Virus record (IMG/VR): IMGVR_UViG_3300018080_000234
Coordinates: 1-51,920 of that record
Reading direction: 5' to 3' (one strand)
Length of the DNA stretch: 51,920 nucleotides
Source: a virus
Shown here: one piece after another, positions 1-51,920 of the stretch
Position numbering within the stretch: the stretch's first letter is position 1
Layout: each line of letters begins with the position of its first letter
Notes under the pieces: model-generated
The model's input: the letters and a program-made list of their open reading frames with translations, nothing else
The model's database searches: none
What the model was told of the DNA's origin: nothing
Position numbers and translations under genes: made by a program

Positions 1-70
1 ATTTGAAGCAGGTAGTTCTACATATTGTTCTGTCGCTGTTCTTAATAACGGCAATTGGGTCTGCTGTTAC
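1..70. repeat. Terminal direct repeat (contig closure), left copy
   Basis: Bases 1-70 are identical to 51851-51920. The reading frame of the tail-fibre gene continues without interruption when the two copies are merged. This is the usual sign of a circular or circularly permuted phage contig. The overlap lies inside a tandemly repeated part of the gene, so the number of repeat units at the junction may be under-counted. Confidence 0.9.
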
Positions 71-1495
71 AGTGATGCGGATGATGGCGGGAAGGGCAAA
101 TTTGTAATATATACCGAGGCGGGAGTCAACGTTGCTGGCCCTACTCAATTTGAAGCAGGTAGTTCTGCATATTATTCTGTTAAAACTTTACCAAATGGCG
201 ATTGGATTTGTTGTTATCGTGACGTGGGTGATACCGATGGCAAATTTGTAATATATACCGAGGCGGGAGTCAACGTTGCTGGCCCTACTCAATTTGAAGC
301 CGATGATGTCACTTATTGTTCAATTACGGTTTTAGACAATAATAATTTCGTTTGCTGTTTCCATAATGATACAGACTCAGAAGGGCAATTTGTAATATGG
401 TATCCCTATACATGGTATGCAATGAAAATTTCTGTTGCCTCCGATTTGAACGGAATAATTCTTGATGCTGAAAATCAAGGGGGGATGGATAAAATTGCAT
501 TCATCAATTCTGCAAAACTCACTGCGAAATGGAACGATTTCAAAAATTGCGATAACCCTGGACTATCAACTATACTCGGATATGCTGTCTACGGAGATAC
601 CGAGAGCGACTTTTACAACAATCGATTTTTCGACAACGACGCCGGAATCTACCTTACCGCGAATAAAGCATTAATCCATGATAATCAATTTTACCGCAAT
701 CAGGCATCAGGCGGATACGCTATACACATTGACGGAGCGGCGGCGGCTGGCGGAGACATAACAATTGAGCACAACGATATCACCCAGAATAACGCGGGGA
801 TACGACTCGAGAATAACACGGGTGGCGATTCGGAGGTTGTCAAAAACAATATCATTCACGATAACGATAACTACGGAATCAATGCCGATACGGACGTCAA
901 CTACAGCTATACCGTGATCACCGACTCCACGAATAACGCGACCGCCGGCACTTCGGTGGTATTATTCAATCCTCTATATATCCACGAGGGCGCGGACGAT
1001 CCAGAAAACATCGATCTCAATATCAAGGTTCGCGTACTCGGATATTTCACGGACTCCCCCGCTAAACTGCTTGCCGATGATACCAGAAACGCCGGAAGCT
1101 ACAACGTCCAATACATAGGATCGGAAACTTCGTGGACTGAAATCACTGTCGCAAAACCTCTTTTCATGGAGCCGTATCTCGAGGCTGCTGGCGGTTCCGT
1201 GCACGTAAAAAGGGACGGATCGTTAAGTTCTGGTAAAATAGGACAGAGTGAATATATCGAAATGAAATGGGAGGCGGTGAGCGACGCTGACAGGACGTCC
1301 CTTCGCGGCCTGTGGGTATCAGATGAAACAGAATGCCGTATCTATCCCGATCCCGACGAGAACCCAGATTCGTACAATATATATTTTCTGGTAAGAAATA
1401 AAAAATTCCCGCTTGGCCCGAAATACTGGATGCAAAGCGATCTCGGTGCTGAAGATATTCTTTTATTATTCGGCAGGAAATACGAGGAAGCATGA
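1..1495 (+). CDS. Tail fibre/tailspike, C-terminal part (gene wraps the contig ends)
   Basis: The frame is open from base 2 to the TGA at 1493-1495 and joins the segment starting at 51030, giving one protein of about 771 residues. This part begins with three copies of a 48-49-residue repeat containing GKFVIYTEAGV and a paired Cys-Cys (N-x-V-CC-[YF]) motif. A stretch rich in Asn-Asn and Asp turns follows, for example YGDTESDFYNNRFFDNDAG, which is typical of right-handed parallel beta-helix (pectate-lyase/NosD-like) fibres. The C-terminal 150 residues look like a separate globular tip. The stop overlaps the start of the next gene (ATGA at 1492-1495). A role in host surface binding or glycan cleavage is inferred; no catalytic residues could be assigned. 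Confidence 0.75.
   Translation, partial: FEAGSSTYCSVAVLNNGNWVCCYSDADDGGKGKFVIYTEAGVNVAGPTQFEAGSSAYYSVKTLPNGDWICCYRDVGDTDGKFVIYTEAGVNVAGPTQFEADDVTYCSITVLDNNNFVCCFHNDTDSEGQFVIWYPYTWYAMKISVASDLNGIILDAENQGGMDKIAFINSAKLTAKWNDFKNCDNPGLSTILGYAVYGDTESDFYNNRFFDNDAGIYLTANKALIHDNQFYRNQASGGYAIHIDGAAAAGGDITIEHNDITQNNAGIRLENNTGGDSEVVKNNIIHDNDNYGINADTDVNYSYTVITDSTNNATAGTSVVLFNPLYIHEGADDPENIDLNIKVRVLGYFTDSPAKLLADDTRNAGSYNVQYIGSETSWTEITVAKPLFMEPYLEAAGGSVHVKRDGSLSSGKIGQSEYIEMKWEAVSDADRTSLRGLWVSDETECRIYPDPDENPDSYNIYFLVRNKKFPLGPKYWMQSDLGAEDILLLFGRKYEEA
2..425 (+). repeat. In-frame tandem repeats in the tail-fibre gene
   Basis: Repeat units recur every 144 or 147 bases: the Gly codon of the GKF/GQF motif lies at 51798, 95, 239 and 383, the first in the segment before the contig junction. 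DNA identity between units is high in the segment encoding FVIYTEAGV and much lower in between. The pattern suggests recent duplication of a beta-rich (possibly propeller-like) unit. Copy number could vary between phages or be collapsed in assembly. Confidence 0.85.
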
Positions 1496-3342
1496 GCCTT
1501 GTGCACACATTGAACAACACCGTTATCCCCGATGAGGATATAATTGCATACGGAAAAGACGAGCAATCGGTTGACTTTAATGGCAATACACTGATTGCAT
1601 CCGAATATACTATCGATATTGACGATCTTGATCGAGACGATTACAACCCGCTTTATTCGGGCTCTCTGCTGTACGGCGTGTCGTGGTGGAATAAGGAAAT
1701 CACGGTATTCGACTCGGATAACGGTGTTTACATCTGGCGCGGAAGGCTCAAAAAATTTAAGGGCGACTGGGCGAACAACAAGCTCACCATTACATCGTCA
1801 AATTATATTCAGGATGCTATTGATACAATCTGCGTATATGAGAACACGGGAAACAAAACGCCGGCTCAGATTGTTTACGAGCTCCTCACGGATAATCTTG
1901 GAATAGATGATTCATACATCAATTACAGCGGGTTCCAGAGCGCAATCAATATCCAAACGGCAAGCACAGTATATACCAAAGTGGTATTCACGAAAGACGA
2001 TAGCAAAAACGTGCTTCAAGTCATTGCAGAGCTATGCAGGATCACGCAATGTGTGTTGTATGTTGTCAACAATATCATCAGCCTGTGGCAATATGAGGAA
2101 TGGGGGGGACTGCTTGGGTTCGAGGTCAGAAATGACGATATTGTCGAGGGCAGTTTCAAGTTTGAAACAGTTGAGGACAGGATAATAAATGACTACTCCG
2201 TGGCATACGAAAATGGCGCGAATATCGCATTATCGACAGATTCAAATGCGGCATCAATTTCCAATTATGGAATTACGAAGTCGTTTCTCGTGCCCGATGA
2301 GGACGTTGACTCAACACTCGCGGCTGACTATAAAATCCTTTTTCTGAATGCTGCCGCTGCAGGGTGGGCGGGCGATCTCGCAATCACCCGATATAAAAAC
2401 ATTCTCTATAAATGCGAATTCATCCTTGATAACCTGAAAGGGGAATGGAATTTTCTGGAATTAAACGATCAACTCGATCTAAATTTTTATCCGCCGTTTG
2501 TTCGCGAGCCGATACGAGTCACGAAACTTGTCAAAGACAAAGATAAAAAGCTCATCAACATAGAGGCGATATTCCTCAACCTGCCGGTGAACGCCTATGC
2601 CCGCGATGTGGAAGCGCCTATCCCCGTCGAGCTGATGTCTGTTATCGGGGGAGATAGGACGTTGTTTATCAAATGGACGCAATCCGCCGAAGACGATCAT
2701 CTTGGATATTACGTTTACATCACGTCAACCCCGGGGGAATGGGAGACGGAATTCTGCAACATGGGGCGCAGCAGGATCGACATAAAAAACCCATCGACTA
2801 TCGAGGGGTATGCATATGTTGTTCTATCACAGCTGAACAATGGCACCAGATACTACGTGAAAGTTACGAGCTACGATACGTCGTTTAACGAGAGCGAAGA
2901 TTCAAATATTTTAAGCGCGACACCTTTCGCCGCAACCGGGTTCGAAAATGTGTATATGCTCCAGGGCGATCCGTATATTGACGGGCTCACTCTCGATATC
3001 ACGAATGCCGAGGGCGGGACGGTTCCGGAAGAATTTACAACTTATGAGGATTTTGACATCCCAGAATTCAGCGATGTTATCGCTGCCATATATGAATCCG
3101 ACAGGCATCACAAAACTGGCGGATTTACGTCGATAGAATGGAAGGCGGCTGGCGATCCTGAAGACGTAAAATTTCAATACCGGACGTATGACGGATCCGA
3201 CTGGAGCGACTGGTCAGCCGCCATTGATGCTGTCGGGGTAAAGTCTCAAAGCATAAGCGAGGAATATTTTCAGTATCGATTTATTTTCTATTCAACATTC
3301 TGGAGCGATTCGGATAGCGTAATCGTCAGGGATATATATTAG
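1492..3342 (+). CDS. Tail-tip/baseplate protein with a fibronectin type III domain
   Basis: This 616-residue protein follows the fibre gene with an ATGA overlap. The first 370 residues resemble a tail hub or distal-tail protein: beta-rich, with a region around residues 60-110 (WWNKEITVFDSDNGVYIW) like the N-terminal barrel of baseplate hub proteins. Residues about 380-485 fit an FN3 fold (WTQSAEDDHLGYYVYI ... YVVLSQLNNGTRYYVKV), a common stick-on domain in tail-tip proteins. The C-terminal 130 residues are another beta-rich module. Its position next to fibre genes supports a role in adsorption-complex assembly. The exact family is not certain. Confidence 0.6.
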   Translation: MSLVHTLNNTVIPDEDIIAYGKDEQSVDFNGNTLIASEYTIDIDDLDRDDYNPLYSGSLLYGVSWWNKEITVFDSDNGVYIWRGRLKKFKGDWANNKLTITSSNYIQDAIDTICVYENTGNKTPAQIVYELLTDNLGIDDSYINYSGFQSAINIQTASTVYTKVVFTKDDSKNVLQVIAELCRITQCVLYVVNNIISLWQYEEWGGLLGFEVRNDDIVEGSFKFETVEDRIINDYSVAYENGANIALSTDSNAASISNYGITKSFLVPDEDVDSTLAADYKILFLNAAAAGWAGDLAITRYKNILYKCEFILDNLKGEWNFLELNDQLDLNFYPPFVREPIRVTKLVKDKDKKLINIEAIFLNLPVNAYARDVEAPIPVELMSVIGGDRTLFIKWTQSAEDDHLGYYVYITSTPGEWETEFCNMGRSRIDIKNPSTIEGYAYVVLSQLNNGTRYYVKVTSYDTSFNESEDSNILSATPFAATGFENVYMLQGDPYIDGLTLDITNAEGGTVPEEFTTYEDFDIPEFSDVIAAIYESDRHHKTGGFTSIEWKAAGDPEDVKFQYRTYDGSDWSDWSAAIDAVGVKSQSISEEYFQYRFIFYSTFWSDSDSVIVRDIY

Positions 3343-3351
3343 AGGTGTGAT

Positions 3352-4578
3352 ATGGGATATGTGGAAGTACCGGCAAGAGCCGTAACAACGTCCAGCATGT
3401 ATCTGGACATCAACCAGCTGCAGGACAACATTGACGCGCTGCTCGACGGGACAAAGACGTTCACGAAAATCACGGTTGACGATCCTGCCGATGAGCATGG
3501 CGTTGGCGACAGAGGATATAATGACTCACGGTATGCGCTGGCAAATTCTGGAAACGCCGGCCTTTTCCGGCAGGCAATAATCAATCCCGATGGCGCAATC
3601 GCCCAGCGGGGGGCGAGCGGATCGGCGGAATTTACGGCGGCGACGACACCGGCGAATGACGATGACACCTACCTGATTGACAGGTGGGTTCTCCTCTCCG
3701 ATGGGAATGATATTGTTGATGTATCTCAATCCACCGACGCGCCGGAGGGATCGAATTTTTCCGTGAAATTTCTCGTCGCGACGGCGAACAAAAAATTCGG
3801 ACATCTGCAAATCCTTGAGAGCAAAAATTCTGTTCCGTTTTCCGGCAAATCGGTGTCCGTATCATTTCAGGCGAAAACGACGGCGGCGAAGCTGATAGAA
3901 AATTTACGATGTGCCGTTCTTTCGTGGGATGGAGCGGCGGATTCTCCCACGTCGGATATTGTTTCCGCGTGGAACGCCGAGGGAGCGAATATCACGCCGG
4001 TGGCAAACTGGACTCTTGAAAATGTACCGGCAGATATCGCTATCGATACCGACTGGACGAAATACAATATCAACAACATTTCTATCGATACCGCGGGAAT
4101 GACGAATCTCGCCCTGTTTATCTGGGTGGACGATACCGACGCGGCGGCGAACGATGAGCTGTTCATTGCGCAGGTACAGATGAACGAGGGCTCGACCGTT
4201 CTCGACTACTGCCCGAGGCAATTTGAGGAGGAGATTGCGTTGTGCCAGAGGTATTTTTGCAAGGGGCACAATATCGAAACCGCTCCCGGAACGGCTACGA
4301 ACGTGGGGCAGAAATTCAATTATGTTACTGCGGTTGCGAACTCAGCTTGTACGGTCGGGTGTGATGAGACATTTTCCGTGAGAATGAGAACGACACCAAC
4401 GATTCATGCCTACGATCTGGCCGGAACAATTGACAAGGTGACAATTTGCGGCACGAATGGACAGGCGGCCACGGTATACAGGGAGGGGAGTAGGGGGTTC
4501 GGGATATATGGAGCTTCGTCGGGAGCGGTAACAACAAGGAACGTGGAATATCTATATACCGCTGACGCCGAAATATAG
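3352..4578 (+). CDS. Receptor-binding tail fibre
   Basis: A 408-residue fibre with a GAGGTG ribosome site before the ATG. The N-terminal 60 residues look like a virion-anchoring segment. Residues about 85-290 form a Gly/Asn-rich beta-sandwich resembling carbohydrate-binding jelly rolls of fibre proteins (for example GASGSAEFTAATTPANDDD and TDWTKYNINNI). The signature P-R-Q-F-E-E-E-I-A-L-C-Q-R-Y-F near residue 295 is widespread at the start of C-terminal receptor-binding heads of phage fibres. This signature is the strongest evidence for the call. Confidence 0.7.
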   Translation: MGYVEVPARAVTTSSMYLDINQLQDNIDALLDGTKTFTKITVDDPADEHGVGDRGYNDSRYALANSGNAGLFRQAIINPDGAIAQRGASGSAEFTAATTPANDDDTYLIDRWVLLSDGNDIVDVSQSTDAPEGSNFSVKFLVATANKKFGHLQILESKNSVPFSGKSVSVSFQAKTTAAKLIENLRCAVLSWDGAADSPTSDIVSAWNAEGANITPVANWTLENVPADIAIDTDWTKYNINNISIDTAGMTNLALFIWVDDTDAAANDELFIAQVQMNEGSTVLDYCPRQFEEEIALCQRYFCKGHNIETAPGTATNVGQKFNYVTAVANSACTVGCDETFSVRMRTTPTIHAYDLAGTIDKVTICGTNGQAATVYREGSRGFGIYGASSGAVTTRNVEYLYTADAEI

Positions 4579-4586
4579 GAGGAATC

Positions 4587-5006
4587 ATGACGAAACATTA
4601 TATTCGAATCGACGCCGAAAAAAACATCACTCACGGATTCTCGGACAAATTCGAGAAGCCGGTTCAGGGCGACATCTGCATCAATGAGAACGCTCCGAGG
4701 CATTTCCCGAAAAATGAAATGTTTCCCGATGGAATGAAAACCGAGGAGGGCTATCCCCGCTACACATGGGACAGCAAGAAAAAAATTCCAGCCCTGAAAA
4801 CCGAGGAGCAAATATACACGCTCGGCGTGCGGAAGGTTGAGAAAAAACAAGAAATCAAAAACGAACGCACGCAGGCGGAGAGGTTGTATCGGCTCCTGAA
4901 ACCTCTCATCGATGGGGGGAACGCGGAGAGTATCGAATCGGCACTCATCGCACAGTCAGACGCCGCGAAAAACGAAACCGAATTGGAGGCGATAAAGTGG
5001 GGATAG
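4587..5006 (+). CDS. Hypothetical fibre-associated protein
   Basis: A 139-residue protein directly downstream of the fibre gene, with an AGGAGG ribosome site. The N-terminal 65 residues are polar and short-stranded. Residues about 75-138 are highly charged and helical (a KVEKKQEIKNERTQAERLY segment), ending with a short helix. Position and length fit tail-fibre assembly or short tail accessory proteins that follow fibre genes in many siphoviruses. No diagnostic motif was seen. Confidence 0.5.
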   Translation: MTKHYIRIDAEKNITHGFSDKFEKPVQGDICINENAPRHFPKNEMFPDGMKTEEGYPRYTWDSKKKIPALKTEEQIYTLGVRKVEKKQEIKNERTQAERLYRLLKPLIDGGNAESIESALIAQSDAAKNETELEAIKWG

Positions 5007-5245
5007 ACGCATATATCGTGATAGGGAGCGCGGTTGCCGGCATGGTGATCTGGGCGATCCGGCTTGAGGGTAGGGTGAACTCTCAGGAGAAAACGTTTTC
5101 GTTGTGCCAGAGAAATATCGAAAAAAGCCTGGAGCACGTAAACGAAAATATCGGTAAAATATTTGAGAGGCTGGATCGGTTGTCTGAAAGCGTCAACACG
5201 CTGATAGGATATCAGGATGGGCGCCGGAATGGGCAAAAAAAATGA
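4997..5245 (+). CDS. Small membrane protein with coiled coil (holin-like/XhlA-like)
   Basis: This 82-residue protein starts at GTG 4997, preceded by GGAGG and overlapping the previous stop. Residues 4-22 (AYIVIGSAVAGMVIWAIRL) are a transmembrane helix; residues 30-75 form a heptad-like helix (EKSLEHVNENIGKIFERLDRL). One membrane anchor plus a coiled coil just before the endolysin resembles XhlA-type lysis accessory proteins, but the topology is reversed compared with XhlA. A tail or lysis role are both possible. Confidence 0.5.
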   Translation: MGIDAYIVIGSAVAGMVIWAIRLEGRVNSQEKTFSLCQRNIEKSLEHVNENIGKIFERLDRLSESVNTLIGYQDGRRNGQKK

Positions 5246-5249
5246 TCAT

Positions 5250-5262
5250 CTATGAGACATAA
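5250..5262. promoter_or_regulatory. Copy 1 of a dispersed TTATG-N3-CATAA motif
   Basis: The sequence CTATGAGACATAA lies in the 19-base gap before the gene at 5265. Its core ATGAGACATAA recurs exactly at 11869-11879 and 25335-25345, and a related palindrome TTATGTCGCATAA is at 17178-17190. The function is unknown; a regulator binding site is inferred. Confidence 0.4.
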
Positions 5263-5264
5263 TC

Positions 5265-5447
5265 ATGAGGGAATCCACGCAGGAATATTTTCGGGTGCTG
5301 CACAAGACGATCTGTGATATGTGCCCGGCGGACTGCAACGGGTTCAACCTCGATTGCCTCTACCACATGATCAACCTCGCCTCGATAATGGCGACAAAAT
5401 ACGCGGAGATGAGAGATGGAAATAGTTGTAGACGAAAAAATCCGTGA
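5265..5447 (+). CDS. Small cysteine-containing protein, unknown function
   Basis: A 60-residue ORF between the coiled-coil membrane protein and the amidase, overlapping the amidase start by 32 bases. It carries a C-x2-C (CDMCPADC) cluster and further cysteines at the middle and end, so metal binding is possible. It is not recognised as a family member. Its position suggests a lysis or tail accessory role. Confidence 0.4.
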   Translation: MRESTQEYFRVLHKTICDMCPADCNGFNLDCLYHMINLASIMATKYAEMRDGNSCRRKNP

Positions 5448-5967
5448 GAAATGGCACAGGGGTTTCGCCAGAGAGAAGCCGGTATCGGAGATAATCATTC
5501 ACGGCACGGGCGGAGGCGGGACGTATCAGTACGTCCTGAATGGCGGGCGCTCAAGCCTCTATGTCCGGGGGATCGCCCTGTTTCATTATCTCGTCGAGCG
5601 TGACGGGAAAATCATCGAAATCATTCACCCGAAACGGTGGGTATATCATTCCTCATCCGGGAAGCACGACGAGGTGACTATCGGCATCGAGCTCCTGAAT
5701 CCGAATCTCCACAACAATGGATTCTACACTGACGAGCAGTACAAGTCTCTATTCTATCTCATATTCGACAAATTAATGAAGGACTTCCCGGAGGTGAATA
5801 TTATCCGCAGTCACAGCGCCACGAAACAGATATACAGCGGATCGCCGAAAAGCTGTCCGGGTCTAGCGTTCGACTGGTCCCGCCTCGACGCCGAATTCGA
5901 GCGCAGGGATATATATGTGTTTCAGGACAGGAATGAGAGCTATGAAATTATTGGGGGTACGGCATGA
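5416..5967 (+). CDS. N-acetylmuramoyl-L-alanine amidase (endolysin)
   Basis: A 183-residue Amidase_2 family protein that would cleave the bond between MurNAc and L-alanine in peptidoglycan. Family marks are IIIHGTGG near residue 29 (first zinc His), a GxxYHSSSGKH region, the IGIELLNPN strand, and SHSATKQIYSGSPKSCPG near residues 132-149, where His133 and Cys147 would complete the zinc site as in T7 lysozyme. There is no signal peptide, so it would need a holin to reach the wall. The stop overlaps the next small membrane gene (ATGA), placing it in a lysis operon. Confidence 0.85.
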   Translation: MEIVVDEKIREKWHRGFAREKPVSEIIIHGTGGGGTYQYVLNGGRSSLYVRGIALFHYLVERDGKIIEIIHPKRWVYHSSSGKHDEVTIGIELLNPNLHNNGFYTDEQYKSLFYLIFDKLMKDFPEVNIIRSHSATKQIYSGSPKSCPGLAFDWSRLDAEFERRDIYVFQDRNESYEIIGGTA

Positions 5968-6143
5968 AAATCAAACCGATATTTGACGGCATCCATACAG
6001 CCATAAAGAGCAAATATTTTTGGAGGTATCTATTCCTGATTGGACTGATACTCATGTTTCTCGCGGAGATAGATTTGAAATATGATGGATTCGAGTTTCA
6101 CAAGAGATCGCCGATCTCTGTCATTCTGGGGCAGGGTGACTGA
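5964..6143 (+). CDS. Small single-span membrane protein of the lysis cassette
   Basis: A 59-residue ORF that starts by ATGA overlap with the amidase stop. Residues 19-34 (FWRYLFLIGLILMFLA) form one transmembrane segment, preceded by a basic N-terminus and followed by a polar tail. The 3' third is overlapped in another frame by the next membrane gene. Size, membrane span and position fit a holin, antiholin or other lysis regulator; which one cannot be told from sequence. Confidence 0.55.
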   Translation: MKIKPIFDGIHTAIKSKYFWRYLFLIGLILMFLAEIDLKYDGFEFHKRSPISVILGQGD

Positions 6144-6240
6144 AGGCTTCAAAACCCTGATCGGGGTAGGGGCGATCATAATCATGACAGCATGTTTTTT
6201 CATCGCCTGCCGGAGGAATCGTGCGCGTCGTCGAGAATGA
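6082..6240 (+). CDS. Putative holin (52 residues, one membrane span)
   Basis: A 52-residue ORF starting with a double ATG inside the previous gene in a different frame. A charged N-terminus is followed by one membrane span (residues about 25-43, TLIGVGAIIIMTACFFIAC) and a strongly basic tail (RRNRARRRE). This charge pattern is common in small holins. The dual start (6082 and 6085) gives two nearly identical products. An alternative reading is a very short lipoprotein, since MTAC could act as a lipobox. Confidence 0.5.
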   Translation: MMDSSFTRDRRSLSFWGRVTEGFKTLIGVGAIIIMTACFFIACRRNRARRRE

Positions 6241-6322
6241 CATAGTTATCCTCCTGATTCTGATCGGCCTGACTGCTGTCATATATTTTCAGGAGAGAAA
6301 ACGCAGGAAATGTCAAAAATGA
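6221..6322 (+). CDS. 33-residue membrane peptide overlapping its neighbours
   Basis: The ORF starts at GTG 6221, with GGAGG at 6212-6216 inside the preceding gene. Residues 8-23 (IVILLILIGLTAVIYF) are hydrophobic and the C-terminus is basic (ERKRRKC). It overlaps the previous gene by 20 bases and the next by 13. The good ribosome site and membrane-anchored design suggest a real lysis-cassette peptide, though the small size leaves doubt. Confidence 0.4.
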   Translation: MRVVENDIVILLILIGLTAVIYFQERKRRKCQK

Positions 6323-6909
6323 TATATACGCTCTCATTCCTCATCTGCGCCTTTTCTGCAACCGTGACCATAGGCCACCACCACAGCGAATTTGCCGTAC
6401 TCCGAAAACAATACCCGAAACTCACCAGACAGATCCACCGGATCACAGTCCGAGAATGCAAACTTCAAAATGTAGGGAAAACACATAAACTCACTCCCGG
6501 CATGGTGTATGCACTTATCCAGGGGGAGAGTGAATTTACTCTGCGTGCTGTTTCTCGTGCCGGCGCCAGGGGGCTCATGCAGGTTATGCCGTATCATTTC
6601 AGCAGGGGCGAGAATCCTTTTGAACTCAATACAAATATTCGGGAGGGCATTGGATATTTCCTCGAAGCATGGCAGAGGGCTCATCGATGGGTGGGCGCAA
6701 ATTCAAAGACTGACTATTCGAAACAGCACGTAAAACGGTATCGCGAAGCCGTGAGGATGTATAATGCAGGACATTATAATAAACGATGGAAATATAGAAA
6801 CTGGAGATGGTGTAATAGGGTAACTCGCTATTACGAGAAAAGCCTCCATCCCGCAACGCCGCCGACATGGAGCAGCCGTATTGCAATACTTTTAGGAGGA
6901 TTACCATGA
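6310..6909 (+). CDS. Lytic transglycosylase (SLT domain) with N-terminal signal
   Basis: A 199-residue protein that would cut the MurNAc-GlcNAc glycan backbone. Residues 4-20 are a hydrophobic export or signal-anchor segment. The SLT domain has the catalytic-Glu motif ALIQGESEF (Glu73), the GARGLMQVMP motif, NIREGIGYF and the late Tyr-Asn motif MYNAGHY, so all family landmarks are present. Together with the cytoplasmic amidase, the phage carries two wall enzymes of different bond specificity, one of which may be exported without a holin. The ribosome site lies within the preceding mini-gene. Confidence 0.85.
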   Translation: MSKMIYTLSFLICAFSATVTIGHHHSEFAVLRKQYPKLTRQIHRITVRECKLQNVGKTHKLTPGMVYALIQGESEFTLRAVSRAGARGLMQVMPYHFSRGENPFELNTNIREGIGYFLEAWQRAHRWVGANSKTDYSKQHVKRYREAVRMYNAGHYNKRWKYRNWRWCNRVTRYYEKSLHPATPPTWSSRIAILLGGLP

Positions 6910-7409
6910 AGGCGAAAAGAGTTTTATCGTATACATTTATATTTCTATTATTTGGCGTACTCATTTTGGAGCCGAAATGCTGCACCATGAAAGAGGAAGA
7001 GGCTGTTAAAATTGTGCAGGACATGAGAGCACAACAGGAGTGGGAAGCCACTCAACAGTTTAAGAAATTCCTCAGGGTGCTTGCCCCTTACCTGGACGGG
7101 AAACAACCGAGCGATATCCACTCGGTGCTTGGCGCACTGGTGACATATTTCGGAATTCCTGCGACTACCAACTCGCGAAAATTTCACACCGGATACATGG
7201 GAATTAAAAGGCAAATTCTATTCGGTGAAAAACCGGATGATATTGTGATACACATTCATGTATTGTACTGGCAGCGCAGCAAAACGATGACGAAGCGATA
7301 CGATCCGTTTATGGGGAGCATTATGCTTGCATCCAAATATGACATAGTGATGTTGCTATTTATGAACAATGAAAAGCTGATAGGCTCACATATTGAATGC
7401 TTGAGATGA
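6906..7409 (+). CDS. Hypothetical exported protein of the lysis region
   Basis: A 167-residue protein. The ATG at 6906, preceded by TTAGGAGGA, is a better start than the upstream in-frame ATG at 6867. Residues 5-22 (RVLSYTFIFLLFGVLILE) look like a signal peptide or anchor, followed by Cys-Cys. The rest is mixed alpha/beta with no recognised motif. It lies between the transglycosylase and another membrane protein, so a role in envelope disruption or spanin-like fusion is possible but unproven. Confidence 0.5.
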   Translation: MKAKRVLSYTFIFLLFGVLILEPKCCTMKEEEAVKIVQDMRAQQEWEATQQFKKFLRVLAPYLDGKQPSDIHSVLGALVTYFGIPATTNSRKFHTGYMGIKRQILFGEKPDDIVIHIHVLYWQRSKTMTKRYDPFMGSIMLASKYDIVMLLFMNNEKLIGSHIECLR

Positions 7410-7420
7410 GAGATGGAGAG

Positions 7421-7849
7421 ATGAAAATATACTCAGCCGTGATAACAATTCTATTCCTCCTCGCTGCGGGGGCGTATCTCCTGTTTCCGCGGGCGGAGGT
7501 GAAAACCGAAGTGCAGGTGAAAATCAAAGAGGTGGAGAAAATACACACTGTGACGAAATATATCAAATCCCCCGAGGCGATGGGTATAGAGGATCTCCGC
7601 GAGTGCACCGAATCGCCTATTGCTATCGAATACCGCGTGGAGTCGGAGGAGAGCCGCCGGATCACCATCACCGCGAGCGACGGGTGCAAATTGACGGAAC
7701 AGACTATCGACGTCAAATACGATATACGGGACACGAGAAACAAACAGGTTGATCGTGCTAAGGCGTTCGGACTGGGTGCCGCCGCGGCCGCCGTGATAAT
7801 ATGGATTGCTCCTGCCGTTGCGCCGGTGCTGCTGCCCCTGATATTATAG
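7421..7849 (+). CDS. Hypothetical protein with two membrane segments
   Basis: A 142-residue protein; ATG 7421 has a GGAGAG site, unlike the upstream in-frame ATG at 7397. It has an N-terminal span (residues 4-20), a charged central domain with a KTEVQVKIKEVEKIHTVTKY helix or strand, and a hydrophobic C-terminus rich in Ala, Ile and Pro (about residues 115-142). An N-terminal anchor plus an extended periplasmic domain resembles an inner-membrane spanin, but the hydrophobic C-terminus is unusual for one. It is the last gene before a terminator. Confidence 0.5.
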   Translation: MKIYSAVITILFLLAAGAYLLFPRAEVKTEVQVKIKEVEKIHTVTKYIKSPEAMGIEDLRECTESPIAIEYRVESEESRRITITASDGCKLTEQTIDVKYDIRDTRNKQVDRAKAFGLGAAAAAVIIWIAPAVAPVLLPLIL

Positions 7850-7898
7850 TTCTTTCATTGCGAATCTCCTTTTGCGTCCGGTAACTCCGGGCGCCTGC

Positions 7899-7927
7899 TG
7901 CCTCGCCTTTCCGCGGGGCATTTTTTT
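7899..7927 (+). terminator. Rho-independent terminator ending the lysis operon
   Basis: TGCCTCGC pairs with GCGGGGCA (8 bp, one G-T) around a CTTTCC loop, followed by seven T. It lies 50 bases after the last lysis gene. Confidence 0.85.
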
Positions 7928-8005
7928 GAATACTAAACATGATTTTACTATACGTCCGTTATAAAATTTTTTACCCTTTTTTTGCCATTTTTTCTTGAAA
8001 AATAC

Positions 8006-8034
8006 TTGACAAATTTGTGACAATTCAGTATATT
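8006..8034 (+). promoter_or_regulatory. Consensus sigma-70-type promoter
   Basis: A perfect -35 TTGACA (8006-8011), a 17-base spacer and a -10 TATATT (8029-8034) precede the gene at 8065. The region is very AT-rich upstream. It should read the four small genes up to the terminator at 9795 and is the strongest promoter match in the window, so this block may be expressed early or in the lysogen. Confidence 0.85.
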
Positions 8035-8064
8035 ATATTTATCAGAACGAGAGAGAGAGGGAGA

Positions 8065-8688
8065 ATGAAAGCAGATAGCCTGAAGGAAGCCTACCAAGTT
8101 GGACAAAAAATCAGAGAACTCTATAATGGCGATTACGAGACCGCAATCAATATGGATGATGAACTCTACCAAGACATGAGGCAATGGACACATGCCTATT
8201 ACATGTTTTGCGAATGCGGGATCAGGGAATACGATATACCGCAAAAAGTCAAGGCTTGGAGATATGGTAAGATCAACGGTGAAATGAGCTACAATTATAG
8301 AGATGATCGACCGGAGAAGGGAATATCAGTTATGCAAGTTAAGGGCGGTGAAAAGACCAACACCCTCTATGAAGCGATTAACGGCGGAGACATCATATAT
8401 CTTACTGGCTACCTGCTCCCTTGGCATGGTGCCGATGGAGAACCACTCTTGGTTGCGTGCAAAGAGATCACCCAAGAGGAGTATAACATGGGCGCATCCC
8501 CGAAAGGGGAAATAAAAAAGAGGAGAGAGAGAATGAAATTTAAATTTAGTATCGAGATAGAAGTTGACCAAATATGGATTGATGACGGATTAACCGCCAA
8601 TGGCATAAAAGAAGAATTGGGATATTTTATTGAAGAGCGACTAATCCCTTATGCTGTTGAGGGAGAAATCAAGGCAACAATTAAATAG
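8065..8688 (+). CDS. Hypothetical protein, apparent fusion across a translated leader module
   Basis: A 207-residue ORF; ATG 8065 follows GAGAGGGAGA. Residues 1-141 form a plausible alpha/beta domain (MKADSLKEAYQVGQKIRELY at the start). Residues 142-156 (GASPKGEIKKRRERM) are the translation of a leader module found untranslated before the next three genes. The last 51 residues begin at ATG 8533, which has its own AGGAGAGAGAG site. So this is either a real fusion caused by loss of a stop, or two coupled products from one frame. The function is unknown. Confidence 0.5.
   Translation: MKADSLKEAYQVGQKIRELYNGDYETAINMDDELYQDMRQWTHAYYMFCECGIREYDIPQKVKAWRYGKINGEMSYNYRDDRPEKGISVMQVKGGEKTNTLYEAINGGDIIYLTGYLLPWHGADGEPLLVACKEITQEEYNMGASPKGEIKKRRERMKFKFSIEIEVDQIWIDDGLTANGIKEELGYFIEERLIPYAVEGEIKATIK
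8490..8532 (+). promoter_or_regulatory. Leader module A (translated copy)
   Basis: GGGCGCAT is followed by a CCCC-GAAA-GGGG tetraloop hairpin (8498-8509), then AAATAAA and a purine-rich ribosome site. It matches leader modules B and C downstream but lies inside an open frame, and would drive internal initiation at 8533. Confidence 0.55.
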
Positions 8689-8693
8689 CACCC

Positions 8694-8773
8694 CGCCCGC
8701 TGGCACTCGCTGGGGTTCAATTCCCCAGCCGGGCGCATGCTCGAAAGAGCAAATTAAAGAGAGGAGAAAAGAG
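8694..8773 (+). promoter_or_regulatory. Leader module B: tRNA-like acceptor/T-arm helix plus tetraloop and ribosome site
   Basis: CGCCCG (8694-8699) pairs with CGGGCG (8730-8735). Inside it GCTGGGG (8709-8715) pairs with CCCCAGC (8723-8729) across the loop TTCAATT, which is a normal tRNA T-loop. CA follows. A GCTC-GAAA-GAGC hairpin (8739-8750) and GAGAGGAG then lead to ATG 8774. This is an acceptor plus T-arm without D or anticodon arms, the minimal shape recognised by RNase P in bacteria. Confidence 0.7.
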
Positions 8774-8962
8774 ATGAAACTAACAATAAGGGAAATCAAA
8801 GAAGCTCACGCACAATGGACGTTTGATGGTGGTTGCACAGCATGGAGGAAACTGTGTGACCTGATGCCACCAAAAGATAGTAGAATTACACATAATGTTG
8901 CAAGGGAAATCAATTCACAATTATCACCATCGGAAATACAAGAATTGAAAGAAATTATTTAG
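8774..8962 (+). CDS. Small hypothetical protein (62 residues)
   Basis: ATG 8774 has a strong GAGAGGAG site. The protein is acidic-to-neutral and helical, with a Trp-rich central turn (AHAQWTFDGGCTAWRKL) and a C-terminal helix (SPSEIQELKEII). It is not recognised. It is one of four small genes carrying the repeated leader modules. Confidence 0.55.
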   Translation: MKLTIREIKEAHAQWTFDGGCTAWRKLCDLMPPKDSRITHNVAREINSQLSPSEIQELKEII

Positions 8963-8968
8963 CACCCC

Positions 8969-9046
8969 CGCCCGCTGGCACTCGCTGGGGTTCAATTCCT
9001 CGGCCGGGCGCATCCCCAAAAGGGGAAATAAAGAGAGGAGAAAGAG
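8969..9046 (+). promoter_or_regulatory. Leader module C: second tRNA-like helix plus tetraloop and ribosome site
   Basis: The same architecture as module B: CGCCCG (8969-8974) with CGGGCG (9005-9010), and GCTGGGG (8984-8990) with CCTCGGC (8998-9004) around TTCAATT. Substitutions against module B turn Watson-Crick pairs into G-T pairs, so the fold is kept. A CCCC-AAAA-GGGG hairpin (9014-9025) and AGAGAGGAG precede ATG 9047. Confidence 0.7.
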
Positions 9047-9280
9047 ATGAATGCACAGGAATTTATCGCCGCCGTAAGCCATGAAAATGAGAACAACTGG
9101 GCAAATTCCGACCTCCGGGAGGAAACCGAAGAAATGCTCAGAAAAATTGCAGAACATTTTGTGGAGTGCGAGGAATGTCGAAATGATTTTGACGCTATGC
9201 TGTATGAAGAGGAAACACTCATTGACTTCGAGCGCATTCTTTCGCAAACAAAATTGTCTGATTGGATATGCGAGAAATGA
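9047..9280 (+). CDS. Small acidic hypothetical protein (77 residues)
   Basis: ATG 9047 follows GAGAGGAGAAAGAG. The protein is strongly acidic and mostly helical, with a C-x2-C pair (VECEECRNDF). The acidic, DNA-mimic-like composition is seen in phage inhibitors of host enzymes, but that is only a guess. No family is recognised. Confidence 0.55.
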   Translation: MNAQEFIAAVSHENENNWANSDLREETEEMLRKIAEHFVECEECRNDFDAMLYEEETLIDFERILSQTKLSDWICEK

Positions 9281-9286
9281 TTTATG

Positions 9287-9371
9287 CAGCCCGCCGCCGT
9301 GTTGTCGATAGTACGCTTCAAGGCACGGTGGGCAAATTCCCTGAAAAAGGAAAACTAAAGAGGAGATAAAA
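9287..9371 (+). promoter_or_regulatory. Leader module D: long hairpin plus ribosome site
   Basis: GCCCGCC plus GTG on the 5' side (9289-9301) pairs with CACGGTGGGC (9324-9333), with a small bulge and a 22-base loop. A weak CCCTGAAAAAGG hairpin and AAAGAGGAG then precede ATG 9372. The order helix, small hairpin, purine-rich ribosome site matches modules B and C, although the sequence differs. Confidence 0.5.
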
Positions 9372-9788
9372 ATGAACGAGAAAAAAATAACATTTCGACT
9401 GTCCGAAAATCAATACGAGAGATTCCGCTCCGTTTTCCCCGAGGGGGCGGATCACCACATCGGCGGGGCATTCGTCTCGGAATGCCTGAACATGTTCCGC
9501 AACACCCTGCTGGAGCTGAAGGGCGTGTTCAACCGGGACGAAATCGGTGCTCTTGTTGACATAACGAATACGTGGTTGATGGATTTCTCGCAGTTCTCAG
9601 CCCGGCAAATGCTCCTGCACGAGCTGGAGGACTATTTCCGGTTGGAGCAGGGATCGGAATTTCCCCCTGAATTTCGGGAGAAAATAGAATCGCTAACGGA
9701 GTTTCAGGTATATGTACTTCTCCGCCAGATTAAGGCGGACTGGAAATCTGAGGATGTTGTCGGGGAATCGGAAAAATTGTTTTGCTGA
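9372..9788 (+). CDS. Hypothetical protein with RHH-like start (138 residues)
   Basis: The first 12 residues (MNEKKITFRLSENQYERF) look like the beta strand and first helix of a ribbon-helix-helix protein, as in small plasmid and phage regulators. The remaining 110 residues are helical and acidic, and include two Phe-rich helices. It ends the leader-module operon immediately before a terminator. A regulator or DNA-binding role is possible from the N-terminus only. Confidence 0.5.
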   Translation: MNEKKITFRLSENQYERFRSVFPEGADHHIGGAFVSECLNMFRNTLLELKGVFNRDEIGALVDITNTWLMDFSQFSARQMLLHELEDYFRLEQGSEFPPEFREKIESLTEFQVYVLLRQIKADWKSEDVVGESEKLFC

Positions 9789-9794
9789 AGATGT

Positions 9795-9819
9795 GCCCGC
9801 TCCGTGCGGGCGTTTTTTT
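9795..9819 (+). terminator. Rho-independent terminator
   Basis: GCCCGC-TCCGT-GCGGGC is followed by G and seven T, directly after the gene ending at 9788. It separates the leader-module operon from the integrase. Confidence 0.9.
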
Positions 9820-9854
9820 CTTGACTTTTGCCGATATTGGGCAATCATGAACGC

Positions 9855-11447
9855 ATGAATCCCGCCGATATTCAGCGAAAAATCAATTCAGCATCAGTCC
9901 CCGCGTTCGCATACGACCGCGTTTCCACGTCCTCTCAGGCGGAGGAGGGGATATCCCTCGCCTACCAGGAGACACAGGCCGAGCAATATGCACAGAGAGC
10001 CGGTATCGAGATCGTCCATTTTTTCACTGTTGCCGAGAGTGCGCGATCCTCGGAGCGACGGAAGATGTTCCGGGAGATGATCGAGGCCGCGCGGAATTTT
10101 GGAGTCCGCCACCTGATATTCAAAAACGTTGATCGGATGTCGCGGAATTACGCCGATCTGGTCCTCATCGAGCAGCTTATCGACGAGGAGGGTTTTCACG
10201 TCCACTTCTACCAGAACAATAAAATGCTCAATGCCGATAGCAATCACAACGACCGTTTCATCCTCGGTATCGAGATAGCCGTTGCGAAGCAGCTCTCGGA
10301 CAAGCTCTCCCACGACATGCGCGAGGTACATCGGCACAAGGTAAGGCATGGCATCATGCCCGGGCGATCTCTCGGATATACCTATGACAGGGACACGAAG
10401 CGACACATGATCGATCCCGAGACAGAGGAAATGCTCCGTTATCTTTTCGATACGTTCGACAACGAGAAAATCTCCGTTGCCGAAATGACGGACAGAATGA
10501 ATCAGCGCGGGTATTGCACCAGCACCGGCCGCCCCTGGCATAAGTCGATTACCCACCGGCTCTTATCGTCACCCGTGTATTGCGGCATGTTCGAATACCG
10601 GGGGGAAATATTCGAGGGTGTTCACCAGGCCTTTTACCCTGCCGAGAGATACTACTCCCGTCGGTGCCGGCTGGACATGAAATATACCGGGACCCGGAAG
10701 CGCAATTACGAATTCCTCCTCGCGGGGCTCTTGCAATGTCAGGGAAAAACCTTAACCGGAGAGGTAAAGAAAAATAAATATATCTACTACACCAACCGAT
10801 TCAACGGGGCCTCGTTTCGCCAAGAGGATATATTTCGCTGGATTGATGCCGATATTGAATCAATACAATTTTCCCCGAATTTCGCGGAGTACATCAAGGA
10901 GCTTTTCCGCGAGTCGGTACAGGAGCAGGAGCAGGGAAACAGGCATGTCATCGGCGCCGTGAACCGGCAGATCTCCAAAATCCGCGTGCGGATTGACAGG
11001 CTGCTCGATCTTTATGTCGATGGCGATGTTGACCGCGAATCGCTGACCCGGAAAGTGGATCTCTACAGAAGGGAAATCTCACGCCTGCAGGAAAACCGAA
11101 AACGGGCAGAGCTCGATAAGGCGAAATTCATACTCAAATCTGCGGACATAGTCGATCAGATTCAGAAATTCCCCGCACTCTGGCAGAACAGCACACCCGA
11201 GGAGAAGGCGGAACTTCTCCCCATCATGGCGACCCACGTCACCATTGAAAACGAGCGGGCCTCCGTCGCCTGGCGGAAGCCCTTCTCAATAATCCTCATC
11301 CCCGAACTCATTGATCACGCCCAAAAAGTTCGGAAATTTCACAACAACCTCCACGAATGGGACGATTTCCGAACTCTGATCCCAGAGTGCGAGGATCTGG
11401 TTTTTTCCCGCATTTCCCCGGAACTGCAATTTTTTGTTGCCGCGTAA
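9855..11447 (+). CDS. Large serine recombinase (integrase)
   Basis: This 530-residue protein should catalyse site-specific integration and excision by serine recombination. The N-terminal resolvase domain has AYDRVSTSSQ, with the nucleophile Ser24, and the conserved Arg-containing stretch NVDRMSRNYADL. The recombinase domain follows (about residues 165-270, RHGIMPGRSLGYTYD), then a degenerate zinc-ribbon region and a C-terminal coiled coil (about 350-440). The zinc ribbon normally reads GLLxCxxCG; here GLLQCQGKTLTGEVKKNKY keeps only one Cys. ATG 9855 is the first usable start; TTG 9828 in the same frame is the alternative. The attP site should lie close by but cannot be recognised without attB. 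Confidence 0.9.
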   Translation: MNPADIQRKINSASVPAFAYDRVSTSSQAEEGISLAYQETQAEQYAQRAGIEIVHFFTVAESARSSERRKMFREMIEAARNFGVRHLIFKNVDRMSRNYADLVLIEQLIDEEGFHVHFYQNNKMLNADSNHNDRFILGIEIAVAKQLSDKLSHDMREVHRHKVRHGIMPGRSLGYTYDRDTKRHMIDPETEEMLRYLFDTFDNEKISVAEMTDRMNQRGYCTSTGRPWHKSITHRLLSSPVYCGMFEYRGEIFEGVHQAFYPAERYYSRRCRLDMKYTGTRKRNYEFLLAGLLQCQGKTLTGEVKKNKYIYYTNRFNGASFRQEDIFRWIDADIESIQFSPNFAEYIKELFRESVQEQEQGNRHVIGAVNRQISKIRVRIDRLLDLYVDGDVDRESLTRKVDLYRREISRLQENRKRAELDKAKFILKSADIVDQIQKFPALWQNSTPEEKAELLPIMATHVTIENERASVAWRKPFSIILIPELIDHAQKVRKFHNNLHEWDDFRTLIPECEDLVFSRISPELQFFVAA

Positions 11448-11485
11448 GGGGAAAATTAATATTTTAATTTTAAAAGGAGAGAATC

Positions 11486-11842
11486 ATGAAAAAAATAATT
11501 TTTACTGCATGTATCGCATTGTTTTTCATTGCGGGGTGCGAGTATTTCGAAGAAGATACTTTCACCGTGTATTACCTGGTTTCCGGCGAGACGCAAAACG
11601 CAGAAATTCGTTATCTTGACGAAGATGAAACAGAACAGGCCATAACGAAAAGTTTTGGAGATTGGGAGTATTCTTTTACGTCAACACACGGGCGTGTCAA
11701 CTATTTTGTCAACGTGGTGGTGTATGACGGCAAACAGGTTGACGTGTATGTTAAAAAAAGCACTCGTGACTGGTTTGTGTCGTGTGATGATGAGTGTGGT
11801 ATAAATACTGTTTGTGGTGTGACGGTAAAGATAGAGTTGTAA
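11486..11842 (+). CDS. Putative lipoprotein, MmpS-like
   Basis: A 118-residue protein with an AAAGGAGAG site. A signal peptide (residues 1-17) ends in the lipobox FIAGC, so the mature protein would be lipid-anchored at Cys18. The mature part begins TFTVYYLVSGETQNAEIRYL, then has a W (GDWEYSF) and a late V-x-V-x-I strand, which resembles the beta-sandwich of MmpS-type accessory proteins found in bacteria and some prophages. It sits between the integrase and the repressor, a usual place for lysogenic-conversion genes. A role in superinfection exclusion is inferred. Confidence 0.6.
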   Translation: MKKIIFTACIALFFIAGCEYFEEDTFTVYYLVSGETQNAEIRYLDEDETEQAITKSFGDWEYSFTSTHGRVNYFVNVVVYDGKQVDVYVKKSTRDWFVSCDDECGINTVCGVTVKIEL

Positions 11843-11866
11843 ATGGGTTGATATTTTTTTAATTCA

Positions 11867-11879
11867 TTATGAGACATAA
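11867..11879. promoter_or_regulatory. Copy 2 of the dispersed TTATG-N3-CATAA motif
   Basis: TTATGAGACATAA is a perfect 5-bp palindrome around AGA, located 25 bases after the lipoprotein stop. It shares 11 identical bases with the copies near 5252 and 25335. Confidence 0.45.
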
Positions 11880-12012
11880 TCCCGATCTGGAGGATATGAA
11901 CTCACTCTACAGTATACGTCAAACACTTTTTGATTTCAACTGGATAATAAAAATTGACTGAAGAAAAAACCAATGAAACAATCTGTCAGAAAAAAAAGAT
12001 CGGGGTGCGGTG

Positions 12013-12096
12013 ATGGAAGATAAAGAGAAGGAGATTCTTGCCAGAATCATCAAAAAATTGAAGACATTATCAAAAATTCTTGAAACTAAAAATTAG
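12013..12096 (+). CDS. Possible 27-residue helical peptide
   Basis: In the 250-base gap between the lipoprotein gene and the convergent immunity gene, this ORF encodes a very charged, helix-prone peptide (KEKEILARIIKKLKTL). It has a weak GGGGTGCGGTG upstream sequence. The rest of the gap holds the palindrome at 11867 and no other gene that can be supported. Low confidence that it is translated. Confidence 0.25.
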   Translation: MEDKEKEILARIIKKLKTLSKILETKN

Positions 12097-12272
12097 CCCT
12101 TCTTTAATAACGATTTAAGGCCATCGGCAATAGCTGCCCCAGAGATAAACACAGCACTTATCAGAAATAGGATAAATGATTCAATTTCATGAATCGCGCT
12201 TTCCGCTCTAAGCAAAACCAGGAAACCGAAAAGTCCAACAGCCAAACCGAGAGTTAATAAAATTATACTCAT
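12093..12272 (-). CDS. Two-span membrane protein co-transcribed with the repressor
   Basis: A 59-residue ORF on the minus strand that starts by ATGA overlap with the repressor stop and has AAGGAG upstream. Residues 2-22 and about 28-48 are hydrophobic helices (IILLTLGLAVGLFGFLVLL; IESFILFLISAVFISGAAIA), ending with a basic tail. Translation coupling to the repressor means it should be made in the lysogen. A superinfection-exclusion or lysogen-maintenance role is inferred from context; no family is recognised. Confidence 0.55.
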   Translation of the reverse strand: MSIILLTLGLAVGLFGFLVLLRAESAIHEIESFILFLISAVFISGAAIADGLKSLLKKG

Positions 12273-12619
12273 TGATTTATCTCCTTTTGCTTGTAATTAA
12301 TTAACAATTCTATTTGTCTTTCAAATAATTCCAAAAGTTCGTATCTTATTTGAGGCTCAAATTCCTGTATCGTTTTTACAAGATTTAAATATTCTTCGGG
12401 TATATTATATATTTTGCTTAACTCCTTTTTATCTATAAAAAATTCCCATACGTCTTTATCGATAGCCTTGCAGATTAGCTCTATTTTTCTAAGCAGTGGA
12501 TAACTTTTTGCAGTTAATTGAGATATGTTTGCAGGGGTAACTCCAATCCTTCTGGCAACCTCTGCAGGACTGAGCCCGCTTTCGTCAATAATCTCTTTAA
12601 GTCTCTCTCCGTAATCCAT
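12269..12619 (-). CDS. HTH (XRE/cI-type) repressor
   Basis: A 116-residue protein with an N-terminal helix-turn-helix (residues about 5-60; SPAEVARRIGVTPANISQLT matches the XRE core) and a C-terminal helical region that probably dimerises. It lacks a LexA/cI-type autocleavage domain, so induction would not be RecA-mediated by self-cleavage. It is divergent from the early operon across a 140-base region with four operator-like palindromes, which identifies it as the likely lysogeny repressor. Its ATG has no ribosome site and lies about 3 bases from the predicted transcription start, so the mRNA may be leaderless. Confidence 0.8.
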   Translation of the reverse strand: MDYGERLKEIIDESGLSPAEVARRIGVTPANISQLTAKSYPLLRKIELICKAIDKDVWEFFIDKKELSKIYNIPEEYLNLVKTIQEFEPQIRYELLELFERQIELLINYKQKEINQ

Positions 12620-12628
12620 GCAACATAT

Positions 12629-12657
12629 ATAATAATGATATGCACATCGGAAAACAA
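12629..12657 (-). promoter_or_regulatory. Predicted repressor promoter (PRM-like)
   Basis: On the minus strand TTGTTT (12652-12657) and TATTAT (12629-12634) are separated by exactly 17 bases. The predicted start near 12622 is only a few bases before the repressor ATG. The first operator lies just upstream (12663-12677), suitable for autoregulation. Confidence 0.6.
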
Positions 12658-12662
12658 AAAAA

Positions 12663-12748
12663 TTAACGTTTTGTTAAAAAAAATTGTTGACGAATTAACA
12701 GTTTGTAATTACATTAACACATAAGTTAAGACATTAACAAAGTGTTAA
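12663..12748. promoter_or_regulatory. Four operator-like palindromes TTAAC-N5/6-GTTAA
   Basis: Sites are at 12663-12677 (perfect), 12695-12709 (right half GTAAT), 12714-12729 (6-base spacer) and 12734-12748 (perfect). They fill the divergent region between the repressor and the RHH gene. The second and third overlap the rightward promoter, as expected for repressor control of early genes. Confidence 0.75.
12687..12715 (+). promoter_or_regulatory. Rightward early promoter (PR-like)
   Basis: TTGACG (12687-12692), a 17-base spacer and TACATT (12710-12715). The spacer contains an operator half-palindrome pair, so repressor binding would block RNA polymerase. It should drive the early genes from 12760 rightwards. 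Confidence 0.65.
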
Positions 12749-12759
12749 GAGGGTTAAAA

Positions 12760-12918
12760 ATGGATAAAACAAGTCTTTCCCTTTATGTTCTCCCTACCGA
12801 CAAAAACGAATTTGAGCGAATAGTTCAAGAAGAAAAATCGCGGGAGCGAAGGCGAACCATCGGCGACATATTTCATGATATGATTGAGACATATAAGCAG
12901 CGTGCCGAGGCCAATTAA
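12760..12918 (+). CDS. Small RHH-type regulator (Cro-like position)
   Basis: A 52-residue protein, first gene after the rightward promoter, with AGAGGG before the ATG. The pattern TSLSLYVLPTDKNEFERIV followed by RTIGDIFHDMIETYK fits a ribbon-helix-helix fold: a short strand with alternating polar residues and two helices. Its position opposite the repressor suggests a Cro-like role in the lytic decision. The fold assignment is from pattern only. Confidence 0.5.
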   Translation: MDKTSLSLYVLPTDKNEFERIVQEEKSRERRRTIGDIFHDMIETYKQRAEAN

Positions 12919-13388
12919 TGCAATCAATATCGCTTGCATCTGTCAGGTTGAGTGCTCGGCCTACCTCTGATTCCGATGCACGCCGGATCGCCATTATTGC
13001 AACTGATGAATTCCTGAAAGCGAATGGTATTGAATACGTCCACCAGGCGTATTTCTTCGAGCAAACAATATACCAATCAGCAAAACGACTGCAGCTTACC
13101 TGCGATGCGCATGATGAGGAGATCCGGCTCAACCAGCTTCAATTTGAACTCAAACGTCGCAGAATACCTCACAACGAAATCAATCCACTGAAGCTAATAT
13201 CGGAAGCCCTCACACGGGAGGAGTACCGGGGTGAATACATAGACATCAAGCCGGCAGGAGGGAGCGGTGGCGAAAAGCCTGAACGAATTCATAACAGAGG
13301 AAACACTCGTCAAATTTCTCGAAATAAGCAAGTCGAAACTCTATCGACTAAGGACAGTAGAAGGGTTGCCGTTCATAAAGCTCGGTGA
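12918..13388 (+). CDS. Hypothetical early protein (156 residues)
   Basis: The start overlaps the previous stop (TAATG). Residues 1-115 are a plausible helical protein with a QLTCDAHDEEIRLNQLQFEL segment. The C-terminal 40 residues (Arg/Asn/Gly-rich) overlap the next gene in another frame and look unlike a folded domain, so the natural C-terminus may be earlier or a frameshift may have occurred. The function is unknown. Confidence 0.5.
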   Translation: MQSISLASVRLSARPTSDSDARRIAIIATDEFLKANGIEYVHQAYFFEQTIYQSAKRLQLTCDAHDEEIRLNQLQFELKRRRIPHNEINPLKLISEALTREEYRGEYIDIKPAGGSGGEKPERIHNRGNTRQISRNKQVETLSTKDSRRVAVHKAR

Positions 13389-13470
13389 CAAGGTTGTTTA
13401 CCACGAACCATCGGTTGTTGAGTGGTTAAAGGGCAAACAGGAAATTTTAGTCTCGGACGTTGACGAATGA
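13267..13470 (+). CDS. Excisionase-like small HTH protein
   Basis: A 67-residue protein starting at GTG 13267 after GGAGGGAGC. The motif VKFLEISKSKLYRLRTVEGL, then PFIKLGDKVVYHEPSVVEWL, is the winged-helix pattern of MerR/HTH_17 excisionase-family proteins. In a phage with a serine integrase it might be the recombination directionality factor or simply a regulator. The repeats just downstream (13467-13535) could be its binding sites. Confidence 0.65.
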   Translation: MAKSLNEFITEETLVKFLEISKSKLYRLRTVEGLPFIKLGDKVVYHEPSVVEWLKGKQEILVSDVDE

Positions 13471-13535
13471 CGACAAATGACGACAAACGGTATCTCTGGG
13501 ACTGCAACTGACTTCACCTGACTGCATATGACGAC
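13467..13535. repeat. Short direct repeats after the excisionase-like gene
   Basis: ATGACGAC occurs at 13467, 13477 and 13528. ACTGCA-N2-TGAC occurs at 13501-13512 and 13521-13532, exactly 20 bases apart. Helically phased repeats in a 97-base gap suggest protein binding (excisionase, regulator or replication iteron). Confidence 0.45.
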
Positions 13536-13567
13536 GTGATTTTGAAAAACGATGAATACCATTGGAA

Positions 13568-13768
13568 ATGAATAAAATGCCTAAAAACTACCCGATAAAG
13601 CCCGATCCCGTCAAAATGCGGGAACTTGAAAAAAACGGCGAGAGGAAGGCCGTCCGGGAGCTATTTGACGCAATCTCTCGCATAGAAAAACAGCACAACA
13701 GTCGGGGTATCGTTTACGAGCGGGATCCCGATGGCAACTACCACGCCGTACACAGGAGAAAGCAATGA
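13568..13768 (+). CDS. Small hypothetical protein (66 residues)
   Basis: A charged helical protein with a C-terminal YERDPDGNYHAVHRRKQ strand segment. ATG 13568 is chosen over TTG 13562; ATG 13577 is also possible. It overlaps the next gene by ATGA. The function is unknown; it is part of the early operon. Confidence 0.5.
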   Translation: MNKMPKNYPIKPDPVKMRELEKNGERKAVRELFDAISRIEKQHNSRGIVYERDPDGNYHAVHRRKQ

Positions 13769-13887
13769 TAACAGCCCTTATTGAATCCCTTCGCCTCGAA
13801 AGAGAGATGGAAGAGGCGATAATACAGGCATTGAATAAAATAATTAAGAGGGAGGAACGTAATGATAACGGTATCGAAAATAGCTGA
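13765..13887 (+). CDS. Short helical peptide (40 residues)
   Basis: It starts by ATGA overlap after CAGGAGAAAGCA. The peptide is a single amphipathic, charged helix (LESLRLEREMEEAIIQALNK would be its core). The 3' end overlaps the start of the next gene by 26 bases. Plausible as a small early phage protein; the function is unknown. Confidence 0.4.
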   Translation: MITALIESLRLEREMEEAIIQALNKIIKREERNDNGIENS

Positions 13888-14074
13888 GGCCGATGGGTAT
13901 GAAATATTTTTCGGCGATCACGGGAAATTCCTGTATCGCCCGAAGAAGGGCGGGACCAAACCGATCAACGGAAAACGTCTCATGAAAACCGATCAGGGCC
14001 CCATGCCCGAACTCTGTCAGGAGTCGGTCGCAAAGCTCCTGCAGGAGATGTATGAAAAAATATCAGGGAGGTAA
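13862..14074 (+). CDS. Small hypothetical protein (70 residues)
   Basis: A good GAGGGAGGAACGT site precedes the ATG. The protein has a beta-hairpin-like start (YEIFFGDHGKFLYRPKKGG) and a C-terminal helix. It is not recognised. It lies in the string of early genes leading to the recombination module. Confidence 0.5.
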   Translation: MITVSKIAEADGYEIFFGDHGKFLYRPKKGGTKPINGKRLMKTDQGPMPELCQESVAKLLQEMYEKISGR

Positions 14075-14077
14075 GCA

Positions 14078-14242
14078 ATGTACGTCTACATTCAAACCGA
14101 GCCAAAGCTCTGGACAGTTGGTTTTTATAAGCCCGATGGGCGATTTGAGCCAGAGTCAGATCACGAAAGCCCCAGCGCAGCCGCAAGCAGGGTTAATTAC
14201 CTCAATGGGGGGATAAGCAGTACAGGAGATCGCAATGGCTGA
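14078..14242 (+). CDS. Conserved-type small phage protein (54 residues)
   Basis: An ATG preceded by GGGAGGTAAGCA. The sequence begins MYVYIQTEPKLWTVGFY, followed by PDG, ESDHESPSAAASRVNYLNGG; this arrangement is familiar from small proteins encoded near recombination genes of many phages. Its molecular function is unknown to me. It overlaps the ERF gene by 8 bases. Confidence 0.6.
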   Translation: MYVYIQTEPKLWTVGFYKPDGRFEPESDHESPSAAASRVNYLNGGISSTGDRNG

Positions 14243-15011
14243 AAAGAAAAACATAACTACGGCGGTGGCGAAGCCGAAAGCAAAGCCACCTGCAAAAACC
14301 AAAATCCAGAAATTCGATCCGCAAGCATTAATCGCAACCGCTATCGAGAAGGGCATGGATGTCGCAGTACTGGAAAAACTTCTGAACATGCGGGAGCGAA
14401 TAGTCCGCGAGGATGCCGAACGACAATTCCGCGAGGCGATGAGCGCGTTTCAGGCCGAACTACCGGTGATAAAAAAGCAAAAGTCGGTGATGAACAAGCC
14501 CGAGAAGGGGGGCGGACTCAGATACAAATATGCAACAATCGACGAAATTATGAAACAGGTGCAGCCGTATATCGGCAAGCACAATCTCTCCTATGATATC
14601 GAGACATCGCGCGTTGACGGCGGCATTATGGCAACGGTGATTGTGTTTCATGTTGCCGGGCACTCGAAAAAAAGCAGTTTCGCCGCGCCCGTCGATCCCG
14701 AGGCATACATGACGGCACCGCAGAAATGGGCGGCCGCGCGGACGTTTGCCGTCCGGTATGCATTCATGGACGCTTTCGGGATTGTTACTGGCGATGAGGA
14801 TACCGATGCCGCAGATGTCGGCAGCGGCGATACGGGCGCCATGCGGGAAAAACTCAATGCCCTTTCTCCCGACGCACAGGAGGGGCTCCGCATTCTCGGG
14901 TACGGCGTCAAGGCTGCACATATGTTCTGCGAGAAATTCGGATGGGATGAGAGAAAAATCTTGCACGAGATCCAGAAAATAGTCGATGGCAGGAATGCGA
15001 ATGCAAGCTGA
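14235..15011 (+). CDS. erf: ERF-family single-strand annealing protein
   Basis: This 258-residue protein should anneal complementary single strands during phage recombination. The conserved ERF core includes AMSAFQAELPVIKKQKSV, LRYKYATIDEIMKQVQPYI and a late GIVTGDEDTD that ends the domain. The N-terminal 35 residues are Lys/Ala/Pro-rich and probably flexible; the C-terminal helix-rich tail is typical. The neighbouring PD-(D/E)XK nuclease gives a Red-like exonuclease/annealase pair. Confidence 0.85.
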   Translation: MAEKKNITTAVAKPKAKPPAKTKIQKFDPQALIATAIEKGMDVAVLEKLLNMRERIVREDAERQFREAMSAFQAELPVIKKQKSVMNKPEKGGGLRYKYATIDEIMKQVQPYIGKHNLSYDIETSRVDGGIMATVIVFHVAGHSKKSSFAAPVDPEAYMTAPQKWAAARTFAVRYAFMDAFGIVTGDEDTDAADVGSGDTGAMREKLNALSPDAQEGLRILGYGVKAAHMFCEKFGWDERKILHEIQKIVDGRNANAS

Positions 15012-15555
15012 TCGGACATACATACACGAGGGGAAAAATCTTCCGCACGTGACGGACATCATACCGCGTCCTGAATTCTATTGCACGCCCGAGCAGCTTG
15101 AGAACGCGAGGCTCGACGGTGTTGAGAATCACGCGATGGTGAAACTGTATTTCGACACCGGCGACACCTATGACGATCCGTATCTGATCGCGTTCGACAA
15201 GTGGCTGAGGGAGAATAGCCCGATCCTCGGAGAACTGATCACGTATGAGGAATTAATGGTTTCCTCAAAACGCCTGTTCGTCGGGCAGCCCGACATGATA
15301 TTCAAAAAGGCCATTGTCGATCTCAAGAGAAATTTCGGCAATGTGAAAATCCATTCCCTGCAATTGGCAGGGTATTCGATCCTCGCCCGAGAGAGGGGGA
15401 TCGCGAAAACGAAAACATGGATCATAGTCTGGGAGCAAAATGGGAAATTCAAATCCCGAAACGTGTACGATCCGAGAGCCGAGGAAATATTTCTCGCCTG
15501 TTTGCAGAAATTCAAGCTCGAACAGGCAATCGAATTGTACATGAAATCGACGTAA
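15001..15555 (+). CDS. PD-(D/E)XK exonuclease (Cas4/RecB-like)
   Basis: A 184-residue protein beside ERF. The active-site pattern is GQPDMIF (Asp), then IVDLKRN (Asp-x-Lys) and a Gln-x3-Tyr motif (LQLAGYSIL), which matches RecB/Cas4-type nucleases that partner phage annealing proteins. ATG 15001 is favoured because AGGA lies six bases upstream; ATG 14986 or 14995 in the same frame are possible. It should resect DNA ends to supply single strands to ERF. Confidence 0.75.
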   Translation: MQADRTYIHEGKNLPHVTDIIPRPEFYCTPEQLENARLDGVENHAMVKLYFDTGDTYDDPYLIAFDKWLRENSPILGELITYEELMVSSKRLFVGQPDMIFKKAIVDLKRNFGNVKIHSLQLAGYSILARERGIAKTKTWIIVWEQNGKFKSRNVYDPRAEEIFLACLQKFKLEQAIELYMKST

Positions 15556-15566
15556 AAGGAGGACGC

Positions 15567-16265
15567 ATGGAAGAGCAAGAATTGAAACAGGAGATCGTGA
15601 AGGCCGATGAGCAGATTCAGGCGCTCGTCGTCAATTCTCCCGAAACATTTGAGGAGGCCGGGCGGGTGGTGATATCGCTGGACGACCTGATCAAGAAAAT
15701 CAAAAAATACTGGAAAGAGCCGAAAGAAAAAGCATTTCAGGCCCACAAAGCGATCACGCAGAGGGAGAAGGAGATGCTGAAGCCGGTCGAGGATCGCCGC
15801 CGAGTTGCGCAACAGCGCATTTCCGCATATCTCACCGAGCAGGAGCGGAAGCGCCAGGAAGAGCAGCGCAAGCTCGACGCAGAGCGCAAGGCGAAAGAGG
15901 ATCGGGAGAAGGCAAAACTTGAGCGCCGTGCCGAAAAGGCCGAGGAGTCCGGAAACGCCGAAAAGGCCGAGGAACTTCGCGAGAAAATTGACGACATCTT
16001 TGTCGCACCGGCCATCGTCGAACCTACCATCGAGAAAACGACACACACCGACGCCGGAACCATCTCGCAGAAAAAAGACGTTGATATCCGTGTCACCGAT
16101 CCGATGGCGATATTCAGGGGCATTGCCGAGGGGCGGATCCCCGCGAACGTGGCGGTGATAAACGAGAGCAAGTTGAAGCAATTTATCAAACTCCAGGGGA
16201 TCGCAAAACTTGACGGCTGCGACATTCAGGAAGTCGTGAAAACTCAATTCAGGAGGGCAATATAG
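15567..16265 (+). CDS. Coiled-coil recombination-associated protein
   Basis: This 232-residue protein starts at ATG 15567 after AAAGGAGGA. Residues about 35-140 are an almost continuous charged helix (KAFQAHKAITQREKEMLKP and repeated E/K/R/Q), followed by a compact C-terminal domain (residues about 175-232) with GCDIQEVVKTQFR. Proteins of this form commonly sit next to phage annealase/nuclease pairs. A DNA-binding or mediator role is inferred from context. Confidence 0.6.
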   Translation: MEEQELKQEIVKADEQIQALVVNSPETFEEAGRVVISLDDLIKKIKKYWKEPKEKAFQAHKAITQREKEMLKPVEDRRRVAQQRISAYLTEQERKRQEEQRKLDAERKAKEDREKAKLERRAEKAEESGNAEKAEELREKIDDIFVAPAIVEPTIEKTTHTDAGTISQKKDVDIRVTDPMAIFRGIAEGRIPANVAVINESKLKQFIKLQGIAKLDGCDIQEVVKTQFRRAI

Positions 16266-16516
16266 TGCAGATCGGAGCTTGTTGGATCAAACAGACACAG
16301 GATGGGCAGTCGTATCTGTCCTGTCAAATTCAGGTACCATTACTAACAATCAATTTCGCTTTATTCAAGGCGAAGGAGAAAAAATCGGCGAATTCCCCGG
16401 ACTACAACATTATCTGGAGTGTGCCACGGAAAAAAACTGAAGCAGTATCGTCCTACAGTCCGTTCGAGTCCTACAATCCGTTCGACGATAGTGCCGTGCC
16501 GACGGGGGGGCGATGA
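16265..16516 (+). CDS. DUF736-like small protein
   Basis: An 83-residue protein starting at GTG 16265, overlapping the previous stop. The sequence IGACWIKQTQDGQSYLSCQI, then an NIIWSVPRKK strand, resembles the DUF736 beta-rich family. The last 30 residues are Ser/Pro/Phe-rich, like an acidic tail. The function of that family is not established. Confidence 0.5.
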   Translation: MQIGACWIKQTQDGQSYLSCQIQVPLLTINFALFKAKEKKSANSPDYNIIWSVPRKKTEAVSSYSPFESYNPFDDSAVPTGGR

Positions 16517-16695
16517 TGTACCATTTTAGGCCAAATTACGCAGAACTCCACCGCATGAATGAACATATCATGGGGCGGGGATACCTTAAAGATCGGGATT
16601 ATTACAAGCGTCGCGATCAGGAGCTGGCGGAAGCCGAACGGCTGAGGAAGCCAGCTGACTGCGGTATACAGCAGTCGGGAAGGGGAGGGGAATAA
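16513..16695 (+). CDS. Small charged hypothetical protein (60 residues)
   Basis: It starts by overlap with the previous stop. It is rich in Tyr, Arg and Glu, with an RDYYKRRDQELAEAERLRK helix. It ends two bases before the tRNA-like element. No family is recognised. Confidence 0.45.
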   Translation: MMYHFRPNYAELHRMNEHIMGRGYLKDRDYYKRRDQELAEAERLRKPADCGIQQSGRGGE

Positions 16696-16696
16696 T

Positions 16697-16765
16697 GGGC
16701 AGGTTGAATCCGGCAACCTGGCTAATCCACAAAGCACAGCCGGGGTTCAATTCCCCGGCTGCCCG
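16697..16765 (+). tRNA. Degenerate tRNA-like element (possible tRNA pseudogene)
   Basis: GGGCAG at the 5' end pairs with CTGCCC at the 3' end, and a full T-arm is present (CCGGGG-TTCAATT-CCCCGG). AGGTTG-CAACCT forms another helix that competes with the acceptor. The anticodon arm is poor (CTGGCT against AGCACAG with a bulge; CCA lies in the loop). At 69 bases it is short. It sits five bases before a normal tRNA-Thr gene, so it is probably a decayed second tRNA. Confidence 0.4.
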
Positions 16766-16769
16766 AAAA

Positions 16770-16842
16770 GCCGGTGTAGCTCAACTGGTAGAGCGACTGA
16801 TTTGTAATCAGTTTGTTGGGGGTTCAATTCCTCTCGCCGGCC
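16770..16842 (+). tRNA. tRNA-Thr (anticodon TGT)
   Basis: A full cloverleaf: acceptor GCCGGTG/CGCCGGC (one G-T), D-stem GCTC/GAGC, anticodon stem ACTGA/TCAGT with loop TTTGTAA (anticodon TGT at 16803-16805), and T-stem GGGGG/CCTCT with loop TTCAATT. A complete CCA is not encoded; the gene is followed by CAATG. It reads ACA codons, used often in this genome. Confidence 0.9.
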
Positions 16843-17070
16843 AATGCCCGTGAGGGCTGTAAATTAAAATTTTCTGGTAAGGGTGGAGATCCTAAATGTC
16901 CGTTTTCGTCAAGCCACCGCGAATGACTATCAGGAAAGACTGACAAGGGCGGTGTCCATGCCTAAACTCACCATAGGCAACAAGCTGGGGGATTCTCTCA
17001 CTTGCCCCCAGCCTCCGCCCGCTAAAAAAATTCACAAAGGAGGTAATCAGGTTCTGGAAAAGTACTATTC

Positions 17071-17112
17071 GGCGGGCGACATTTGCCCGCCCGCAATCAT
17101 AAATATTTTTTT
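17071..17112 (+). terminator. Possible terminator
   Basis: GGCGGGC and GCCCGCC form a perfect 7-bp stem with a 7-base loop. A run of eight T begins 13 bases later, farther than in an ideal intrinsic terminator. Confidence 0.4.
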
Positions 17113-17177
17113 TCAGTGAAATGAAATTTGAAATTGAGGACTTTGAAAAACCTTAACGAAACTATACAAAATACAGA

Positions 17178-17190
17178 TTATGTCGCATAA
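17178..17190. promoter_or_regulatory. Variant copy of the TTATG-N3-CATAA motif
   Basis: TTATGTCGCATAA is a perfect 5-bp palindrome around TCG, 11 bases before the start of the replication gene at 17202. It matches the flanks of copy 2 at 11867. Confidence 0.4.
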
Positions 17191-17201
17191 GGAATTGTGA
17201 G

Positions 17202-17984
17202 ATGGCAGAGGCTAAATATCGATATTTACAAACATCGTTCTGGACTGATGTTGATATCATTGATGAGTTCACACCTGAAGACAGATATTTTTACACTTAC
17301 TTGCTCACCAACCCGCACACGAGTCAATGTGGAATATACGAAATATCATATAAGCACATGGAAACGGAAACCGGATATAACAAGGATACGATAAATAACA
17401 TGATCAACAGATTTGAGACGGTGCACAAAAAAATAAAATATAACCCGGACACTAAAGAAATTGCCATAAAAAATTGGCCTCGATACAACTATACAAACTC
17501 ACCAACCGTCCAAAAATGTATAATAAATGAGCTTGAAAAAGTCAAGGATCGGTCATTAATTCAGTTTTTGGAATACCCTATCAATACCCTATCGATACCC
17601 TATTTTCCAGAGCGACCCCAAAAAGAAAAAGAAAAAGAAAAAGAAAAAGAAAATAATAAATATATTGTCGATCTCCTCGAATACTGGAACTCCCTCGAAA
17701 TACGCATACACCAACCCGAAGTTGCAATTCGATACGTTGAAAAACGGCATAGGGAAAATATTGAATTTTGGGGCACCGAAAAAATTCGTGAAGCAATGAA
17801 AAACTACAGCGAGGTGCTCGAGAGAAGCGATTTTTTTCACTACCGGTGGTCATTTTGGGACTTCATAGGGCGCAAAAATGCGATACCGAATTTCGTTTCC
17901 GAGGCTGATCCGATTGGCAATTTCTGCGACAAAGACAGATCGAAGGTTTTGAAATATTTGAAAGAGAAGGGTATGGCAAAATGA
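17202..17984 (+). CDS. Replication initiator (DnaD/phage replisome-organizer-like)
   Basis: A 260-residue protein. The N-terminal domain (residues 1-110) begins KYRYLQTSFWTDVDIIDEF and continues DRYFYTYLLTNPHTSQCGIY, the familiar start of winged-helix replisome organizers that bind the phage origin. A Lys-Glu repeat linker (residues about 140-151) leads to a C-terminal helical domain (VDLLEYWNS ... FWDFI) that would contact the loader or helicase. The origin is often inside or beside such genes; the preceding gap is a candidate. Confidence 0.65.
   Translation: MAEAKYRYLQTSFWTDVDIIDEFTPEDRYFYTYLLTNPHTSQCGIYEISYKHMETETGYNKDTINNMINRFETVHKKIKYNPDTKEIAIKNWPRYNYTNSPTVQKCIINELEKVKDRSLIQFLEYPINTLSIPYFPERPQKEKEKEKEKENNKYIVDLLEYWNSLEIRIHQPEVAIRYVEKRHRENIEFWGTEKIREAMKNYSEVLERSDFFHYRWSFWDFIGRKNAIPNFVSEADPIGNFCDKDRSKVLKYLKEKGMAK
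17620..17655 (+). repeat. AAAAAG hexamer microsatellite inside the replication gene
   Basis: Five consecutive AAAAAG units encode alternating Lys-Glu in the interdomain linker. Slippage by one unit keeps the frame and changes linker length by two residues. Confidence 0.85.
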
Positions 17985-18565
17985 ATATAGATCAATTCAT
18001 CGCAAATATGTGTGAGAAATATCCAAAGAACTTCACCCCCATTGACGCTGACGATCTGCGAGAATGGTGTGAGAGAATGGAGATGGGTGATTTACAACTT
18101 GAGGCGCTATACAATGCCATTAAAGAAAACCATAAATATAAAACTTTCCCGTCGTTACCGGACATAAAAACATGGTGGGGGGGCACGGCGAGAGAGGAGA
18201 GAGGCAAGTTGGGGAAGTCTCCCCTTGCCCGTGTCGTTGACGAGACGAAACACTGGAGCGTCGAAAAACTTCTCCGCGTCCTGAATTACATCTGGGGAAA
18301 GGACGGCTGTGATCGCAGCGCTGCTGAGCGAAACATACTGCACGAATGGGGGAAGGTGCTCTATCACTACTGGGCGTACCGCGATCTCGGATACCGCGAG
18401 GAGGACATTCTCAAAAAGTGCGAGAAGACGAAAAAGGCAATTGAGCATGGTGAGCGTGTTTCTGATCTCGTACCCGAAGAAAGACGAGATCAGCAGATCG
18501 AGGAGATCGGCGATACCCGCCAGGGCCGCGCGGTAAAATTCGAGGATATAGGGTTGCCGCTGTGA
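17981..18565 (+). CDS. Putative helicase loader or replication accessory protein
   Basis: A 194-residue protein overlapping the initiator gene by ATGA. The N-terminal 70 residues (IDQFIANMCEKYPKNFTPID, then LYNAIKENHKYKTFPSLPDI) resemble the helical N-domain of phage helicase-loader proteins, which often begin with a sampled-interval-like start and a PSLPDI turn. The rest is charged and helical. No AAA+ motor motifs are present. The loader role rests mainly on gene order. Confidence 0.45.
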   Translation: MNIDQFIANMCEKYPKNFTPIDADDLREWCERMEMGDLQLEALYNAIKENHKYKTFPSLPDIKTWWGGTAREERGKLGKSPLARVVDETKHWSVEKLLRVLNYIWGKDGCDRSAAERNILHEWGKVLYHYWAYRDLGYREEDILKKCEKTKKAIEHGERVSDLVPEERRDQQIEEIGDTRQGRAVKFEDIGLPL

Positions 18566-19068
18566 AAGAGCGTCCGATAATATTCAGCGCCGAAATGGTG
18601 CAGGCTATTCGTGCCGGCACAAAAACGCAAACGAGACGGGTGATCAAGCCCCAGCCGGATTATCTCCCTGAGCAAAAAAACATGGCTGAAAATTGCCCCT
18701 ACGGCGAGGCAGGTGATCGTCTGTGGGTGCGGGAAACTTTCCGTATATACAACTCATTTGAGGAATGCACCTGTTATGATGATTGCTCTTGCCATAGATA
18801 TCATGGAAAACCGATTTACCGAGCCGACATGCCGGATGCCGAGGTAAAATGGACACCATCAATTTTCATGCCACGAAAATATTCTCGCATTCTCCTCGAA
18901 ATAGACAACATCCGCGTTGAGCTTTTGCAGGACATCTCGGAGCAGGATGCGATACGGGAAGGCGTGACTTGTCGCGATGCGTTTCGAGAGTTATGGACGG
19001 TCATAAACGGAAATTGGGAGTCAAACCCCTTTGTGTGGATATTGGAATTTCACGAGGTGAAGCCATGA
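18562..19068 (+). CDS. ASCH-domain phage protein
   Basis: A 168-residue protein starting at GTG 18562. The sequence KERPIIFSAEMVQAIRAGTK, then TQTRRVIKPQP, a GEAGDRLWVRETF core, PSIFMPRKYSRILLEI and a terminal NPFVWILEF is a frequent phage-encoded ASCH/PUA-like protein. ASCH domains bind RNA or modified nucleosides; the phage role is not established. A Cys-rich insert (CTCYDDCSCH) is present in the middle. Confidence 0.75.
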   Translation: MKERPIIFSAEMVQAIRAGTKTQTRRVIKPQPDYLPEQKNMAENCPYGEAGDRLWVRETFRIYNSFEECTCYDDCSCHRYHGKPIYRADMPDAEVKWTPSIFMPRKYSRILLEIDNIRVELLQDISEQDAIREGVTCRDAFRELWTVINGNWESNPFVWILEFHEVKP

Positions 19069-19373
19069 GAACAAACAAGCAATTACAGAAAGAAGCTCTT
19101 GCTCATTACGACAGGATGATAGCATGGGCGGAGAAACAGCCGAAAAGGGGAAAGCCATCTCATGTAAAAATGGCATCATATATTGGGGAATGGGCTGGGC
19201 CCGCTAAATGTTCTTACTGTGTAGAATATGGCTATGATTGCTTGCAATGTCCGCTTGGTCCAACTGTTTGCTGTGGAAAATTATATGGAAAAATGATCGA
19301 CGCCAAAACATGGGGCACCTGGGTGAAGCGAGCGAAACTTGTCCGTCAATACATTGAGGAGCACGGAGCATGA
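19065..19373 (+). CDS. Cysteine-rich zinc-binding protein, paralogue of 23476-23814
   Basis: A 102-residue protein starting by ATGA overlap at 19065. It has CSYC, a later CLQC and a CC pair that could bind zinc. HYDRMIAWAEKQP and TWGTWVKRAKLVRQYIEEHG match HYNRMMAWAKTQP and TWGEWVERAKAVKKYVWKHG of the second copy. Duplicate copies in one small genome suggest a useful function, which is unknown. Confidence 0.6.
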   Translation: MRTNKQLQKEALAHYDRMIAWAEKQPKRGKPSHVKMASYIGEWAGPAKCSYCVEYGYDCLQCPLGPTVCCGKLYGKMIDAKTWGTWVKRAKLVRQYIEEHGA

Positions 19374-19495
19374 CGAAACGATATGACTATTGTTGTCTCT
19401 CCTGTTGGCACACTTGGCGGTCTACAAAAAAATATGAGCGTTGTCCGAAGTGTAAGAGCAGAAAACTTGATATTCGGGAGGAATTAATATTATGA
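19370..19495 (+). CDS. 41-residue zinc-ribbon peptide
   Basis: It starts by ATGA overlap. The pattern C-C-L-S-C-W then C-P-K-C (RCPKCKSRKL) forms a compact zinc ribbon like those in small regulatory proteins. The next gene starts in its last codons. Translation is supported by tight coupling on both sides. Confidence 0.5.
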   Translation: MTKRYDYCCLSCWHTWRSTKKYERCPKCKSRKLDIREELIL

Positions 19496-19665
19496 AACGC
19501 GGTGATATAGTCTCAGTCGAATTACTACCAACAGGGGAAATTCTCCGCAATGTCAAAGTTCTCCAGGTGGGTTCAGACAAGCGGGATTTTAAATTTGTAT
19601 ATAGCAAGCACATTATTTTCACCCGTCCGGCGTGGTCGGTGCGGGTGTTGGAGGAGGGAGCATGA
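19492..19665 (+). CDS. Small beta-rich hypothetical protein (57 residues)
   Basis: ATG 19492 follows CGGGAGGAATTAATATT. The sequence MKRGDIVSVELLPTGEILRN with alternating strands suggests a small barrel (SH3- or KOW-like). It ends in GGAGGGAGCATGA, which serves as ribosome site and overlap for the next gene. The function is unknown. Confidence 0.5.
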   Translation: MKRGDIVSVELLPTGEILRNVKVLQVGSDKRDFKFVYSKHIIFTRPAWSVRVLEEGA

Positions 19666-19871
19666 AAGATATACCAGCATTTCCGCTCATGGGTGTAGCG
19701 CCGGAAGACAGTGCGCCCGTCGAGTTTCACGGCATGACTCTCCGTGACTATTTCGCAGCTATGGCGATGAATGCGTACTTGAGTAAATGTCCTGAAACTA
19801 CATCGGACAAGAAAATAGCATGTTGGTCTTACGAAATGGCCGATGCCATGTTGAAAGTGAGGGAGAAATGA
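19662..19871 (+). CDS. Small phage protein with GMTLRDYFA motif (69 residues)
   Basis: ATG 19662 is preceded by GGAGGGAGC. The sequence FHGMTLRDYFAAMAMNAYLS and a C-terminal YEMADAMLKVREK helix is a recurrent form of small proteins in the early regions of phages. The molecular role is unknown. Confidence 0.6.
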   Translation: MKDIPAFPLMGVAPEDSAPVEFHGMTLRDYFAAMAMNAYLSKCPETTSDKKIACWSYEMADAMLKVREK

Positions 19872-20026
19872 CACTATCTGAAATTCTCATTTTCGCTCTG
19901 GTGCTTGTCTGGCTCTGGCTTTTCTATTCCTGCGCCGGATACCTCATGTGGCGCATACGCGGTGAGCGTTTCCACGCCGACATTGAGCGCAACAGGAGGG
20001 AGATAACCCGTGGACGCTATAATTGA
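19868..20026 (+). CDS. Small membrane protein (52 residues)
   Basis: It starts by ATGA overlap. Residues 5-26 (EILIFALVLVWLWLFYSCAG) form one transmembrane helix, followed by a basic cytoplasmic tail. It resembles no known holin and lies far from the lysis genes, so an early membrane role is more likely. Confidence 0.5.
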   Translation: MTLSEILIFALVLVWLWLFYSCAGYLMWRIRGERFHADIERNRREITRGRYN

Positions 20027-20174
20027 ATTCCTGTTTGTTGACGCACACTGTTTTTTCAGAAAATTCAATGGCGTCATGTGGCAGGTTGTGGAGGCGAACG
20101 TGCTCGCGGGCGCAAATGTTATCGTCGCCTACGCCACGTACCGGATCGTGCGACGCCTAAAGGAGATGTTGTGA
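20010..20174 (+). CDS. Small hydrophobic protein (54 residues)
   Basis: GTG 20010 follows AGGAGGGAGATAACCC. The middle segment VEANVLAGANVIVAYATYRI is a probable membrane helix, flanked by an amphipathic N-terminus and a basic end. It overlaps the previous gene by 17 bases and the next by GTGA. The second membrane peptide in a row suggests a paired function. Confidence 0.4.
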   Translation: MDAIIEFLFVDAHCFFRKFNGVMWQVVEANVLAGANVIVAYATYRIVRRLKEML

Positions 20175-20719
20175 AGCTCTTATATCCGAAAACAGAGTAT
20201 CCCACCAGCGAGAGTGTTGCGAAGTCGCTCGCTCGGAGGACTCTGGTTGAAGCGAGAATAAAACACGAAAAGGAGGAGAAGGCAATGAGCGAGGAAGTCA
20301 AGGAGAGAAAACAACGCGCATGGACAACACGGAAGAGGCGAAAACGCTGTTCCGGTTGTGGGAAACTGTTTCCCCGTGCCGAGCTCGGCGAGCAGGACGG
20401 TCTCTGTCCGAATTGTCGGGCCGGCGGGATGAATGTCGATGAAATTCCCGATGACGATGAGCTGAGCGGACATACGGTGAAAATCCATTACATCGAGGAT
20501 GATTTCGACGAGGACAGCATTATCAGTGAACCGGAAGAGGGCACCGAAGAGGATTTCTCCGAGGAGACTGGAGGCATTCTCGTTCCATTCCAAAACGGGA
20601 ATGGGCACTATCGGGAATGTTTCGCCTGCGATAGTCGCCTGTTTTTCTATCTCGGCAACGGCATGATTGAATGCGCTCGATGTCATGCCAGATACGATGT
20701 TGTGAGGAGGGGGGAATGA
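20171..20719 (+). CDS. Double zinc-ribbon protein with acidic linker
   Basis: A 182-residue protein from GTG 20171 (GTGA overlap). Two zinc ribbons are visible: CSGC ... CPNC (about residues 60-80) and CFAC ... CARC (about 152-172). Between them lies a strongly acidic stretch (EEGTEEDFSEE). Arg/Lys-rich residues before the first ribbon could bind nucleic acid. A transcription-related role is possible but not shown. Confidence 0.55.
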   Translation: MKLLYPKTEYPTSESVAKSLARRTLVEARIKHEKEEKAMSEEVKERKQRAWTTRKRRKRCSGCGKLFPRAELGEQDGLCPNCRAGGMNVDEIPDDDELSGHTVKIHYIEDDFDEDSIISEPEEGTEEDFSEETGGILVPFQNGNGHYRECFACDSRLFFYLGNGMIECARCHARYDVVRRGE

Positions 20720-20862
20720 GGAGCGAAACAGAGATACGGGGAAAAATCGTGGAGCTGGAAAAATTTTTGGATTCCGGCTCTCCGTGGTCGCCGTACATGG
20801 CGAGGGTAACTCATTTTGCTGAGGCGCTTCGGTGGGTGCTGGAGGAGCAAGAGGAGCTATGA
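20716..20862 (+). CDS. Small helical protein (48 residues)
   Basis: ATG 20716 follows GGAGGGGGGA and overlaps the previous stop. Two short helices (EIRGKIVELEKFLDSG and FAEALRWVLEEQEE) suggest a small helix-hairpin. The function is unknown. Confidence 0.5.
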   Translation: MRSETEIRGKIVELEKFLDSGSPWSPYMARVTHFAEALRWVLEEQEEL

Positions 20863-20884
20863 AAATTACGCATGGTGGAAATAA

Positions 20885-21835
20885 ATGAGCAGTGAATTAC
20901 AGAAAATAGAATCGTTTCGCTATGCGCTTGCTATCGCTGAGACGTTCGACGAGATCGGGAAAATAGACAGCGCGACGGCTGCTATTGCAGAGTTTGCCAG
21001 ACGGGAGAAAATTAGCTTCGAGCGTCAAAACGATATTGGCAAATTTCGCATAGAGATCGAGCAAAAGAAAGGGAGGTGGCTCAACGATAATTTTCCGCAC
21101 GGGGGGGATAGGGGCAACCAGTATACCGGTGGCAAGTTGCAAGAGGAGAAACTTGCCAATATCGATCCGCACTCCTCCTCCCGTGCCCGGCTTATATCGG
21201 AGACACCGATAGAGAAAATAGTCGAGGTACAGGAAAAAATTGCCAATAGAGGGGATGTTATCACTCCGGCGAAAGTGGAGCGGGAGCTAAGAAAAGGCGC
21301 GACAGACAGGCGTGAATGGATACCACTGCCAACCGAAAAATATCATGTGATTTACGCCGATCCTCCGTGGCGATACGAGCATTCTGTTTCAATTTCAAGG
21401 GAAATAGAAAATCATTATCCGACTATGAGCATAGATGAAATTTGTGAGCTTAATATCGGATCAATAGCGCATGATGACAGTATTCTTTTTCTCTGGGCTA
21501 CCAACCCGAAACTATCGGAGGCAATGAAAGTTATTGGTTCATGGGGTTTTGTTTACCGGACGAATTTCGCATGGGTTAAGGACAGGATCGGTATGGGGTA
21601 TTATGTTAGGCAGCAACACGAGTTACTACTGATAGCCACAAAGGGAAACCCCGGAACCCCTGATCCCCCTAATCGCCCGAGTTCTGTTTTTTTATTACCA
21701 CGCGAAGTGCACAGTAAAAAGCCGGATCATGTATATGGCATGATTGAAACAATGTATCCCGGAAGAAAATATATTGAGTTATTTGCGAGAAAAAAAAGGG
21801 AGGGATGGGCTTCGTATGGCAACGAAGTTGAATGA
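20885..21835 (+). CDS. MT-A70 family adenine methyltransferase with ParB-like N-domain
   Basis: A 316-residue protein. The C-terminal MT-A70 domain has VIYADPPW (DPPW at residues 159-162), SILFLWATNPKL and a final GRKYIELFARKKREGW, so the SAM-binding and catalytic motifs are intact. It should methylate adenine N6 in DNA. The N-terminal 140 residues are helical, like ParB/DNA-binding domains often fused to these enzymes. Self-methylation to evade host restriction is the usual phage role. Confidence 0.85.
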   Translation: MSSELQKIESFRYALAIAETFDEIGKIDSATAAIAEFARREKISFERQNDIGKFRIEIEQKKGRWLNDNFPHGGDRGNQYTGGKLQEEKLANIDPHSSSRARLISETPIEKIVEVQEKIANRGDVITPAKVERELRKGATDRREWIPLPTEKYHVIYADPPWRYEHSVSISREIENHYPTMSIDEICELNIGSIAHDDSILFLWATNPKLSEAMKVIGSWGFVYRTNFAWVKDRIGMGYYVRQQHELLLIATKGNPGTPDPPNRPSSVFLLPREVHSKKPDHVYGMIETMYPGRKYIELFARKKREGWASYGNEVE

Positions 21836-22340
21836 TTTCAAAACCGATCTTGAGTTTTCGAACAGCGCAAGCGATGAACCATTTTGGAAAGAGGTTTACA
21901 GAAGGGCATTCCCTGATTTTGCAAATTGCATGAAATATGATCAGCATTGCGAAGGCCAGCTTAGGGGAATAGACAGGATTATATATCTGAAAAGCGGACG
22001 AGTGCTCTATATCGATGAAAAAAAGAGACGGAAAAATTACAATTACAATGATATTTTACTGGAATATGAGCACGTTTTTGATGATGGCCACACAGAAATC
22101 GGGTGGATCGAAAAACAGCTCGTTATAGATTATCTTGCGTACGCATTTATGAAAACTGAAACTGTTTTGCTGTATGACTGGCAAATGCTCCGAAAGGCGT
22201 GGCTCCAAAACAAGATGGAATGGCATAGGACCTGCGACACAATACCAGCTCACAACCGCGGATACGTGACCCATAGTCTTGCAATTCCGTTTCGAGTACT
22301 ACACAAAGCCGTGAGTGCCGAGAGAATCATAAAATTATGA
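21816..22340 (+). CDS. Putative PD-(D/E)XK endonuclease-like phage protein
   Basis: A 174-residue protein; ATG 21816 is used because upstream codons belong to the methyltransferase gene. GIDRIIYLKSGRVLYIDEKK supplies Asp and Glu-x-Lys spaced as in a PD-(D/E)XK active site, followed by Arg and Tyr-rich residues. Linked to the methyltransferase by a 20-base overlap, it could form a modification-linked nuclease pair. Alternatively it is a recombination nuclease. Confidence 0.5.
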   Translation: MATKLNDFKTDLEFSNSASDEPFWKEVYRRAFPDFANCMKYDQHCEGQLRGIDRIIYLKSGRVLYIDEKKRRKNYNYNDILLEYEHVFDDGHTEIGWIEKQLVIDYLAYAFMKTETVLLYDWQMLRKAWLQNKMEWHRTCDTIPAHNRGYVTHSLAIPFRVLHKAVSAERIIKL

Positions 22341-22365
22341 GCAGATATACAAGCAGCAGGTTCCA

Positions 22366-22665
22366 ATGAAGATTGACCGCCACCACAAATTTCCGCAGAC
22401 GAAGGCGAACCTGAAAAAATATGGGAGAGGGTTGATCGACGATCCGCGGAACGTCTGTCTTGTGAATCACGATCTCCATATGGCGGGGGACGTTCCGACA
22501 TGGAACGAGCGGGAATTTTGCGGGGCGCTGGGATTGCTCCGTGAGGAATATTGCGAGAGGAGTGAAAACGGCTGTAAGTCCTGCACATGGTACTACGGCT
22601 TCGAGGCTGACGAGTGCAGGAATTTTGAGTTCAGTTTAGACAAATATGAGGAGGCGCAGAGATGA
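22366..22665 (+). CDS. Small HNH-type endonuclease
   Basis: A 99-residue protein. RHHKFPQTKANLKKYGRGL, then DDPRNVCLVNHDLHM, contains the His-His, Asn and final His of an HNH (beta-beta-alpha metal) nuclease. The C-terminal part has C-x2-C and other cysteines. It could nick DNA in packaging, recombination or as a selfish element; its neighbourhood of small early genes does not decide this. Confidence 0.6.
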   Translation: MKIDRHHKFPQTKANLKKYGRGLIDDPRNVCLVNHDLHMAGDVPTWNEREFCGALGLLREEYCERSENGCKSCTWYYGFEADECRNFEFSLDKYEEAQR

Positions 22666-22985
22666 TACCATTCAAGATTAAAGTAACAAAGGGGAACTGC
22701 AGGCTCGCCCTTCATGTTTTGGAGATGGATGAGCGATTGAGGAATAAGGGAGAGATATTTGATAACGGGGATATGGGGATTACTTCCATAAATCTCCCAT
22801 GGTCGGATGAAGAGAGATTGTATTTGCGAGGATGTTGGCGGGAAGCTGATGAGGCTGATTTTATACTCCGCTTCTCTACCAATCATTCCCGTGACGCATA
22901 CCTCTTTCGCCTCCAGAAACTCTGTGACGATTTCAAGGCGGCATGGAAGCGGGGGGAGATAAAACTGTTGGAGGCGCAGAGATGA
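22662..22985 (+). CDS. Hypothetical protein (107 residues)
   Basis: It starts directly after the first GGAGGCGCAGAG module. Mixed alpha/beta, with a TSINLPWSDEERLYLRGCWR centre and a helical C-terminus (LQKLCDDFKAAWKRGE). No family is recognised. Confidence 0.5.
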   Translation: MIPFKIKVTKGNCRLALHVLEMDERLRNKGEIFDNGDMGITSINLPWSDEERLYLRGCWREADEADFILRFSTNHSRDAYLFRLQKLCDDFKAAWKRGEIKLLEAQR

Positions 22986-23224
22986 AACTTAATGAATTAT
23001 CTGAAATTTTTAACGAAATAATAAGAATAGCCAAAGAAGAGGATAGTGAAATATTTTTTCCAGAGATAGTAGACACCCCATCAGGAGAAAGACAGCGGTC
23101 TGATTCAGAATTATTTGATCATGAATATATTATACAAAAACAAGGTAATTGTTGTGATTCATATTATGGGTTCATTTTCTACCCTATCGGTGATAAATAT
23201 TTAAAAGTTGGATTTTCAATTTAA
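22982..23224 (+). CDS. Small acidic protein (80 residues)
   Basis: ATG 22982 directly follows the second identical leader module. It is acidic and helical at the N-terminus (ELSEIFNEIIRIAKEED), with a CC pair and beta strands at the C-terminus. The function is unknown. Confidence 0.5.
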   Translation: MKLNELSEIFNEIIRIAKEEDSEIFFPEIVDTPSGERQRSDSELFDHEYIIQKQGNCCDSYYGFIFYPIGDKYLKVGFSI

Positions 23225-23242
23225 ATTGAGGGAGGCGCAGGA

Positions 23243-23434
23243 ATGAATGTTTGTGAAATTGTTACAAAATATCTCATCGAGAACGGTTATAGCGGACTGT
23301 ATTCAGAGGATTGTGGATGTAAAATTGGTGACTTGTTTCCATGTCAAGAATGTCCCGATAAATGCAAAGCTGGCTACCTTCAAGAAGATTGTGACGGGTG
23401 GTGGATAGGAACAGAAAAGCCAAAATTGAAATAA
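23243..23434 (+). CDS. Small cysteine-rich phage protein (63 residues)
   Basis: The pattern YLIENGYSGLYSEDCGCKIG, then PCQECPDKCKAGY, is familiar from small Cys-rich proteins of many phages and probably binds zinc. It carries a leader-module copy. The molecular function is not known. Confidence 0.6.
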   Translation: MNVCEIVTKYLIENGYSGLYSEDCGCKIGDLFPCQECPDKCKAGYLQEDCDGWWIGTEKPKLK

Positions 23435-23475
23435 CAAAAGTGCAAGAGGAGAAATAAAATTGAAGGAGGCGCAAG

Positions 23476-23814
23476 ATGATTAGAAAAATAATTAACACAA
23501 TCCTTATGCTCCGCACTGTCCGGCATTACAACCGGATGATGGCATGGGCGAAAACTCAACCGGAAGGGGAGGAGGTTAGCATCACTAAAATGTATGATGA
23601 AATTGGTGAGGATTGGACTGCCGAGAATTGTCCGTATTGCCAAAAGTACTACATAAATAAAGGTTCCTGTTCTCAATGTCCTTTGAATATTTCAAATTTT
23701 CCCTATCATTGCTGTAACCATCTCTGGAGTCAAATGAATAAATCTCAAACGTGGGGAGAATGGGTAGAACGAGCAAAAGCCGTAAAAAAATACGTGTGGA
23801 AACACGGGATATAA
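23476..23814 (+). CDS. Cysteine-rich protein, paralogue of 19065-19373
   Basis: A 112-residue protein. It shares with the first copy a HYNRMMAWAKTQP segment, a CPYC ... CSQCPL zinc-like cluster, a CC pair and TWGEWVERAKAVKKYVWKHG. The N-terminal 15 residues are more hydrophobic than in the other copy. Divergence is high enough to suggest an old duplication or independent acquisition. Confidence 0.6.
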   Translation: MIRKIINTILMLRTVRHYNRMMAWAKTQPEGEEVSITKMYDEIGEDWTAENCPYCQKYYINKGSCSQCPLNISNFPYHCCNHLWSQMNKSQTWGEWVERAKAVKKYVWKHGI

Positions 23815-23828
23815 AAAGGAGGCGAGGG

Positions 23829-24047
23829 ATGAAAAATTGCATACAGGGAGTCAATGTTCGCTGTCAAAAATGCGGGAAATTGGAGTTTCGCCGCATTCAG
23901 GATACGGACGCTATGTTTGTGAACGGATTTATGATTTTGCCGGATCGCTGGATATGTGACGAATGTTTGCCTGAGACTGCGTATGAGATAGCGCGGGAAA
24001 TGCAGGCGGAGCGAGATCGGAAGCTGGGACATGACGAAATCAATTGA
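23829..24047 (+). CDS. Zinc-ribbon protein (72 residues)
   Basis: ATG 23829 follows AAAGGAGGCGAGGG. CQKC and CDEC form a classic four-Cys ribbon (about residues 12-47), followed by a charged C-terminal helix. It overlaps the next gene by 17 bases. Likely nucleic-acid or protein binding; the function is unknown. Confidence 0.55.
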   Translation: MKNCIQGVNVRCQKCGKLEFRRIQDTDAMFVNGFMILPDRWICDECLPETAYEIAREMQAERDRKLGHDEIN

Positions 24048-24558
24048 AACACATTTCAAGGTTCAGCGGGGCAACATCGTTTTCCTGAACGATCCAAATC
24101 CTCCCGAGCTGCAGAAGCTGATCGAGAAAAACGAGGGACGGCGGGGAGTCCGGGAGATCCGCATCGAGGAGGATTCCGTCGCGTACCATCAACACAAATT
24201 TTATCGTGGTTATCTGATCCCACCTATCGCCGAGGCCGCGTTCGACGGAGACGAATTTCAGGCGCACATCGAAATGAAAAAGCGTTTTCTGTTCCGGGAA
24301 ATCCACGAATACGGCGAGATACCGAGAAAACATCAGAGCCGCTGCATTCCTGTATGGCGAATCACGCCGGACGGGGAGGAGGTGTTGATCGGCTATCTCC
24401 CCAGCACCGGCGATTTGACGAAAGACGAGATGCGGGACTACATTCAGCGCGTCGAAAAATTCAGCGACGAGATGGGAATGTATACGCTTGATCAAGCTGG
24501 CGTCGAGGCCCGAAACATGGCGTATGGGCACGACTCGGGACAGAAGGAGTTATTCTGA
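24031..24558 (+). CDS. Hypothetical protein, tentatively NinB-like
   Basis: A 175-residue protein. The succession HKFYRGYLIPPIAEAAF, then MKKRFLF and STGDLTKDEMRDYIQRVEKF recalls the layout of NinB-type recombination proteins (a conserved YxxG-xPxIAE helix, a basic strand and an S-T-x-L-T helix). The similarity is general and not enough for a firm call. It is the penultimate early gene before the late switch. Confidence 0.4.
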   Translation: MTKSIETHFKVQRGNIVFLNDPNPPELQKLIEKNEGRRGVREIRIEEDSVAYHQHKFYRGYLIPPIAEAAFDGDEFQAHIEMKKRFLFREIHEYGEIPRKHQSRCIPVWRITPDGEEVLIGYLPSTGDLTKDEMRDYIQRVEKFSDEMGMYTLDQAGVEARNMAYGHDSGQKELF

Positions 24559-24601
24559 GGAGGATATTTCTTGAAAAAATATTAAAAAAAGGAGATAGTC
24601 A

Positions 24602-25243
24602 ATGACAACTAAAGAAAAATCCAAAACCAACAAAACCGAGCAGGTGGTTATTGCTGCTCCGAATTTCGGGTATGCAGATTTTAGTATTGTCGGGATGGCT
24701 CCCTATGTGCAGCTAAAGTTTGCGGAAAAAACGAAGGATGAATTGAGGCGCAAGCATGAACTTGGGAGCCAGTCGCGGAAGGGGGCGAAAAAAGAGGCGC
24801 GTGATTTTGATGAAGATTATCGGCAGGCGTTTCACGTCTCAGACGAGGGCTGGCATGGGATTCCCGCTTCTGCATTTAGAAAGGCGATGATTTCAGCGTG
24901 TCGTACGGTCGGGTTTCAGATGACAAAGGCAAAACTATCTATTTTCGTCGAGCCGGACGGGTTTGACAGAAATGAAGGAACGCCTTTGATCAGAATTGAG
25001 GGTGAACCGGAAATGAAGATTGACAATGTGAAAAATCAAACCGGCGTTGTTGATTTGCGTGTACGGGCAATGTGGCGAGAATGGTCTGCGATGGTAAGGG
25101 TGAGATTTGATGCTGATTTTTTCAGCATAACAGATGTCTCCAATCTGCTCGCGCGTGCAGGGCTTCAGGTTGGCATAGGCGAAGGCAGGCCTGATTCAAA
25201 AAATAGTGCCGGTATGGACTGGGGGTTGTTTAAGATTGAGTAG
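24602..25243 (+). CDS. Conserved-looking phage protein upstream of the GGCNN array
   Basis: A 213-residue protein with an AAAGGAGATAGTC site. The N-terminal 25 residues are Lys/Thr-rich. A core from about residue 26 includes PYVQLKFAEKTKDELRRKHE and an IPASAFRKAMISACR helix. The C-terminus has a Gly-rich turn (GIGEGRPDSKNSAGMDWGLF) that resembles the glycine-rich ends of RAMP/Cas7-like RNA-binding folds. This similarity is only suggestive. Its position, immediately before the array and the late promoter, makes it a candidate late regulator. Confidence 0.45.
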   Translation: MTTKEKSKTNKTEQVVIAAPNFGYADFSIVGMAPYVQLKFAEKTKDELRRKHELGSQSRKGAKKEARDFDEDYRQAFHVSDEGWHGIPASAFRKAMISACRTVGFQMTKAKLSIFVEPDGFDRNEGTPLIRIEGEPEMKIDNVKNQTGVVDLRVRAMWREWSAMVRVRFDADFFSITDVSNLLARAGLQVGIGEGRPDSKNSAGMDWGLFKIE

Positions 25244-25259
25244 AGGCTTCATTTGACGA

Positions 25260-25324
25260 GGCGCGGCTTGGCAAGGCATGGCGAGGCGTGGCCAGGCAAG
25301 GCGCGGCGCGGCCAGGCGGGGCAA
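25260..25324 (+). repeat. Tandem array of 13 GGCNN pentamers
   Basis: Thirteen consecutive 5-base units each begin GGC, with varied last two bases (GC, TT, AA, AT, GA, GT, CA, AA, GC, GC, CA, GG, AA). Only the GGC is kept, so this is not simple slippage. It starts 16 bases after the stop of the upstream gene and ends 29 bases before the -35 of the late promoter. The spacing resembles trinucleotide sites of ring-shaped RNA-binding proteins such as TRAP. Confidence 0.9.
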
Positions 25325-25332
25325 AAACATCT

Positions 25333-25345
25333 CAATGAGACATAA
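25333..25345. promoter_or_regulatory. Copy 3 of the TTATG-N3-CATAA motif
   Basis: CAATGAGACATAA shares ATGAGACATAA with copies 1 and 2. It lies 8 bases upstream of the -35 element of the late promoter, a fitting place for an activator site. Confidence 0.45.
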
Positions 25346-25353
25346 AAAAAGAG

Positions 25354-25382
25354 TTGACGAAATTGGATTATAACTGTAAATT
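25354..25382 (+). promoter_or_regulatory. Putative late promoter
   Basis: TTGACG (25354-25359), a 17-base spacer and TAAATT (25377-25382). The predicted start near 25389 would give a leader RNA of about 209 bases ending at the terminator before the terminase gene. Confidence 0.65.
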
Positions 25383-25521
25383 ACTGTTAGATCGACAACT
25401 AAAGGAAGTTGCCGTCAAATATCTCGATCTCTACCATTCCGACTTTCTCAAGATCGAGATAAATATGAAGCGGGACCCGCAGGACGTCAAGATTATTTGC
25501 AGCGATTCTCGTACCGTGTAG
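25354..25521 (+). CDS. Possible 55-residue protein overlapping the late promoter
   Basis: The frame from TTG 25354 (or TTG 25363) to TAG 25519 encodes a protein-like sequence (LKEVAVKYLDLYHSDFLKIE, then a basic PQDVKIICSDSRTV end). No ATG or good ribosome site is present at the start, and the promoter lies within the first codons. It could be expressed from upstream transcripts or be a gene remnant reused as a leader. Confidence 0.35.
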   Translation: MTKLDYNCKLLLDRQLKEVAVKYLDLYHSDFLKIEINMKRDPQDVKIICSDSRTV

Positions 25522-25560
25522 CATAACAGTCTCAATCAACAGTCGGTGTCTGCGCAACAG

Positions 25561-25597
25561 GCCGATATTTCCCTTCCGGGGAGGTGTCGGCTTTTTT
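25561..25597 (+). terminator. Strong terminator immediately before the terminase gene
   Basis: GCCGATATTTCCC pairs with GGGAGGTGTCGGC over 13 pairs (three G-T) around a TTCCG loop, followed by six T. The terminase ATG begins eight bases later, so late expression needs read-through or antitermination. Confidence 0.9.
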
Positions 25598-25604
25598 ATT
25601 TGTT

Positions 25605-26201
25605 ATGGCAAAGAAATCAGAAAAAAAGAAATTATCAGACAAGCAGCAGAGATTTATAATGGAATATCTTGTTGACTTGAATGCAACACAAGCGGCTATC
25701 CGTGCGGGTTATTCAAAACGCACGGCAAGGGCAATTGGGGCGGAAAACCTCTCAAAACCTATCATCAGGAAATCGATAAACGAAAAAATTGAGGAAATCC
25801 TCGAAAATAAGACAGATCTCACCCTGCGGACAATTAGGGAGTTAGAACGTCTCGGATTCTCGAATATATCCGATTTTCTTGAATATGATAATGACGGAGT
25901 GAAAATTTACCCATCCGACACAGTTGACACCAGGGCAGTATCTCAAATAAAAGTAACTGAACAAGTCCTCGGATCAAAAGATTCTGAAGAAAAAGAAACC
26001 CTAAACAGAACCATCGAATTCAAACTCCACAACAAAGAAAAAGCCCTTGAGTTGCTTTCTCGATACCTGGGGATTTACCGAGATTTGCATGAGCATATGG
26101 GGAAAAATGGCGGTCCTATCGAGTTGTCTGAATTCAAGGAGAAGTTAAAGGAAAAGTTAACGAGAAATGCAGATACAAAATCAAAATCCGACAGCGAGTG
26201 A
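25605..26201 (+). CDS. terS: Terminase small subunit
   Basis: A 198-residue protein. KLSDKQQRFIMEYLVDLNAT, then QAAIRAGYSKRTARAIG, is the helix-turn-helix of the Terminase_2 family, which binds the packaging site. The middle and C-terminal helices would form the oligomerisation ring. ATG 25605 has no ribosome site and follows the terminator closely; GTG 25584 in the same frame is the alternative. It overlaps the large subunit gene by 35 bases. Confidence 0.85.
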   Translation: MAKKSEKKKLSDKQQRFIMEYLVDLNATQAAIRAGYSKRTARAIGAENLSKPIIRKSINEKIEEILENKTDLTLRTIRELERLGFSNISDFLEYDNDGVKIYPSDTVDTRAVSQIKVTEQVLGSKDSEEKETLNRTIEFKLHNKEKALELLSRYLGIYRDLHEHMGKNGGPIELSEFKEKLKEKLTRNADTKSKSDSE

Positions 26202-27558
26202 TTTTCGCTCATTGCCCCTGGGAGACAGGGCTGAACTCATTGATTCGATAAGCCCAGAGGAGGCAATGTCTCTTTATTACGATTGGCGTTTTTGGGCACG
26301 TCCAGAACAGCTTGAGCCAAAAGAGCTTGGGAGGAATGGGAAGTTTATTTGGTTTTCGCTTTCCGGCAGGGGAACCGGGAAAACTCGTCAATACGCGGAA
26401 TGGGTTATTGATAAAGTACAAAATTATGGATATAGATATATCTCTCTTATAGGCGCCGCAGCGGATGAAGTACGGAATATTATGATTGAGGGGGAGAGTG
26501 GTATTTTGAACTGCTCTCCTCCCTGGTTTATTCCGATTTATGAGCCTTCGAAGAAAAGGCTATTGTGGCCAAATGGTGCTGTTGCTCAGATTTTCTATGG
26601 TAGTGAGCCCGATAAAGCGCGTGGGGCTCAGTCTGACCTTGTGTGGATGGATGAGCTTGCCAAGTGGAAATACCCGGAACAGGCCTTCGACAATATTTTG
26701 CTTGGATTGCGTTTGGGGGAGAATCCCTTATGCGGAGTATCCACAACCCCTCGGCCCACAAAATTCATAAAAGAGCTTGTAGAGCGTCCAGAGGTAATAG
26801 TGACGAGGGGCCATACAATGGACAATATCGACAATTTGGCAGAGCCATTCATTCATACCGTTATCAGAAAATACATGGGGACACGGCTCGGACGTCAGGA
26901 GCTTGATGCCGTAATCCTCGATGATAATCCAAACGCTCTATGGAAAAGAAAAGACCTGGATGACTATAGAGTCGAAAAGGCCCCGGATCTCTACAGGATT
27001 ATTACTGCTGTTGATCCTGAAGCCACAGATTCCGAAGAAAGCAGCGAAACCGGTATCGTTATAGTTGGCGAAGGCAAGGCAATGCCCGGTATGAGAAATC
27101 AAGATCTGCCTCACTTTTATGTAATAGATGATATGTCACTGAAGGGATCTCCCAACGGATGGGGCAGGCAAGTGGTAACTGCATTTAATAAATACGAATG
27201 CGACAGGATCATCGCAGAGAAAAACAACGGTGGAGATATGGTGAAATCTACTATCCACAATGTTGATGCGAAGGTCCCTTTTTCTCCTGTTTGGGCAAGC
27301 AGGGGGAAGTATGTGAGAGCTGAGCCGATATCGGCATTATATGAGCAAGGAAGAGTACATCATGTTGGTTCGTTTCCCATACTGGAGGACCAGCTTTGCG
27401 AGTGGGTTCCCGGGGAGAAATCACCAGATAGACTGGACGCCCTGGTATGGGGTGTTACATGGTTATCCGAAAAAGAATCTATTGCTCAGGCCCCCTCTGT
27501 CCGGGCACATGGCAAGAATCCAAAATTCAGGAGCAAGGTAACGAATTTACCAACTTGA
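26167..27558 (+). CDS. terL: Terminase large subunit
   Basis: A 463-residue packaging motor. The ATPase has Walker A SLSGRGTGKT (about residues 64-73) and Walker B region SDLVWMDELAKW. The C-terminal nuclease has TAVDPEATDSEESSETGIVI, with the first metal-binding Asp, and ends with DALVWGVTWL. The lineage looks like the T4/COG5323-type headful enzymes, compatible with a circularly permuted genome. Confidence 0.9.
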   Translation: MQIQNQNPTASDFRSLPLGDRAELIDSISPEEAMSLYYDWRFWARPEQLEPKELGRNGKFIWFSLSGRGTGKTRQYAEWVIDKVQNYGYRYISLIGAAADEVRNIMIEGESGILNCSPPWFIPIYEPSKKRLLWPNGAVAQIFYGSEPDKARGAQSDLVWMDELAKWKYPEQAFDNILLGLRLGENPLCGVSTTPRPTKFIKELVERPEVIVTRGHTMDNIDNLAEPFIHTVIRKYMGTRLGRQELDAVILDDNPNALWKRKDLDDYRVEKAPDLYRIITAVDPEATDSEESSETGIVIVGEGKAMPGMRNQDLPHFYVIDDMSLKGSPNGWGRQVVTAFNKYECDRIIAEKNNGGDMVKSTIHNVDAKVPFSPVWASRGKYVRAEPISALYEQGRVHHVGSFPILEDQLCEWVPGEKSPDRLDALVWGVTWLSEKESIAQAPSVRAHGKNPKFRSKVTNLPT

Positions 27559-27560
27559 TT

Positions 27561-29747
27561 ATGGCACAATCCAGCTTATTGAAAGAGGTTACGCAATACG
27601 GCGATAGATACATGAGGTTGTCCGAGGTGCTTTTCTATTCCTCGGAGCGCAGTGTTGAGCAATACAAAAAGATGCGCATGTATCCCATGTGTTGGATGGG
27701 GCTGAATTTCATCAAGCTCGGCTTGCCGGATGTTCCCTTTTCCATTGAATGCGATGAGGATGTGAATATTAAGCTCCTCACCGAGAAGATGTTCAAAAAA
27801 TTCTGGAAGCGGATGATCAGAGAGGCTCTTGAATCTCTGGACTTTGGCTTCAAGGCGTGCGAGATCCGATATCAGGCAAGCAGTTTTAAATATCAGAATG
27901 AAAACGAGGAAACAGACACATTCGATGGAATGGTACTGCGAAGGCCAAAGGGGCTGGACGGTGAAACAATCGAGATACTCATCGATGAGCCCGAAGGGAG
28001 CCTTAGGGGGTTCCGGCAGAATCATGAAATCGATGTGCTTGTAAAAGACAGAAAAGCACTTCTTTTTACGCATAATCTTGAATCCGGGAATTACTACGGC
28101 ATATCCGCACAGGAGCCAATTTACCCATTCTGGTATGATGCGAATATCAATCGCCAATTTCACATGCGATGGCTTGAGCGGAAAGGGACTGGCATATTCA
28201 AGGGCATTTATCCTGTCGGGAATTCACCTGTCGATGGGACTGATACAGACAATCAGGACGTCATGCTTGACCTCCTTGATGGTATTATGGAGGGGACGGC
28301 TGTTTCCTTACCATCAGGCCGGGATGAGAGCGGCAATCTACAATGGGATATCTCGATACTCGACAGCGAGGATAAGACAGACCCTTTTATAGAGCGTGCA
28401 AAATATCTCGATGAAACGATTTTAAGAGGGCTTGTGATACCGGAGAAAGCACTCACCCAGGGGGAGGTCGGGGCCCGTGCGAGCATTGAGGCATTTCAGG
28501 ATCTCTTTATAAATCGCAAGCAGGATATCCTTGATCAGATTGTCGATACGATTGACCGATACCTACTTCCGCATTTCGTTGAATTGAATTTCGGCCAGGA
28601 TATAGAAGTCCATGTAAGAGCCGGAAAGCTCGATGATGACAGCAAATTCACAGCGAGTGAAATAGTTAAGAAGCTCATAGAGAAGGGCTCCGAGAAGGTC
28701 GAGCAACAATGGCTTATTGATAAAACAGGCATACCACTTGAAGAGAGGAAAGAGGAAATTGATCCTGATGAGATTGTTGAATTTCCTGAAGATGAGATAC
28801 CGCTCCCCGGGGAAGAAATACCGTCCAACATTGAAGAAGAGGTGAGCGGATTTTCCGATTCCAGATGGCGGGCGTTAACGAAGAGGGAGCAGGCATTCAA
28901 GATGTCTCAGCTCGGTTCATTTCTTGACGATGAGAGTGCAAAATTCCAAAAGGACATGACCGATGAGCTTCTCAAGCAGGCAGACAGAATCAAAGGGTTC
29001 GTTGATAGGAATTTCGGTAATGATAAGCCTGCAAATATAGCGAACAAAATAGAAATAAAGAAATCACCCATCAAACGCATTTTAAGGAATTATCTTCAGA
29101 GCGTTTATGATTATTCATACAGCAATTTTAAGTCCAGCGTGGAGGGTGTGAAATTTACCGTCACCACCGATAATACAAAGGATTTCATCGGCTTTCGCTC
29201 CGATCTCACATCCAACGGCATATCCACAGACATTGAATCATCCGTCAAATACCAGACGATGAATGATCTCTCGAAGGGGATCGGCAAACTCGAGGTATTG
29301 GAAAACATCATCAATACCGTTAAGAATTACATTTCGGCGAGACTCCCCAATGTCGCAGAGACAGAGATCGGATTCACGCTCGATAAATCCAATAACGATT
29401 ATTATATCGAAAATCAGAAAAAAGTCAAGCAGGGGCTGCTGCCATCCAACAAGGCAATAGTGCGATTTCAGTATTCTGCAATTCTCGACAATAAGGTTTG
29501 CCCGTTGTGCGCTGAATTGGACGGGACCATTGTAGAGGGAGAATCGCCAATCAAGGGACAATATGCTACCCCGATTCATTACATGTGTCGCTGTGCATGG
29601 CTCCCGATAACAGAGGGAGAAGTTGAGGACCCGAGATATGCCGAAACTGATTTGTCGCTAAATAAGAAGGGCAAGCCTATGACGTTAAACGACATGAATG
29701 CCAAAGTGGGAAACAAAATTGAACTCAAGACTTTTTGTTTTCACTAA
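27561..29747 (+). CDS. Portal protein (DUF935, Mu gp29-like) fused to MuF-like minor head protein
   Basis: A 728-residue protein; ATG 27561 lies two bases after the terminase stop, and the longer ORF upstream overlaps that gene. Residues 1-about 400 match Mu gp29-type portals (WIRE-like helices, WLERKGTGIFKGIY, GEVGARASIEAFQDLF). Residues about 600-715 match Mu F-like head morphogenesis proteins with IVRFQYSAILDNKVCPLCAE and a final HYMCRCAW, probably binding zinc. These are normally separate genes, so this is a natural fusion placing the ejected minor head domain on the portal. Confidence 0.8.
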   Translation: MAQSSLLKEVTQYGDRYMRLSEVLFYSSERSVEQYKKMRMYPMCWMGLNFIKLGLPDVPFSIECDEDVNIKLLTEKMFKKFWKRMIREALESLDFGFKACEIRYQASSFKYQNENEETDTFDGMVLRRPKGLDGETIEILIDEPEGSLRGFRQNHEIDVLVKDRKALLFTHNLESGNYYGISAQEPIYPFWYDANINRQFHMRWLERKGTGIFKGIYPVGNSPVDGTDTDNQDVMLDLLDGIMEGTAVSLPSGRDESGNLQWDISILDSEDKTDPFIERAKYLDETILRGLVIPEKALTQGEVGARASIEAFQDLFINRKQDILDQIVDTIDRYLLPHFVELNFGQDIEVHVRAGKLDDDSKFTASEIVKKLIEKGSEKVEQQWLIDKTGIPLEERKEEIDPDEIVEFPEDEIPLPGEEIPSNIEEEVSGFSDSRWRALTKREQAFKMSQLGSFLDDESAKFQKDMTDELLKQADRIKGFVDRNFGNDKPANIANKIEIKKSPIKRILRNYLQSVYDYSYSNFKSSVEGVKFTVTTDNTKDFIGFRSDLTSNGISTDIESSVKYQTMNDLSKGIGKLEVLENIINTVKNYISARLPNVAETEIGFTLDKSNNDYYIENQKKVKQGLLPSNKAIVRFQYSAILDNKVCPLCAELDGTIVEGESPIKGQYATPIHYMCRCAWLPITEGEVEDPRYAETDLSLNKKGKPMTLNDMNAKVGNKIELKTFCFH

Positions 29748-29758
29748 GGAGACATAAT

Positions 29759-31081
29759 ATGCCATTACCAAAACCACGCAGCGATGAAGGCAAAGACGAA
29801 TTTATCTCCCGATGCATGGGTGATGAGATTGTGAATACAGAATACCCCGAGCAGAATCAGAGGGCTGCTGTCTGCAATAGCCAGTGGAAAGAGAAATTCT
29901 TAGATATCCGGGATGTTCTCACCGACGAGTACGACGAGGTTCATGATATTGAAATATTCAACATTCATCCGAATGCGCATAAAATAAAATTCAAAGAGAG
30001 CGATCTCGACGAGATGGTAGACTCGTTTTACCGTAACGAGCAATCAAAAAGACCGAATGTCAAGTTGAGCCATTCAGACAAGCAGCTACTCATGAGAGAG
30101 CTCTTTAATGTTGAGGGAGTCCCCTTCGACGAGGAGCTCCCGAATATAGGCTATCTCTATAATTTGCGAAAACGTGGTGCAAGCCTCATTGCTGACATCA
30201 AGGATATTCCAAAGAAATTAAAGGACAAAGTATATAACGGGAAATTATTCAAAACCATATCCCCGGAGATTGTATTCAACCATAGAGGAACCGGGAAGAA
30301 GTTTTTACAAGCCATCGTTTTAACCAATAATCCTTCATTGAAACACATCGCGGATGTGCACATGAGCGAGGCTCTTGGCTATGGAGGAAATTTTGTAATC
30401 GAGGAGGGTAAAACTATGGAAGGCAAAGACGCAAAAGAACAGGAAGGCGTTCAACTTTCTGAGGACTCTGCCAAGAGCTTGATCGAAAAAATGACTGAAG
30501 CTGTAAGCGGTGCTATATCGGGCGTTTTCAAGAAACCCGAAAAGCCTCCCGTTGACGGCGAGAAAGTCGTTACCATGGCTGAGATTGAAGGGATTAAGGA
30601 TTCAATCAGGGCTGAATTCAAGAGCGAATACGAAGGCCAGATCAACGAGCTCAAGGCGAAGCTCATTGATAAGGAGAACGAGCAGAAGAATTTCAGTGAG
30701 CAGTTGAAGAAAATTGAAGAAAACAGCCGGAAGGAAGCAGCCGAGGCAATATGCAAATCGGCCATTCTTGACGGCGTGCCTCCTGTGGTAGTCAACCATT
30801 TCAAACCTGTACTGTTGTCTGATGTTGGGGAAAGAATGATTAAATTCTCCGACACGGTGGACGGTGAAATTGTTGAGGCCGAGAAGTCTCTCAACGATTT
30901 TGTTGTCGGGTTTTTCGATGTATACCCGAGCAAGGTCGATCTCTCGGATCAAACCGTAACATCCCTGACCGCACCTTCGGATGACAAGTACAAGAAGGTC
31001 AACGCGCGAGCTAAGGAGCTGCAGGATGGCGGCATGGATCGCCACAAGGCCCTTATTCAAGCGGGACAGGAATTAATGTAG
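29759..31081 (+). CDS. Head maturation protease fused in frame to scaffold (Mu gpI/Z-like)
   Basis: A 440-residue protein; ATG 29759 follows AAGGAGACATAAT. Residues 1-43 (PRSDEGKDEFISRCMG ... AVCNSQW) are a motif common at the start of phage head proteases. Residues about 50-205 match the Mu I-protein protease region (NIHPNAHKIKF, KLSHSD, SPEIVFNHRG, NNPSLKHI). After a charged linker, residues 220-440 form the scaffold: long Lys/Glu helices and a C-terminal capsid-binding segment. Confidence 0.75.
   Translation: MPLPKPRSDEGKDEFISRCMGDEIVNTEYPEQNQRAAVCNSQWKEKFLDIRDVLTDEYDEVHDIEIFNIHPNAHKIKFKESDLDEMVDSFYRNEQSKRPNVKLSHSDKQLLMRELFNVEGVPFDEELPNIGYLYNLRKRGASLIADIKDIPKKLKDKVYNGKLFKTISPEIVFNHRGTGKKFLQAIVLTNNPSLKHIADVHMSEALGYGGNFVIEEGKTMEGKDAKEQEGVQLSEDSAKSLIEKMTEAVSGAISGVFKKPEKPPVDGEKVVTMAEIEGIKDSIRAEFKSEYEGQINELKAKLIDKENEQKNFSEQLKKIEENSRKEAAEAICKSAILDGVPPVVVNHFKPVLLSDVGERMIKFSDTVDGEIVEAEKSLNDFVVGFFDVYPSKVDLSDQTVTSLTAPSDDKYKKVNARAKELQDGGMDRHKALIQAGQELM
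30416..31081 (+). CDS. Internal in-frame start for the scaffold protein
   Basis: GAGGAGGG at 30401-30408 and ATG 30416 lie at the junction between the protease and scaffold regions, in the same frame. The 221-residue product would be free scaffold, as with lambda Nu3 inside C and Mu Z inside I. Its charged coiled-coil composition is typical of scaffolds that are removed after capsid assembly. Confidence 0.65.
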   Translation: MEGKDAKEQEGVQLSEDSAKSLIEKMTEAVSGAISGVFKKPEKPPVDGEKVVTMAEIEGIKDSIRAEFKSEYEGQINELKAKLIDKENEQKNFSEQLKKIEENSRKEAAEAICKSAILDGVPPVVVNHFKPVLLSDVGERMIKFSDTVDGEIVEAEKSLNDFVVGFFDVYPSKVDLSDQTVTSLTAPSDDKYKKVNARAKELQDGGMDRHKALIQAGQELM

Positions 31082-31094
31082 GAGGTAATAGTCT

Positions 31095-31517
31095 ATGGCA
31101 TGGGATGCTGGACAAGGCGAAGAACGGCATGTAATGACCATCAACGCAAGGGCTGGTGCCACTGTAGCTCCGTATCGGATCTGCAAAAAGGGCACCGATC
31201 CCGATGAAGTGATAGTCACTACAGCGGGAACCGATATGCCTATAGGTGTATCGGGGAACGCAAGCGAAAATAACGCAGCCACTTATGCTGAACACGATCC
31301 GATTGCCCTGAAGGTTTATGGCATCGTGTATGTTGAGATGAGTGGAGTAGGGCTCCGAAGTGATCGAGTTATGCCCACCGCTTCGGGGAAGGGTTTGCGT
31401 CACGTCAATACCGATGGTGTATATGTCCTCGGTTTTGCGATGGAGGCGTGGACAGATGGGCAAATAATTCCGGTGATGATCGACAGATTCTTTGTCGGTG
31501 ATTATACGTTATCATAG
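31095..31517 (+). CDS. Capsid decoration protein (DUF2190-like)
   Basis: A 140-residue beta-rich protein with an AGGAGGTAATAG site. The sequence VMTINARAGATVAPYRICKK, with later MPIGVSGNA and GFAMEAW segments, fits small capsid cement or trimeric decoration proteins that lie between scaffold and major capsid genes. It would stabilise the expanded head. Confidence 0.6.
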   Translation: MAWDAGQGEERHVMTINARAGATVAPYRICKKGTDPDEVIVTTAGTDMPIGVSGNASENNAATYAEHDPIALKVYGIVYVEMSGVGLRSDRVMPTASGKGLRHVNTDGVYVLGFAMEAWTDGQIIPVMIDRFFVGDYTLS

Positions 31518-31527
31518 GAGGTGAGTC

Positions 31528-32478
31528 ATGGGTATTAGTGGAGTGACCAAATATGACCAGTATCTCACTGACCTGGCGCTGTCTTATCCTACCGGAAATC
31601 TTATCGGGGAGATTGTCTGCCCGATTAAGCCAGTGACAGAATACAGTGATTATGTGTTTCAAGATGCGGATGATGCAATCGCATTGAGAAACGATGAAGC
31701 CGAGGCGGTCCCTGCGAATATGGTTGATTTCGGGGCTGGCGATGCATATTCATACAGGACAAGACGAAAGGCTTTTTCCGATGTTGTTCGAGACAAGGAG
31801 GCAAACAGTGCCGCCAAGGTCGTCAGATGGAAACAGCGGGTGACAAACAAACTTGTCCATCGGCTGAAGCTGAAGCATGAATATCGTGTCGCTACGATCC
31901 TCACGGATCCGACGAAAATAACCCAAACAACCGATGTTGATGCTGTCGCAAACGCAAGGCTTGATGAAACAACTCCGACTCTGGAGACGGATATCATCAC
32001 GGCGGTAACCACAATTCAGTCAAACTGTGGTGCGGTTGCGAACACCATAATCATACCCTTTAAAGCTGCTGTGTATGCCGCCAAGGTGTCTTTTATCAAG
32101 GATACCTTGAAGTATGATTATGGTATGGAATATGTTCAGGCGAGCTTTCAGAATCAGGTGATGGCTGCTGTCGGACTTCCTCCGTTTATCAAGGGGTTAA
32201 GGGTTGTTGTCTCTGCCGGTCGTAAGGATAATTCAAACAAGGGTGAAACTACGAATCCCGCGGCAGTGTGGGGCAAAGACATCCTTATCGGCTATGTTCC
32301 TCCGAATGTTGAGGTTGATGATATGTTCGGAATTCTCACTATGGAATATGAGTCGCTGAAGGTATGGACGGAGCGACAAAGCGATCCGCGTGGCACGAAA
32401 ATCGTGGCCGAATGGGATTACGACATTATGGAAGCGAACCTCGCATCGTGGTATTTGCTTCAGAACGTGGTCGGGTAA
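31528..32478 (+). CDS. Major capsid protein
   Basis: A 316-residue protein with the strong AGGAGGTGAGTC site expected for the most abundant virion protein. It follows protease/scaffold and decoration genes. Residues 1-55 look like an N-arm, and 120-310 contain mixed helices and strands with a conserved-looking DILIGYVPPNVEVDD and WDYDIMEANLASWYLL end. An HK97-type fold is inferred from gene order, not from a motif. Confidence 0.75.
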   Translation: MGISGVTKYDQYLTDLALSYPTGNLIGEIVCPIKPVTEYSDYVFQDADDAIALRNDEAEAVPANMVDFGAGDAYSYRTRRKAFSDVVRDKEANSAAKVVRWKQRVTNKLVHRLKLKHEYRVATILTDPTKITQTTDVDAVANARLDETTPTLETDIITAVTTIQSNCGAVANTIIIPFKAAVYAAKVSFIKDTLKYDYGMEYVQASFQNQVMAAVGLPPFIKGLRVVVSAGRKDNSNKGETTNPAAVWGKDILIGYVPPNVEVDDMFGILTMEYESLKVWTERQSDPRGTKIVAEWDYDIMEANLASWYLLQNVVG

Positions 32479-32489
32479 ATTTTTTGCTG

Positions 32490-32518
32490 GCCGCTCGGTT
32501 TTCTCTCTCCCGGGCGGC
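32490..32518 (+). terminator. Hairpin after the major capsid gene
   Basis: GCCGCTCGG and CCGGGCGGC pair over 9 bp (one G-T) with an 11-base loop. Only TTCTTTTT follows, 10 bases later. It may be a weak terminator or mRNA-stabilising stem that sets the capsid to tail expression ratio. Confidence 0.55.
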
Positions 32519-32544
32519 TGGTAAATTCTTTTTGAGGTGAATGA

Positions 32545-33024
32545 ATGTATTGCTCAATTGCACAGGTAAGGGGATCAAGCAACAAGCTGGAGAATGAGAC
32601 AGATGTGACTGATCTCATTATTACCGGCAGAATAACAGAGGCCGAATCGCAGATAAAAGCTGATCTGTCTGAAATTATCTCCGAAGCTGATCTCGATGCT
32701 CTTGGCAGCGATTCAAAAGTTGTAAATCTGATGGCGATATATAAGGCCGTTGAGAAAACACTCATATACTATTATGGCATATATCGAAAAGCCAATGAGA
32801 TAGGAGACACAGATTATTTTGCGAAGCAATACGACAGGCTCCTGAAGAAAGTCATTGAGGGTGAAATATCCGTTACAGACGATACGGGTACAGACTATGG
32901 AGCGGCGGACTACCCGAAAGCAACATCTTCGAATTACAATCTCAAGCTCTACCCGAGGAAGGGCATTCCGGGATTCACGCCGGAGGGTGCCGACGGGAGC
33001 TATGAGGATGATGAAAATCTATAA
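32545..33024 (+). CDS. Head completion protein (DUF1320/Mu gp36-like)
   Basis: A 159-residue protein with GAGGTGAATGA before the ATG. MYCSIAQVR, ITEAESQIKADLSEII and a YYYGIYRKANE helix match the helical DUF1320 head-tail connector family. It should bind the portal on the tail side. The C-terminal 40 residues are Gly/Tyr-rich and less conserved in appearance. Confidence 0.65.
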   Translation: MYCSIAQVRGSSNKLENETDVTDLIITGRITEAESQIKADLSEIISEADLDALGSDSKVVNLMAIYKAVEKTLIYYYGIYRKANEIGDTDYFAKQYDRLLKKVIEGEISVTDDTGTDYGAADYPKATSSNYNLKLYPRKGIPGFTPEGADGSYEDDENL

Positions 33025-33033
33025 GGGGGCAAT

Positions 33034-33234
33034 ATGAGCAAAGAAGCTGAAGAAAAAGCGCAAAGGCTAATACGGCAAATCGGAAACATGTCGGATTTTA
33101 TTACCGATAGTTCGGTACCGATAGAGGCACGAGAAAAAGTGGCATTTGAGCTGCAGAAGCTATTCAACAACAAAATTCTCGGATCAGTGAGCGCTGAGAA
33201 AAACAGACTCGCCCTGAATAGAGTATATCAATGA
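33034..33234 (+). CDS. Small hypothetical head-tail protein (66 residues)
   Basis: A helical, charged protein (RLIRQIGNMSDFITDSS, ELQKLFNNKIL) with GGGGGC before the ATG. It overlaps the next gene by ATGA. Its position suggests a connector or assembly accessory. Confidence 0.5.
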   Translation: MSKEAEEKAQRLIRQIGNMSDFITDSSVPIEAREKVAFELQKLFNNKILGSVSAEKNRLALNRVYQ

Positions 33235-33731
33235 GATTCAGCGTTGATATAGAAAATAAAGAGCAAGTTGTCAACTGGCTTGAGCGGTTGAAAAAAGGCA
33301 CAGACGATGCACGGCCTTTCTGGAACGCAATGACGCCGAAGATTAATGAGTTCGTTGATAAGCAATTTGATCCTGCATCTGATTCCGGGAAGGGGTGGAA
33401 AAGCCTGAAACCAAAATATAAGACGTGGAAAATCAAAAAGGGCTATTCCCCTGCCATAGGCGTAATGACTGGCAGGCTCCGGGAAGGTGCAGGAGTTCAA
33501 TCGTCGAAGAAATACAAAAAGAAAGAGCTCATATGGGCAGTCAATCAAAACCATGTGCAGGATCACGGCGTGAGATATGCGGGCTATTTTAATGCCGAAC
33601 GTTCTATATATAAGCGAATAGCATTGAGGCTCAACAGCTTTCTCGGAATCGATATCAAGAAATTCGAGGGAGGCTCGCATAATAGTTTCACGTATATCTG
33701 GTTGAGAAATGAATTGAGGAAGCTGCAATGA
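33231..33731 (+). CDS. Virion morphogenesis protein (Mu gpG/HK97 gp10-like)
   Basis: A 166-residue protein. WLERLKKGTDDARPFWNAM, then SGKGWKSLKPKYKTWKIKKG and a LREGAGVQSSKKYKKKELIW stretch match phage virion morphogenesis proteins that complete the head-tail joint. It ends with a conserved-looking WLRNELRKLQ helix and overlaps the next gene by ATGA. Confidence 0.7.
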   Translation: MRFSVDIENKEQVVNWLERLKKGTDDARPFWNAMTPKINEFVDKQFDPASDSGKGWKSLKPKYKTWKIKKGYSPAIGVMTGRLREGAGVQSSKKYKKKELIWAVNQNHVQDHGVRYAGYFNAERSIYKRIALRLNSFLGIDIKKFEGGSHNSFTYIWLRNELRKLQ

Positions 33732-34198
33732 TAAAGGAAGTGATAACAGCATTGAAAAATCAACTGACTGTGTACCCCGCCCTGGCTGCTTACGCAAGTG
33801 ATTCAGGTTATATCGCAGAAGATCCCTACGAGTTAGTCCAGTCTAACAAAATGCCATTTTTCAATATTAATCCACAGGGGCAAGTTGTTGAGAAACTCGA
33901 TGATATGTCATTCACGGACATCGAAAGGCATACAATGCAATTCGTGATTCAATTTGCGACAAGGGCGATGGCGAAGAATGTGGCGGTAATGGGAGATGAT
34001 ACCAGAACAGGAATTCTTGATTTTATGGATGATATATGGAGCGGAATTATCTCTGACAGGACTATCGGTGGGACCGTGGATGGCATCACGCCAGGATATG
34101 CTATTGCTATTGATGTTATCGAGCTTGAGGATCAGCAGAGGATATTCGTGGCGGGTGCCGAGATGATTGTCGAATTCTTTAGGGATGTTGCGCTATGA
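33728..34198 (+). CDS. Tail terminator-like protein
   Basis: A 156-residue protein. It begins with a VITALKNQLTVYPALAAYA helix, followed by beta strands with IERHTMQFVIQFATRAMAKN and a final EMIVEFFRDVAL strand, the fold order of tail terminator proteins (gpU-like). It is the last head/tail gene before the glycan cassette, with which it overlaps by ATGATG. Confidence 0.6.
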   Translation: MIKEVITALKNQLTVYPALAAYASDSGYIAEDPYELVQSNKMPFFNINPQGQVVEKLDDMSFTDIERHTMQFVIQFATRAMAKNVAVMGDDTRTGILDFMDDIWSGIISDRTIGGTVDGITPGYAIAIDVIELEDQQRIFVAGAEMIVEFFRDVAL

Positions 34199-35004
34199 TG
34201 GGGACGGTTCAATATCAGGGAAGAGAAAAGGAAGTCTTAATTTTCCATAACGGGAAATGTACGACTGTTGGCCCTGATGGATTCGCGACAATTCCGTTGC
34301 AGGAATGCAAAAGACTTATTGAAAGGGCTGAAGATTTCGTACCGACAAGGGAAACCGCAGAAATGCTACAAAGATTCGACTGGAAGGGCACACCGACTGC
34401 CAACGGGATGCTGAAAGGCGAAAGGCTTTTTATTATCGGGTGCGGTGGGAGTCTCAAGGGATTTGATTTCTCCCGGCTTGATAACGAATGGACGTTGGTG
34501 ATAAACCATTCACTCAGATATTATCCAAATGCGAAGATGCTTTTATTCCTCGACGTAACCTTCGTCAAGGAATGCAAGCAGGAAATTGATGATTTCAAGG
34601 GGATTGTTTTCGCATCATTCAGGGCTGATTATAATGACAGGGAATTTAAAGGTAAGCACATTGTTTGCTTTCCTATAAATAGAAAGGCCCCCCAGGAGGA
34701 TATAAACCTCGGATTGTTTAATGGCGAATTGGCGGGATTAACCGCTGTAAATCTCGGGATAGTAATGGGGGCCTCTGAAATATACTTGCTCGGGTTTGAT
34801 ATGGACTCGGAGGCTGAAGATTATTATTTCTTCGAGGATCAATTCAAGCCGAAGAGCAAAAAGCATAGAAGCGGGAAAGATGTAAAAGTCCTTCCGCAAT
34901 TTGAAAAGTTTAAACCATATAACGACAGGATATTTAACTGCAATCCTGTCTCGAAGATAAAGACGTTTGAATATAGAGATATCGAGGATGTTTTGAATGG
35001 ATGA
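34195..35004 (+). CDS. DUF115/MAF-like or sialyltransferase-like protein with phage-type N-domain
   Basis: A 269-residue protein opening the glycan cassette. Residues 75-235 carry ERLFIIGCGGSLKGFDFSRL (nucleotide-sugar-type glycine loop), YYPNAKMLLFLDVTF, LTAVNLGIVMGASEIYLLGF and DMDSEAEDYYFF, the pattern of DUF115/GT42-like proteins that act on nonulosonates. The first 60 residues (YQGREKEVLIFHNGKC, VGPDGFATIPL) look like a small beta module of phage connector proteins, so the enzyme may be tethered to the virion. It overlaps the NeuA gene by eight bases. Confidence 0.6.
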   Translation: MMGTVQYQGREKEVLIFHNGKCTTVGPDGFATIPLQECKRLIERAEDFVPTRETAEMLQRFDWKGTPTANGMLKGERLFIIGCGGSLKGFDFSRLDNEWTLVINHSLRYYPNAKMLLFLDVTFVKECKQEIDDFKGIVFASFRADYNDREFKGKHIVCFPINRKAPQEDINLGLFNGELAGLTAVNLGIVMGASEIYLLGFDMDSEAEDYYFFEDQFKPKSKKHRSGKDVKVLPQFEKFKPYNDRIFNCNPVSKIKTFEYRDIEDVLNG

Positions 35005-35638
35005 AAGAATTTATTACGTGATTCCTGCCCGGGCGGGATCAAAAGGACTCCCCGGGAAAAACAGAAAACTCATGAAGCATACATTCAAGAGGATTCCATA
35101 TCAGGGATCGAACGTGGTGGTGACTTCAGACGATGAGGAAATCTTGAAAGAAGCCAAGCAGCGGGGATATCAATATATCAAAAGGAATCCCGAGCTGTGC
35201 AGCGATACGGCCTCGATGAAAGATGTGCTTCTCGATACCGTCAAGCGAATAGAAATGAATGATGACGATATCATCGTGATGCTCTATCTCACGTATCCCA
35301 ACAGGACATGGGGAGATGTGATTGATGCGCTTGAATTCTTTTTAAAGGAAAATGCCGACAGCCTGCTGTGCAAGGCAGATGCCAGGACGCATCCGTATCT
35401 GTGTATGTTTCCAGTGAATGAGCATAACGGAATTCAGATCATTGGACACGGTTTATACAGACGACAGGATTACCCGGAGGTATTCAGGATCAGCCATTAT
35501 ATTTTTATCGGTAGAGTTAAGGAGATTCAAAACCTGAATCAGAATCTCTACAATGAGGGCACGGTATTTTTCCCGGTTGAAGATGGCGTGGACATTGACA
35601 CCGAGGAAGATTTCATAAAATTTCAGAAGGGGGCGTAA
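34997..35638 (+). CDS. neuA: CMP-nonulosonic acid (sialic acid) synthetase, NeuA-like
   Basis: A 213-residue cytidylyltransferase that would activate a sialic-acid-like sugar with CTP. IPARAGSKGLPGKN (residues about 9-22) is the nucleotide-binding signature. VVTSDDEEILKEA, RNPELCSDTASMKDVLLDTV and a final DIDTEEDFIKF are further family marks. It is slightly shorter than typical bacterial NeuA (about 220-230 residues). With two NeuB-like synthases downstream it gives a coherent pathway. Confidence 0.8.
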   Translation: MDERIYYVIPARAGSKGLPGKNRKLMKHTFKRIPYQGSNVVVTSDDEEILKEAKQRGYQYIKRNPELCSDTASMKDVLLDTVKRIEMNDDDIIVMLYLTYPNRTWGDVIDALEFFLKENADSLLCKADARTHPYLCMFPVNEHNGIQIIGHGLYRRQDYPEVFRISHYIFIGRVKEIQNLNQNLYNEGTVFFPVEDGVDIDTEEDFIKFQKGA

Positions 35639-35806
35639 ATGGCAACACAAAAATCTACCACTACCAGAAGGCCGATGAGCAGGCGCGATGGATCGGGTCG
35701 CGGGAAGATGGGTGGTCGCAATAGAAATACCGGTGGATGCTCCTCGGGCGGTCCCGGTGGTGGAAAGGGTGGCGGTCGAGGAAAAGGGGCGAACAGGAAG
35801 GGATGA
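35639..35806 (+). CDS. Gly/Arg-rich basic peptide (55 residues)
   Basis: It starts one base after the NeuA stop and ends overlapping the CysC start (ATGATG). The last 35 residues are almost only Gly, Arg, Lys, Asn and Ser, with GG-R and R-G repeats (for example SGGPGGGKGGGRGKG). Such RGG-like tails bind nucleic acid or polyanions; binding to acidic, sulfated glycan is another possibility. The reading frame has no stop despite extreme composition, and its exact fit between genes supports translation. Confidence 0.5.
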   Translation: MATQKSTTTRRPMSRRDGSGRGKMGGRNRNTGGCSSGGPGGGKGGGRGKGANRKG

Positions 35807-36315
35807 TGGCGCATACTATATGGCTGACAGGCTTGCCGTGTTCAGGCAAATCAACAATTGCCAAAATCATTTATGAGCAATATGGCGATTATGTTATTCT
35901 TGATGGTGACGAGCTGCGAAGTGGGCTGTGTTCCGATCTCGGATTTTCTGCCGAGGATAGGGCCGAGAACATCAGGCGGGTCATCGAGTTGTGTAAAATC
36001 CTGAATAAAAACGATGTGAATGTCGTCACGGCCTTTATCTCTCCCCTTCGGGAGTTGCGGAGACGGGCGAGAGGGGAGATCGGGAATTGTGATGTTATAT
36101 GTTTATTGGCGAGCCTTGAGGAATGCAAGAAACGAGATGTTAAGGGGATGTATGCGAAGGCAGCGAGAGGAGAAATTGAAAGATTCACGGGTGTTAGTGA
36201 TCCATATGAAAGTGGGGAAGATGACGAATACGAACTTGACGCAGAGTGCCCAATTGAGGTTACGCGACTCGAGCTTTTCGATATTGTGGACAAAATACGG
36301 GAGGATTATAGCTAA
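35803..36315 (+). CDS. cysC: Adenylylsulfate (APS) kinase
   Basis: A 170-residue kinase that makes PAPS, the universal sulfate donor, from APS and ATP. The P-loop GLPCSGKS, DGDELRSGL, the FSAEDRAENIRR helix and the lid KGMYAKAARGEIERFTGVSD with PYE are all intact. ATG 35803, after GGAAGGG, is preferred over the longer frame, which overlaps the RG-rich peptide. Its partners are the sulfotransferases at 38350-39791. Confidence 0.9.
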   Translation: MMAHTIWLTGLPCSGKSTIAKIIYEQYGDYVILDGDELRSGLCSDLGFSAEDRAENIRRVIELCKILNKNDVNVVTAFISPLRELRRRARGEIGNCDVICLLASLEECKKRDVKGMYAKAARGEIERFTGVSDPYESGEDDEYELDAECPIEVTRLELFDIVDKIREDYS

Positions 36316-36472
36316 AACTATCAGCTATAGGCTAATCATGACGATATTGACGGCATCGATAGTATTTTTCTTCTCAAGGGATTATTATGTGTCAATCGGA
36401 TCTGCAATATGCGAATTGGTGATGAAGTCATTTATATATTTTTTCCATGAAATTCTATGGAGGAGCGAGTGA
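36284..36472 (+). CDS. DUF2061 small membrane protein
   Basis: The frame ending at TGA 36470 encodes KTISYR, a hydrophobic segment, a second amphipathic span and the end FFHEILWRS, which match the DUF2061 family (K-x-I-S-W-R ... Y-x-H-E-x-x-W). The first ATG (36338) would remove the conserved KTISYR, so initiation must be upstream: TTG 36284, a non-standard codon after GGGAGG (36299-36304), or ATG 36221. DUF2061 genes often neighbour cysC/cysN genes in bacteria, which supports a link to sulfate activation. Confidence 0.6.
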   Translation: MWTKYGRIIAKTISYRLIMTILTASIVFFFSRDYYVSIGSAICELVMKSFIYFFHEILWRSE

Positions 36473-36885
36473 GGATTCATTTCATGGATGTTGAGCATAT
36501 AGGGTTTATCGGACGATTTGTCGTATTCCATAAAGGGCACACGTCAATCATAATGGAAAAGTACAAAGAGACGGGCTTGCCGGTGTTGATACTGATCAGG
36601 GATACATATTATGATGAAGTCAAGCCAGTGGACAGAGCGGCTGTAATTACGGCGTGGATGGATAAAAACGAGATAGAGGGTATCGTGATGGTAATACCGG
36701 ACATCAAAGGCATATATTATGGCCGTGGTGTTGGGTATGAAATCGAAGAGATCGAGGCACAAGAGGAAACAAAAACGATATCCGGGACAAGAATCCGGGA
36801 CATGATTAGAAACGGTGATTCTACATGGACAGAGTATGTTGACAAATCGATTGTTGAGGACGTGAAAAGGGCAATATGGAAATAG
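36469..36885 (+). CDS. HxGH-family nucleotidyltransferase (ATP-sulfurylase-like motifs)
   Basis: A 138-residue protein; GTG 36469 after GGAGGAGCGA and a GTGA overlap is the best start. IGFIGRFVVFHKGHTSII holds the HxGH nucleotide site and KTISGTRIRDMIRNG the ISGTxIR motif, both shared by ATP sulfurylase, NMNAT and cytidylyltransferases. It is much smaller than ATP sulfurylase. Next to APS kinase and DUF2061 it might supply APS; activation of another metabolite is equally possible. Confidence 0.65.
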   Translation: MRIHFMDVEHIGFIGRFVVFHKGHTSIIMEKYKETGLPVLILIRDTYYDEVKPVDRAAVITAWMDKNEIEGIVMVIPDIKGIYYGRGVGYEIEEIEAQEETKTISGTRIRDMIRNGDSTWTEYVDKSIVEDVKRAIWK

Positions 36886-37619
36886 CAATGTTCACAGTCT
36901 TATCGAAAGACTTCCTTGTCGGATACAAGGTGTTTATGAAGTCATTTCTCTATCATAATCCGTGGTTCGATTTGGATTTCATAATTCTCGATATAGATTT
37001 ACCGCAGGAAGTGAAGGGCATTTGCAAAGAGATTTACCCGAAAGTAATTTTCAGGAAGCCAGATTATAAAGCCTATGAAGATGTTAATTTTTCAGCAACC
37101 CATCAAAAGCTACAAAGTACATATTATTTTCTGGATGCTTTTTGCCAGTATGATTACGACAAGGTTGTTTCTATTGATGTTGATATGGTTATTCTGGATT
37201 CCCTTGAGCCTGTTTTTAAGGACACGGGAGACGGTATCGCAGCCTGTCCGGGGTACTCGAAAAGAAAAGATAGGATAGTAAAACTGATGAATGCCGGTCT
37301 TTTCGTGGTGGGGAAAAAATATCTCAATGAAAAGACATACATGGACTTGATTGAAATTATCAAACAGGGCTTTTCGATGCCCGAGCAGAAAACGATGAAT
37401 ATCTATTTCGACGGGAAATTCGAGTGGCTCCCGAAAAGATATAACATTGAAAAGCGCATGATGAAAACACGAAGGTACAGAAAGATTCTGTCTGGTATGG
37501 CTGGCCTGCATTTTGTGGGACTCAAGCCGTGGCAGGATCACTCGAGGTGCCCTGATAACGAAAAGGGGTATGAGAAATTTGAGGATATATGGTGGACATG
37601 GTATCACAAGAAGGTATGA
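36876..37619 (+). CDS. GT8-like glycosyltransferase, copy 1
   Basis: A 247-residue retaining-type glycosyltransferase. SIDVDMVIL has the DxD metal site at residues 101-103; a later NAGLFVVG and HFVGLKPWQDHS match the GT8 end motif (H-x-x-G-x-K-P-W). It shares long stretches with the next gene (MKSFLYHNPWFDLDF, EIYPKV). The acceptor is unknown, presumably the cassette glycan. Confidence 0.75.
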   Translation: MEIAMFTVLSKDFLVGYKVFMKSFLYHNPWFDLDFIILDIDLPQEVKGICKEIYPKVIFRKPDYKAYEDVNFSATHQKLQSTYYFLDAFCQYDYDKVVSIDVDMVILDSLEPVFKDTGDGIAACPGYSKRKDRIVKLMNAGLFVVGKKYLNEKTYMDLIEIIKQGFSMPEQKTMNIYFDGKFEWLPKRYNIEKRMMKTRRYRKILSGMAGLHFVGLKPWQDHSRCPDNEKGYEKFEDIWWTWYHKKV

Positions 37620-38353
37620 AAGCATGTCTTTTCGCAATAATGACTGAAGATTATTTCAAGGGATTTTATGTTACCATGAAATCATTTTTGTATCATAATC
37701 CATGGTTTGATCTGGATTTCGTCATAATTGATATTAATTTGAATGAGGAAACGAAGAAAAAAATTTTAGAGATTTACCCGAAGGTTCTTTTCAGGAAGCC
37801 AAATTACGGCTTATACGAGGGTGGAAATTATGAAAAGCTATACAAGAAGAATAAGGTAAATCAGTTTTATCTTGAGTGCTTTAATTTATGTGATTACGGC
37901 AAGGTTGTTTCAATTGATCTCGATCTCCTCATTCTTGGCGATATGAGATCATTATTTTTTAATACCGGGGATGATCTGTATTGCCCGAAAGGGTTTTCGA
38001 TAAGGAAAAAACGGGTATTGAACACATGCCAGGCCGGGGTTTTTGTTGTTGGTAAAAACTATATAAATAAAGAAATTTACCTCAAACTTATTGAGTTTAG
38101 CAAGCAGGGCTTTAGATACGGCGAACAAACAGTTATCAATAAATATTTTCAAGGTCAGATTAAATGGTTACCGAAGCGATATAATGTTGAAAAAAGTATG
38201 CTAAAAATAAAAACAAAACGTCAATTGTTTAACGATTGCGTGGTGCTTCATTTTGTCGGTCTTCATCCGTGGCAAGATCACTCAAATTGTAAAGATAAAG
38301 ATAAAGGATATGAGGACCTGGAAAATCTCTGGTGGGAGTGGTATCATAAATGA
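37616..38353 (+). CDS. GT8-like glycosyltransferase, copy 2
   Basis: A 245-residue tandem paralogue starting by ATGA overlap at 37616. SIDLDLLIL (DxD at 101-103), QAGVFVVG and HFVGLHPWQDHS are kept, though Lys of the KPW motif is His. Divergence from copy 1 is substantial, so the two probably add different sugars or use different acceptors. Confidence 0.75.
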   Translation: MKACLFAIMTEDYFKGFYVTMKSFLYHNPWFDLDFVIIDINLNEETKKKILEIYPKVLFRKPNYGLYEGGNYEKLYKKNKVNQFYLECFNLCDYGKVVSIDLDLLILGDMRSLFFNTGDDLYCPKGFSIRKKRVLNTCQAGVFVVGKNYINKEIYLKLIEFSKQGFRYGEQTVINKYFQGQIKWLPKRYNVEKSMLKIKTKRQLFNDCVVLHFVGLHPWQDHSNCKDKDKGYEDLENLWWEWYHK

Positions 38354-39060
38354 ATATCTCTCACGCGCATAAGTTCATCTTCATTCATCCTGCCAAATGC
38401 GGGGGATCTGGCATTAGGAAAGCATTCAAGGCATCCATACAGGGGACTGGCGATTATAGCGTGCCATGGAGGCACAGCAGCCCGAAGGATTCAAGAGCAT
38501 ATATCGGGGATACTATATGGAAATCATTCTACAAATTCACGGTTGTGAGAAATCCGTTTGTGAAACTTTTAAGCTGGTATCAACACCCTATTCGATTCAA
38601 CACAAAAAAGATTGTTAAAATGAAGAAGAGCTCTGAGGCAGTGCGGAAAGAGGAAGAGGCGAGATATGGCACCATTGACGAGCTGAAAAGAGAAATTGCC
38701 TATCTGAAAGACATAAGAAATTTTCCGAAGATGATTGATTATTGGCTGACTGATGAATATCGGGAAAAGATGTCTCAAACAAGAATGAAATTCTACATAT
38801 TTGAAAACATGGTGGATTGGCTCGATGACGGTGACGGGATAAATTTCGATAGGATTATTCGAATCGAGAATCTTGAAGAGGACTGGCAGCTTATATGTAG
38901 AGAAATCGGAATCAGGTATTTGAAAGTTGTCAACAAAAACATCGGATATATCGGGCAGAGCGAATTGATTTATAAGGATTTTTATACTCCTGAGCTGGTG
39001 AAGAAAGTTTCAAAACTCTATGAGAAGGATCTGGAATATTTCGGATACAGGTTTGAGTGA
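38350..39060 (+). CDS. Carbohydrate sulfotransferase, copy 1
   Basis: A 236-residue Sulfotransfer_2-like enzyme using PAPS. FIHPAKCGGSGIRKAF is the 5'-phosphosulfate loop, and FTVVRNPFVKLLSWYQ the 3'-phosphate strand-helix. The remainder has an IENLEEDWQLICREIG helix, typical of this family's C-terminal half. It would sulfate the glycan made by the neighbouring enzymes, with PAPS from the CysC gene 2 kb upstream. Confidence 0.8.
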   Translation: MNISHAHKFIFIHPAKCGGSGIRKAFKASIQGTGDYSVPWRHSSPKDSRAYIGDTIWKSFYKFTVVRNPFVKLLSWYQHPIRFNTKKIVKMKKSSEAVRKEEEARYGTIDELKREIAYLKDIRNFPKMIDYWLTDEYREKMSQTRMKFYIFENMVDWLDDGDGINFDRIIRIENLEEDWQLICREIGIRYLKVVNKNIGYIGQSELIYKDFYTPELVKKVSKLYEKDLEYFGYRFE

Positions 39061-39791
39061 TGTTTGTGTCGGATAAATATAAATTCATCTTCTTACACAT
39101 GCCGAAAACAGGCGGGACGAGTGTGAGGAATGCGCTTCAAAAAATAGACATCCAGGCCAAAAAGAGAGAATGCTTTCTGCATAGCAATGCGATGTATTCA
39201 AAGGCATTTCTCGAAAAGACTGGCCGCAAATGGGAGGACTATTTCAAGTTTTCCATTGTGCGGGATCCATATCCGAGAATGGTGTCATTCTATGAGCATA
39301 TGGTAAGAATTCGCAAGAGGCATGAATTTGTATTGAATGGGTACAGGACTAAAAGGGAAAAGCTCCTCAGAGGCGAGTATCAGGACATAAGACAGACAGT
39401 GAAATTTAAGGATCTCGAATACGCGATAATGTGGGACGGTCGGGAGGTAACGAAATATAATTATGATTCGTTCGAGGATTTTATCAAGAATCCCTACTAC
39501 TGGATGCATAGACTCAATACACGGAAGATCGATTTCACGGTGAATTATGTTGACTGGCTTTCTATTGACGGGGAAATCGCTGTTGATTTCGTTATGAAAC
39601 TTGAGAATATCAAGGATGATTGGGGAATAGTTTTAGATGCAATGAAATTACCTAAAAAAAGCCGTGTTGAAATTGGTCACGACAAAAAGGGGAGTAATAT
39701 CCCTGACTGGAAGCTATATTATAACGATGAATTGACAGAAATTGTCGCAAATAGATTCAGAAAGGACTTTGAATATTTTGGATACAATTGA
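39057..39791 (+). CDS. Carbohydrate sulfotransferase, copy 2
   Basis: A 244-residue enzyme, ATGA overlap. FLHMPKTGGTSVRNAL and FSIVRDPYPRMVSFYEH are the two PAPS motifs, and KLENIKDDWGIVLDAM the C-terminal helix. It is closer to the HNK-1-type sulfotransferase pattern (H-x-P-K-T-G-G-T-S) than copy 1. Two copies suggest sulfation at two positions. Confidence 0.85.
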   Translation: MMFVSDKYKFIFLHMPKTGGTSVRNALQKIDIQAKKRECFLHSNAMYSKAFLEKTGRKWEDYFKFSIVRDPYPRMVSFYEHMVRIRKRHEFVLNGYRTKREKLLRGEYQDIRQTVKFKDLEYAIMWDGREVTKYNYDSFEDFIKNPYYWMHRLNTRKIDFTVNYVDWLSIDGEIAVDFVMKLENIKDDWGIVLDAMKLPKKSRVEIGHDKKGSNIPDWKLYYNDELTEIVANRFRKDFEYFGYN

Positions 39792-40320
39792 AAAAATATC
39801 TGTGCGTCGTGCTAAATTTGCGAAGTCTGGATTGGTAGATTTCTGCAATTACATTCCCGAGGAATGCAGGGGCGCAATTGCAGAGATCGGCTCATATGTC
39901 GGAGACAGCACAGAGATATTTGCTCAGTACTTTGAGAAAGTATATTCAATTGATCCATTCCTCAACGGCTATGACGACAATGATGATTCCTCTCATAAAT
40001 ACGATATGAGAATTGTCGAGGCTCAATTTGACGAGCTGTGCAAACAATATCCGAATATCCGCAAGATAAAAATGAAGAGCGAAAATGCCGTGATGCTATT
40101 TCATGATAACACTGTCCCTGTTGTTTATATTGATGCCCTTCATACATACGATGGCGTGAATGATGACATATGGCGATGGTATCCGAAAATCAGGAAGGGC
40201 GGATATCTCGCGGGACACGATTACCAGGGGCGCTTCCCCGGGGTGATTGAGGCTGTGCATAAATTCAGAAAGCCGGATGCAATATTTAGAGATACGAGTT
40301 GGGTGATTAAGATTGGATAG
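39769..40320 (+). CDS. Class I SAM-dependent methyltransferase (Methyltransf_24-like)
   Basis: A 183-residue protein from TTG 39769 (AAAGGA upstream); TTG 39742 is an alternative. AIAEIGSYVGDST is the SAM glycine loop, YSIDPF the acidic strand, and VVYIDALHTYDGVNDDIWRW with GGYLAGHDY matches the Methyltransf_24 family. Family members modify sugars or are linked to glycosyltransferases. The target here is probably the cassette glycan. Confidence 0.7.
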   Translation: MNILDTIEKISVRRAKFAKSGLVDFCNYIPEECRGAIAEIGSYVGDSTEIFAQYFEKVYSIDPFLNGYDDNDDSSHKYDMRIVEAQFDELCKQYPNIRKIKMKSENAVMLFHDNTVPVVYIDALHTYDGVNDDIWRWYPKIRKGGYLAGHDYQGRFPGVIEAVHKFRKPDAIFRDTSWVIKIG

Positions 40321-40942
40321 ACAATGGTACAACGAGGTAAACGGCCTCTCTATAGAGGAGCAATTCAACAGGCTTTATCAGAGAAAGATGCGCCTGCGTT
40401 CAGAAGATGAGTCTTTGTGGAAAAGTGGGAATCCATTCAGGAATACCGAAGCATTGAGGAGAGAGATTCCGAAGATATTTAAGGAATTGGGAATTAGGTC
40501 GTTTGTGGATGTCGGGTGTGGTGATTTCCTATGGCTGTCAACTATCGATTGGACTGGAATTTCTTATCTCGGAATAGATATTGTGCAGGATTTAATCGAA
40601 AGGAATATACGAAAATATCCGGGGTTCAATTTCATAAAGATGAATGCAATCGAGAAGATCCCATCGAAAGCAGATATGATTTTTATCAGGAGCATTTTCA
40701 TTCACCTGGGCTTTCCCGATTCATTGAAGATTATTGAAAATGTGAAGAAGAGCGGATCGACATATATGATGGCTTCCACGCGTGAAAACAAGAAAGTAAA
40801 TTATGAGCCGGTGTGTCTCATGCTGCAGCACCAGAATTTATTGAGACCTCCGTTTAACTTCCCGAAACCGCTCATGCTCATCAAAGAGATGGATATAAAA
40901 ACGAATAATCATATGGGAGTATGGAAAGTCAATGAATTATAA
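40313..40942 (+). CDS. Class I SAM-dependent methyltransferase
   Basis: A 209-residue protein starting at TTG 40313 by overlap. FVDVGCGDFLWL is the SAM-binding loop and YLGIDIVQDLI the acidic strand; IFIRSIFIHLGFP the motif-IV region. The N-terminal helical part (about 65 residues) is longer than usual. The acceptor is unknown. Confidence 0.7.
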   Translation: MDRQWYNEVNGLSIEEQFNRLYQRKMRLRSEDESLWKSGNPFRNTEALRREIPKIFKELGIRSFVDVGCGDFLWLSTIDWTGISYLGIDIVQDLIERNIRKYPGFNFIKMNAIEKIPSKADMIFIRSIFIHLGFPDSLKIIENVKKSGSTYMMASTRENKKVNYEPVCLMLQHQNLLRPPFNFPKPLMLIKEMDIKTNNHMGVWKVNEL

Positions 40943-41531
40943 AGGCATATACGACAAGCTCTATTCTGTCGGGTATCATGACAAGGGGAAAAATCTCGGT
41001 CAACAATATGTACCATTTCTCTGTCAGCGATTCAAGTTTAAATCTGTGCTGGACGTTGGGTGTGCGAATGGGTTGTCTGTTAAATCCTTCCAGAACTATC
41101 GTAAATTTTCGTACGGAATTGATATCTCGGAAATTGCCATCAGGTATGCAACGGAGCAATATCATGTTCGGAATTGCATAGAGGGGAATGTTTTAAACAT
41201 CCCATTTCGGGACAGATTTGTCGATGCTGTTTTTACTTGTGATGTCCTTGAGCACCTTGCTCCCCATGACATACGAAAGGCGATAAAGGAAATTATTCGG
41301 GTATCAAGGAAATACCTTTTCATCAAAGTGAGCGACACCATTGAGCACAACAGGGAATTTCTCGATAAAGCCTCGCAAAAATGGGAAGAGGTCTTCATGA
41401 ATATTCCGAATCTGCACATGACCGTTTTGTCATTCAGGGAGTGGAAGGAAATTTTTCAGGGAGAATTCAAATTGAAACTTTTACATACCGAAGAGGGGCT
41501 CTGGATTTATGAATCACCAAATAAGGAATAA
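40932..41531 (+). CDS. Class I SAM-dependent methyltransferase (Methyltransf_11-like)
   Basis: A 199-residue protein. VLDVGCANGLSVKSF, YGIDISEIAIRYA and DAVFTCDVLEHLAP are successive SAM-binding and catalytic motifs of the UbiE/Methyltransf_11 group, common in polysaccharide clusters. It overlaps the previous gene by 11 bases. Confidence 0.8.
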   Translation: MNYKGIYDKLYSVGYHDKGKNLGQQYVPFLCQRFKFKSVLDVGCANGLSVKSFQNYRKFSYGIDISEIAIRYATEQYHVRNCIEGNVLNIPFRDRFVDAVFTCDVLEHLAPHDIRKAIKEIIRVSRKYLFIKVSDTIEHNREFLDKASQKWEEVFMNIPNLHMTVLSFREWKEIFQGEFKLKLLHTEEGLWIYESPNKE

Positions 41532-42567
41532 AGTCTACACCGCTGATAATCGGGAGGTATTGTATCAGACTGTCTTGAGGTGTCCTGATGGCATAGTGAG
41601 ATTATATTGCAATCACTGGACGAAGGAGAATCGGACTATCTTCAGGGAAAGCAAAGACGGCATTTCATTCGACAGTGAGCTCCATGTGGTTATCAAGGAT
41701 AGTGGTGTGTCTCATAATTTTTATCCGTTTTATGATAAGAATGGAAATTTGTATGCCATAGGGGGCCTCGATAGCTGGAAACATGAGGCGAAGTGGCGGC
41801 AGGTTGACGATTACGAAGTGTTTAAAAAGATGTTTCTTGAGCGTTTTAAAACCCCCTACATCCGTGATGTGGAAAGATTCGAGATGTTTAAAAAGCGTAT
41901 CCGGGCAAAGAAGCCACTTGAGCATACGTCGGGGCTCTATCTCTTGAAATCGGAAACAGGCGTTGAATGGACAATGGCAGAGAAGGACCCGATTATCACT
42001 GCATGGCATCCGGGATTTCACTCAGCGCTTGATTGGGGCAAGTCAACCGAATTCGACGGGCATCTGAGTTGTGTATACAACCCAAGACTTGATAAATATG
42101 TGCTCTATCTCAGGAACAATATCAGGTGGGGGATTCGATATATTCAATATTCAATGTCTGACAATCTGCGTGACTGGTCACCGTTTCAAAGCGTAAATAT
42201 AGAGGGATATGACATCGACACAGAGAATTATTACTCGCCGGTCATATGGAAGCATCCGCACAGGGAGATCTATGTCGGCATGATTCCGTTTTTCTTCGAG
42301 AAAGGCGGGAAAGGCTGCATCAAGCTGATTAAATCAGAGGATGGGATAAACTTCGAGATCGCCGAGGACATCTTCCAGAGAAAGGTGAGTCTGCTTAATC
42401 TCAAGCCGAAAAGCTATTACAACGCAATCAATGGGATTCTCACAGTTGGCGACATGATATATTTTTACATTCATCATAATTATCTCGGAGTAATACCGCA
42501 TGAACCGGTAGAGATTTACAGGTATGAGATATCAATCAGGGATCTGGATAAGGCTTTAAAATGCTGA
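41509..42567 (+). CDS. Beta-propeller glycosidase-like protein
   Basis: A 352-residue protein. Repeated strands such as FRESKDGISFDSELHVV, NFYPFYDKNGNLYAIGGLDS, GHLSCVYNPRLDKYVLYLR, YSMSDNLRDWSPF and IKSEDGINFEIAE follow the five-bladed propeller pattern of GH32/43/68-type proteins. Catalytic residues cannot be assigned. In a biosynthetic operon it may trim, transglycosylate or bind the glycan rather than degrade it. Confidence 0.6.
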   Translation: MNHQIRNKVYTADNREVLYQTVLRCPDGIVRLYCNHWTKENRTIFRESKDGISFDSELHVVIKDSGVSHNFYPFYDKNGNLYAIGGLDSWKHEAKWRQVDDYEVFKKMFLERFKTPYIRDVERFEMFKKRIRAKKPLEHTSGLYLLKSETGVEWTMAEKDPIITAWHPGFHSALDWGKSTEFDGHLSCVYNPRLDKYVLYLRNNIRWGIRYIQYSMSDNLRDWSPFQSVNIEGYDIDTENYYSPVIWKHPHREIYVGMIPFFFEKGGKGCIKLIKSEDGINFEIAEDIFQRKVSLLNLKPKSYYNAINGILTVGDMIYFYIHHNYLGVIPHEPVEIYRYEISIRDLDKALKC

Positions 42568-44021
42568 CTGAAAAACTATTCATATTCGAGATGGCAAACA
42601 ATCATCAGGGAAGCATCGAGCTTGCCAGAGGGATTATCGATGGTGTTGCCGGAATAGTTGAGAGATATGGTATTCTCGGCGCAATAAAATTTCAATATCG
42701 CGATCTTGATACATTCATCCATCCGAATTTCAGAGGGAGCGATATCAGGCACGTTAAAAGATTCGAGGAGACACGGCTTGAGCGGGAGGATTTCAAAGAG
42801 CTTGCCGAGTATGCCAGGGGGAATTTGCTGGTGATTGCCACGCCATTTGACGAAATATCCGTTGAGCTGTGTATGGAAACGGATGTCGATTATATCAAGA
42901 TTGCGAGCTGTTGTATGACTGATTGGGGGCTACTTGAGGAGGTGTCGCAGACTGGGAAAAATTTAATCATCTCCACCGGTGGGCACGGCATTGAGGACAT
43001 CGATAATGTGGTGAGCTTCTTCGAGCATAAGGATGTCGATATTGCTCTTCTGCATTGTGTGGCACTTTACCCTGCCGATCACAACATGAATATGGATTTC
43101 ATTGATAAATTGAAATCTCGTTATCCCGGTATCGATATCGGGTACAGCGGTCATGAAAGACCGGACAATCTTTTACCTGGAATTATAGCAACATCGAAAG
43201 AGGCGATGATATTCGAAAGGCATGTGGGGATTGAGAATTTGAATGATTACTCAATGAGCATCGAGCAAGCTGATCGGTGGGTGGGGACGATACTCAATAC
43301 CGCTATGAGCTGTCACATCTATGAGCGAAACGAAAAGGAAATTGAAAACATCAAGGGGCTTCAGCGTGGCGTATATGCGAACAGGGAAATAAAAGAGGGT
43401 GAGCAGATAAAGGATAATGTATATTACGCGATGCCCCGGCAATTGCAACAGCTTTCCAGTGGCCAGATGAATCAATATAGAATCGAAGTGATTGCATCCC
43501 GTGACTATGGGAAAGATGAGCCAATCTTCGAAGAGCCGAAAACGAACGATAGAATTGCGTTACTCAGGCGATATATGCACGAAGCTAAAGGCATGTTGAA
43601 TGAAGCCGGAATCAGTATCGGGGACATTTATGAGTTTGAATTTTCACATCATTATGGAATAGAGAATTTCCCGCATTATGGGGCAATTCTCATCAACATG
43701 ATTAATCGGGAATATTGTAAAAAGCTGATGATCCAATTCCCCGGGCAATTTCACCCGGAGCACATGCATAAAAACAAAGAGGAGACGTTTCATGTTCTAC
43801 ATGGAACACTTGACCTGAGGATTCAGGGCAAACTTTTTCATCTCAAGAAAGGAGACATAATCTTGATCGAGAGGCATCGGGGCCATTCATTTTCTACGAA
43901 TACCGGTGTGATATTTGAGGAGATATCCACGACCAGTATCAAGGGGGACAGCTATTATACTGACACATCAATTTATGAATCCGATCCGATTGAGAGAAAA
44001 ACGATAATGGAAAGGCCATGA
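42561..44021 (+). CDS. neuB: NeuB-type nonulosonic acid synthase fused to a cupin domain
   Basis: A 486-residue protein. Residues 1-250 match the NeuB barrel (IFEMANNHQGSIELA, AIKFQYRDLDTF, IISTGG, LLHCVALYPA, DIGYSGHE, FERHVG). Residues about 265-325 resemble the antifreeze-like (SAF) domain with RGVYANREIKEGEQI. The C-terminus (about 370-475) is a cupin with HPEHMHKNKEETFHVLHG and KKGDIILIERHRGHSF. The synthase would join PEP and an N-acetyl hexosamine; the cupin may isomerise or bind the sugar. Cupin-fused NeuB proteins are unusual. Confidence 0.8.
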   Translation: MLTEKLFIFEMANNHQGSIELARGIIDGVAGIVERYGILGAIKFQYRDLDTFIHPNFRGSDIRHVKRFEETRLEREDFKELAEYARGNLLVIATPFDEISVELCMETDVDYIKIASCCMTDWGLLEEVSQTGKNLIISTGGHGIEDIDNVVSFFEHKDVDIALLHCVALYPADHNMNMDFIDKLKSRYPGIDIGYSGHERPDNLLPGIIATSKEAMIFERHVGIENLNDYSMSIEQADRWVGTILNTAMSCHIYERNEKEIENIKGLQRGVYANREIKEGEQIKDNVYYAMPRQLQQLSSGQMNQYRIEVIASRDYGKDEPIFEEPKTNDRIALLRRYMHEAKGMLNEAGISIGDIYEFEFSHHYGIENFPHYGAILINMINREYCKKLMIQFPGQFHPEHMHKNKEETFHVLHGTLDLRIQGKLFHLKKGDIILIERHRGHSFSTNTGVIFEEISTTSIKGDSYYTDTSIYESDPIERKTIMERP

Positions 44022-44638
44022 AAGAAGATATTATACGGAGAGAGCGCACGAAATATAATCATATTCACCAGCGCGAGAAATATGGCGCAAAAACGGGGCG
44101 GGTAAAGCAGTTTGCTCTTGCGAAAGACGGGCTGCATAAATCCGTCAAAGCCGCGCTCAAGGATTCGGAAAGCCTGATTGACATCGGCTGCGGTAAAGGC
44201 GGATTCATGGATTTTTTCAGGAATCGATATCCACATCTTGAGATCGTCGGACTTGATATTGCAGAAGAGGTGAAAAAGCACAGGCCGGATCTGAATATTG
44301 TCATTAGTGACGCCGGGCATATTCCATTTGAAGATGAGCGATTTGATTTTGTGTGTCATCAGGACGGCCTTGAGCACATACCGGAGGAGCTTCTCGAAGA
44401 CACCATGAAAGAGGAATTCCGGGTGTGTAAGAAGTATATGTATTTCACCGTCGCAACACATGAAGTCAAGCATAATGATGATATTTACCGGGAGATGGGA
44501 CTCGGAGCAATTCACATCAATATGAAAACGGTCAAAGAGTGGAAGCAGGTATTCATAAAATATTTTGCAGATAACTCTTTCAGCCGATGGATATTTGATG
44601 CTGATAAAAACTGGGTGTATGTGTATTTAGAAAAATGA
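44018..44638 (+). CDS. Class I SAM-dependent methyltransferase
   Basis: A 206-residue protein with ATGA overlap. LIDIGCGKGGFMDFF, IVGLDIAEEVKKH and FVCHQDGLEHIPEELLEDTM are standard SAM-MTase motifs. It lies between the NeuB fusion and the sialyltransferase-like gene, so methylation of the nonulosonate (known in some bacterial and echinoderm sialic acids) is one option. Confidence 0.75.
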   Translation: MKEDIIRRERTKYNHIHQREKYGAKTGRVKQFALAKDGLHKSVKAALKDSESLIDIGCGKGGFMDFFRNRYPHLEIVGLDIAEEVKKHRPDLNIVISDAGHIPFEDERFDFVCHQDGLEHIPEELLEDTMKEEFRVCKKYMYFTVATHEVKHNDDIYREMGLGAIHINMKTVKEWKQVFIKYFADNSFSRWIFDADKNWVYVYLEK

Positions 44639-45324
44639 ATTTTGCAGAATACATAAAAGGAAAGCGAATCTGTTTCGTTGGTGCCTGCCCGAATATCCAG
44701 GGCATGGGAAAGGGCAAAGAAATTGATAAATATGATGTCGTTGTAAAGACGAACGGCTCGGTGCTCTTGAATTCGCCTGAATATTTCCGGGATTACGGAA
44801 GGCGGATTGATGTGCTCTATGCGAATGTGCAATTTGCCAGGGAGATGCGACCGTTACCTGTGGGGGACTTCAGGAGGCGCGGGATCAAATGGGTGTGTTT
44901 CAAGACCATAAGTGATGCTGATTTGCAATTGTATAGCAAAGAAATGAAGGTCCGCACCATCAGAAAAGTGATTAAAGTCGTGCAGCAGCAGGTCCCGGGG
45001 GCGTTGATGGGGTGTTTTATTTTTGCTGATCTCCTCAGTTTCAAGCCAAAGGAATTATATATCACTGGCGTGGACTTCTTTTTGAGCAAAAAGAAAGTTT
45101 TCGAACATGATAATTATCAAGAATATCTCAATGGGTATCTACCACCGAATATCAGGATGCAAGGGAATGAGATAAACGCAGGCAAAAAGGACGATGGCCA
45201 CAACATGCTTGAGAATACGAAGTATATTTATGGGCTGTTTCAGAAGTATAAAAATGTGAAAACAGATCCGTTTATATTCGATCTGATGCACGGAATAATC
45301 GACGGCAGGATGGTACAGACATGA
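44635..45324 (+). CDS. Sialyltransferase-like glycosyltransferase (GT29/GT42-type)
   Basis: A 229-residue protein. KRICFVGACPNIQGMGKGKE, then IDKYDVVVKTN, closely follows the large sialyl motif of GT29 enzymes (V-G-N-x-x-x-L-x-G-x-G-x-x-I-D-x-x-D-x-V-x-R-x-N). KELYITGVDFF and DDGHNMLENTKYI resemble the later motifs with the catalytic His. It is the best candidate for transfer of the CMP-activated sugar made by the NeuA/NeuB proteins of this operon. Confidence 0.65.
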   Translation: MNFAEYIKGKRICFVGACPNIQGMGKGKEIDKYDVVVKTNGSVLLNSPEYFRDYGRRIDVLYANVQFAREMRPLPVGDFRRRGIKWVCFKTISDADLQLYSKEMKVRTIRKVIKVVQQQVPGALMGCFIFADLLSFKPKELYITGVDFFLSKKKVFEHDNYQEYLNGYLPPNIRMQGNEINAGKKDDGHNMLENTKYIYGLFQKYKNVKTDPFIFDLMHGIIDGRMVQT

Positions 45325-45914
45325 TCGCCCCGCGTGAATTCTGGGAAACATGCCGAAGCAATTACGCACACCTCAAGCCATCGTGGGAATTTGATGACAA
45401 AATGGATCGCACAACAAGGCTGAAAGAAGCATTTCTGGATCACATGGATCTCAAGGGAAAGATCGTTATTGATTACGGTTGCGGCGGAGGGTTTTTGGGC
45501 AAGTTTTTATTCAGGGAATACGGAATTGCAAAATACATTGCCATAGATATCGCAAAGAGAAGTTTACGGAAGGCGTGGGAGGTAAACAGGAAATCAGATT
45601 GTGAATATATTCTGGTGCCCGTTGAATTCAGTACCCTCGGTGCTGATGTATTCATAAGCATCGCGTGTATGCAGCATTTTCCGTCTGAAGAGTACCTGAA
45701 TGAATTTCTTGAAAACTTGAATAACAGCAATGTCAAGGCAATTGCTCTTCAGATTAAGTACGGTGACGAAACTGAATTTTTCGGGACATATGACAGAAAG
45801 GGATACGGGGTGAATTGCAGGACGAATGCAAAATATATAAGCTCATTTTTGACAAACTATAATTTCAGAGATATCGGGCGACATAATTATTTGGTGTGGG
45901 AATCGAAATGGTAA
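45321..45914 (+). CDS. Class I SAM-dependent methyltransferase
   Basis: A 197-residue protein with ATGA overlap. VIDYGCGGGFLGKFL, YIAIDIAKRSLRKA and ISIACMQHFPSEEYLNEFL are the SAM loop, acidic strand and motif IV. It is the fifth methyltransferase of the cassette; all differ strongly, so substrates or positions probably differ. Confidence 0.75.
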   Translation: MIAPREFWETCRSNYAHLKPSWEFDDKMDRTTRLKEAFLDHMDLKGKIVIDYGCGGGFLGKFLFREYGIAKYIAIDIAKRSLRKAWEVNRKSDCEYILVPVEFSTLGADVFISIACMQHFPSEEYLNEFLENLNNSNVKAIALQIKYGDETEFFGTYDRKGYGVNCRTNAKYISSFLTNYNFRDIGRHNYLVWESKW

Positions 45915-46723
45915 AGATAGTTTTTGAAATAGGCATAAACCACAATGGGAAAATGGAGCTTGCGAAGAAGCTGATTGATATATCGGCATTTGCCGGTGCT
46001 GATTATGTGAAATTCCAGAAGCGCGATCCGGATACCTGTGTGTCCGAAGAGCAAAAGAAAAAAATGCGTGTCATGGAAGATGGCCGGGAAGTCACCTATC
46101 TTGAGTATCGAAAGGAAATTGAATTCGGCAAAGATGAGTATACTGAAATCGCATTTTATTGCGTTGACAGAGGCATAAAATTTTTTGCCTCCGTATGGGA
46201 CATAATATCTGCTGAATTCATGAAAGAATTTTCAGACATTGCAAAAATACCCTCGGCGAAATTGACAGATATTGAATTATTAAAATTTTGCAGGAGTGAA
46301 TTTGATTTCAGAATCTTGAGCACTGGCATGAGTATGGAAAAAGAGATTGAGAGAGCTATTGAGATTCTTAATCCGCAGGTAGTGATGCACACTAATTCGA
46401 GTTATCCTGCACGGCCTGAAAACCTGAGACTACAACATATACGATGGCTCAGGGAGAAATACAACGCCGAAATCGGATATTCCGGGCACGAATGGGGTCT
46501 CGGGACCACGTATCCTGTCATTGCTCTCGGTGCGACATGGATTGAGAGACACATTACATTGGATCATAATATGTGGGGGAGTGACCACGCTGCATCGATT
46601 GATCCTATCGGTGCAATTAAACTTGTCCGGTCCGTGAGGGATATCGAGAAAGCTCTGGAATTGGGATATTCTCCCCGGGAGATATACCCAGAAGAGGAAG
46701 AGAAGAGGGCAGCATTGAGATGA
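45908..46723 (+). CDS. neuB: NeuB-type nonulosonic acid synthase (second copy)
   Basis: A 271-residue protein; ATG 45908 overlaps the previous stop. EIGINHNGKMELAKKLIDIS, ADYVKFQKRDPDTC, ILSTGMS, HTNSSYPA, IGYSGHEWG and IERHITLD cover the whole NeuB barrel. It lacks the C-terminal SAF domain that normally completes the active site of the partner subunit, so it ends after the barrel. It may make a different nonulosonate from the fused copy. Confidence 0.8.
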   Translation: MVKIVFEIGINHNGKMELAKKLIDISAFAGADYVKFQKRDPDTCVSEEQKKKMRVMEDGREVTYLEYRKEIEFGKDEYTEIAFYCVDRGIKFFASVWDIISAEFMKEFSDIAKIPSAKLTDIELLKFCRSEFDFRILSTGMSMEKEIERAIEILNPQVVMHTNSSYPARPENLRLQHIRWLREKYNAEIGYSGHEWGLGTTYPVIALGATWIERHITLDHNMWGSDHAASIDPIGAIKLVRSVRDIEKALELGYSPREIYPEEEEKRAALR

Positions 46724-47028
46724 CATACGTTTTCGACATAGATGATACCATTTTTTTCAGTTCGATAGACGGACATGGAGAATATCAAATTGACTCTGTG
46801 AATGAAGAATTGATCGAGAGAATCAATGCCCTATTCAATAGCGGGAATACTATTATTATTTTTACCGGAAGGCACTGGAGACATTTGGAGCTTACGAAAA
46901 AGCAGCTCATGAATTGCAATGTTAAATATGATGCATTGATCCTCGGGAAGCCTATTGCTGATGTTTACATTGATGACAGGGCAATGGCACCGAGAGATTT
47001 TTTAAAGGGGGTAAAAACAGATGGCTAA
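46720..47028 (+). CDS. HAD-family phosphatase
   Basis: A 102-residue protein. FDIDDTIF holds the nucleophile Asp, IIIFTGRHWRHLELTKKQL is motif II, and KPIADVYIDDRAM motif IV, so a minimal HAD phosphatase is complete. Such short HAD proteins occur in capsule and nonulosonate clusters and could remove phosphate from a NeuB product. It is the last gene of the cassette, and its stop overlaps the major tail gene start. Confidence 0.7.
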   Translation: MTYVFDIDDTIFFSSIDGHGEYQIDSVNEELIERINALFNSGNTIIIFTGRHWRHLELTKKQLMNCNVKYDALILGKPIADVYIDDRAMAPRDFLKGVKTDG

Positions 47029-47644
47029 TAATCTGAACATCGATGTTGCCAATTTCGGGAACAATAAAGATTATATGTTTCTATATGATCCTGCGTTGTT
47101 TGTTGATTTCCATGATGGGAATGGATTGCTCGGGCTCGGGTATATGGAAGCCGAGAAAACCATCAGGATGATTGCCGAATATGCCGTTTTCAAGACGGGT
47201 ATCCCGCATTCTGAAATACGGCGAGATATTCTCGATCAAGAAATCAGCATCGAGGGAATATTAAAGCAGGTTCAGCCGGAAACAATTGCGTTGGTTTCCC
47301 AGAGGCGATTCGATGATACTGATGGGACATGGCGGCGCGTCATCTCCGGTTCGGAAGTTCCTTCGCCGGTATTTCCGTCATGTGTGCTTGTCGGGCAGAC
47401 GGTTGATGGAAACGAGTTAAGATTCTACGTCAGACGGCTGCAGATCACATCAGAGGATCTTGAGATTATTCTCGGTGGCGATGATTACTCAGGAATTCCG
47501 TTTAAAGGGACAGCGCAAAAAGACGAAACGCCATTAACGACGAATCCGACATGGCCGTATAATGCCGCGTATGCGAATCAAGACAATATCGCATTCTGGG
47601 CATGGCCGAAGACCGGAACGTCGAGTGGCGATCTTACGTTCTAA
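47021..47644 (+). CDS. Major tail (tube) protein
   Basis: A 207-residue beta-rich protein, first structural gene after the cassette. It is followed by a frameshifted chaperone and tape measure gene, the invariant siphovirus order. The acidic N-terminus, a YVRRLQITSEDLEIILGGDD strand-loop and an aromatic C-terminus fit a tube subunit. No sheath gene is present, supporting a non-contractile tail. Confidence 0.7.
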   Translation: MANNLNIDVANFGNNKDYMFLYDPALFVDFHDGNGLLGLGYMEAEKTIRMIAEYAVFKTGIPHSEIRRDILDQEISIEGILKQVQPETIALVSQRRFDDTDGTWRRVISGSEVPSPVFPSCVLVGQTVDGNELRFYVRRLQITSEDLEIILGGDDYSGIPFKGTAQKDETPLTTNPTWPYNAAYANQDNIAFWAWPKTGTSSGDLTF

Positions 47645-47653
47645 GGTTATGGG

Positions 47654-48304
47654 ATGTTTGAAAAAGGATCGTATAATCTCAAGGAGCTGTTGCACGAGAA
47701 CTTCACCGACTTTGACGTCGTTCGTGAAAAACCGATGGTGTTCAAGGTCGGTGAGGTTCATATCGTGATTGCTCCAGTCAAGGTGAAGGATTCCCCGTTA
47801 TTCCTGAAGCAGATGAGTAAGATAATACTTCAATATTACGAGATATTTGCGAATCTTGAGTTTTTGTCGTCTCACAATTACCGTGATGAAAATGTGGTCA
47901 AGGACTTAATAAGCAAAGTCACCATTTTCACAGCAGACAGGAAGTATAAGCAATTTATCAAGGATGCCATCAAGTTCATTTACCGGTGGGGATACACGGT
48001 CAAAGGCAAGAAGGACAAGATTGTCAGGATCAAGAATCGGGCGCGACGAATCCTGAACAATTTTCATGCAGATGAAATCATTCACATGCTGTTCGTGTTG
48101 TTTGTATACAACTATGATATCGAAAAAAAAAATTGTATCGAGTTCCTGAAGATGTTCAGTTTACAAGAACAGAACGAGAAATCCTCTCAGCGTGCGGGTG
48201 GTTTGAAGACGCAGAAAGAGCGGGTGGTTATGCCCAAGTTCTCGGAGAAACCGTACAGCAGAGAAGCCTTAGATATCTTCGCAAAACAGAGCAGAACGTT
48301 ATAA
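47654..48304 (+). CDS. Tail assembly chaperone (gpG-like, zero frame)
   Basis: A 216-residue zero-frame product between the tail tube and tape measure genes. The N-terminal 100 residues are mixed, then helices (KYKQFIKDAIKFIYRWGYTV; IKNRARRILNNFHADEIIHM). After codon 159 the zero-frame sequence loses protein-like character, while the -1 frame looks better (see the extended product). So the abundant form may end at 48304 and the frameshifted form at 48348. Confidence 0.65.
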   Translation: MFEKGSYNLKELLHENFTDFDVVREKPMVFKVGEVHIVIAPVKVKDSPLFLKQMSKIILQYYEIFANLEFLSSHNYRDENVVKDLISKVTIFTADRKYKQFIKDAIKFIYRWGYTVKGKKDKIVRIKNRARRILNNFHADEIIHMLFVLFVYNYDIEKKNCIEFLKMFSLQEQNEKSSQRAGGLKTQKERVVMPKFSEKPYSREALDIFAKQSRTL

Positions 48305-48348
48305 GGGAAAAGATGATTAAAAGGGACGCCAAAAGGAAAAGGCGATAA
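47654..48348 (+). CDS. Tail assembly chaperone, -1 frameshift product (gpGT-like)
   Basis: A run of ten A (48123-48132) contains the slippery heptamer A-AAA-AAA in register with the zero frame (codons GAA AAA AAA). A -1 slip leads into a frame that continues with LYRVPEDVQFTRTEREILSA and a CGWFEDAERAGGYAQVLGE stretch to TAA 48346, overlapping the tape measure ATG. The product is about 231 residues. Programmed frameshifting at this position is conserved in siphoviruses. Confidence 0.65.
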
Positions 48349-50408
48349 TGGCCAGGGGAAACGAAATATTATTAAAATTGCGTGCCGAGAATAGGGATCT
48401 CAAAGCGAAAATTTCTGAGTCTCAGGGCAAAATAAACGGCATGGAGAAGAGCACGAAAAAGTCCTTCGGAGGGATGCTGAAATCTTCTCTCGGTTTTCTC
48501 GCGGCCATCGGCAGCATCGTGTATGCTTTCAAGAAGATGATAACCTCTGCGTCGAATCTCGAAGAGCAGCAGGCGAAATTCAATACTGTTTTCGGCACAT
48601 CGGAAGAGGTTCTCAAGGCCGCAAACGAGGCGGTTCAGGAACTTACGGATTCGTATGCGATGTCTCGTCGTGAGGCAATGGAGTACCTGTCAACCATTCA
48701 GGATCTCCTCGTACCCCTGGGGATGAATGCGGTTGAGGCTGAAAAAATGTCCGAGGGCATTGTCAAGCTCTCCGCGGATCTCGCATCATTTAACAATGTC
48801 CCTGTTGAAGAGGCGATGGATAAAATCCTGTCCGGCCTTGTCGGTATGGGTAGGCCGATGCTCGAATGGGGCGTTCAGATCAACGAGACAACGCTGAAAC
48901 AGGAAGCTCTTACGATGGGGCTCTGGAATGGTGTCGGCGCTCTCGATGGTGCGACAAAAGCGCAAGCGGCTTACAGCATTATGATGAGGCAATCTGAGGC
49001 TGCCCAGGGGGACATGATCCGAACCGGGGATTCGTACGCGAATACATTTAAGAAGCTGAAAGCAGCGGTCGAGGATATGGCCGCGGATCTCGGAAAAGAC
49101 CTATTGCCGTCACTCAGAAATCTTTTCAATGAATTTATTATCACCGCAAAGGGAGGCGGCACTTTCAAAACTGCTCTCCAGGGACTCATTAAGGGTATTG
49201 CGGCAGTCGTAAGCGGTATCACTCTATTAGCTCAAACACTCGAATATATACGAACCAAATACGGAGATCATAATACCGAGGTTATTAAATCCGGGCAGGC
49301 TTACAATAGAGCGAGAATGCGCGCACAGGAATATGTGGTGATGCTGCAGCGATATACCGGATCACAGAGAAATTTTGTCAACGTCCTGAAGGAGCGGGCA
49401 AAATATGATAGAGAAGCTGCGACTTACTTGCAGAACTATAAAAAGATTCAGTCGGATCTCGCGCAAACGGGCGAAAAGAGGTTAAGTGTTGAGGGAAAAC
49501 TTAATGGCATTGTCCAGCGCATGAATAAAACGCTCAAAGACTTCAATGATATCGGGAAAAAGACAACTGAAGACGAAATTAAAAATGCTCAACAATTCGC
49601 CGATCTCCAGAGGAAAAAACAGGAGGAAATGGAGAAAACCAACGAGAAGAGAAAGGAAATAAATGCGGCATATTACGAATATATCGGAGAGCAGGAGGAG
49701 GCCGAGCTCGCTGCAGAGATAGAAAAACATGAGCGACTATTGGAAACGTACAATCTCAATAATGAGCAGATTGAAATGATTAATCAGGCTCATACTGACA
49801 GGATGAAGGAGATTGAAAACAAATACAACGTATGGCGGATGAAGACAGTTGAACTGTATCGGGATACCTATACGAACGCCATGTCGAGCATGGATACGGC
49901 CACAAAGCAGTTCGTTTTTGATTCTATATGGGGAAAGCAGGGGCTTAATGTCTGGTGGAAAAACGTCAAGCAAATATTGAAGGAATTTGTCGCCGATGTT
50001 GTGTGGGCTACGATCAAAGTGCTTGCGCTCAAGGCGGCGTTGTCGGCTCTTGGCGGGGGTGGGGCACCGTTCCTGCTTGAGCGCGGGTATGTGCCTCCGT
50101 TTTTTGAAAAGGGGCGTGTTCCTGTCCTTCAATCCGGTGATATACCTTCTGATCACTTTCCCGCATACATCGGGACCCGGGAGGCTGTTATTAATGCGGA
50201 GAGCACGCGGGCGAACGAGGACTTGCTCCGCGCAATGAATCAATTCCCCGGTGTATCTTTTACCGGTGGCGGAAATGAATCAACTGTAGTGCATACCAGC
50301 ATCATGCTTGACGGCAGAGAGGTTGCGAATGTTGTCGATGAGCATCGAAACGAAAAGGCGCGGAGAATGGGCGCCTCGAATTATGGACGCAATACGGTAT
50401 ACGGATAG
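48348..50408 (+). CDS. Tape measure protein
   Basis: A 686-residue protein. The N-terminal coiled coil is followed by SSLGFLAAIGSIVYAFKKMI and an ASNLEEQQAKFNTVFGTSEE segment, then ADLASFNNVPVEEAMDKILS and YANTFKKLKAAVEDMAADLG, all standard for lambda H/PhageMin_Tail tape measures. A second coiled coil lies at about 440-510. By the usual relation of length to protein size the tail would be about 100 nm. The C-terminus has many Gly/Ser residues. Confidence 0.9.
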   Translation: MARGNEILLKLRAENRDLKAKISESQGKINGMEKSTKKSFGGMLKSSLGFLAAIGSIVYAFKKMITSASNLEEQQAKFNTVFGTSEEVLKAANEAVQELTDSYAMSRREAMEYLSTIQDLLVPLGMNAVEAEKMSEGIVKLSADLASFNNVPVEEAMDKILSGLVGMGRPMLEWGVQINETTLKQEALTMGLWNGVGALDGATKAQAAYSIMMRQSEAAQGDMIRTGDSYANTFKKLKAAVEDMAADLGKDLLPSLRNLFNEFIITAKGGGTFKTALQGLIKGIAAVVSGITLLAQTLEYIRTKYGDHNTEVIKSGQAYNRARMRAQEYVVMLQRYTGSQRNFVNVLKERAKYDREAATYLQNYKKIQSDLAQTGEKRLSVEGKLNGIVQRMNKTLKDFNDIGKKTTEDEIKNAQQFADLQRKKQEEMEKTNEKRKEINAAYYEYIGEQEEAELAAEIEKHERLLETYNLNNEQIEMINQAHTDRMKEIENKYNVWRMKTVELYRDTYTNAMSSMDTATKQFVFDSIWGKQGLNVWWKNVKQILKEFVADVVWATIKVLALKAALSALGGGGAPFLLERGYVPPFFEKGRVPVLQSGDIPSDHFPAYIGTREAVINAESTRANEDLLRAMNQFPGVSFTGGGNESTVVHTSIMLDGREVANVVDEHRNEKARRMGASNYGRNTVYG

Positions 50409-50415
50409 ATATTAA

Positions 50416-51036
50416 ATGTATGTATATAAAATAACAAATAAAATAAATGGAAAATTTTATATTGGAATTAGATCGGAATCTATTAGGAAATCTAATTCTT
50501 ATTTTGGTGGTGGAAAGTTAATCAAGAATGCTATTAAAAAATATGGAAAGGAAAATTTTACTAAAGAAGTGTTACAAGAAGTTGACGACATTGAAGAACT
50601 GAAAAACGCAGAAGAGCGGTGGATATCTTTCTTTGGCTTTCCAACTAATGAATTGATGTATAATGTCACCGGAGGGCGTGAAGGGGCGAAGGGTTATAAA
50701 CATACAAAAAAGACAAAAGACAAAATGAGTAAAAATAGTTCTAAATATTGGAAAAATAAAAAATTTTCTGAAAAAACAAAAAACAAAATATCAAATGCAA
50801 TGAGAGGAAATAAAAATCATTTTTACGGAAAACACCATACAGAAGAAAGTAAGGAAAAAATATCAATAAATAAAACTGGAAAATATACCAAAGAAAAATG
50901 TTACCAATATCGTTCCGATATCAAAATTGGAAATATTTTAGAATTAAAAGCATTTGGATTTAATTGTAAAAGAATTGCACAAATAATGAATTGCCACCCA
51001 ACAACTGTTTATAACAGGATAAAGGAATCATGTTAA
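50416..51036 (+). CDS. GIY-YIG homing endonuclease
   Basis: A 206-residue protein. YVYKITNKINGKFYIGIRSE is the GIY-YIG catalytic start with the conserved Tyr/Arg, followed by a long NUMOD3-type region of repeated short basic segments (KGYKHTKKTKDKMS, KKFSEKTKNKIS, GKHHTEESKEKIS) and a C-terminal HTH (CKRIAQIMNCHPTTVYNRI). Base composition is far richer in A/T than its neighbours, indicating recent transfer. It is free-standing, between the tape measure and fibre genes, and overlaps the fibre start. Confidence 0.9.
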   Translation: MYVYKITNKINGKFYIGIRSESIRKSNSYFGGGKLIKNAIKKYGKENFTKEVLQEVDDIEELKNAEERWISFFGFPTNELMYNVTGGREGAKGYKHTKKTKDKMSKNSSKYWKNKKFSEKTKNKISNAMRGNKNHFYGKHHTEESKEKISINKTGKYTKEKCYQYRSDIKIGNILELKAFGFNCKRIAQIMNCHPTTVYNRIKESC

Positions 51037-51920
51037 CATATCATAACGACAATACGATTAAAATAAATCATTCTCCCCAAATTAATAAATTTGCTTTTCA
51101 GGTGAATGATGTCGGGGCTCATAGCTATATATCCATCGAGGAAAACGACGAGATAACATTCGACGATGACAATACTATTTTCGTGTCTGATACTATCGGG
51201 GACGATGGAGACGCCGGAACCGAAGCGGCACCGAAAAAGACGATTGCCGCAGCTATTACAGCCACAACGGTAACGAAAATATATGTGGTGGTGCTTGATT
51301 CCGCTCTGTATGACGAGGATCTCTCAGGATGCACCTATACTTATTTCTCTGGTATCTATGCAGATACCGGCGAGACTCCGCAGTTATCGCTACGGACTCT
51401 TGACTATGTGCCTGCCGACGCAAACACGATATTTGTTGCCAAAACTGGGGCGGATGCGAACGCCGGCACTCAGGCCGCGCCGAAGTTGACGCTGACAGGC
51501 GCAACCGGGGCAATCGCAACGTGCGACGCGGCCCACCAGAATGTCGTGATAATGGATAGCGGGGAGTACACCGAGGACTCGTTCGAATTTACCGGCAATT
51601 TTCAGGGGCTTCATGCGGCGCTTGGGCAAAAGCCGACATTGAAATTCACGCCAACTCATGCGGCGAGTGATTACGGGGATATTCAGGAAGCGGTAGCGGC
51701 TACTATATTCGAAGATGGTGATGCAAATTATAATTCTGTTGCCAAACTTCAGAATGGCAATTTCGTTTGTTGTTATCGGGATGTCGCCACTACCGATGGC
51801 AAATTTGTAATATATACCGAGGCGGGGGTACAGGTTGTCGCGCCGACAGAATTTGAAGCAGGTAGTTCTACATATTGTTCTGTCGCTGTTCTTAATAACG
51901 GCAATTGGGTCTGCTGTTAC
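51030..51920 (+). CDS. Tail fibre/tailspike, N-terminal part (continues at base 2)
   Basis: ATG 51030 lies in the last codons of the endonuclease gene, after AAAGGA. The frame is open to the window end and continues at base 2. Residues 1-50 would bind the tail. Two similar segments (DDGDAGTEAAPKKTIAAAI and GADANAGTQAAPKLTLTGA) are the D-G-x-A-G-T-x-A-A-P repeats that open right-handed beta-helix domains. From about residue 225 the 48-49-residue repeats begin. The insertion of the endonuclease just upstream has not damaged the start. Confidence 0.75.
   Translation, partial: MLTYHNDNTIKINHSPQINKFAFQVNDVGAHSYISIEENDEITFDDDNTIFVSDTIGDDGDAGTEAAPKKTIAAAITATTVTKIYVVVLDSALYDEDLSGCTYTYFSGIYADTGETPQLSLRTLDYVPADANTIFVAKTGADANAGTQAAPKLTLTGATGAIATCDAAHQNVVIMDSGEYTEDSFEFTGNFQGLHAALGQKPTLKFTPTHAASDYGDIQEAVAATIFEDGDANYNSVAKLQNGNFVCCYRDVATTDGKFVIYTEAGVQVVAPTEFEAGSSTYCSVAVLNNGNWVCCY
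51851..51920. repeat. Terminal direct repeat (contig closure), right copy
   Basis: Identical to bases 1-70, see the left copy. Confidence 0.9.

Follow-up and report, generated by a model that had tools for sequence, protein, structure and literature searches.

The window, the whole stretch of 51,920 bases analyzed here, begins and ends with the same 70 bases and is therefore probably a complete circularly permuted or circular genome. Its terminase is closest to those of an uncultivated spring phage and a Desulfofustis phage (~49% identity), and a search for close protein relatives of the window by means of the recombinase returned one distant locus only. The locus under study is a five-gene operon that probably starts at the promoter sequence at 8006..8034 and ends at an intrinsic terminator; downstream of the operon lies a serine recombinase gene (Pfam and PHROG). 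No recognized function was found with Pfam or PHROG for the five small operon ORFs, and the match of ORF4 to Evr1_Alr (Erv1/Alr sulfhydryl oxidase family; E = 9e-6) lies under the curated cutoff. Elsewhere in the window (36936-38113), a tandem gene pair ~740 bases apart contains several stretches that are 70 to 90% alike (repeats D7, D8, D13, and D15). The features are as follows.

8006..8034, plus strand: probable operon promoter TTGACA-N17-TATATT, sigma-70-like, 11/12 consensus bases
8065..8688, plus strand: ORF1 and ORF2 (ATG at 8533), one frame with no stop in between
8490..8516, plus strand: relic leader with the 3' part of the module only, GGGCGCAT plus hairpin TCCCC-GAAA-GGGGA plus AAATAAA (repeat family D6, fold)
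8694..8735, plus strand: mini-tRNA-like element 1, 42 nt (fold, structural scan, covariance model R1)
8694-8699/8730-8735, plus strand: acceptor of element 1, 6 bp, CGCCCG/CGGGCG
8700-8708, plus strand: linker of element 1, CTGGCACTC, 9 nt, with GG at 8702-8703
8709-8715/8723-8729, plus strand: T-stem of element 1, 7 bp, GCTGGGG/CCCCAGC
8716-8722, plus strand: T-loop of element 1, TTCAATT
8738..8751, plus strand: hairpin TGCTC-GAAA-GAGCA, 5 bp, immediately 3' of element 1
8759..8766, plus strand: ribosome-binding sequence of ORF3, GAGAGGAG
8774..8962, plus strand: ORF3, 62 amino acids
8969..9010, plus strand: mini-tRNA-like element 2, 42 nt, laid out as element 1 with two G-U-compatible differences
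9013..9026, plus strand: hairpin TCCCC-AAAA-GGGGA, 5 bp, 3' of element 2
9033..9040, plus strand: ribosome-binding sequence of ORF4, GAGAGGAG
9047..9280, plus strand: ORF4, 77 amino acids
9289..9333, plus strand: long GC-rich stem of another kind, occupying the element's place in the fourth leader (leader, 9281-9371)
9372..9788, plus strand: ORF5, 138 amino acids, final gene of the operon
9793..9813, plus strand: intrinsic terminator, 8-bp stem plus T run, ending the operon (terminator scan)
16696..16768, plus strand: longer tRNA-like relative, just 3' of the stop of ORF 16513-16695 (fold z = -3.4)

From 5' to 3', the element reads CGCCCG, CTGGCACTC, GCTGGGG, TTCAATT, CCCCAGC, CGGGCG, with two positions differing between the copies, and in both copies an acceptor-like helix is stacked on a T-arm (13 bp in total). 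The initial annotation had described two near-identical helices of this kind, and both are indeed present: the minimum free energy fold of each element leader consists of precisely this acceptor/T-arm structure and the hairpin 3' of it (z, -3.5 in copy 1 and -1.4 in copy 2). When both strands of the window were scanned for the structure (T-loop GTTCRANYC; GG-containing linker of 8 to 12 nt; 11 bp or more), elements 1 and 2 were the only matches, and 200 dinucleotide shuffles gave none. The D and anticodon arms are absent, as had been noted, and the 9-nt linker stands in their place; the elements are nevertheless not bare helices, since the CTGG of the linker holds a D-loop-like GG that is conserved across the family. 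The differences between the copies had been read as compensating. They do keep the pairing, with C-to-T and A-to-G changes in the 3' strand of the T-stem turning G-C and U-A pairs into G-U and U-G, but they are compatible only and not double-sided. Double-sided changes between the copies sit in the downstream hairpin (TGCTC/GAGCA versus TCCCC/GGGGA), whose stem has 5 bp rather than the 4 bp first counted.

Four leaders lie within 8490-9371, and only two of them carry the full element. The relic leader at the ORF1/ORF2 junction suggests that the 5' part of an element was lost there and that the two genes became fused. In the fourth leader, the long stem is followed by a small stem and then by AAGAGGAG (9358-9365). 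The longer relative at 16696-16768 adjoins tRNA-Thr and has a GGGCAG/CTGCCC acceptor, D-arm-like and T-arm hairpins, and a degenerate anticodon region. Model R1, described below, matches its T-arm alone (16.6 bits), and this sequence possibly represents a transitional form linking tRNA to the minimal element.

ARAGORN and Rfam run on the window reported tRNA-Thr (16770-16842) and nothing at the two elements. Among Rfam 15 families, none matched the element above its gathering threshold, and true tRNAs alone were reported. The element resembles tRNA (RF00005) in its T-arm G-TTCRANY-C, with GTTCAATTC in both window copies, in its acceptor-like stem, and in a GG that could form an elbow, but it differs from the tRNA cloverleaf in having neither D-stem nor anticodon arm. 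It also has the stacked acceptor/T helix of ~12 bp, ending in the T-loop, that characterizes a minimal RNase P substrate; this helix spans 11 to 13 bp among 92 elements that we parsed. No CCA is encoded, the 3' RCCA with which RNase P RNA pairs is missing, and the 3' flank of the window elements is G-C-A in a 12-bp register or C-A in a 13-bp register. Positions 73-74 are often A-C in the parsed set (A in 47/92, C in 58/92) and invariantly so in the Streptomyces set.

We defined a family, the phage mini-tRNA-like element, by an acceptor of at least 5 bp, a linker of 8 to 12 nt with GG, a T-arm, and 11 to 13 bp in total, in sense orientation between genes; both window copies belong to it. For a census, viral contigs were scanned for T-arm-like palindromes, and removal of ARAGORN tRNAs and tmRNAs left 331 T-arms. 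An acceptor helix adjoined 62 of these, compared with a mean of 8 and a maximum of 14 when the upstream halves were swapped. Slightly wider rules gave 104 elements, 94 of them with GG in the linker, a set on which pairing statistics are biased because the selection rules reward pairing. The GG begins 2 to 3 nt after the acceptor in 85 of the 92 parsed elements; its presence was required in this set, and its offset was not imposed. As the loci were sampled by T-arm patterns, the census counts give no estimate of abundance. The model E values are rough.

The initial annotation had proposed a covariance model search of phage genomes. Seeds of mixed length aligned with MAFFT (A1) placed the linker wrongly, and we used an ungapped set (A2) instead. 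Model R1 rests on 22 ungapped seeds, none of them from the window. R1 recovered both copies (element 1, 35.2 bits, E = 3e-6; element 2, 25.7 bits, E = 7e-4) together with many relatives, including arrays of 10 matches in one contig (L078), 7 in another (L128), and 4 to 5 in several more. A second model, R2, was built on 97 aligned matches, and the T-loop core is invariant across the model alignments. By covariance model, the element is present, unannotated, in dozens of viral contigs and in named phages. A seed hit was present in six bacterial genomes; the significant matches formed one tight cluster in each of three of these, and a fourth contained a single match; the cluster in a Streptomyces genome, the one cluster inspected, has phage-type neighbors. 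A match at E <= 1e-4 occurred in only 3 of 100 actinobacterial genomes. From the scarcity of matches in bacterial genomes, their clustering, and the phage-type neighbors of the examined cluster, we conclude that the element is mainly a phage feature.

BLAST against named phages with the window leader, a Firmicute-type element, or the L078 repeat gave nothing useful. With one 44-nt element as the query, 167 phage records were matched, mostly at unannotated places, and some of the weaker matches were true tRNAs. Streptomyces phage Joe carries 8 copies and Mycobacterium phage Konstantine 7; R2 found 14 copies in Mycobacterium phage Papyrus, 16 in Gordonia phage VanLee, and 1 each in SWU2 and Munch, and phiC31 has none. 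In the haloarchaeal virus HRTV-2, R2 gave one strong match (E = 2e-7) and two weak ones, and from this copy the family may cross between the viruses of bacteria and those of archaea. At positions 2985-3027 of the HRTV-2 sequence (L305), the element and a following GC hairpin lie 35 nt upstream of a start codon. A match in Xanthomonas phage DoCa6 (E = 0.03) was unconvincing on reading and was left out of the counts. Two existing annotations overlap elements. Joe_78 (19593-19709 of L287), a weak, Glimmer-only ORF running antisense across one Joe element, is probably spurious, and the tRNA-Arg annotated in Endor2 (HUN44_00067; 8379-8461 of L316), which overlaps a coding sequence and coincides with a mini-tRNA-like element at 8378-8421, is probably a miscall.

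To describe the genomic position of the element, we used 90 nonredundant copies, for which GG presence was required and gene context was not imposed. On the sense strand, 61/90 copies have a start codon with a ribosome-binding site within 100 nt downstream, compared with 8/90 on the antisense strand, and a stop codon lies no more than 40 nt upstream of 68/90, compared with 20/90. The corresponding start and stop figures were 142/450 and 126/450 for random positions and 142/589 and 206/589 for tRNA genes. In annotated stretches of four phages, all 34 copies lie in sense orientation in a gap between same-strand genes (Joe, 8/8; Konstantine, 7/7; Papyrus, 10/10; VanLee, 9/9), and in the Papyrus stretch, there is exactly one copy per gap of at least 60 nt. 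Copies mostly lie 5 to 15 nt past a stop codon and 9 to 55 nt ahead of the next start. The proposal of a minimal acceptor plus T-arm element at gene junctions is thus strongly supported, the element being intercistronic in many phages. On the reverse strand of the actinophage-like contig L078, nearly every gene is preceded by an element and then by a promoter-like TTGACA...TAGGAT sequence, the two alternating gene by gene. Both window copies are followed directly by a small hairpin, and the same is true of Konstantine, of several copies in Joe, and of L128 and L245. We rejected this hairpin as an obligatory part: it is enriched and not universal, the 28 nt downstream folding better than shuffles (P <= 0.05) in 31% of copies and the upstream control of equal length in 19%.

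Conservation of pairing in homologues had been set beforehand as the test on which the proposed structure could fail; the pairing proved to be conserved, with extensive covariation. In nine Streptomyces phages, we masked the elements and grouped them according to how similar their flanking sequences are. Within the flank-matched groups, 589 double-sided pair changes stay paired, 54 one-sided changes are compatible, and 28 break a pair; these are comparison counts rather than independent events, and some groups merge more than one gap. Judging from these substitutions, the base pairing of the element is under selection. A mutual-information scan of 54 distinct Streptomyces-phage elements ranked highly not only the stem pairs but also columns 15-30, which join the linker to the last T-loop base (A-U 36, G-C 10, C-G 5, U-A 2, G-U 1), and columns 8-14, both in the linker (C-G 38, G-C 16). 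All three column pairs 8-14, 15-30, and 16-29 are paired without exception in 30 distinct sequences. As these linker-linker and linker/T-loop pairs are absent from the search model, their covariation strongly indicates a folded RNA in which contacts resemble those between the D-loop and the T-loop. They are clear in the subtype with an 11-nt linker only and are unsupported as a universal feature across linker lengths; the 9-nt-linker type of the window has the GG in common with that subtype but not the extra pairs.

A search of the open-access literature returned no description of the element. The RNA family is thus real and apparently undescribed, and we read its members as cis-acting minimal tRNA mimics that are widespread in the mRNAs of tailed phages.

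From the shape and position of the element, we infer a function in RNase P cutting: that RNase P cuts polycistronic phage mRNA at these tRNA mimics is the best explanation and, in our judgment, a reasonably probable one. By our analysis, the element has what a bacterial RNase P substrate needs, namely, a T-stem-loop, a stacked helix of ~12 bp, and a single-stranded 5' leader, and the frequent A-C at positions 73-74 recalls the RCCA contact. Model hairpins of the AT1 type, composed of acceptor, T-stem, and T-loop, are cleaved correctly at the canonical site by Escherichia coli RNase P RNA, the T-loop contacts the S-domain of RNase P, and phage RNAs and polycistronic mRNAs are among the known substrates (PMC11143913). 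The phage elements have in common with these hairpins a single stacked helix of ~12 bp capped by a T-loop; the hairpins, however, are laboratory constructs with a CCA-type 3' end, whereas the phage elements occur naturally in mRNA, keep the GG linker, and mostly have A-C instead of RCCA.

In the proposed mechanism, the linker GG would dock on the T-loop like G18/G19 of tRNA and create a tRNA elbow. Host RNase P would recognize the elbow and the acceptor stem and cut at the base of the acceptor's 5' strand; the predicted cut sites in the window are 8693/8694 or 8694/8695 for element 1 and 8968/8969 or 8969/8970 for element 2. The 3' side would perhaps be trimmed by RNase Z or exonucleases. Cuts shortly after each stop codon would divide the polycistronic transcript (promoter 8006 to terminator 9813) into mRNAs of one gene each. 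Each new 5' end would carry a protective fold, either the element or, if RNase Z cuts too, the small hairpin, and this fold would leave the ribosome-binding site free. Some Papyrus copies argue against the RNase Z step, as they end 9 to 15 nt before the annotated start, so close that a further cut by RNase Z would eliminate the ribosome-binding site there. The missing CCA and the restriction of clear linker/T-loop covariation to the 11-nt-linker subtype also count against the mechanism. In L078, where each copy is followed by promoter-like sequence, the copies would act at a 3' end. The occurrence of the element in viruses of both bacteria and archaea favors a universal enzyme over partners found in bacteria only.

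The mimic might also work uncut: through contact with the ribosome, a translation factor, or some protein that binds tRNA, it would control termination/reinitiation or translation of the next gene from its place at the gene junction. The closeness of the upstream stop codon (often 5 to 8 nt) and of the next ribosome-binding site would suit such a role, as would the conserved tertiary elbow pairs, but acceptors vary freely within one phage (GGGTG, GCCTG, and GCGCG), which leaves no common aminoacylation identity, the distance to the next start is variable, and in L078 promoter-like sequence separates the element from the next gene; we regard this reading as rather unlikely. We judge unlikely, too, that the element is a device for mRNA 3' ends or stability (a factor-dependent terminator without a U-tract, or an exonuclease block) in which tRNA likeness serves stability only. 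It would account for a stable GC-rich fold directly behind stop codons and for the promoter-like sequence after each L078 copy. A plain stem would suffice for it, however, yet conservation extends to the TTCRANY T-loop, to the linker with its GG, and to the pairs between linker and T-loop; the elements also lack the T run of an intrinsic terminator, and the scan placed terminators at 7899 and 9793 only, with none at the elements. The early terminators of phiC31 are reportedly unusual in having no poly-U, and we considered them as a known counterpart; they were rejected, as phiC31 has no copy of the element, an absence that also counts against the 3'-end reading.

A released RNA of ~43 nt could have a role in trans; it might, for instance, be a decoy that targets RNase P, RNase Z, tRNA-modifying enzymes, or defenses that cleave tRNA. 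This would fit the copy number, up to 16 in a genome, and the location in regions of early type where OCR-like antirestriction genes are found as well, yet every copy lies at a gene junction, often filling all the larger gaps, a placement needless for action in trans, and the anticodon arm is absent; this explanation is quite improbable. Least credible of all is a reading without RNA function, in which the copies would be tRNA 3' ends that have decayed or are mobile, or patches left by recombination where cassettes meet. The window leader does resemble the 3' end of the window's own tRNA-Thr and the hairpin that follows it (D4 family; E = 0.05), and the leaders are modular, one of them being a relic. 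Homology patches would keep sequence and not pairing, however, and the double-sided covariation in flank-matched groups and the covarying tertiary pairs require selection on an RNA fold.

Cutting at tRNA mimics by RNase P has parallels in known systems. In mitochondrial tRNA punctuation, plant-mitochondrial and haloarchaeal t-elements, and MALAT1 mascRNA, a tRNA or a mimic within a long transcript marks the sites cut by tRNA-processing enzymes. These are complete tRNAs, RNAs of cloverleaf type, or elements found at one locus, whereas the phage element lacks an anticodon arm, is phage encoded, and occurs in multiple copies at many junctions per genome. The tRNA-like structures of plant viruses are likewise cases of viral tRNA mimicry and are RNase P substrates in vitro, but they are 3' terminal with a pseudoknotted acceptor; the phage elements are internal and have a normal acceptor helix. 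Among phage RNAs, the C4 antisense RNA of P1/P7, M3 RNA, and T4 gene 32 mRNA are cut by host RNase P (PMC11143913); their structures are unrelated to the element, and they form no repeated intercistronic family.

We lean toward the broader view that tailed phages of bacteria and at least some archaeal viruses use a class of minimal tRNA mimics that had escaped notice (acceptor, GG linker, and T-arm) as standard operon punctuation, turning a host tRNA-processing enzyme into a general processor of viral mRNA. If this is right, it would explain what fills many of the ~60- to 110-nt gaps between small early genes, both in uncultivated viruses and in well-studied phages such as the Streptomyces Camvirus and Likavirus and the Mycobacterium Papyrusvirus and Konstantinevirus groups. 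The covariance model can be used for annotation and corrects spurious ORF and tRNA calls, as with Joe_78 and the Endor2 tRNA-Arg, and in polycistronic constructs the elements could serve as short tags for processing. The minimal RNase P substrate was designed in the 1980s; the phage elements would be its first natural family, and the extent of RNase P action in mRNA metabolism would become directly testable in laboratory strains.

Follow-up and report, generated by a model that had tools for sequence, protein, structure and literature searches.

Thirteen consecutive in-phase GGCNN units occupy positions 25260–25324 on the + strand of the window (the whole 51,920-nucleotide stretch of viral DNA analysed here), as read directly from the sequence; elsewhere, on either strand, GGCNN never occurs three or more times in a row. 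The array starts 17 bases 3′ of the stop codon of the reading frame at 24602–25243, and a small terminase gene lies ~260–280 bp downstream. The names used below are those of VIPR (Viral Interference Programmable Repeat), described in a preprint of April 2026 (bioRxiv 10.64898/2026.04.26.720920; PMC13142463), in which a phage RAMP protein (Vipr) is paired with vrRNAs, each comprising 9–16 YNNGG units and a 3′ tail (PMC13142463). The features of the locus are as follows.

24602–25243, + strand: vipr gene, 213-aa RAMP (Cas7-like); phrog_4652, annotated as of unknown function (family profile matches, AlphaFold (AF2) model, fold matches)
25257–25324, + strand: putative vrRNA guide region, CGA plus 13 GGCNN units (sequence and simulations; same-strand arrays near Vipr homologues in 67 of the 80 best relatives)
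25325–25349, + strand: candidate vrRNA 3′ tail, consisting of AAACA, a TCTC/AAT/GAGA hairpin (25330–25340), and then CATAAAAAA (sequence)
25354–25521, + strand: possible 55-codon ORF with a TTG start, overlapping the proposed late promoter
25559–25593, + strand: intrinsic-terminator-like hairpin and T-run; strong, with 16 pairs, 7 of them GC; immediately 5′ of the gene for the small terminase subunit

The array and its flanking elements

Markov simulations of the whole window (n = 20) gave at most 3–4 units for any 3-mer at period 5, and composition-matched shuffles of the array region (n = 20,000) gave a maximum run of 4 units, confirming that the 13-unit array, which the original prediction had delimited exactly, is real and well past chance expectation. 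Within the 13 units, NN takes 8 of the 16 possible values, and Tandem Repeats Finder detects a weak 5-mer repeat with 70% matches, indicating that the array did not arise by recent copying of one unit. In the published YNNGG register the array extends one unit further to the left, to CGA at 25257–25259, which brings the number of dinucleotides to 14, in the order GA GC TT AA AT GA GT CA AA GC GC CA GG AA, the first being from CGA. With 13–14 units, constant GGY triplets, hypervariable dinucleotides, and a position beside vipr, the array has the properties by which VIPR arrays of 9–16 YNNGG units are recognized.

The candidate 3′ tail contains a small hairpin of 4 bp (predicted MFE −1.6 kcal/mol, z −0.85, not significant) and is identical in L133, a contig from the same phage as the window (99.98% across 6.6 kb, with the same array position); none of the more diverged relatives has a tail that can be aligned for comparison, and Rfam gave no match. 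Homologue searches with the 55-codon ORF at 25354–25521 returned none, and it is doubtful that this ORF is part of the system. The late promoter that the original prediction placed after the array is a 9/12 consensus match (TTGACG-17-TAAATT) that coincides with the possible TTG start of this ORF, and we regard the proposed link between promoter and array as weak. The terminator-like hairpin at 25559–25593 lies between this promoter and the terminase genes, which suggests that array and vipr more likely share a transcription unit. The hairpin probably marks the end of this vipr/vrRNA unit, before the terminase genes, and the array, 5′ of the terminator, appears to form its 3′ end.

The neighbouring gene encodes a Cas7-like RAMP protein

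The reading frame at 24602–25243 is intact, has the Gly-rich C-terminus originally described, and retains all residues that are invariant in its family. All 56 aligned family members match phrog_4652, a family of unknown function, and their alignment (A1) has a conserved C-terminal Gly-rich loop, GxGxxR, and an invariant Trp. An AF2 model of the protein has a pLDDT of 92.3 and a pTM of 0.85, and every one of its top 50 matches among solved structures is a Cas7-type CRISPR subunit or a complex that contains one (Csm, type VII, Cmr, and Cas7-11), with VIA-align Z scores of 9.3–11.6 across 124–154 residues. These matches show that the earlier description of a RAMP-like end was correct, and the model, the Cas7/Csm3 matches, and the GxGxxR motif together give the protein the RAMP fold, RRM core, and Gly-rich loop that characterize Vipr.

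The A1 profile matches a gene of phage SUSP1 (KT454805; 28474–29061, − strand) at 7e-47 and the PDB chain 36pp_D, which is named 'SUSP1 Vipr protein', at 1.7e-42. Used alone as query, the window protein did not reach the 36pp entry, so the link to SUSP1 Vipr rests on the family profile. By this profile evidence, the 24602–25243 protein is homologous to an experimentally tested Vipr. PADLOC gave no match for Vipr or for its upstream neighbour.

GGCNN arrays accompany Vipr homologues across phages

We scanned IMG/VR with a pattern of eight GGCNN units that was blind to gene content, and then clustered the genes beside the arrays. The scan found at least 120 stretches in unrelated phage contigs, with freely varying NN and with arrays of up to 29 units among the matches listed. 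Among these matches, the largest cluster of neighbouring genes was the family of the 24602 protein (family A; 57 of 121 loci, the window counted among them and many of the loci being short), two further small families (B and C) recurred, and at least one of the three families was found in 70 of the 121 loci. A simple pattern scan therefore suffices to find array/Vipr loci of this kind, and the discovery of the window locus from raw sequence by GGCNN alone provides independent support for the link between array and Vipr across many phages. In some of the contigs the vipr frame runs upstream into a GGCNN array at its N-terminus (L018:391–1188, L103:11652–12293, and L124:9550–10404), so mechanical gene calls translate the guide as protein and the called starts are suspect.

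We also examined the best 80 relatives from the Vipr clade of the window, taking five or more GGY units as a strict array. A strict array lies near vipr in 67 of the 80, always on the vipr strand, and none is present in the remaining 226 kb of these loci away from the gene; the other 13 have mostly interrupted arrays. From one array to the next in the relatives, the phase usually shifts by −1 base through a GGCAGGC junction (194 of 229 spacings). Dinucleotide usage is broad and diverse across 224 unique arrays. Absence of the array from relatives, the outcome that the original prediction named as evidence against itself, was not observed, as arrays are nearly universal beside the homologues. 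The breadth of this association supports selection on GGC, and together with the diverse dinucleotides and the weak tandem-repeat signal it bears out the proposal that the triplets are selected and not copied.

The same comparison bears on the possibility that the array is a DNA site, for packaging or as an origin, with recognition elements spaced by half a helical turn. The nearby terminase genes would fit such a role. However, the arrays are strand-locked to vipr and accompany it throughout a very diverse set of phages, and an array of the same type in SUSP1 is transcribed and bound by Vipr (PMC13142463), making a DNA site the most improbable of the readings that we considered. The half-turn spacing invoked earlier is unnecessary for reading of the array by VIPR.

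Relationship to TRAP, CRISPR–Cas, and other VIPR loci

The original prediction likened the array to the binding site of TRAP, an oligomeric protein that recognizes (G/U)AGNN repeats in RNA, a triplet every five bases, with spacers that carry no information. A TRAP-like cis-regulator would be a protein that binds GGCNN RNA and controls the downstream terminase genes. The position of the array before the packaging genes, the triplets two bases apart, and the terminator-like hairpin downstream at 25559 are compatible with this idea, but the TrpBP family (PF02081) has no match in the record (a B. subtilis control was positive), the neighbouring gene encodes a Cas7-like RAMP unrelated to TrpBP, and the diversity of the dinucleotides is left without explanation. 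Moreover, the arrays of relatives are multiple, located both up- and downstream of vipr and next to accessory (vap) genes. We therefore consider cis-regulation very unlikely. What survives of the analogy is that the RNA is probably read by a protein through triplets two bases apart; the reader would be a Cas7-like Vipr and not a TRAP-like ring.

Like the Cas7/Csm3 backbone that holds the crRNA in Class 1 CRISPR–Cas systems, Vipr has a RAMP fold (Z up to 11.6) and would hold its guide RNA at regular intervals. Unlike those systems, the locus has neither CRISPR repeats nor a cas operon, and dinucleotides between fixed triplets take the place of a contiguous spacer. The tandem repeats listed for the window include none of CRISPR type, and the ten genes scanned around the array include no cas gene.

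The VIPR system of SUSP1 (type II; PDB 36pp) resembles the window locus in having a phage-encoded single-domain RAMP, related by protein profile homology, and an intergenic array of GGY/NN pentamers on the strand of the gene. We found GGT/GGC-NN arrays in both intergenic regions flanking vipr–vap in SUSP1, matching the description in the preprint (PMC13142463). SUSP1 has mostly GGT triplets, four vrRNAs, and vap1, whereas the window has 13/13 GGC triplets, one vrRNA, and no recognized vap; the two Vipr proteins are about 22% identical over aligned columns. The nearest annotated homologues of the window Vipr, in Cyanophage Cy-LDV1 (58% identity) and Mycobacterium phage Saal (32% identity), are annotated simply as hypothetical proteins and have GGCNN arrays alongside. 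Unlike the window, both of these VIPR-like loci have an accessory gene of family B, and their multi-guide arrays are phase-shifted.

The window thus has an array of a type that is conserved beside members of one protein family, and the member encoded here has a RAMP fold and is a homologue of SUSP1 Vipr. On these grounds, the window locus is very probably a minimal phage VIPR system with the array as its vrRNA guide. The locus is most likely another member of the published system, of a kind already described; the preprint distinguishes seven types of VIPR and also mentions vap genes as accessories, arrays that are staggered, and systems with a single guide (PMC13142463).

Proposed guide function and target search

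VIPR is a newly described form of RNA-guided DNA recognition with a gapped code and has been proposed to be older than CRISPR. In the published code, the GGY triplets are unpaired and double-stranded DNA is recognized through base pairing of the dinucleotides, one base being skipped between each two (PMC13142463); by this code the dinucleotides, treated in the original prediction as freely varying filler, are the targeting information. The complex represses transcription, and its targets are satellites and prophages (PMC13142463). The RNP, its 1-nt skip rule, and its silencing activity are known from the SUSP1 and P. fulva systems (PMC13142463); for the window copy, we infer the vrRNA boundaries, expression, Vipr binding, silencing, target, and benefit.

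On this basis, the 24602–25243 gene would encode Vipr, a single-domain RAMP, and the array after its stop codon would be transcribed as one vrRNA of ~100 nt, with 13–14 units and a short 3′ tail. Copies of Vipr would align along the vrRNA, gripping the GGC triplets and exposing each dinucleotide. The exposed dinucleotides would then pair with double-stranded DNA as GA.GC.TT.AA.AT.GA.GT.CA.AA.GC.GC.CA.GG.AA, with one skipped base between dinucleotides, so that the predicted target of the window guide is GAnGCnTTnAAnATnGAnGTnCAnAAnGCnGCnCAnGGnAA. Pairing would block transcription at the target, most likely in a rival phage, a prophage, or a satellite.

We searched IMG/VR and GTDB with the window guide as a 1-nt-skip pattern (N at the skips). 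The exact 13-unit stretch and two 10-unit stretches were absent from both, and 9-unit matches occurred at about the number expected by chance, with none extending further. One candidate target, L132 (9 units, 21 of 28 bases), was rejected because its match was at chance level and did not extend. A search for targets of 597 unique arrays across 1.6 Mb of local loci singled out no skip length, and two arrays of Mycobacterium phage Saal had no exact target in IMG/VR. The absence of a target match speaks neither for nor against function. Read as codons with the skip as the wobble base, the predicted target becomes [DE]A[FL][KN][IM][DE]V[HQ][KN]AA[HQ]G[KN], a plausible peptide, although this reading is only suggestive.

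Accessory genes and the reduced state of the window locus

Family B lies beside vipr in 74 of the 80 best relatives; of the six without it, five are cut by a contig end and the remaining one, L133, comes from the window phage itself. The 51.9 kb of the window, a record that may be incomplete, contain no match to vap families B or C, the two families searched. The family C profile matches the neighbour of vipr in SUSP1 (3.5e-19), which we take to be vap1. The window also has one unbroken guide, compared to staggered multi-guide arrays in most relatives.

These features raise the possibility that the locus is a decaying VIPR remnant that has lost vap and most of its guides, leaving one guide and vipr to persist without function. 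The missing vap, present in so many relatives, the single guide, and the target searches without a match are all in keeping with decay. Against it, the vipr frame is intact with every family-invariant residue, the 13 GGC triplets are perfect while the arrays of some relatives are interrupted, and one-guide VIPR systems have been reported as expressed (PMC13142463). We judge a functionless remnant to be unlikely.

We read the locus as a stripped-down VIPR or as one at the start of its loss, and favour the former because the triplets are perfect and the vipr gene is intact. That it is a naturally stripped-down VIPR, composed of a 213-aa Vipr and one unbroken guide of 13–14 dinucleotides with no accessory protein, is a tentative reading that we place somewhat short of an even chance; in known systems a vap gene beside vipr is typical, not universal (PMC13142463). 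If this reading is true, Vipr and a single guide would form a complete, selected silencing device against one rival. The locus adds to the VIPR systems an apparently vap-less, one-guide example with a precise target prediction.

Family B includes L127:3458–3901, Cy-LDV1 g33, and Mycobacterium phage Saal gp52, and corresponds to phrog_15946, of unknown function; its AlphaFold model, although confident (pLDDT 92), had no PDB match at E < 0.001. The profile of family C (for example, L014:8568–9059) is weakly similar to those regions of alkyltransferases and OmpR-type regulators that bind DNA. Elsewhere in the window, 20885–21835 contains a gene for an MT-A70 type DNA methyltransferase, with relatives in three other array-bearing contigs (L058, L069, and L094), and a single 766-aa reading frame at 27447–29747 joins a Mu-type portal to a Mu F-like head protein domain.

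Follow-up and report, generated by a model that had tools for sequence, protein, structure and literature searches.

A phage-encoded gene cassette for a putative sulfated, sialic-acid-like glycan in a late morphogenesis operon

A cassette of 20 genes, all on the + strand and lying at 34195-47028 between the tail-terminator and tail-tube genes of a tailed phage, was confirmed as real; it is an elaborate, sulfated version of a phage glycosylation module that is widespread but little described. Its gene families, a predicted sialyltransferase fold, its conserved site and its modular add-ons were established. We read the cassette as an elaborate phage-encoded glycosylation set with sulfation, whose most likely target is the phage's own particle, and give this reading a probability of roughly 0.55. 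The window, that is the whole stretch of 51,920 nucleotides analysed, comes from IMG/VR as a virus record; its terminal repeat of 70 nt is exact, and it is therefore probably a closed genome. The first-pass annotation had proposed about 19 overlapping genes here; all 19 were open and intact on the + strand at their assigned positions, but a small gene (35639..35806, +) for a 55-aa Gly/Arg-rich basic peptide, with a homologue at the same place in phage L004, had been missed.

With corrected starts, nearly every adjacent gene pair overlaps, including those at the edges, where the tail-terminator and MptE-like genes share 4 nt and the HAD and tail-tube genes share 8 nt. The proposed late position in a morphogenesis operon was confirmed. 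The left-flank gene (33728..34198, +) was named tail-terminator-like by its position; a PHROG match was sought and none was found, and its homologue immediately precedes the cassette in L004, L007, L043, L113 and L114. The right-flank gene (47021..47644, +) matched the PHROG 117 major tail protein at 0.0026, and its homologue directly follows the HAD gene in L007, L043, L113 and L114. Promoter- and terminator-like sites in the cassette region occurred at chance level. The second contig IMGVR_UViG_3300017991_001715 (35.8 kb), nearly identical to window positions 16088-51920 in the stretches compared, crosses both cassette edges. Because this contig may come from the same sample, independent support is taken from the diverged phages L007, L043, L113 and L114, which have the same junctions as the window, and from L004, which shares the left one.

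Profile searches upheld the previously proposed NeuA, two NeuB, APS kinase, two sulfotransferases and two GT8 enzymes, all of which scored over the curated cut-offs. The NeuA-type CMP-nonulosonate cytidylyltransferase (34997..35638, +) matched PF02348 (CTP_transf_3) at 3.6e-9 with 37.2 bits against a cut-off of 22.6, and the PDB entry of NeuA, 1eyr, at 2.8e-19; its match to PseF (TIGR03584, 2.6e-15) was under the cut-off. The first NeuB (42561..44021, +) has a putative SAF-like region and a C-terminal cupin (Cupin_2, 5.5e-11), and it matched PF03102 at 1e-35 (123.7 bits, cut-off 22.1) and PDB 3g8r at 5e-69 over residues 2-322, spanning the putative SAF-like region. The second is a short NeuB nonulosonate synthase (45896..46723, +; PF03102 at 2.8e-61, 207.5 bits against the same cut-off of 22.1), which matched PDB 6ncs at 2.8e-46 and, like 6ncs, ends at 275 aa without a SAF (antifreeze-like) domain. 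The family profile of the small HAD phosphatase of capsule-biosynthesis type (46720..47028, +) matched PDB 9iqw at 5e-20, and the protein's own match to TIGR01689 (8e-7) stayed below the cut-off. The pairing of NeuB and HAD genes suggests a 9-phosphate route, but only as a possibility, because the NeuB and HAD genes of L076 are accompanied by a UDP-GlcNAc 2-epimerase gene. NeuC or an epimerase was found in none of the core cassettes.

Two proteins related to sialyltransferases were recognised, and structure prediction returned sialyltransferase matches for both. The first (34195..35004, +), earlier called DUF115-like, is a second, GT42/MptE-type sialyltransferase relative and a putative nonulosonate transferase. 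Its own MptE-like match was weak (17.1 bits, not reaching the cut-off of 34.6); the Pfam MptE-like family was matched in 9 of 9 relatives and CST-I in 2, and the protein matched PHROG 4603, alpha-2,3-sialyltransferase, at 3e-20. Its model (pLDDT 85) had ST8SiaIII as the top PDB match, the best matches being at low TM-scores of 0.35-0.39. For its extra N-terminal beta domain of about 60 aa, no significant match came from PHROGs, from Pfam or from tblastn against phages. The second protein (44635..45324, +) had been described as GT29/42-like; its score of 21.8 bits was just under the Pfam GT29 gathering score of 23, but GT29 was matched in 9 of 9 relatives at E <= 1. GT29-fold sialyltransferases are best known from animals. 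The best 29 PDB matches of its model (pLDDT 83) were all sialyltransferases (best E 6e-6; TM-scores 0.32-0.54), and by this model the protein has a sialyltransferase fold.

The GT8 glycosyltransferases at 36876..37619 (+; PF01501, 1.4e-12) and 37616..38353 (+; PF01501, 1.5e-11) are tandem duplicates with 66% DNA identity in a self-match. Family matches were obtained for the five proposed methyltransferases, at 39778..40320 (+; Methyltransf_24, PF13578, 8e-13), 40313..40942 (+; PF13847, 3e-5), 40932..41531 (+; Methyltransf_11, PF08241, 5.6e-17), 44018..44638 (+; PF08241, 7e-13) and 45321..45914 (+; PF13847, 1e-7), but that of the second was below the cut-off and it is named methyltransferase-like. 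The supposed propeller glycosidase (41509..42567, +) had no significant family match of its own and no PDB match, but among its relatives two matched GH32N (best 1.4e-4) and one GH43 (9e-4), and it was kept as a GH32/GH43-like propeller protein.

The APS kinase (35803..36315, +) matched PF01583 at 8e-43 and scored 151.9 bits against the TIGR00455 cut-off of 138.7. The DUF2061 small membrane protein (36221..36472, +, start uncertain) was confirmed by PF09834 (8e-12), and by inspection it adjoins or is fused to APS kinase in L076, L101, L103 and L105. The HxGH nucleotidyltransferase (36457..36885, +) bears weak NMNAT and ATP-sulfurylase resemblance, but missed the ATP-sulfurylase cut-off (20.7 bits against 24.3), and NMNAT models outscore ATP sulfurylase in NCBIfam; L098/L099 and L101 have homologues of it close to APS kinase, and it is a candidate ATP-sulfurylase-like partner. 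Both PAPS sulfotransferases matched PF03567 (Sulfotransfer_2, cut-off 22), sulfotransferase 1 (38350..39060, +) at 1.8e-15 with 58.2 bits and sulfotransferase 2 (39057..39791, +) at 1.2e-21 with 78.4 bits; in the alignment the phosphosulfate-binding loop of the former deviates (HPAKCGGS) and that of the latter is canonical (HMPKTGGTS). Sulfotransferases were also found inside two other nonulosonate cassettes (L008 and L026), and APS kinase again in L004 and next to NeuB/HAD in L076. Sulfation is an add-on to the nonulosonate core, since L007, L043, L113 and L114 have cassettes that lack it.

The cassette is not a one-off: related phages have the nonulosonate core at this very site, and many viral contigs have it in other arrangements. 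The cassette is present at this site, between the same structural genes, in six contigs of the phage lineage; an empty site was sought by tail-tube alignment, and the cassette was present in all five loci. In L114 it consists of four genes only, for the MptE-like transferase, NeuA, NeuB and HAD. Cassettes on other backbones likewise follow neck genes (L008, L026 and L095). The short NeuB had at least 525 IMG/VR matches in environmental phages, usually near NeuA and HAD, and in larger NeuB-bearing phages the set of sugar genes is broader, including DegT, SDR and UDP-GlcNAc 2-epimerase genes. Among 50,697 phage records, no match was found for the cassette DNA or, by tblastn, for the GT29-like protein or the major head protein. 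A NeuB query in GTDB contigs, a scan relying on exact peptide patterns, gave no confirmed relative. An alignment search with the GT29-like protein found one GTDB locus, L095, in a 'Thermoplasmatales' MAG; its phage part is linked to archaeal sequence across a 100-N gap, and we take this as probable scaffolding rather than as a sign of an archaeal host. In the limited searchable literature, no description was found of a phage in which CMP-nonulosonate and PAPS genes occur together, as the first-pass annotation had held, but L004, L008, L026 and L076 combine nonulosonate and sulfate genes. The genes neuB and neuA are among the functions tabulated for viral metagenomes in PMC3877843.

Several known systems resemble the cassette in part. 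Maf (MptE-like/DUF115) flagellin glycosylation in Campylobacter and Helicobacter uses CMP-pseudaminic or CMP-legionaminic acid. Like the cassette, it combines an MptE-like protein with a synthase of NeuB type and a CMP transferase of NeuA type, and its soluble enzymes act on a protein acceptor, as those of the cassette probably do. The cassette differs in being phage-encoded within a morphogenesis operon, in lacking a full nonulosonate precursor pathway and in having an MptE-like protein closer to the alpha-2,3-sialyltransferase PHROG. Virus-encoded virion glycosylation is known for the chlorovirus PBCV-1 capsid and for mycobacteriophage capsid and tail proteins; these viruses use their own glycosyltransferases for the particle (PBCV-1 also methyltransferases), as a phage with the cassette would do, and to our knowledge neither involves nonulosonate or PAPS chemistry. 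Bacterial capsule and LPS loci for sialic, pseudaminic or legionaminic acid share NeuB, NeuA, a capsule-type HAD phosphatase and sialyltransferases with the cassette, but the core cassettes lack NeuC/epimerase, and no flippase or polymerase was recognised in the cassette studied here. The huge phage LR756508.1 (L009) likewise has a single region that encodes NeuB, HAD and several proteins resembling GT29 enzymes and sulfotransferases, but it is a 484-kb phage with nucleotide-sugar SDR genes, and no NeuA, MptE-like protein or APS kinase was detected in the stretch read. The LR756508.1 record carries no annotation. In the Caulobacter phage CcrColossus, gp126 ('alpha-2,3-sialyltransferase-like') directly follows a tail gene and is 25.5% identical to the MptE-like protein, but no homologue of the cassette NeuB or NeuA was detected in the region read.

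From these families we infer the catalytic activities, the kind of nonulosonic acid, the order of steps and the acceptor as follows. During late expression, NeuB would join PEP to a sugar supplied by the host, giving a nine-carbon 2-ulosonic acid, with the HAD protein perhaps dephosphorylating in this NeuB-dependent step, and NeuA would convert the product to a CMP-sugar. The MptE-like/GT42-type enzyme would pass the nonulosonate to a cytoplasmic acceptor, probably a neck or tail protein from the same operon. The glycan would be extended by the GT8 enzymes and the GT29-fold sialyltransferase and capped by the methyltransferases, while PAPS from the APS kinase would feed the two sulfotransferases, the HxGH protein perhaps acting as a small ATP sulfurylase. 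The sulfated, sialic-acid-like glycan proposed earlier is the right reading at the pathway level, with a putative product and acceptor.

Virion glycosylation and host-surface remodelling had both been left open before. We favour virion-protein glycosylation over a host surface polysaccharide because of the four-gene L114 core and because no flippase, polymerase, ABC export or membrane glycosyltransferase was recognised among the cassette proteins by profile searches and hydrophobicity, transmembrane-like segments being confined to DUF2061 and, as a borderline case, one of the methyltransferases. Particle glycosylation is also supported by the site between structural genes in the six contigs, by the cassettes after neck genes on other backbones and by the MptE-like relatives beside tail genes in the Caulobacter phages CcrColossus and CcrPW. 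Against it, late expression by itself could account for the place in the operon, the fuller cassettes hold more enzymes than simple protein modification needs, DUF2061 is a membrane protein, and the TM-scores of the MptE-like model are low. More tentatively, the module may be a Maf-like, self-contained phage pathway that decorates particles with nonulosonate, to which some phages add their own HxGH/APS-kinase sulfate activation, sulfating the glycan.

Late remodelling of the host surface, by which a sulfated, methylated nonulosonate on LPS or capsule would block superinfection or binding of progeny to debris, seems rather unlikely. Surface glycans of bacteria typically involve nonulosonates and capsule-type HAD phosphatases, and the wider sugar sets of the larger NeuB phages fit such a role, but no flippase, polymerase or membrane glycosyltransferase was recognised in the cassette; the L114 core is limited to acceptors already reachable in the cytoplasm, although it could still modify a host lipid-linked intermediate. 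It is improbable that the sulfate genes are auxiliary metabolism, supplying PAPS for assimilation or nucleotide balance as mere neighbours of the sugar genes: APS kinase does occur in phage contigs L098-L106 without NeuB nearby, but two PAPS sulfotransferases stand in the same overlapping gene string, inspection of L098, L102 and L103 showed sulfotransferase-like genes close to APS kinase, and the sulfotransferases of L008 and L026 are within nonulosonate cassettes. Sugar modification of phage DNA bases or nucleotides is very improbable; the cassette enzymes are cytoplasmic and some phages glucosylate DNA bases, but none of the cassette genes was recognised as base-modifying, and the position of the cassette is one of late morphogenesis. 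A host fragment joined by misassembly, with a break at 34195 or 47028, was rejected despite the slightly lower G+C of the cassette than of its flanks, as the junctions conserved in diverged phages, the gene overlaps at both edges and the second contig contradict it.

If particle glycosylation is correct, phage-made sulfated, sialic-acid-like virion glycans would be a further route to particle glycosylation, and such glycans would have consequences for how phage particles adsorb, are recognised and stay stable. With only four genes, the minimal form in L114 opens the question to direct testing, and with the short NeuB present in hundreds of environmental viral contigs, the trait may be common and overlooked.

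The 19 cassette genes (34195–47028) listed by the first-pass annotation were all there with open reading frames, but the list was incomplete, as it had overlooked a gene for a Gly/Arg-rich basic peptide of 55 aa (35639–35806) between NeuA and APS kinase, the stop of which overlaps the APS kinase start. Nearly every neighbouring pair overlaps from tail terminator through tail tube, and the cassette and flanking tail genes read as one late operon, as had been proposed. Curated cut-offs were exceeded by two NeuB, NeuA, APS kinase, two sulfotransferases, two GT8, DUF2061 and four of the five methyltransferases, the one at 40313 falling below. The NeuB at 45896 is short, without a SAF domain, and closest in PDB to 6ncs, likewise a short synthase, while that at 42561 has a SAF-like region and also a cupin, with 3g8r as its nearest PDB match. 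The invariant residues of the NeuB alignment include H198 and H219, two histidines which we take to be metal ligands. The GT8 pair (36876–38353) is a tandem duplication of ~66% DNA identity; other cassettes carry one copy.

The GT29-like protein (44635–45324) scored slightly below the Pfam GT29 cut-off and GT29 was matched by all 9 of its 9 relatives. Its model (pLDDT 83, pTM 0.84) had ST8SiaIII, ST6GalNAc2, ST6Gal1, ST3Gal-type enzymes and CstII as its 29 best PDB fold matches. The DUF115-like (MptE-like) protein (34195–35004) is likewise a sialyltransferase relative, the second in the cassette, matching PHROG 4603 (alpha-2,3-sialyltransferase) at 3e-20 and with ST8SiaIII ranking first among its fold matches, whose TM-scores were lower than for the GT29-like protein. 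It carries an N-terminal beta domain of ~60 aa (34195–34401), which gave no significant family match and might serve to bring enzyme and acceptor together. This domain is limited to some cassettes, namely those of the window, L004, L007, L023 and L043 and, by inspection, L113 and L114.

The cassette was found at the same site in six contigs of the lineage (the window and its near-identical contig IMGVR_UViG_3300017991_001715, counted as one, L004, L007, L043, L113 and L114), and no site without it was found among these six. Its content differs: L114 has MptE-like, NeuA, NeuB and HAD genes only; L007, L043 and L113 have additional GT8, methyltransferase, propeller and GT29-like genes, with NeuB-cupin added in L007 and L043; and the sulfate genes are the addition of the window. 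In L004, where the cassette is truncated by the contig end, a homologue of the Gly/Arg-rich peptide (from 9247) is followed by the start of APS kinase.

Related cassettes were found on other backbones (L008, L014, L015, L019, L023, L026 and L095), preceded by a neck-type gene in L008, L026 and L095, and with one sulfotransferase each over the Pfam cut-off in L008 and L026. Sulfation looks like an add-on joined to nonulosonate genes more than once. The HxGH protein (36457–36885) gave weak matches, intermediate between NMNAT and ATP sulfurylase, and a role in sulfate activation has circumstantial support from the presence of homologues close to APS kinase on further phage contigs (L098/L099 and L101). 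APS kinase and DUF2061, with or without the HxGH nucleotidyltransferase, would form a recurring phage sulfate-activation module. By inspection, DUF2061 adjoins or is fused to APS kinase in other phages (L076, L101, L103 and L105). Relatives of the propeller protein (41509–42567) matched GH32N and GH43.

In IMG/VR, confirmed matches to the short NeuB numbered at least 525. NeuB was present in 84 loci, NeuA in 77 and HAD in 74, with HAD directly after NeuB in 36, counts that are not a population estimate because the examined set comprised the 80 best matches and others, near-duplicates included. A 484-kb phage record without annotation (LR756508.1, 310772–335578; L009) has a single region that contains NeuB, HAD and several genes of GT29-like and sulfotransferase-like type. 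L095 is a full nonulosonate cassette in a phage region within a Thermoplasmatales MAG (CP070724.1); a 100-N gap (L115, 18650–18749) joins this region to archaeal sequence, and the join is probably a scaffolding artefact.

The window probably represents the closed genome of a phage (~51.9 kb), since this IMG/VR virus record has an exact 70-nt terminal repeat (1–70 and 51851–51920) inside a repetitive tail-fibre gene. The terminal repeat falls within ~144-nt repeats of that gene, so the repeat count at the closure may have been collapsed. PHROGs matches included terminase, portal, major head protein, neck/tail-completion protein, tape measure, amidase endolysin and, weakly, major tail protein. 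An SLT transglycosylase is also encoded, followed by small hydrophobic genes that are spanin-like by inspection; the latter together with the peptidoglycan enzymes suggest a Gram-negative host. A serine recombinase (9828–11447) makes a temperate phage possible. ERF recombinase (14235–15011), MT-A70 methyltransferase (20885–21835) and GIY-YIG/NUMOD3 homing-endonuclease-like (50416–51036) genes were also found. The sole ARAGORN call was tRNA-Thr at 16770, and a 67-nt direct repeat (88%; 8691–8757 and 8966–9032) resembles a tRNA 3′ half.

Because L114 makes do at this site with four genes and no transmembrane machinery, the basic job of the cassette is probably to synthesise a nonulosonate, convert it to CMP-nonulosonate and attach it in the cytoplasm, a scheme that resembles Maf-type flagellin glycosylation. 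This four-gene core, the Maf-type likeness and the fact that no cell-surface export machinery was recognised among the proteins of the window's cassette make glycosylation of virion proteins our first choice (probability about 0.55). That no export machinery was recognised also counts against the main rival, remodelling of the host surface, which we consider less likely. No hexosamine-making enzyme was detected in the core cassettes, so the nonulosonate precursor is probably supplied by the host. A 9-phosphate route, from Man-6-P or ManNAc-6-P and PEP and then HAD, would be consistent with the NeuB-HAD pairing, but in L076, which also has APS kinase, this pair is accompanied by a UDP-GlcNAc 2-epimerase-like gene. 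Virion glycosylation by virus-encoded enzymes is known in other systems; no description of a phage pathway with CMP-nonulosonate and PAPS was found in the literature searched, mostly outside subscription papers. The minimal form of the cassette is directly testable.
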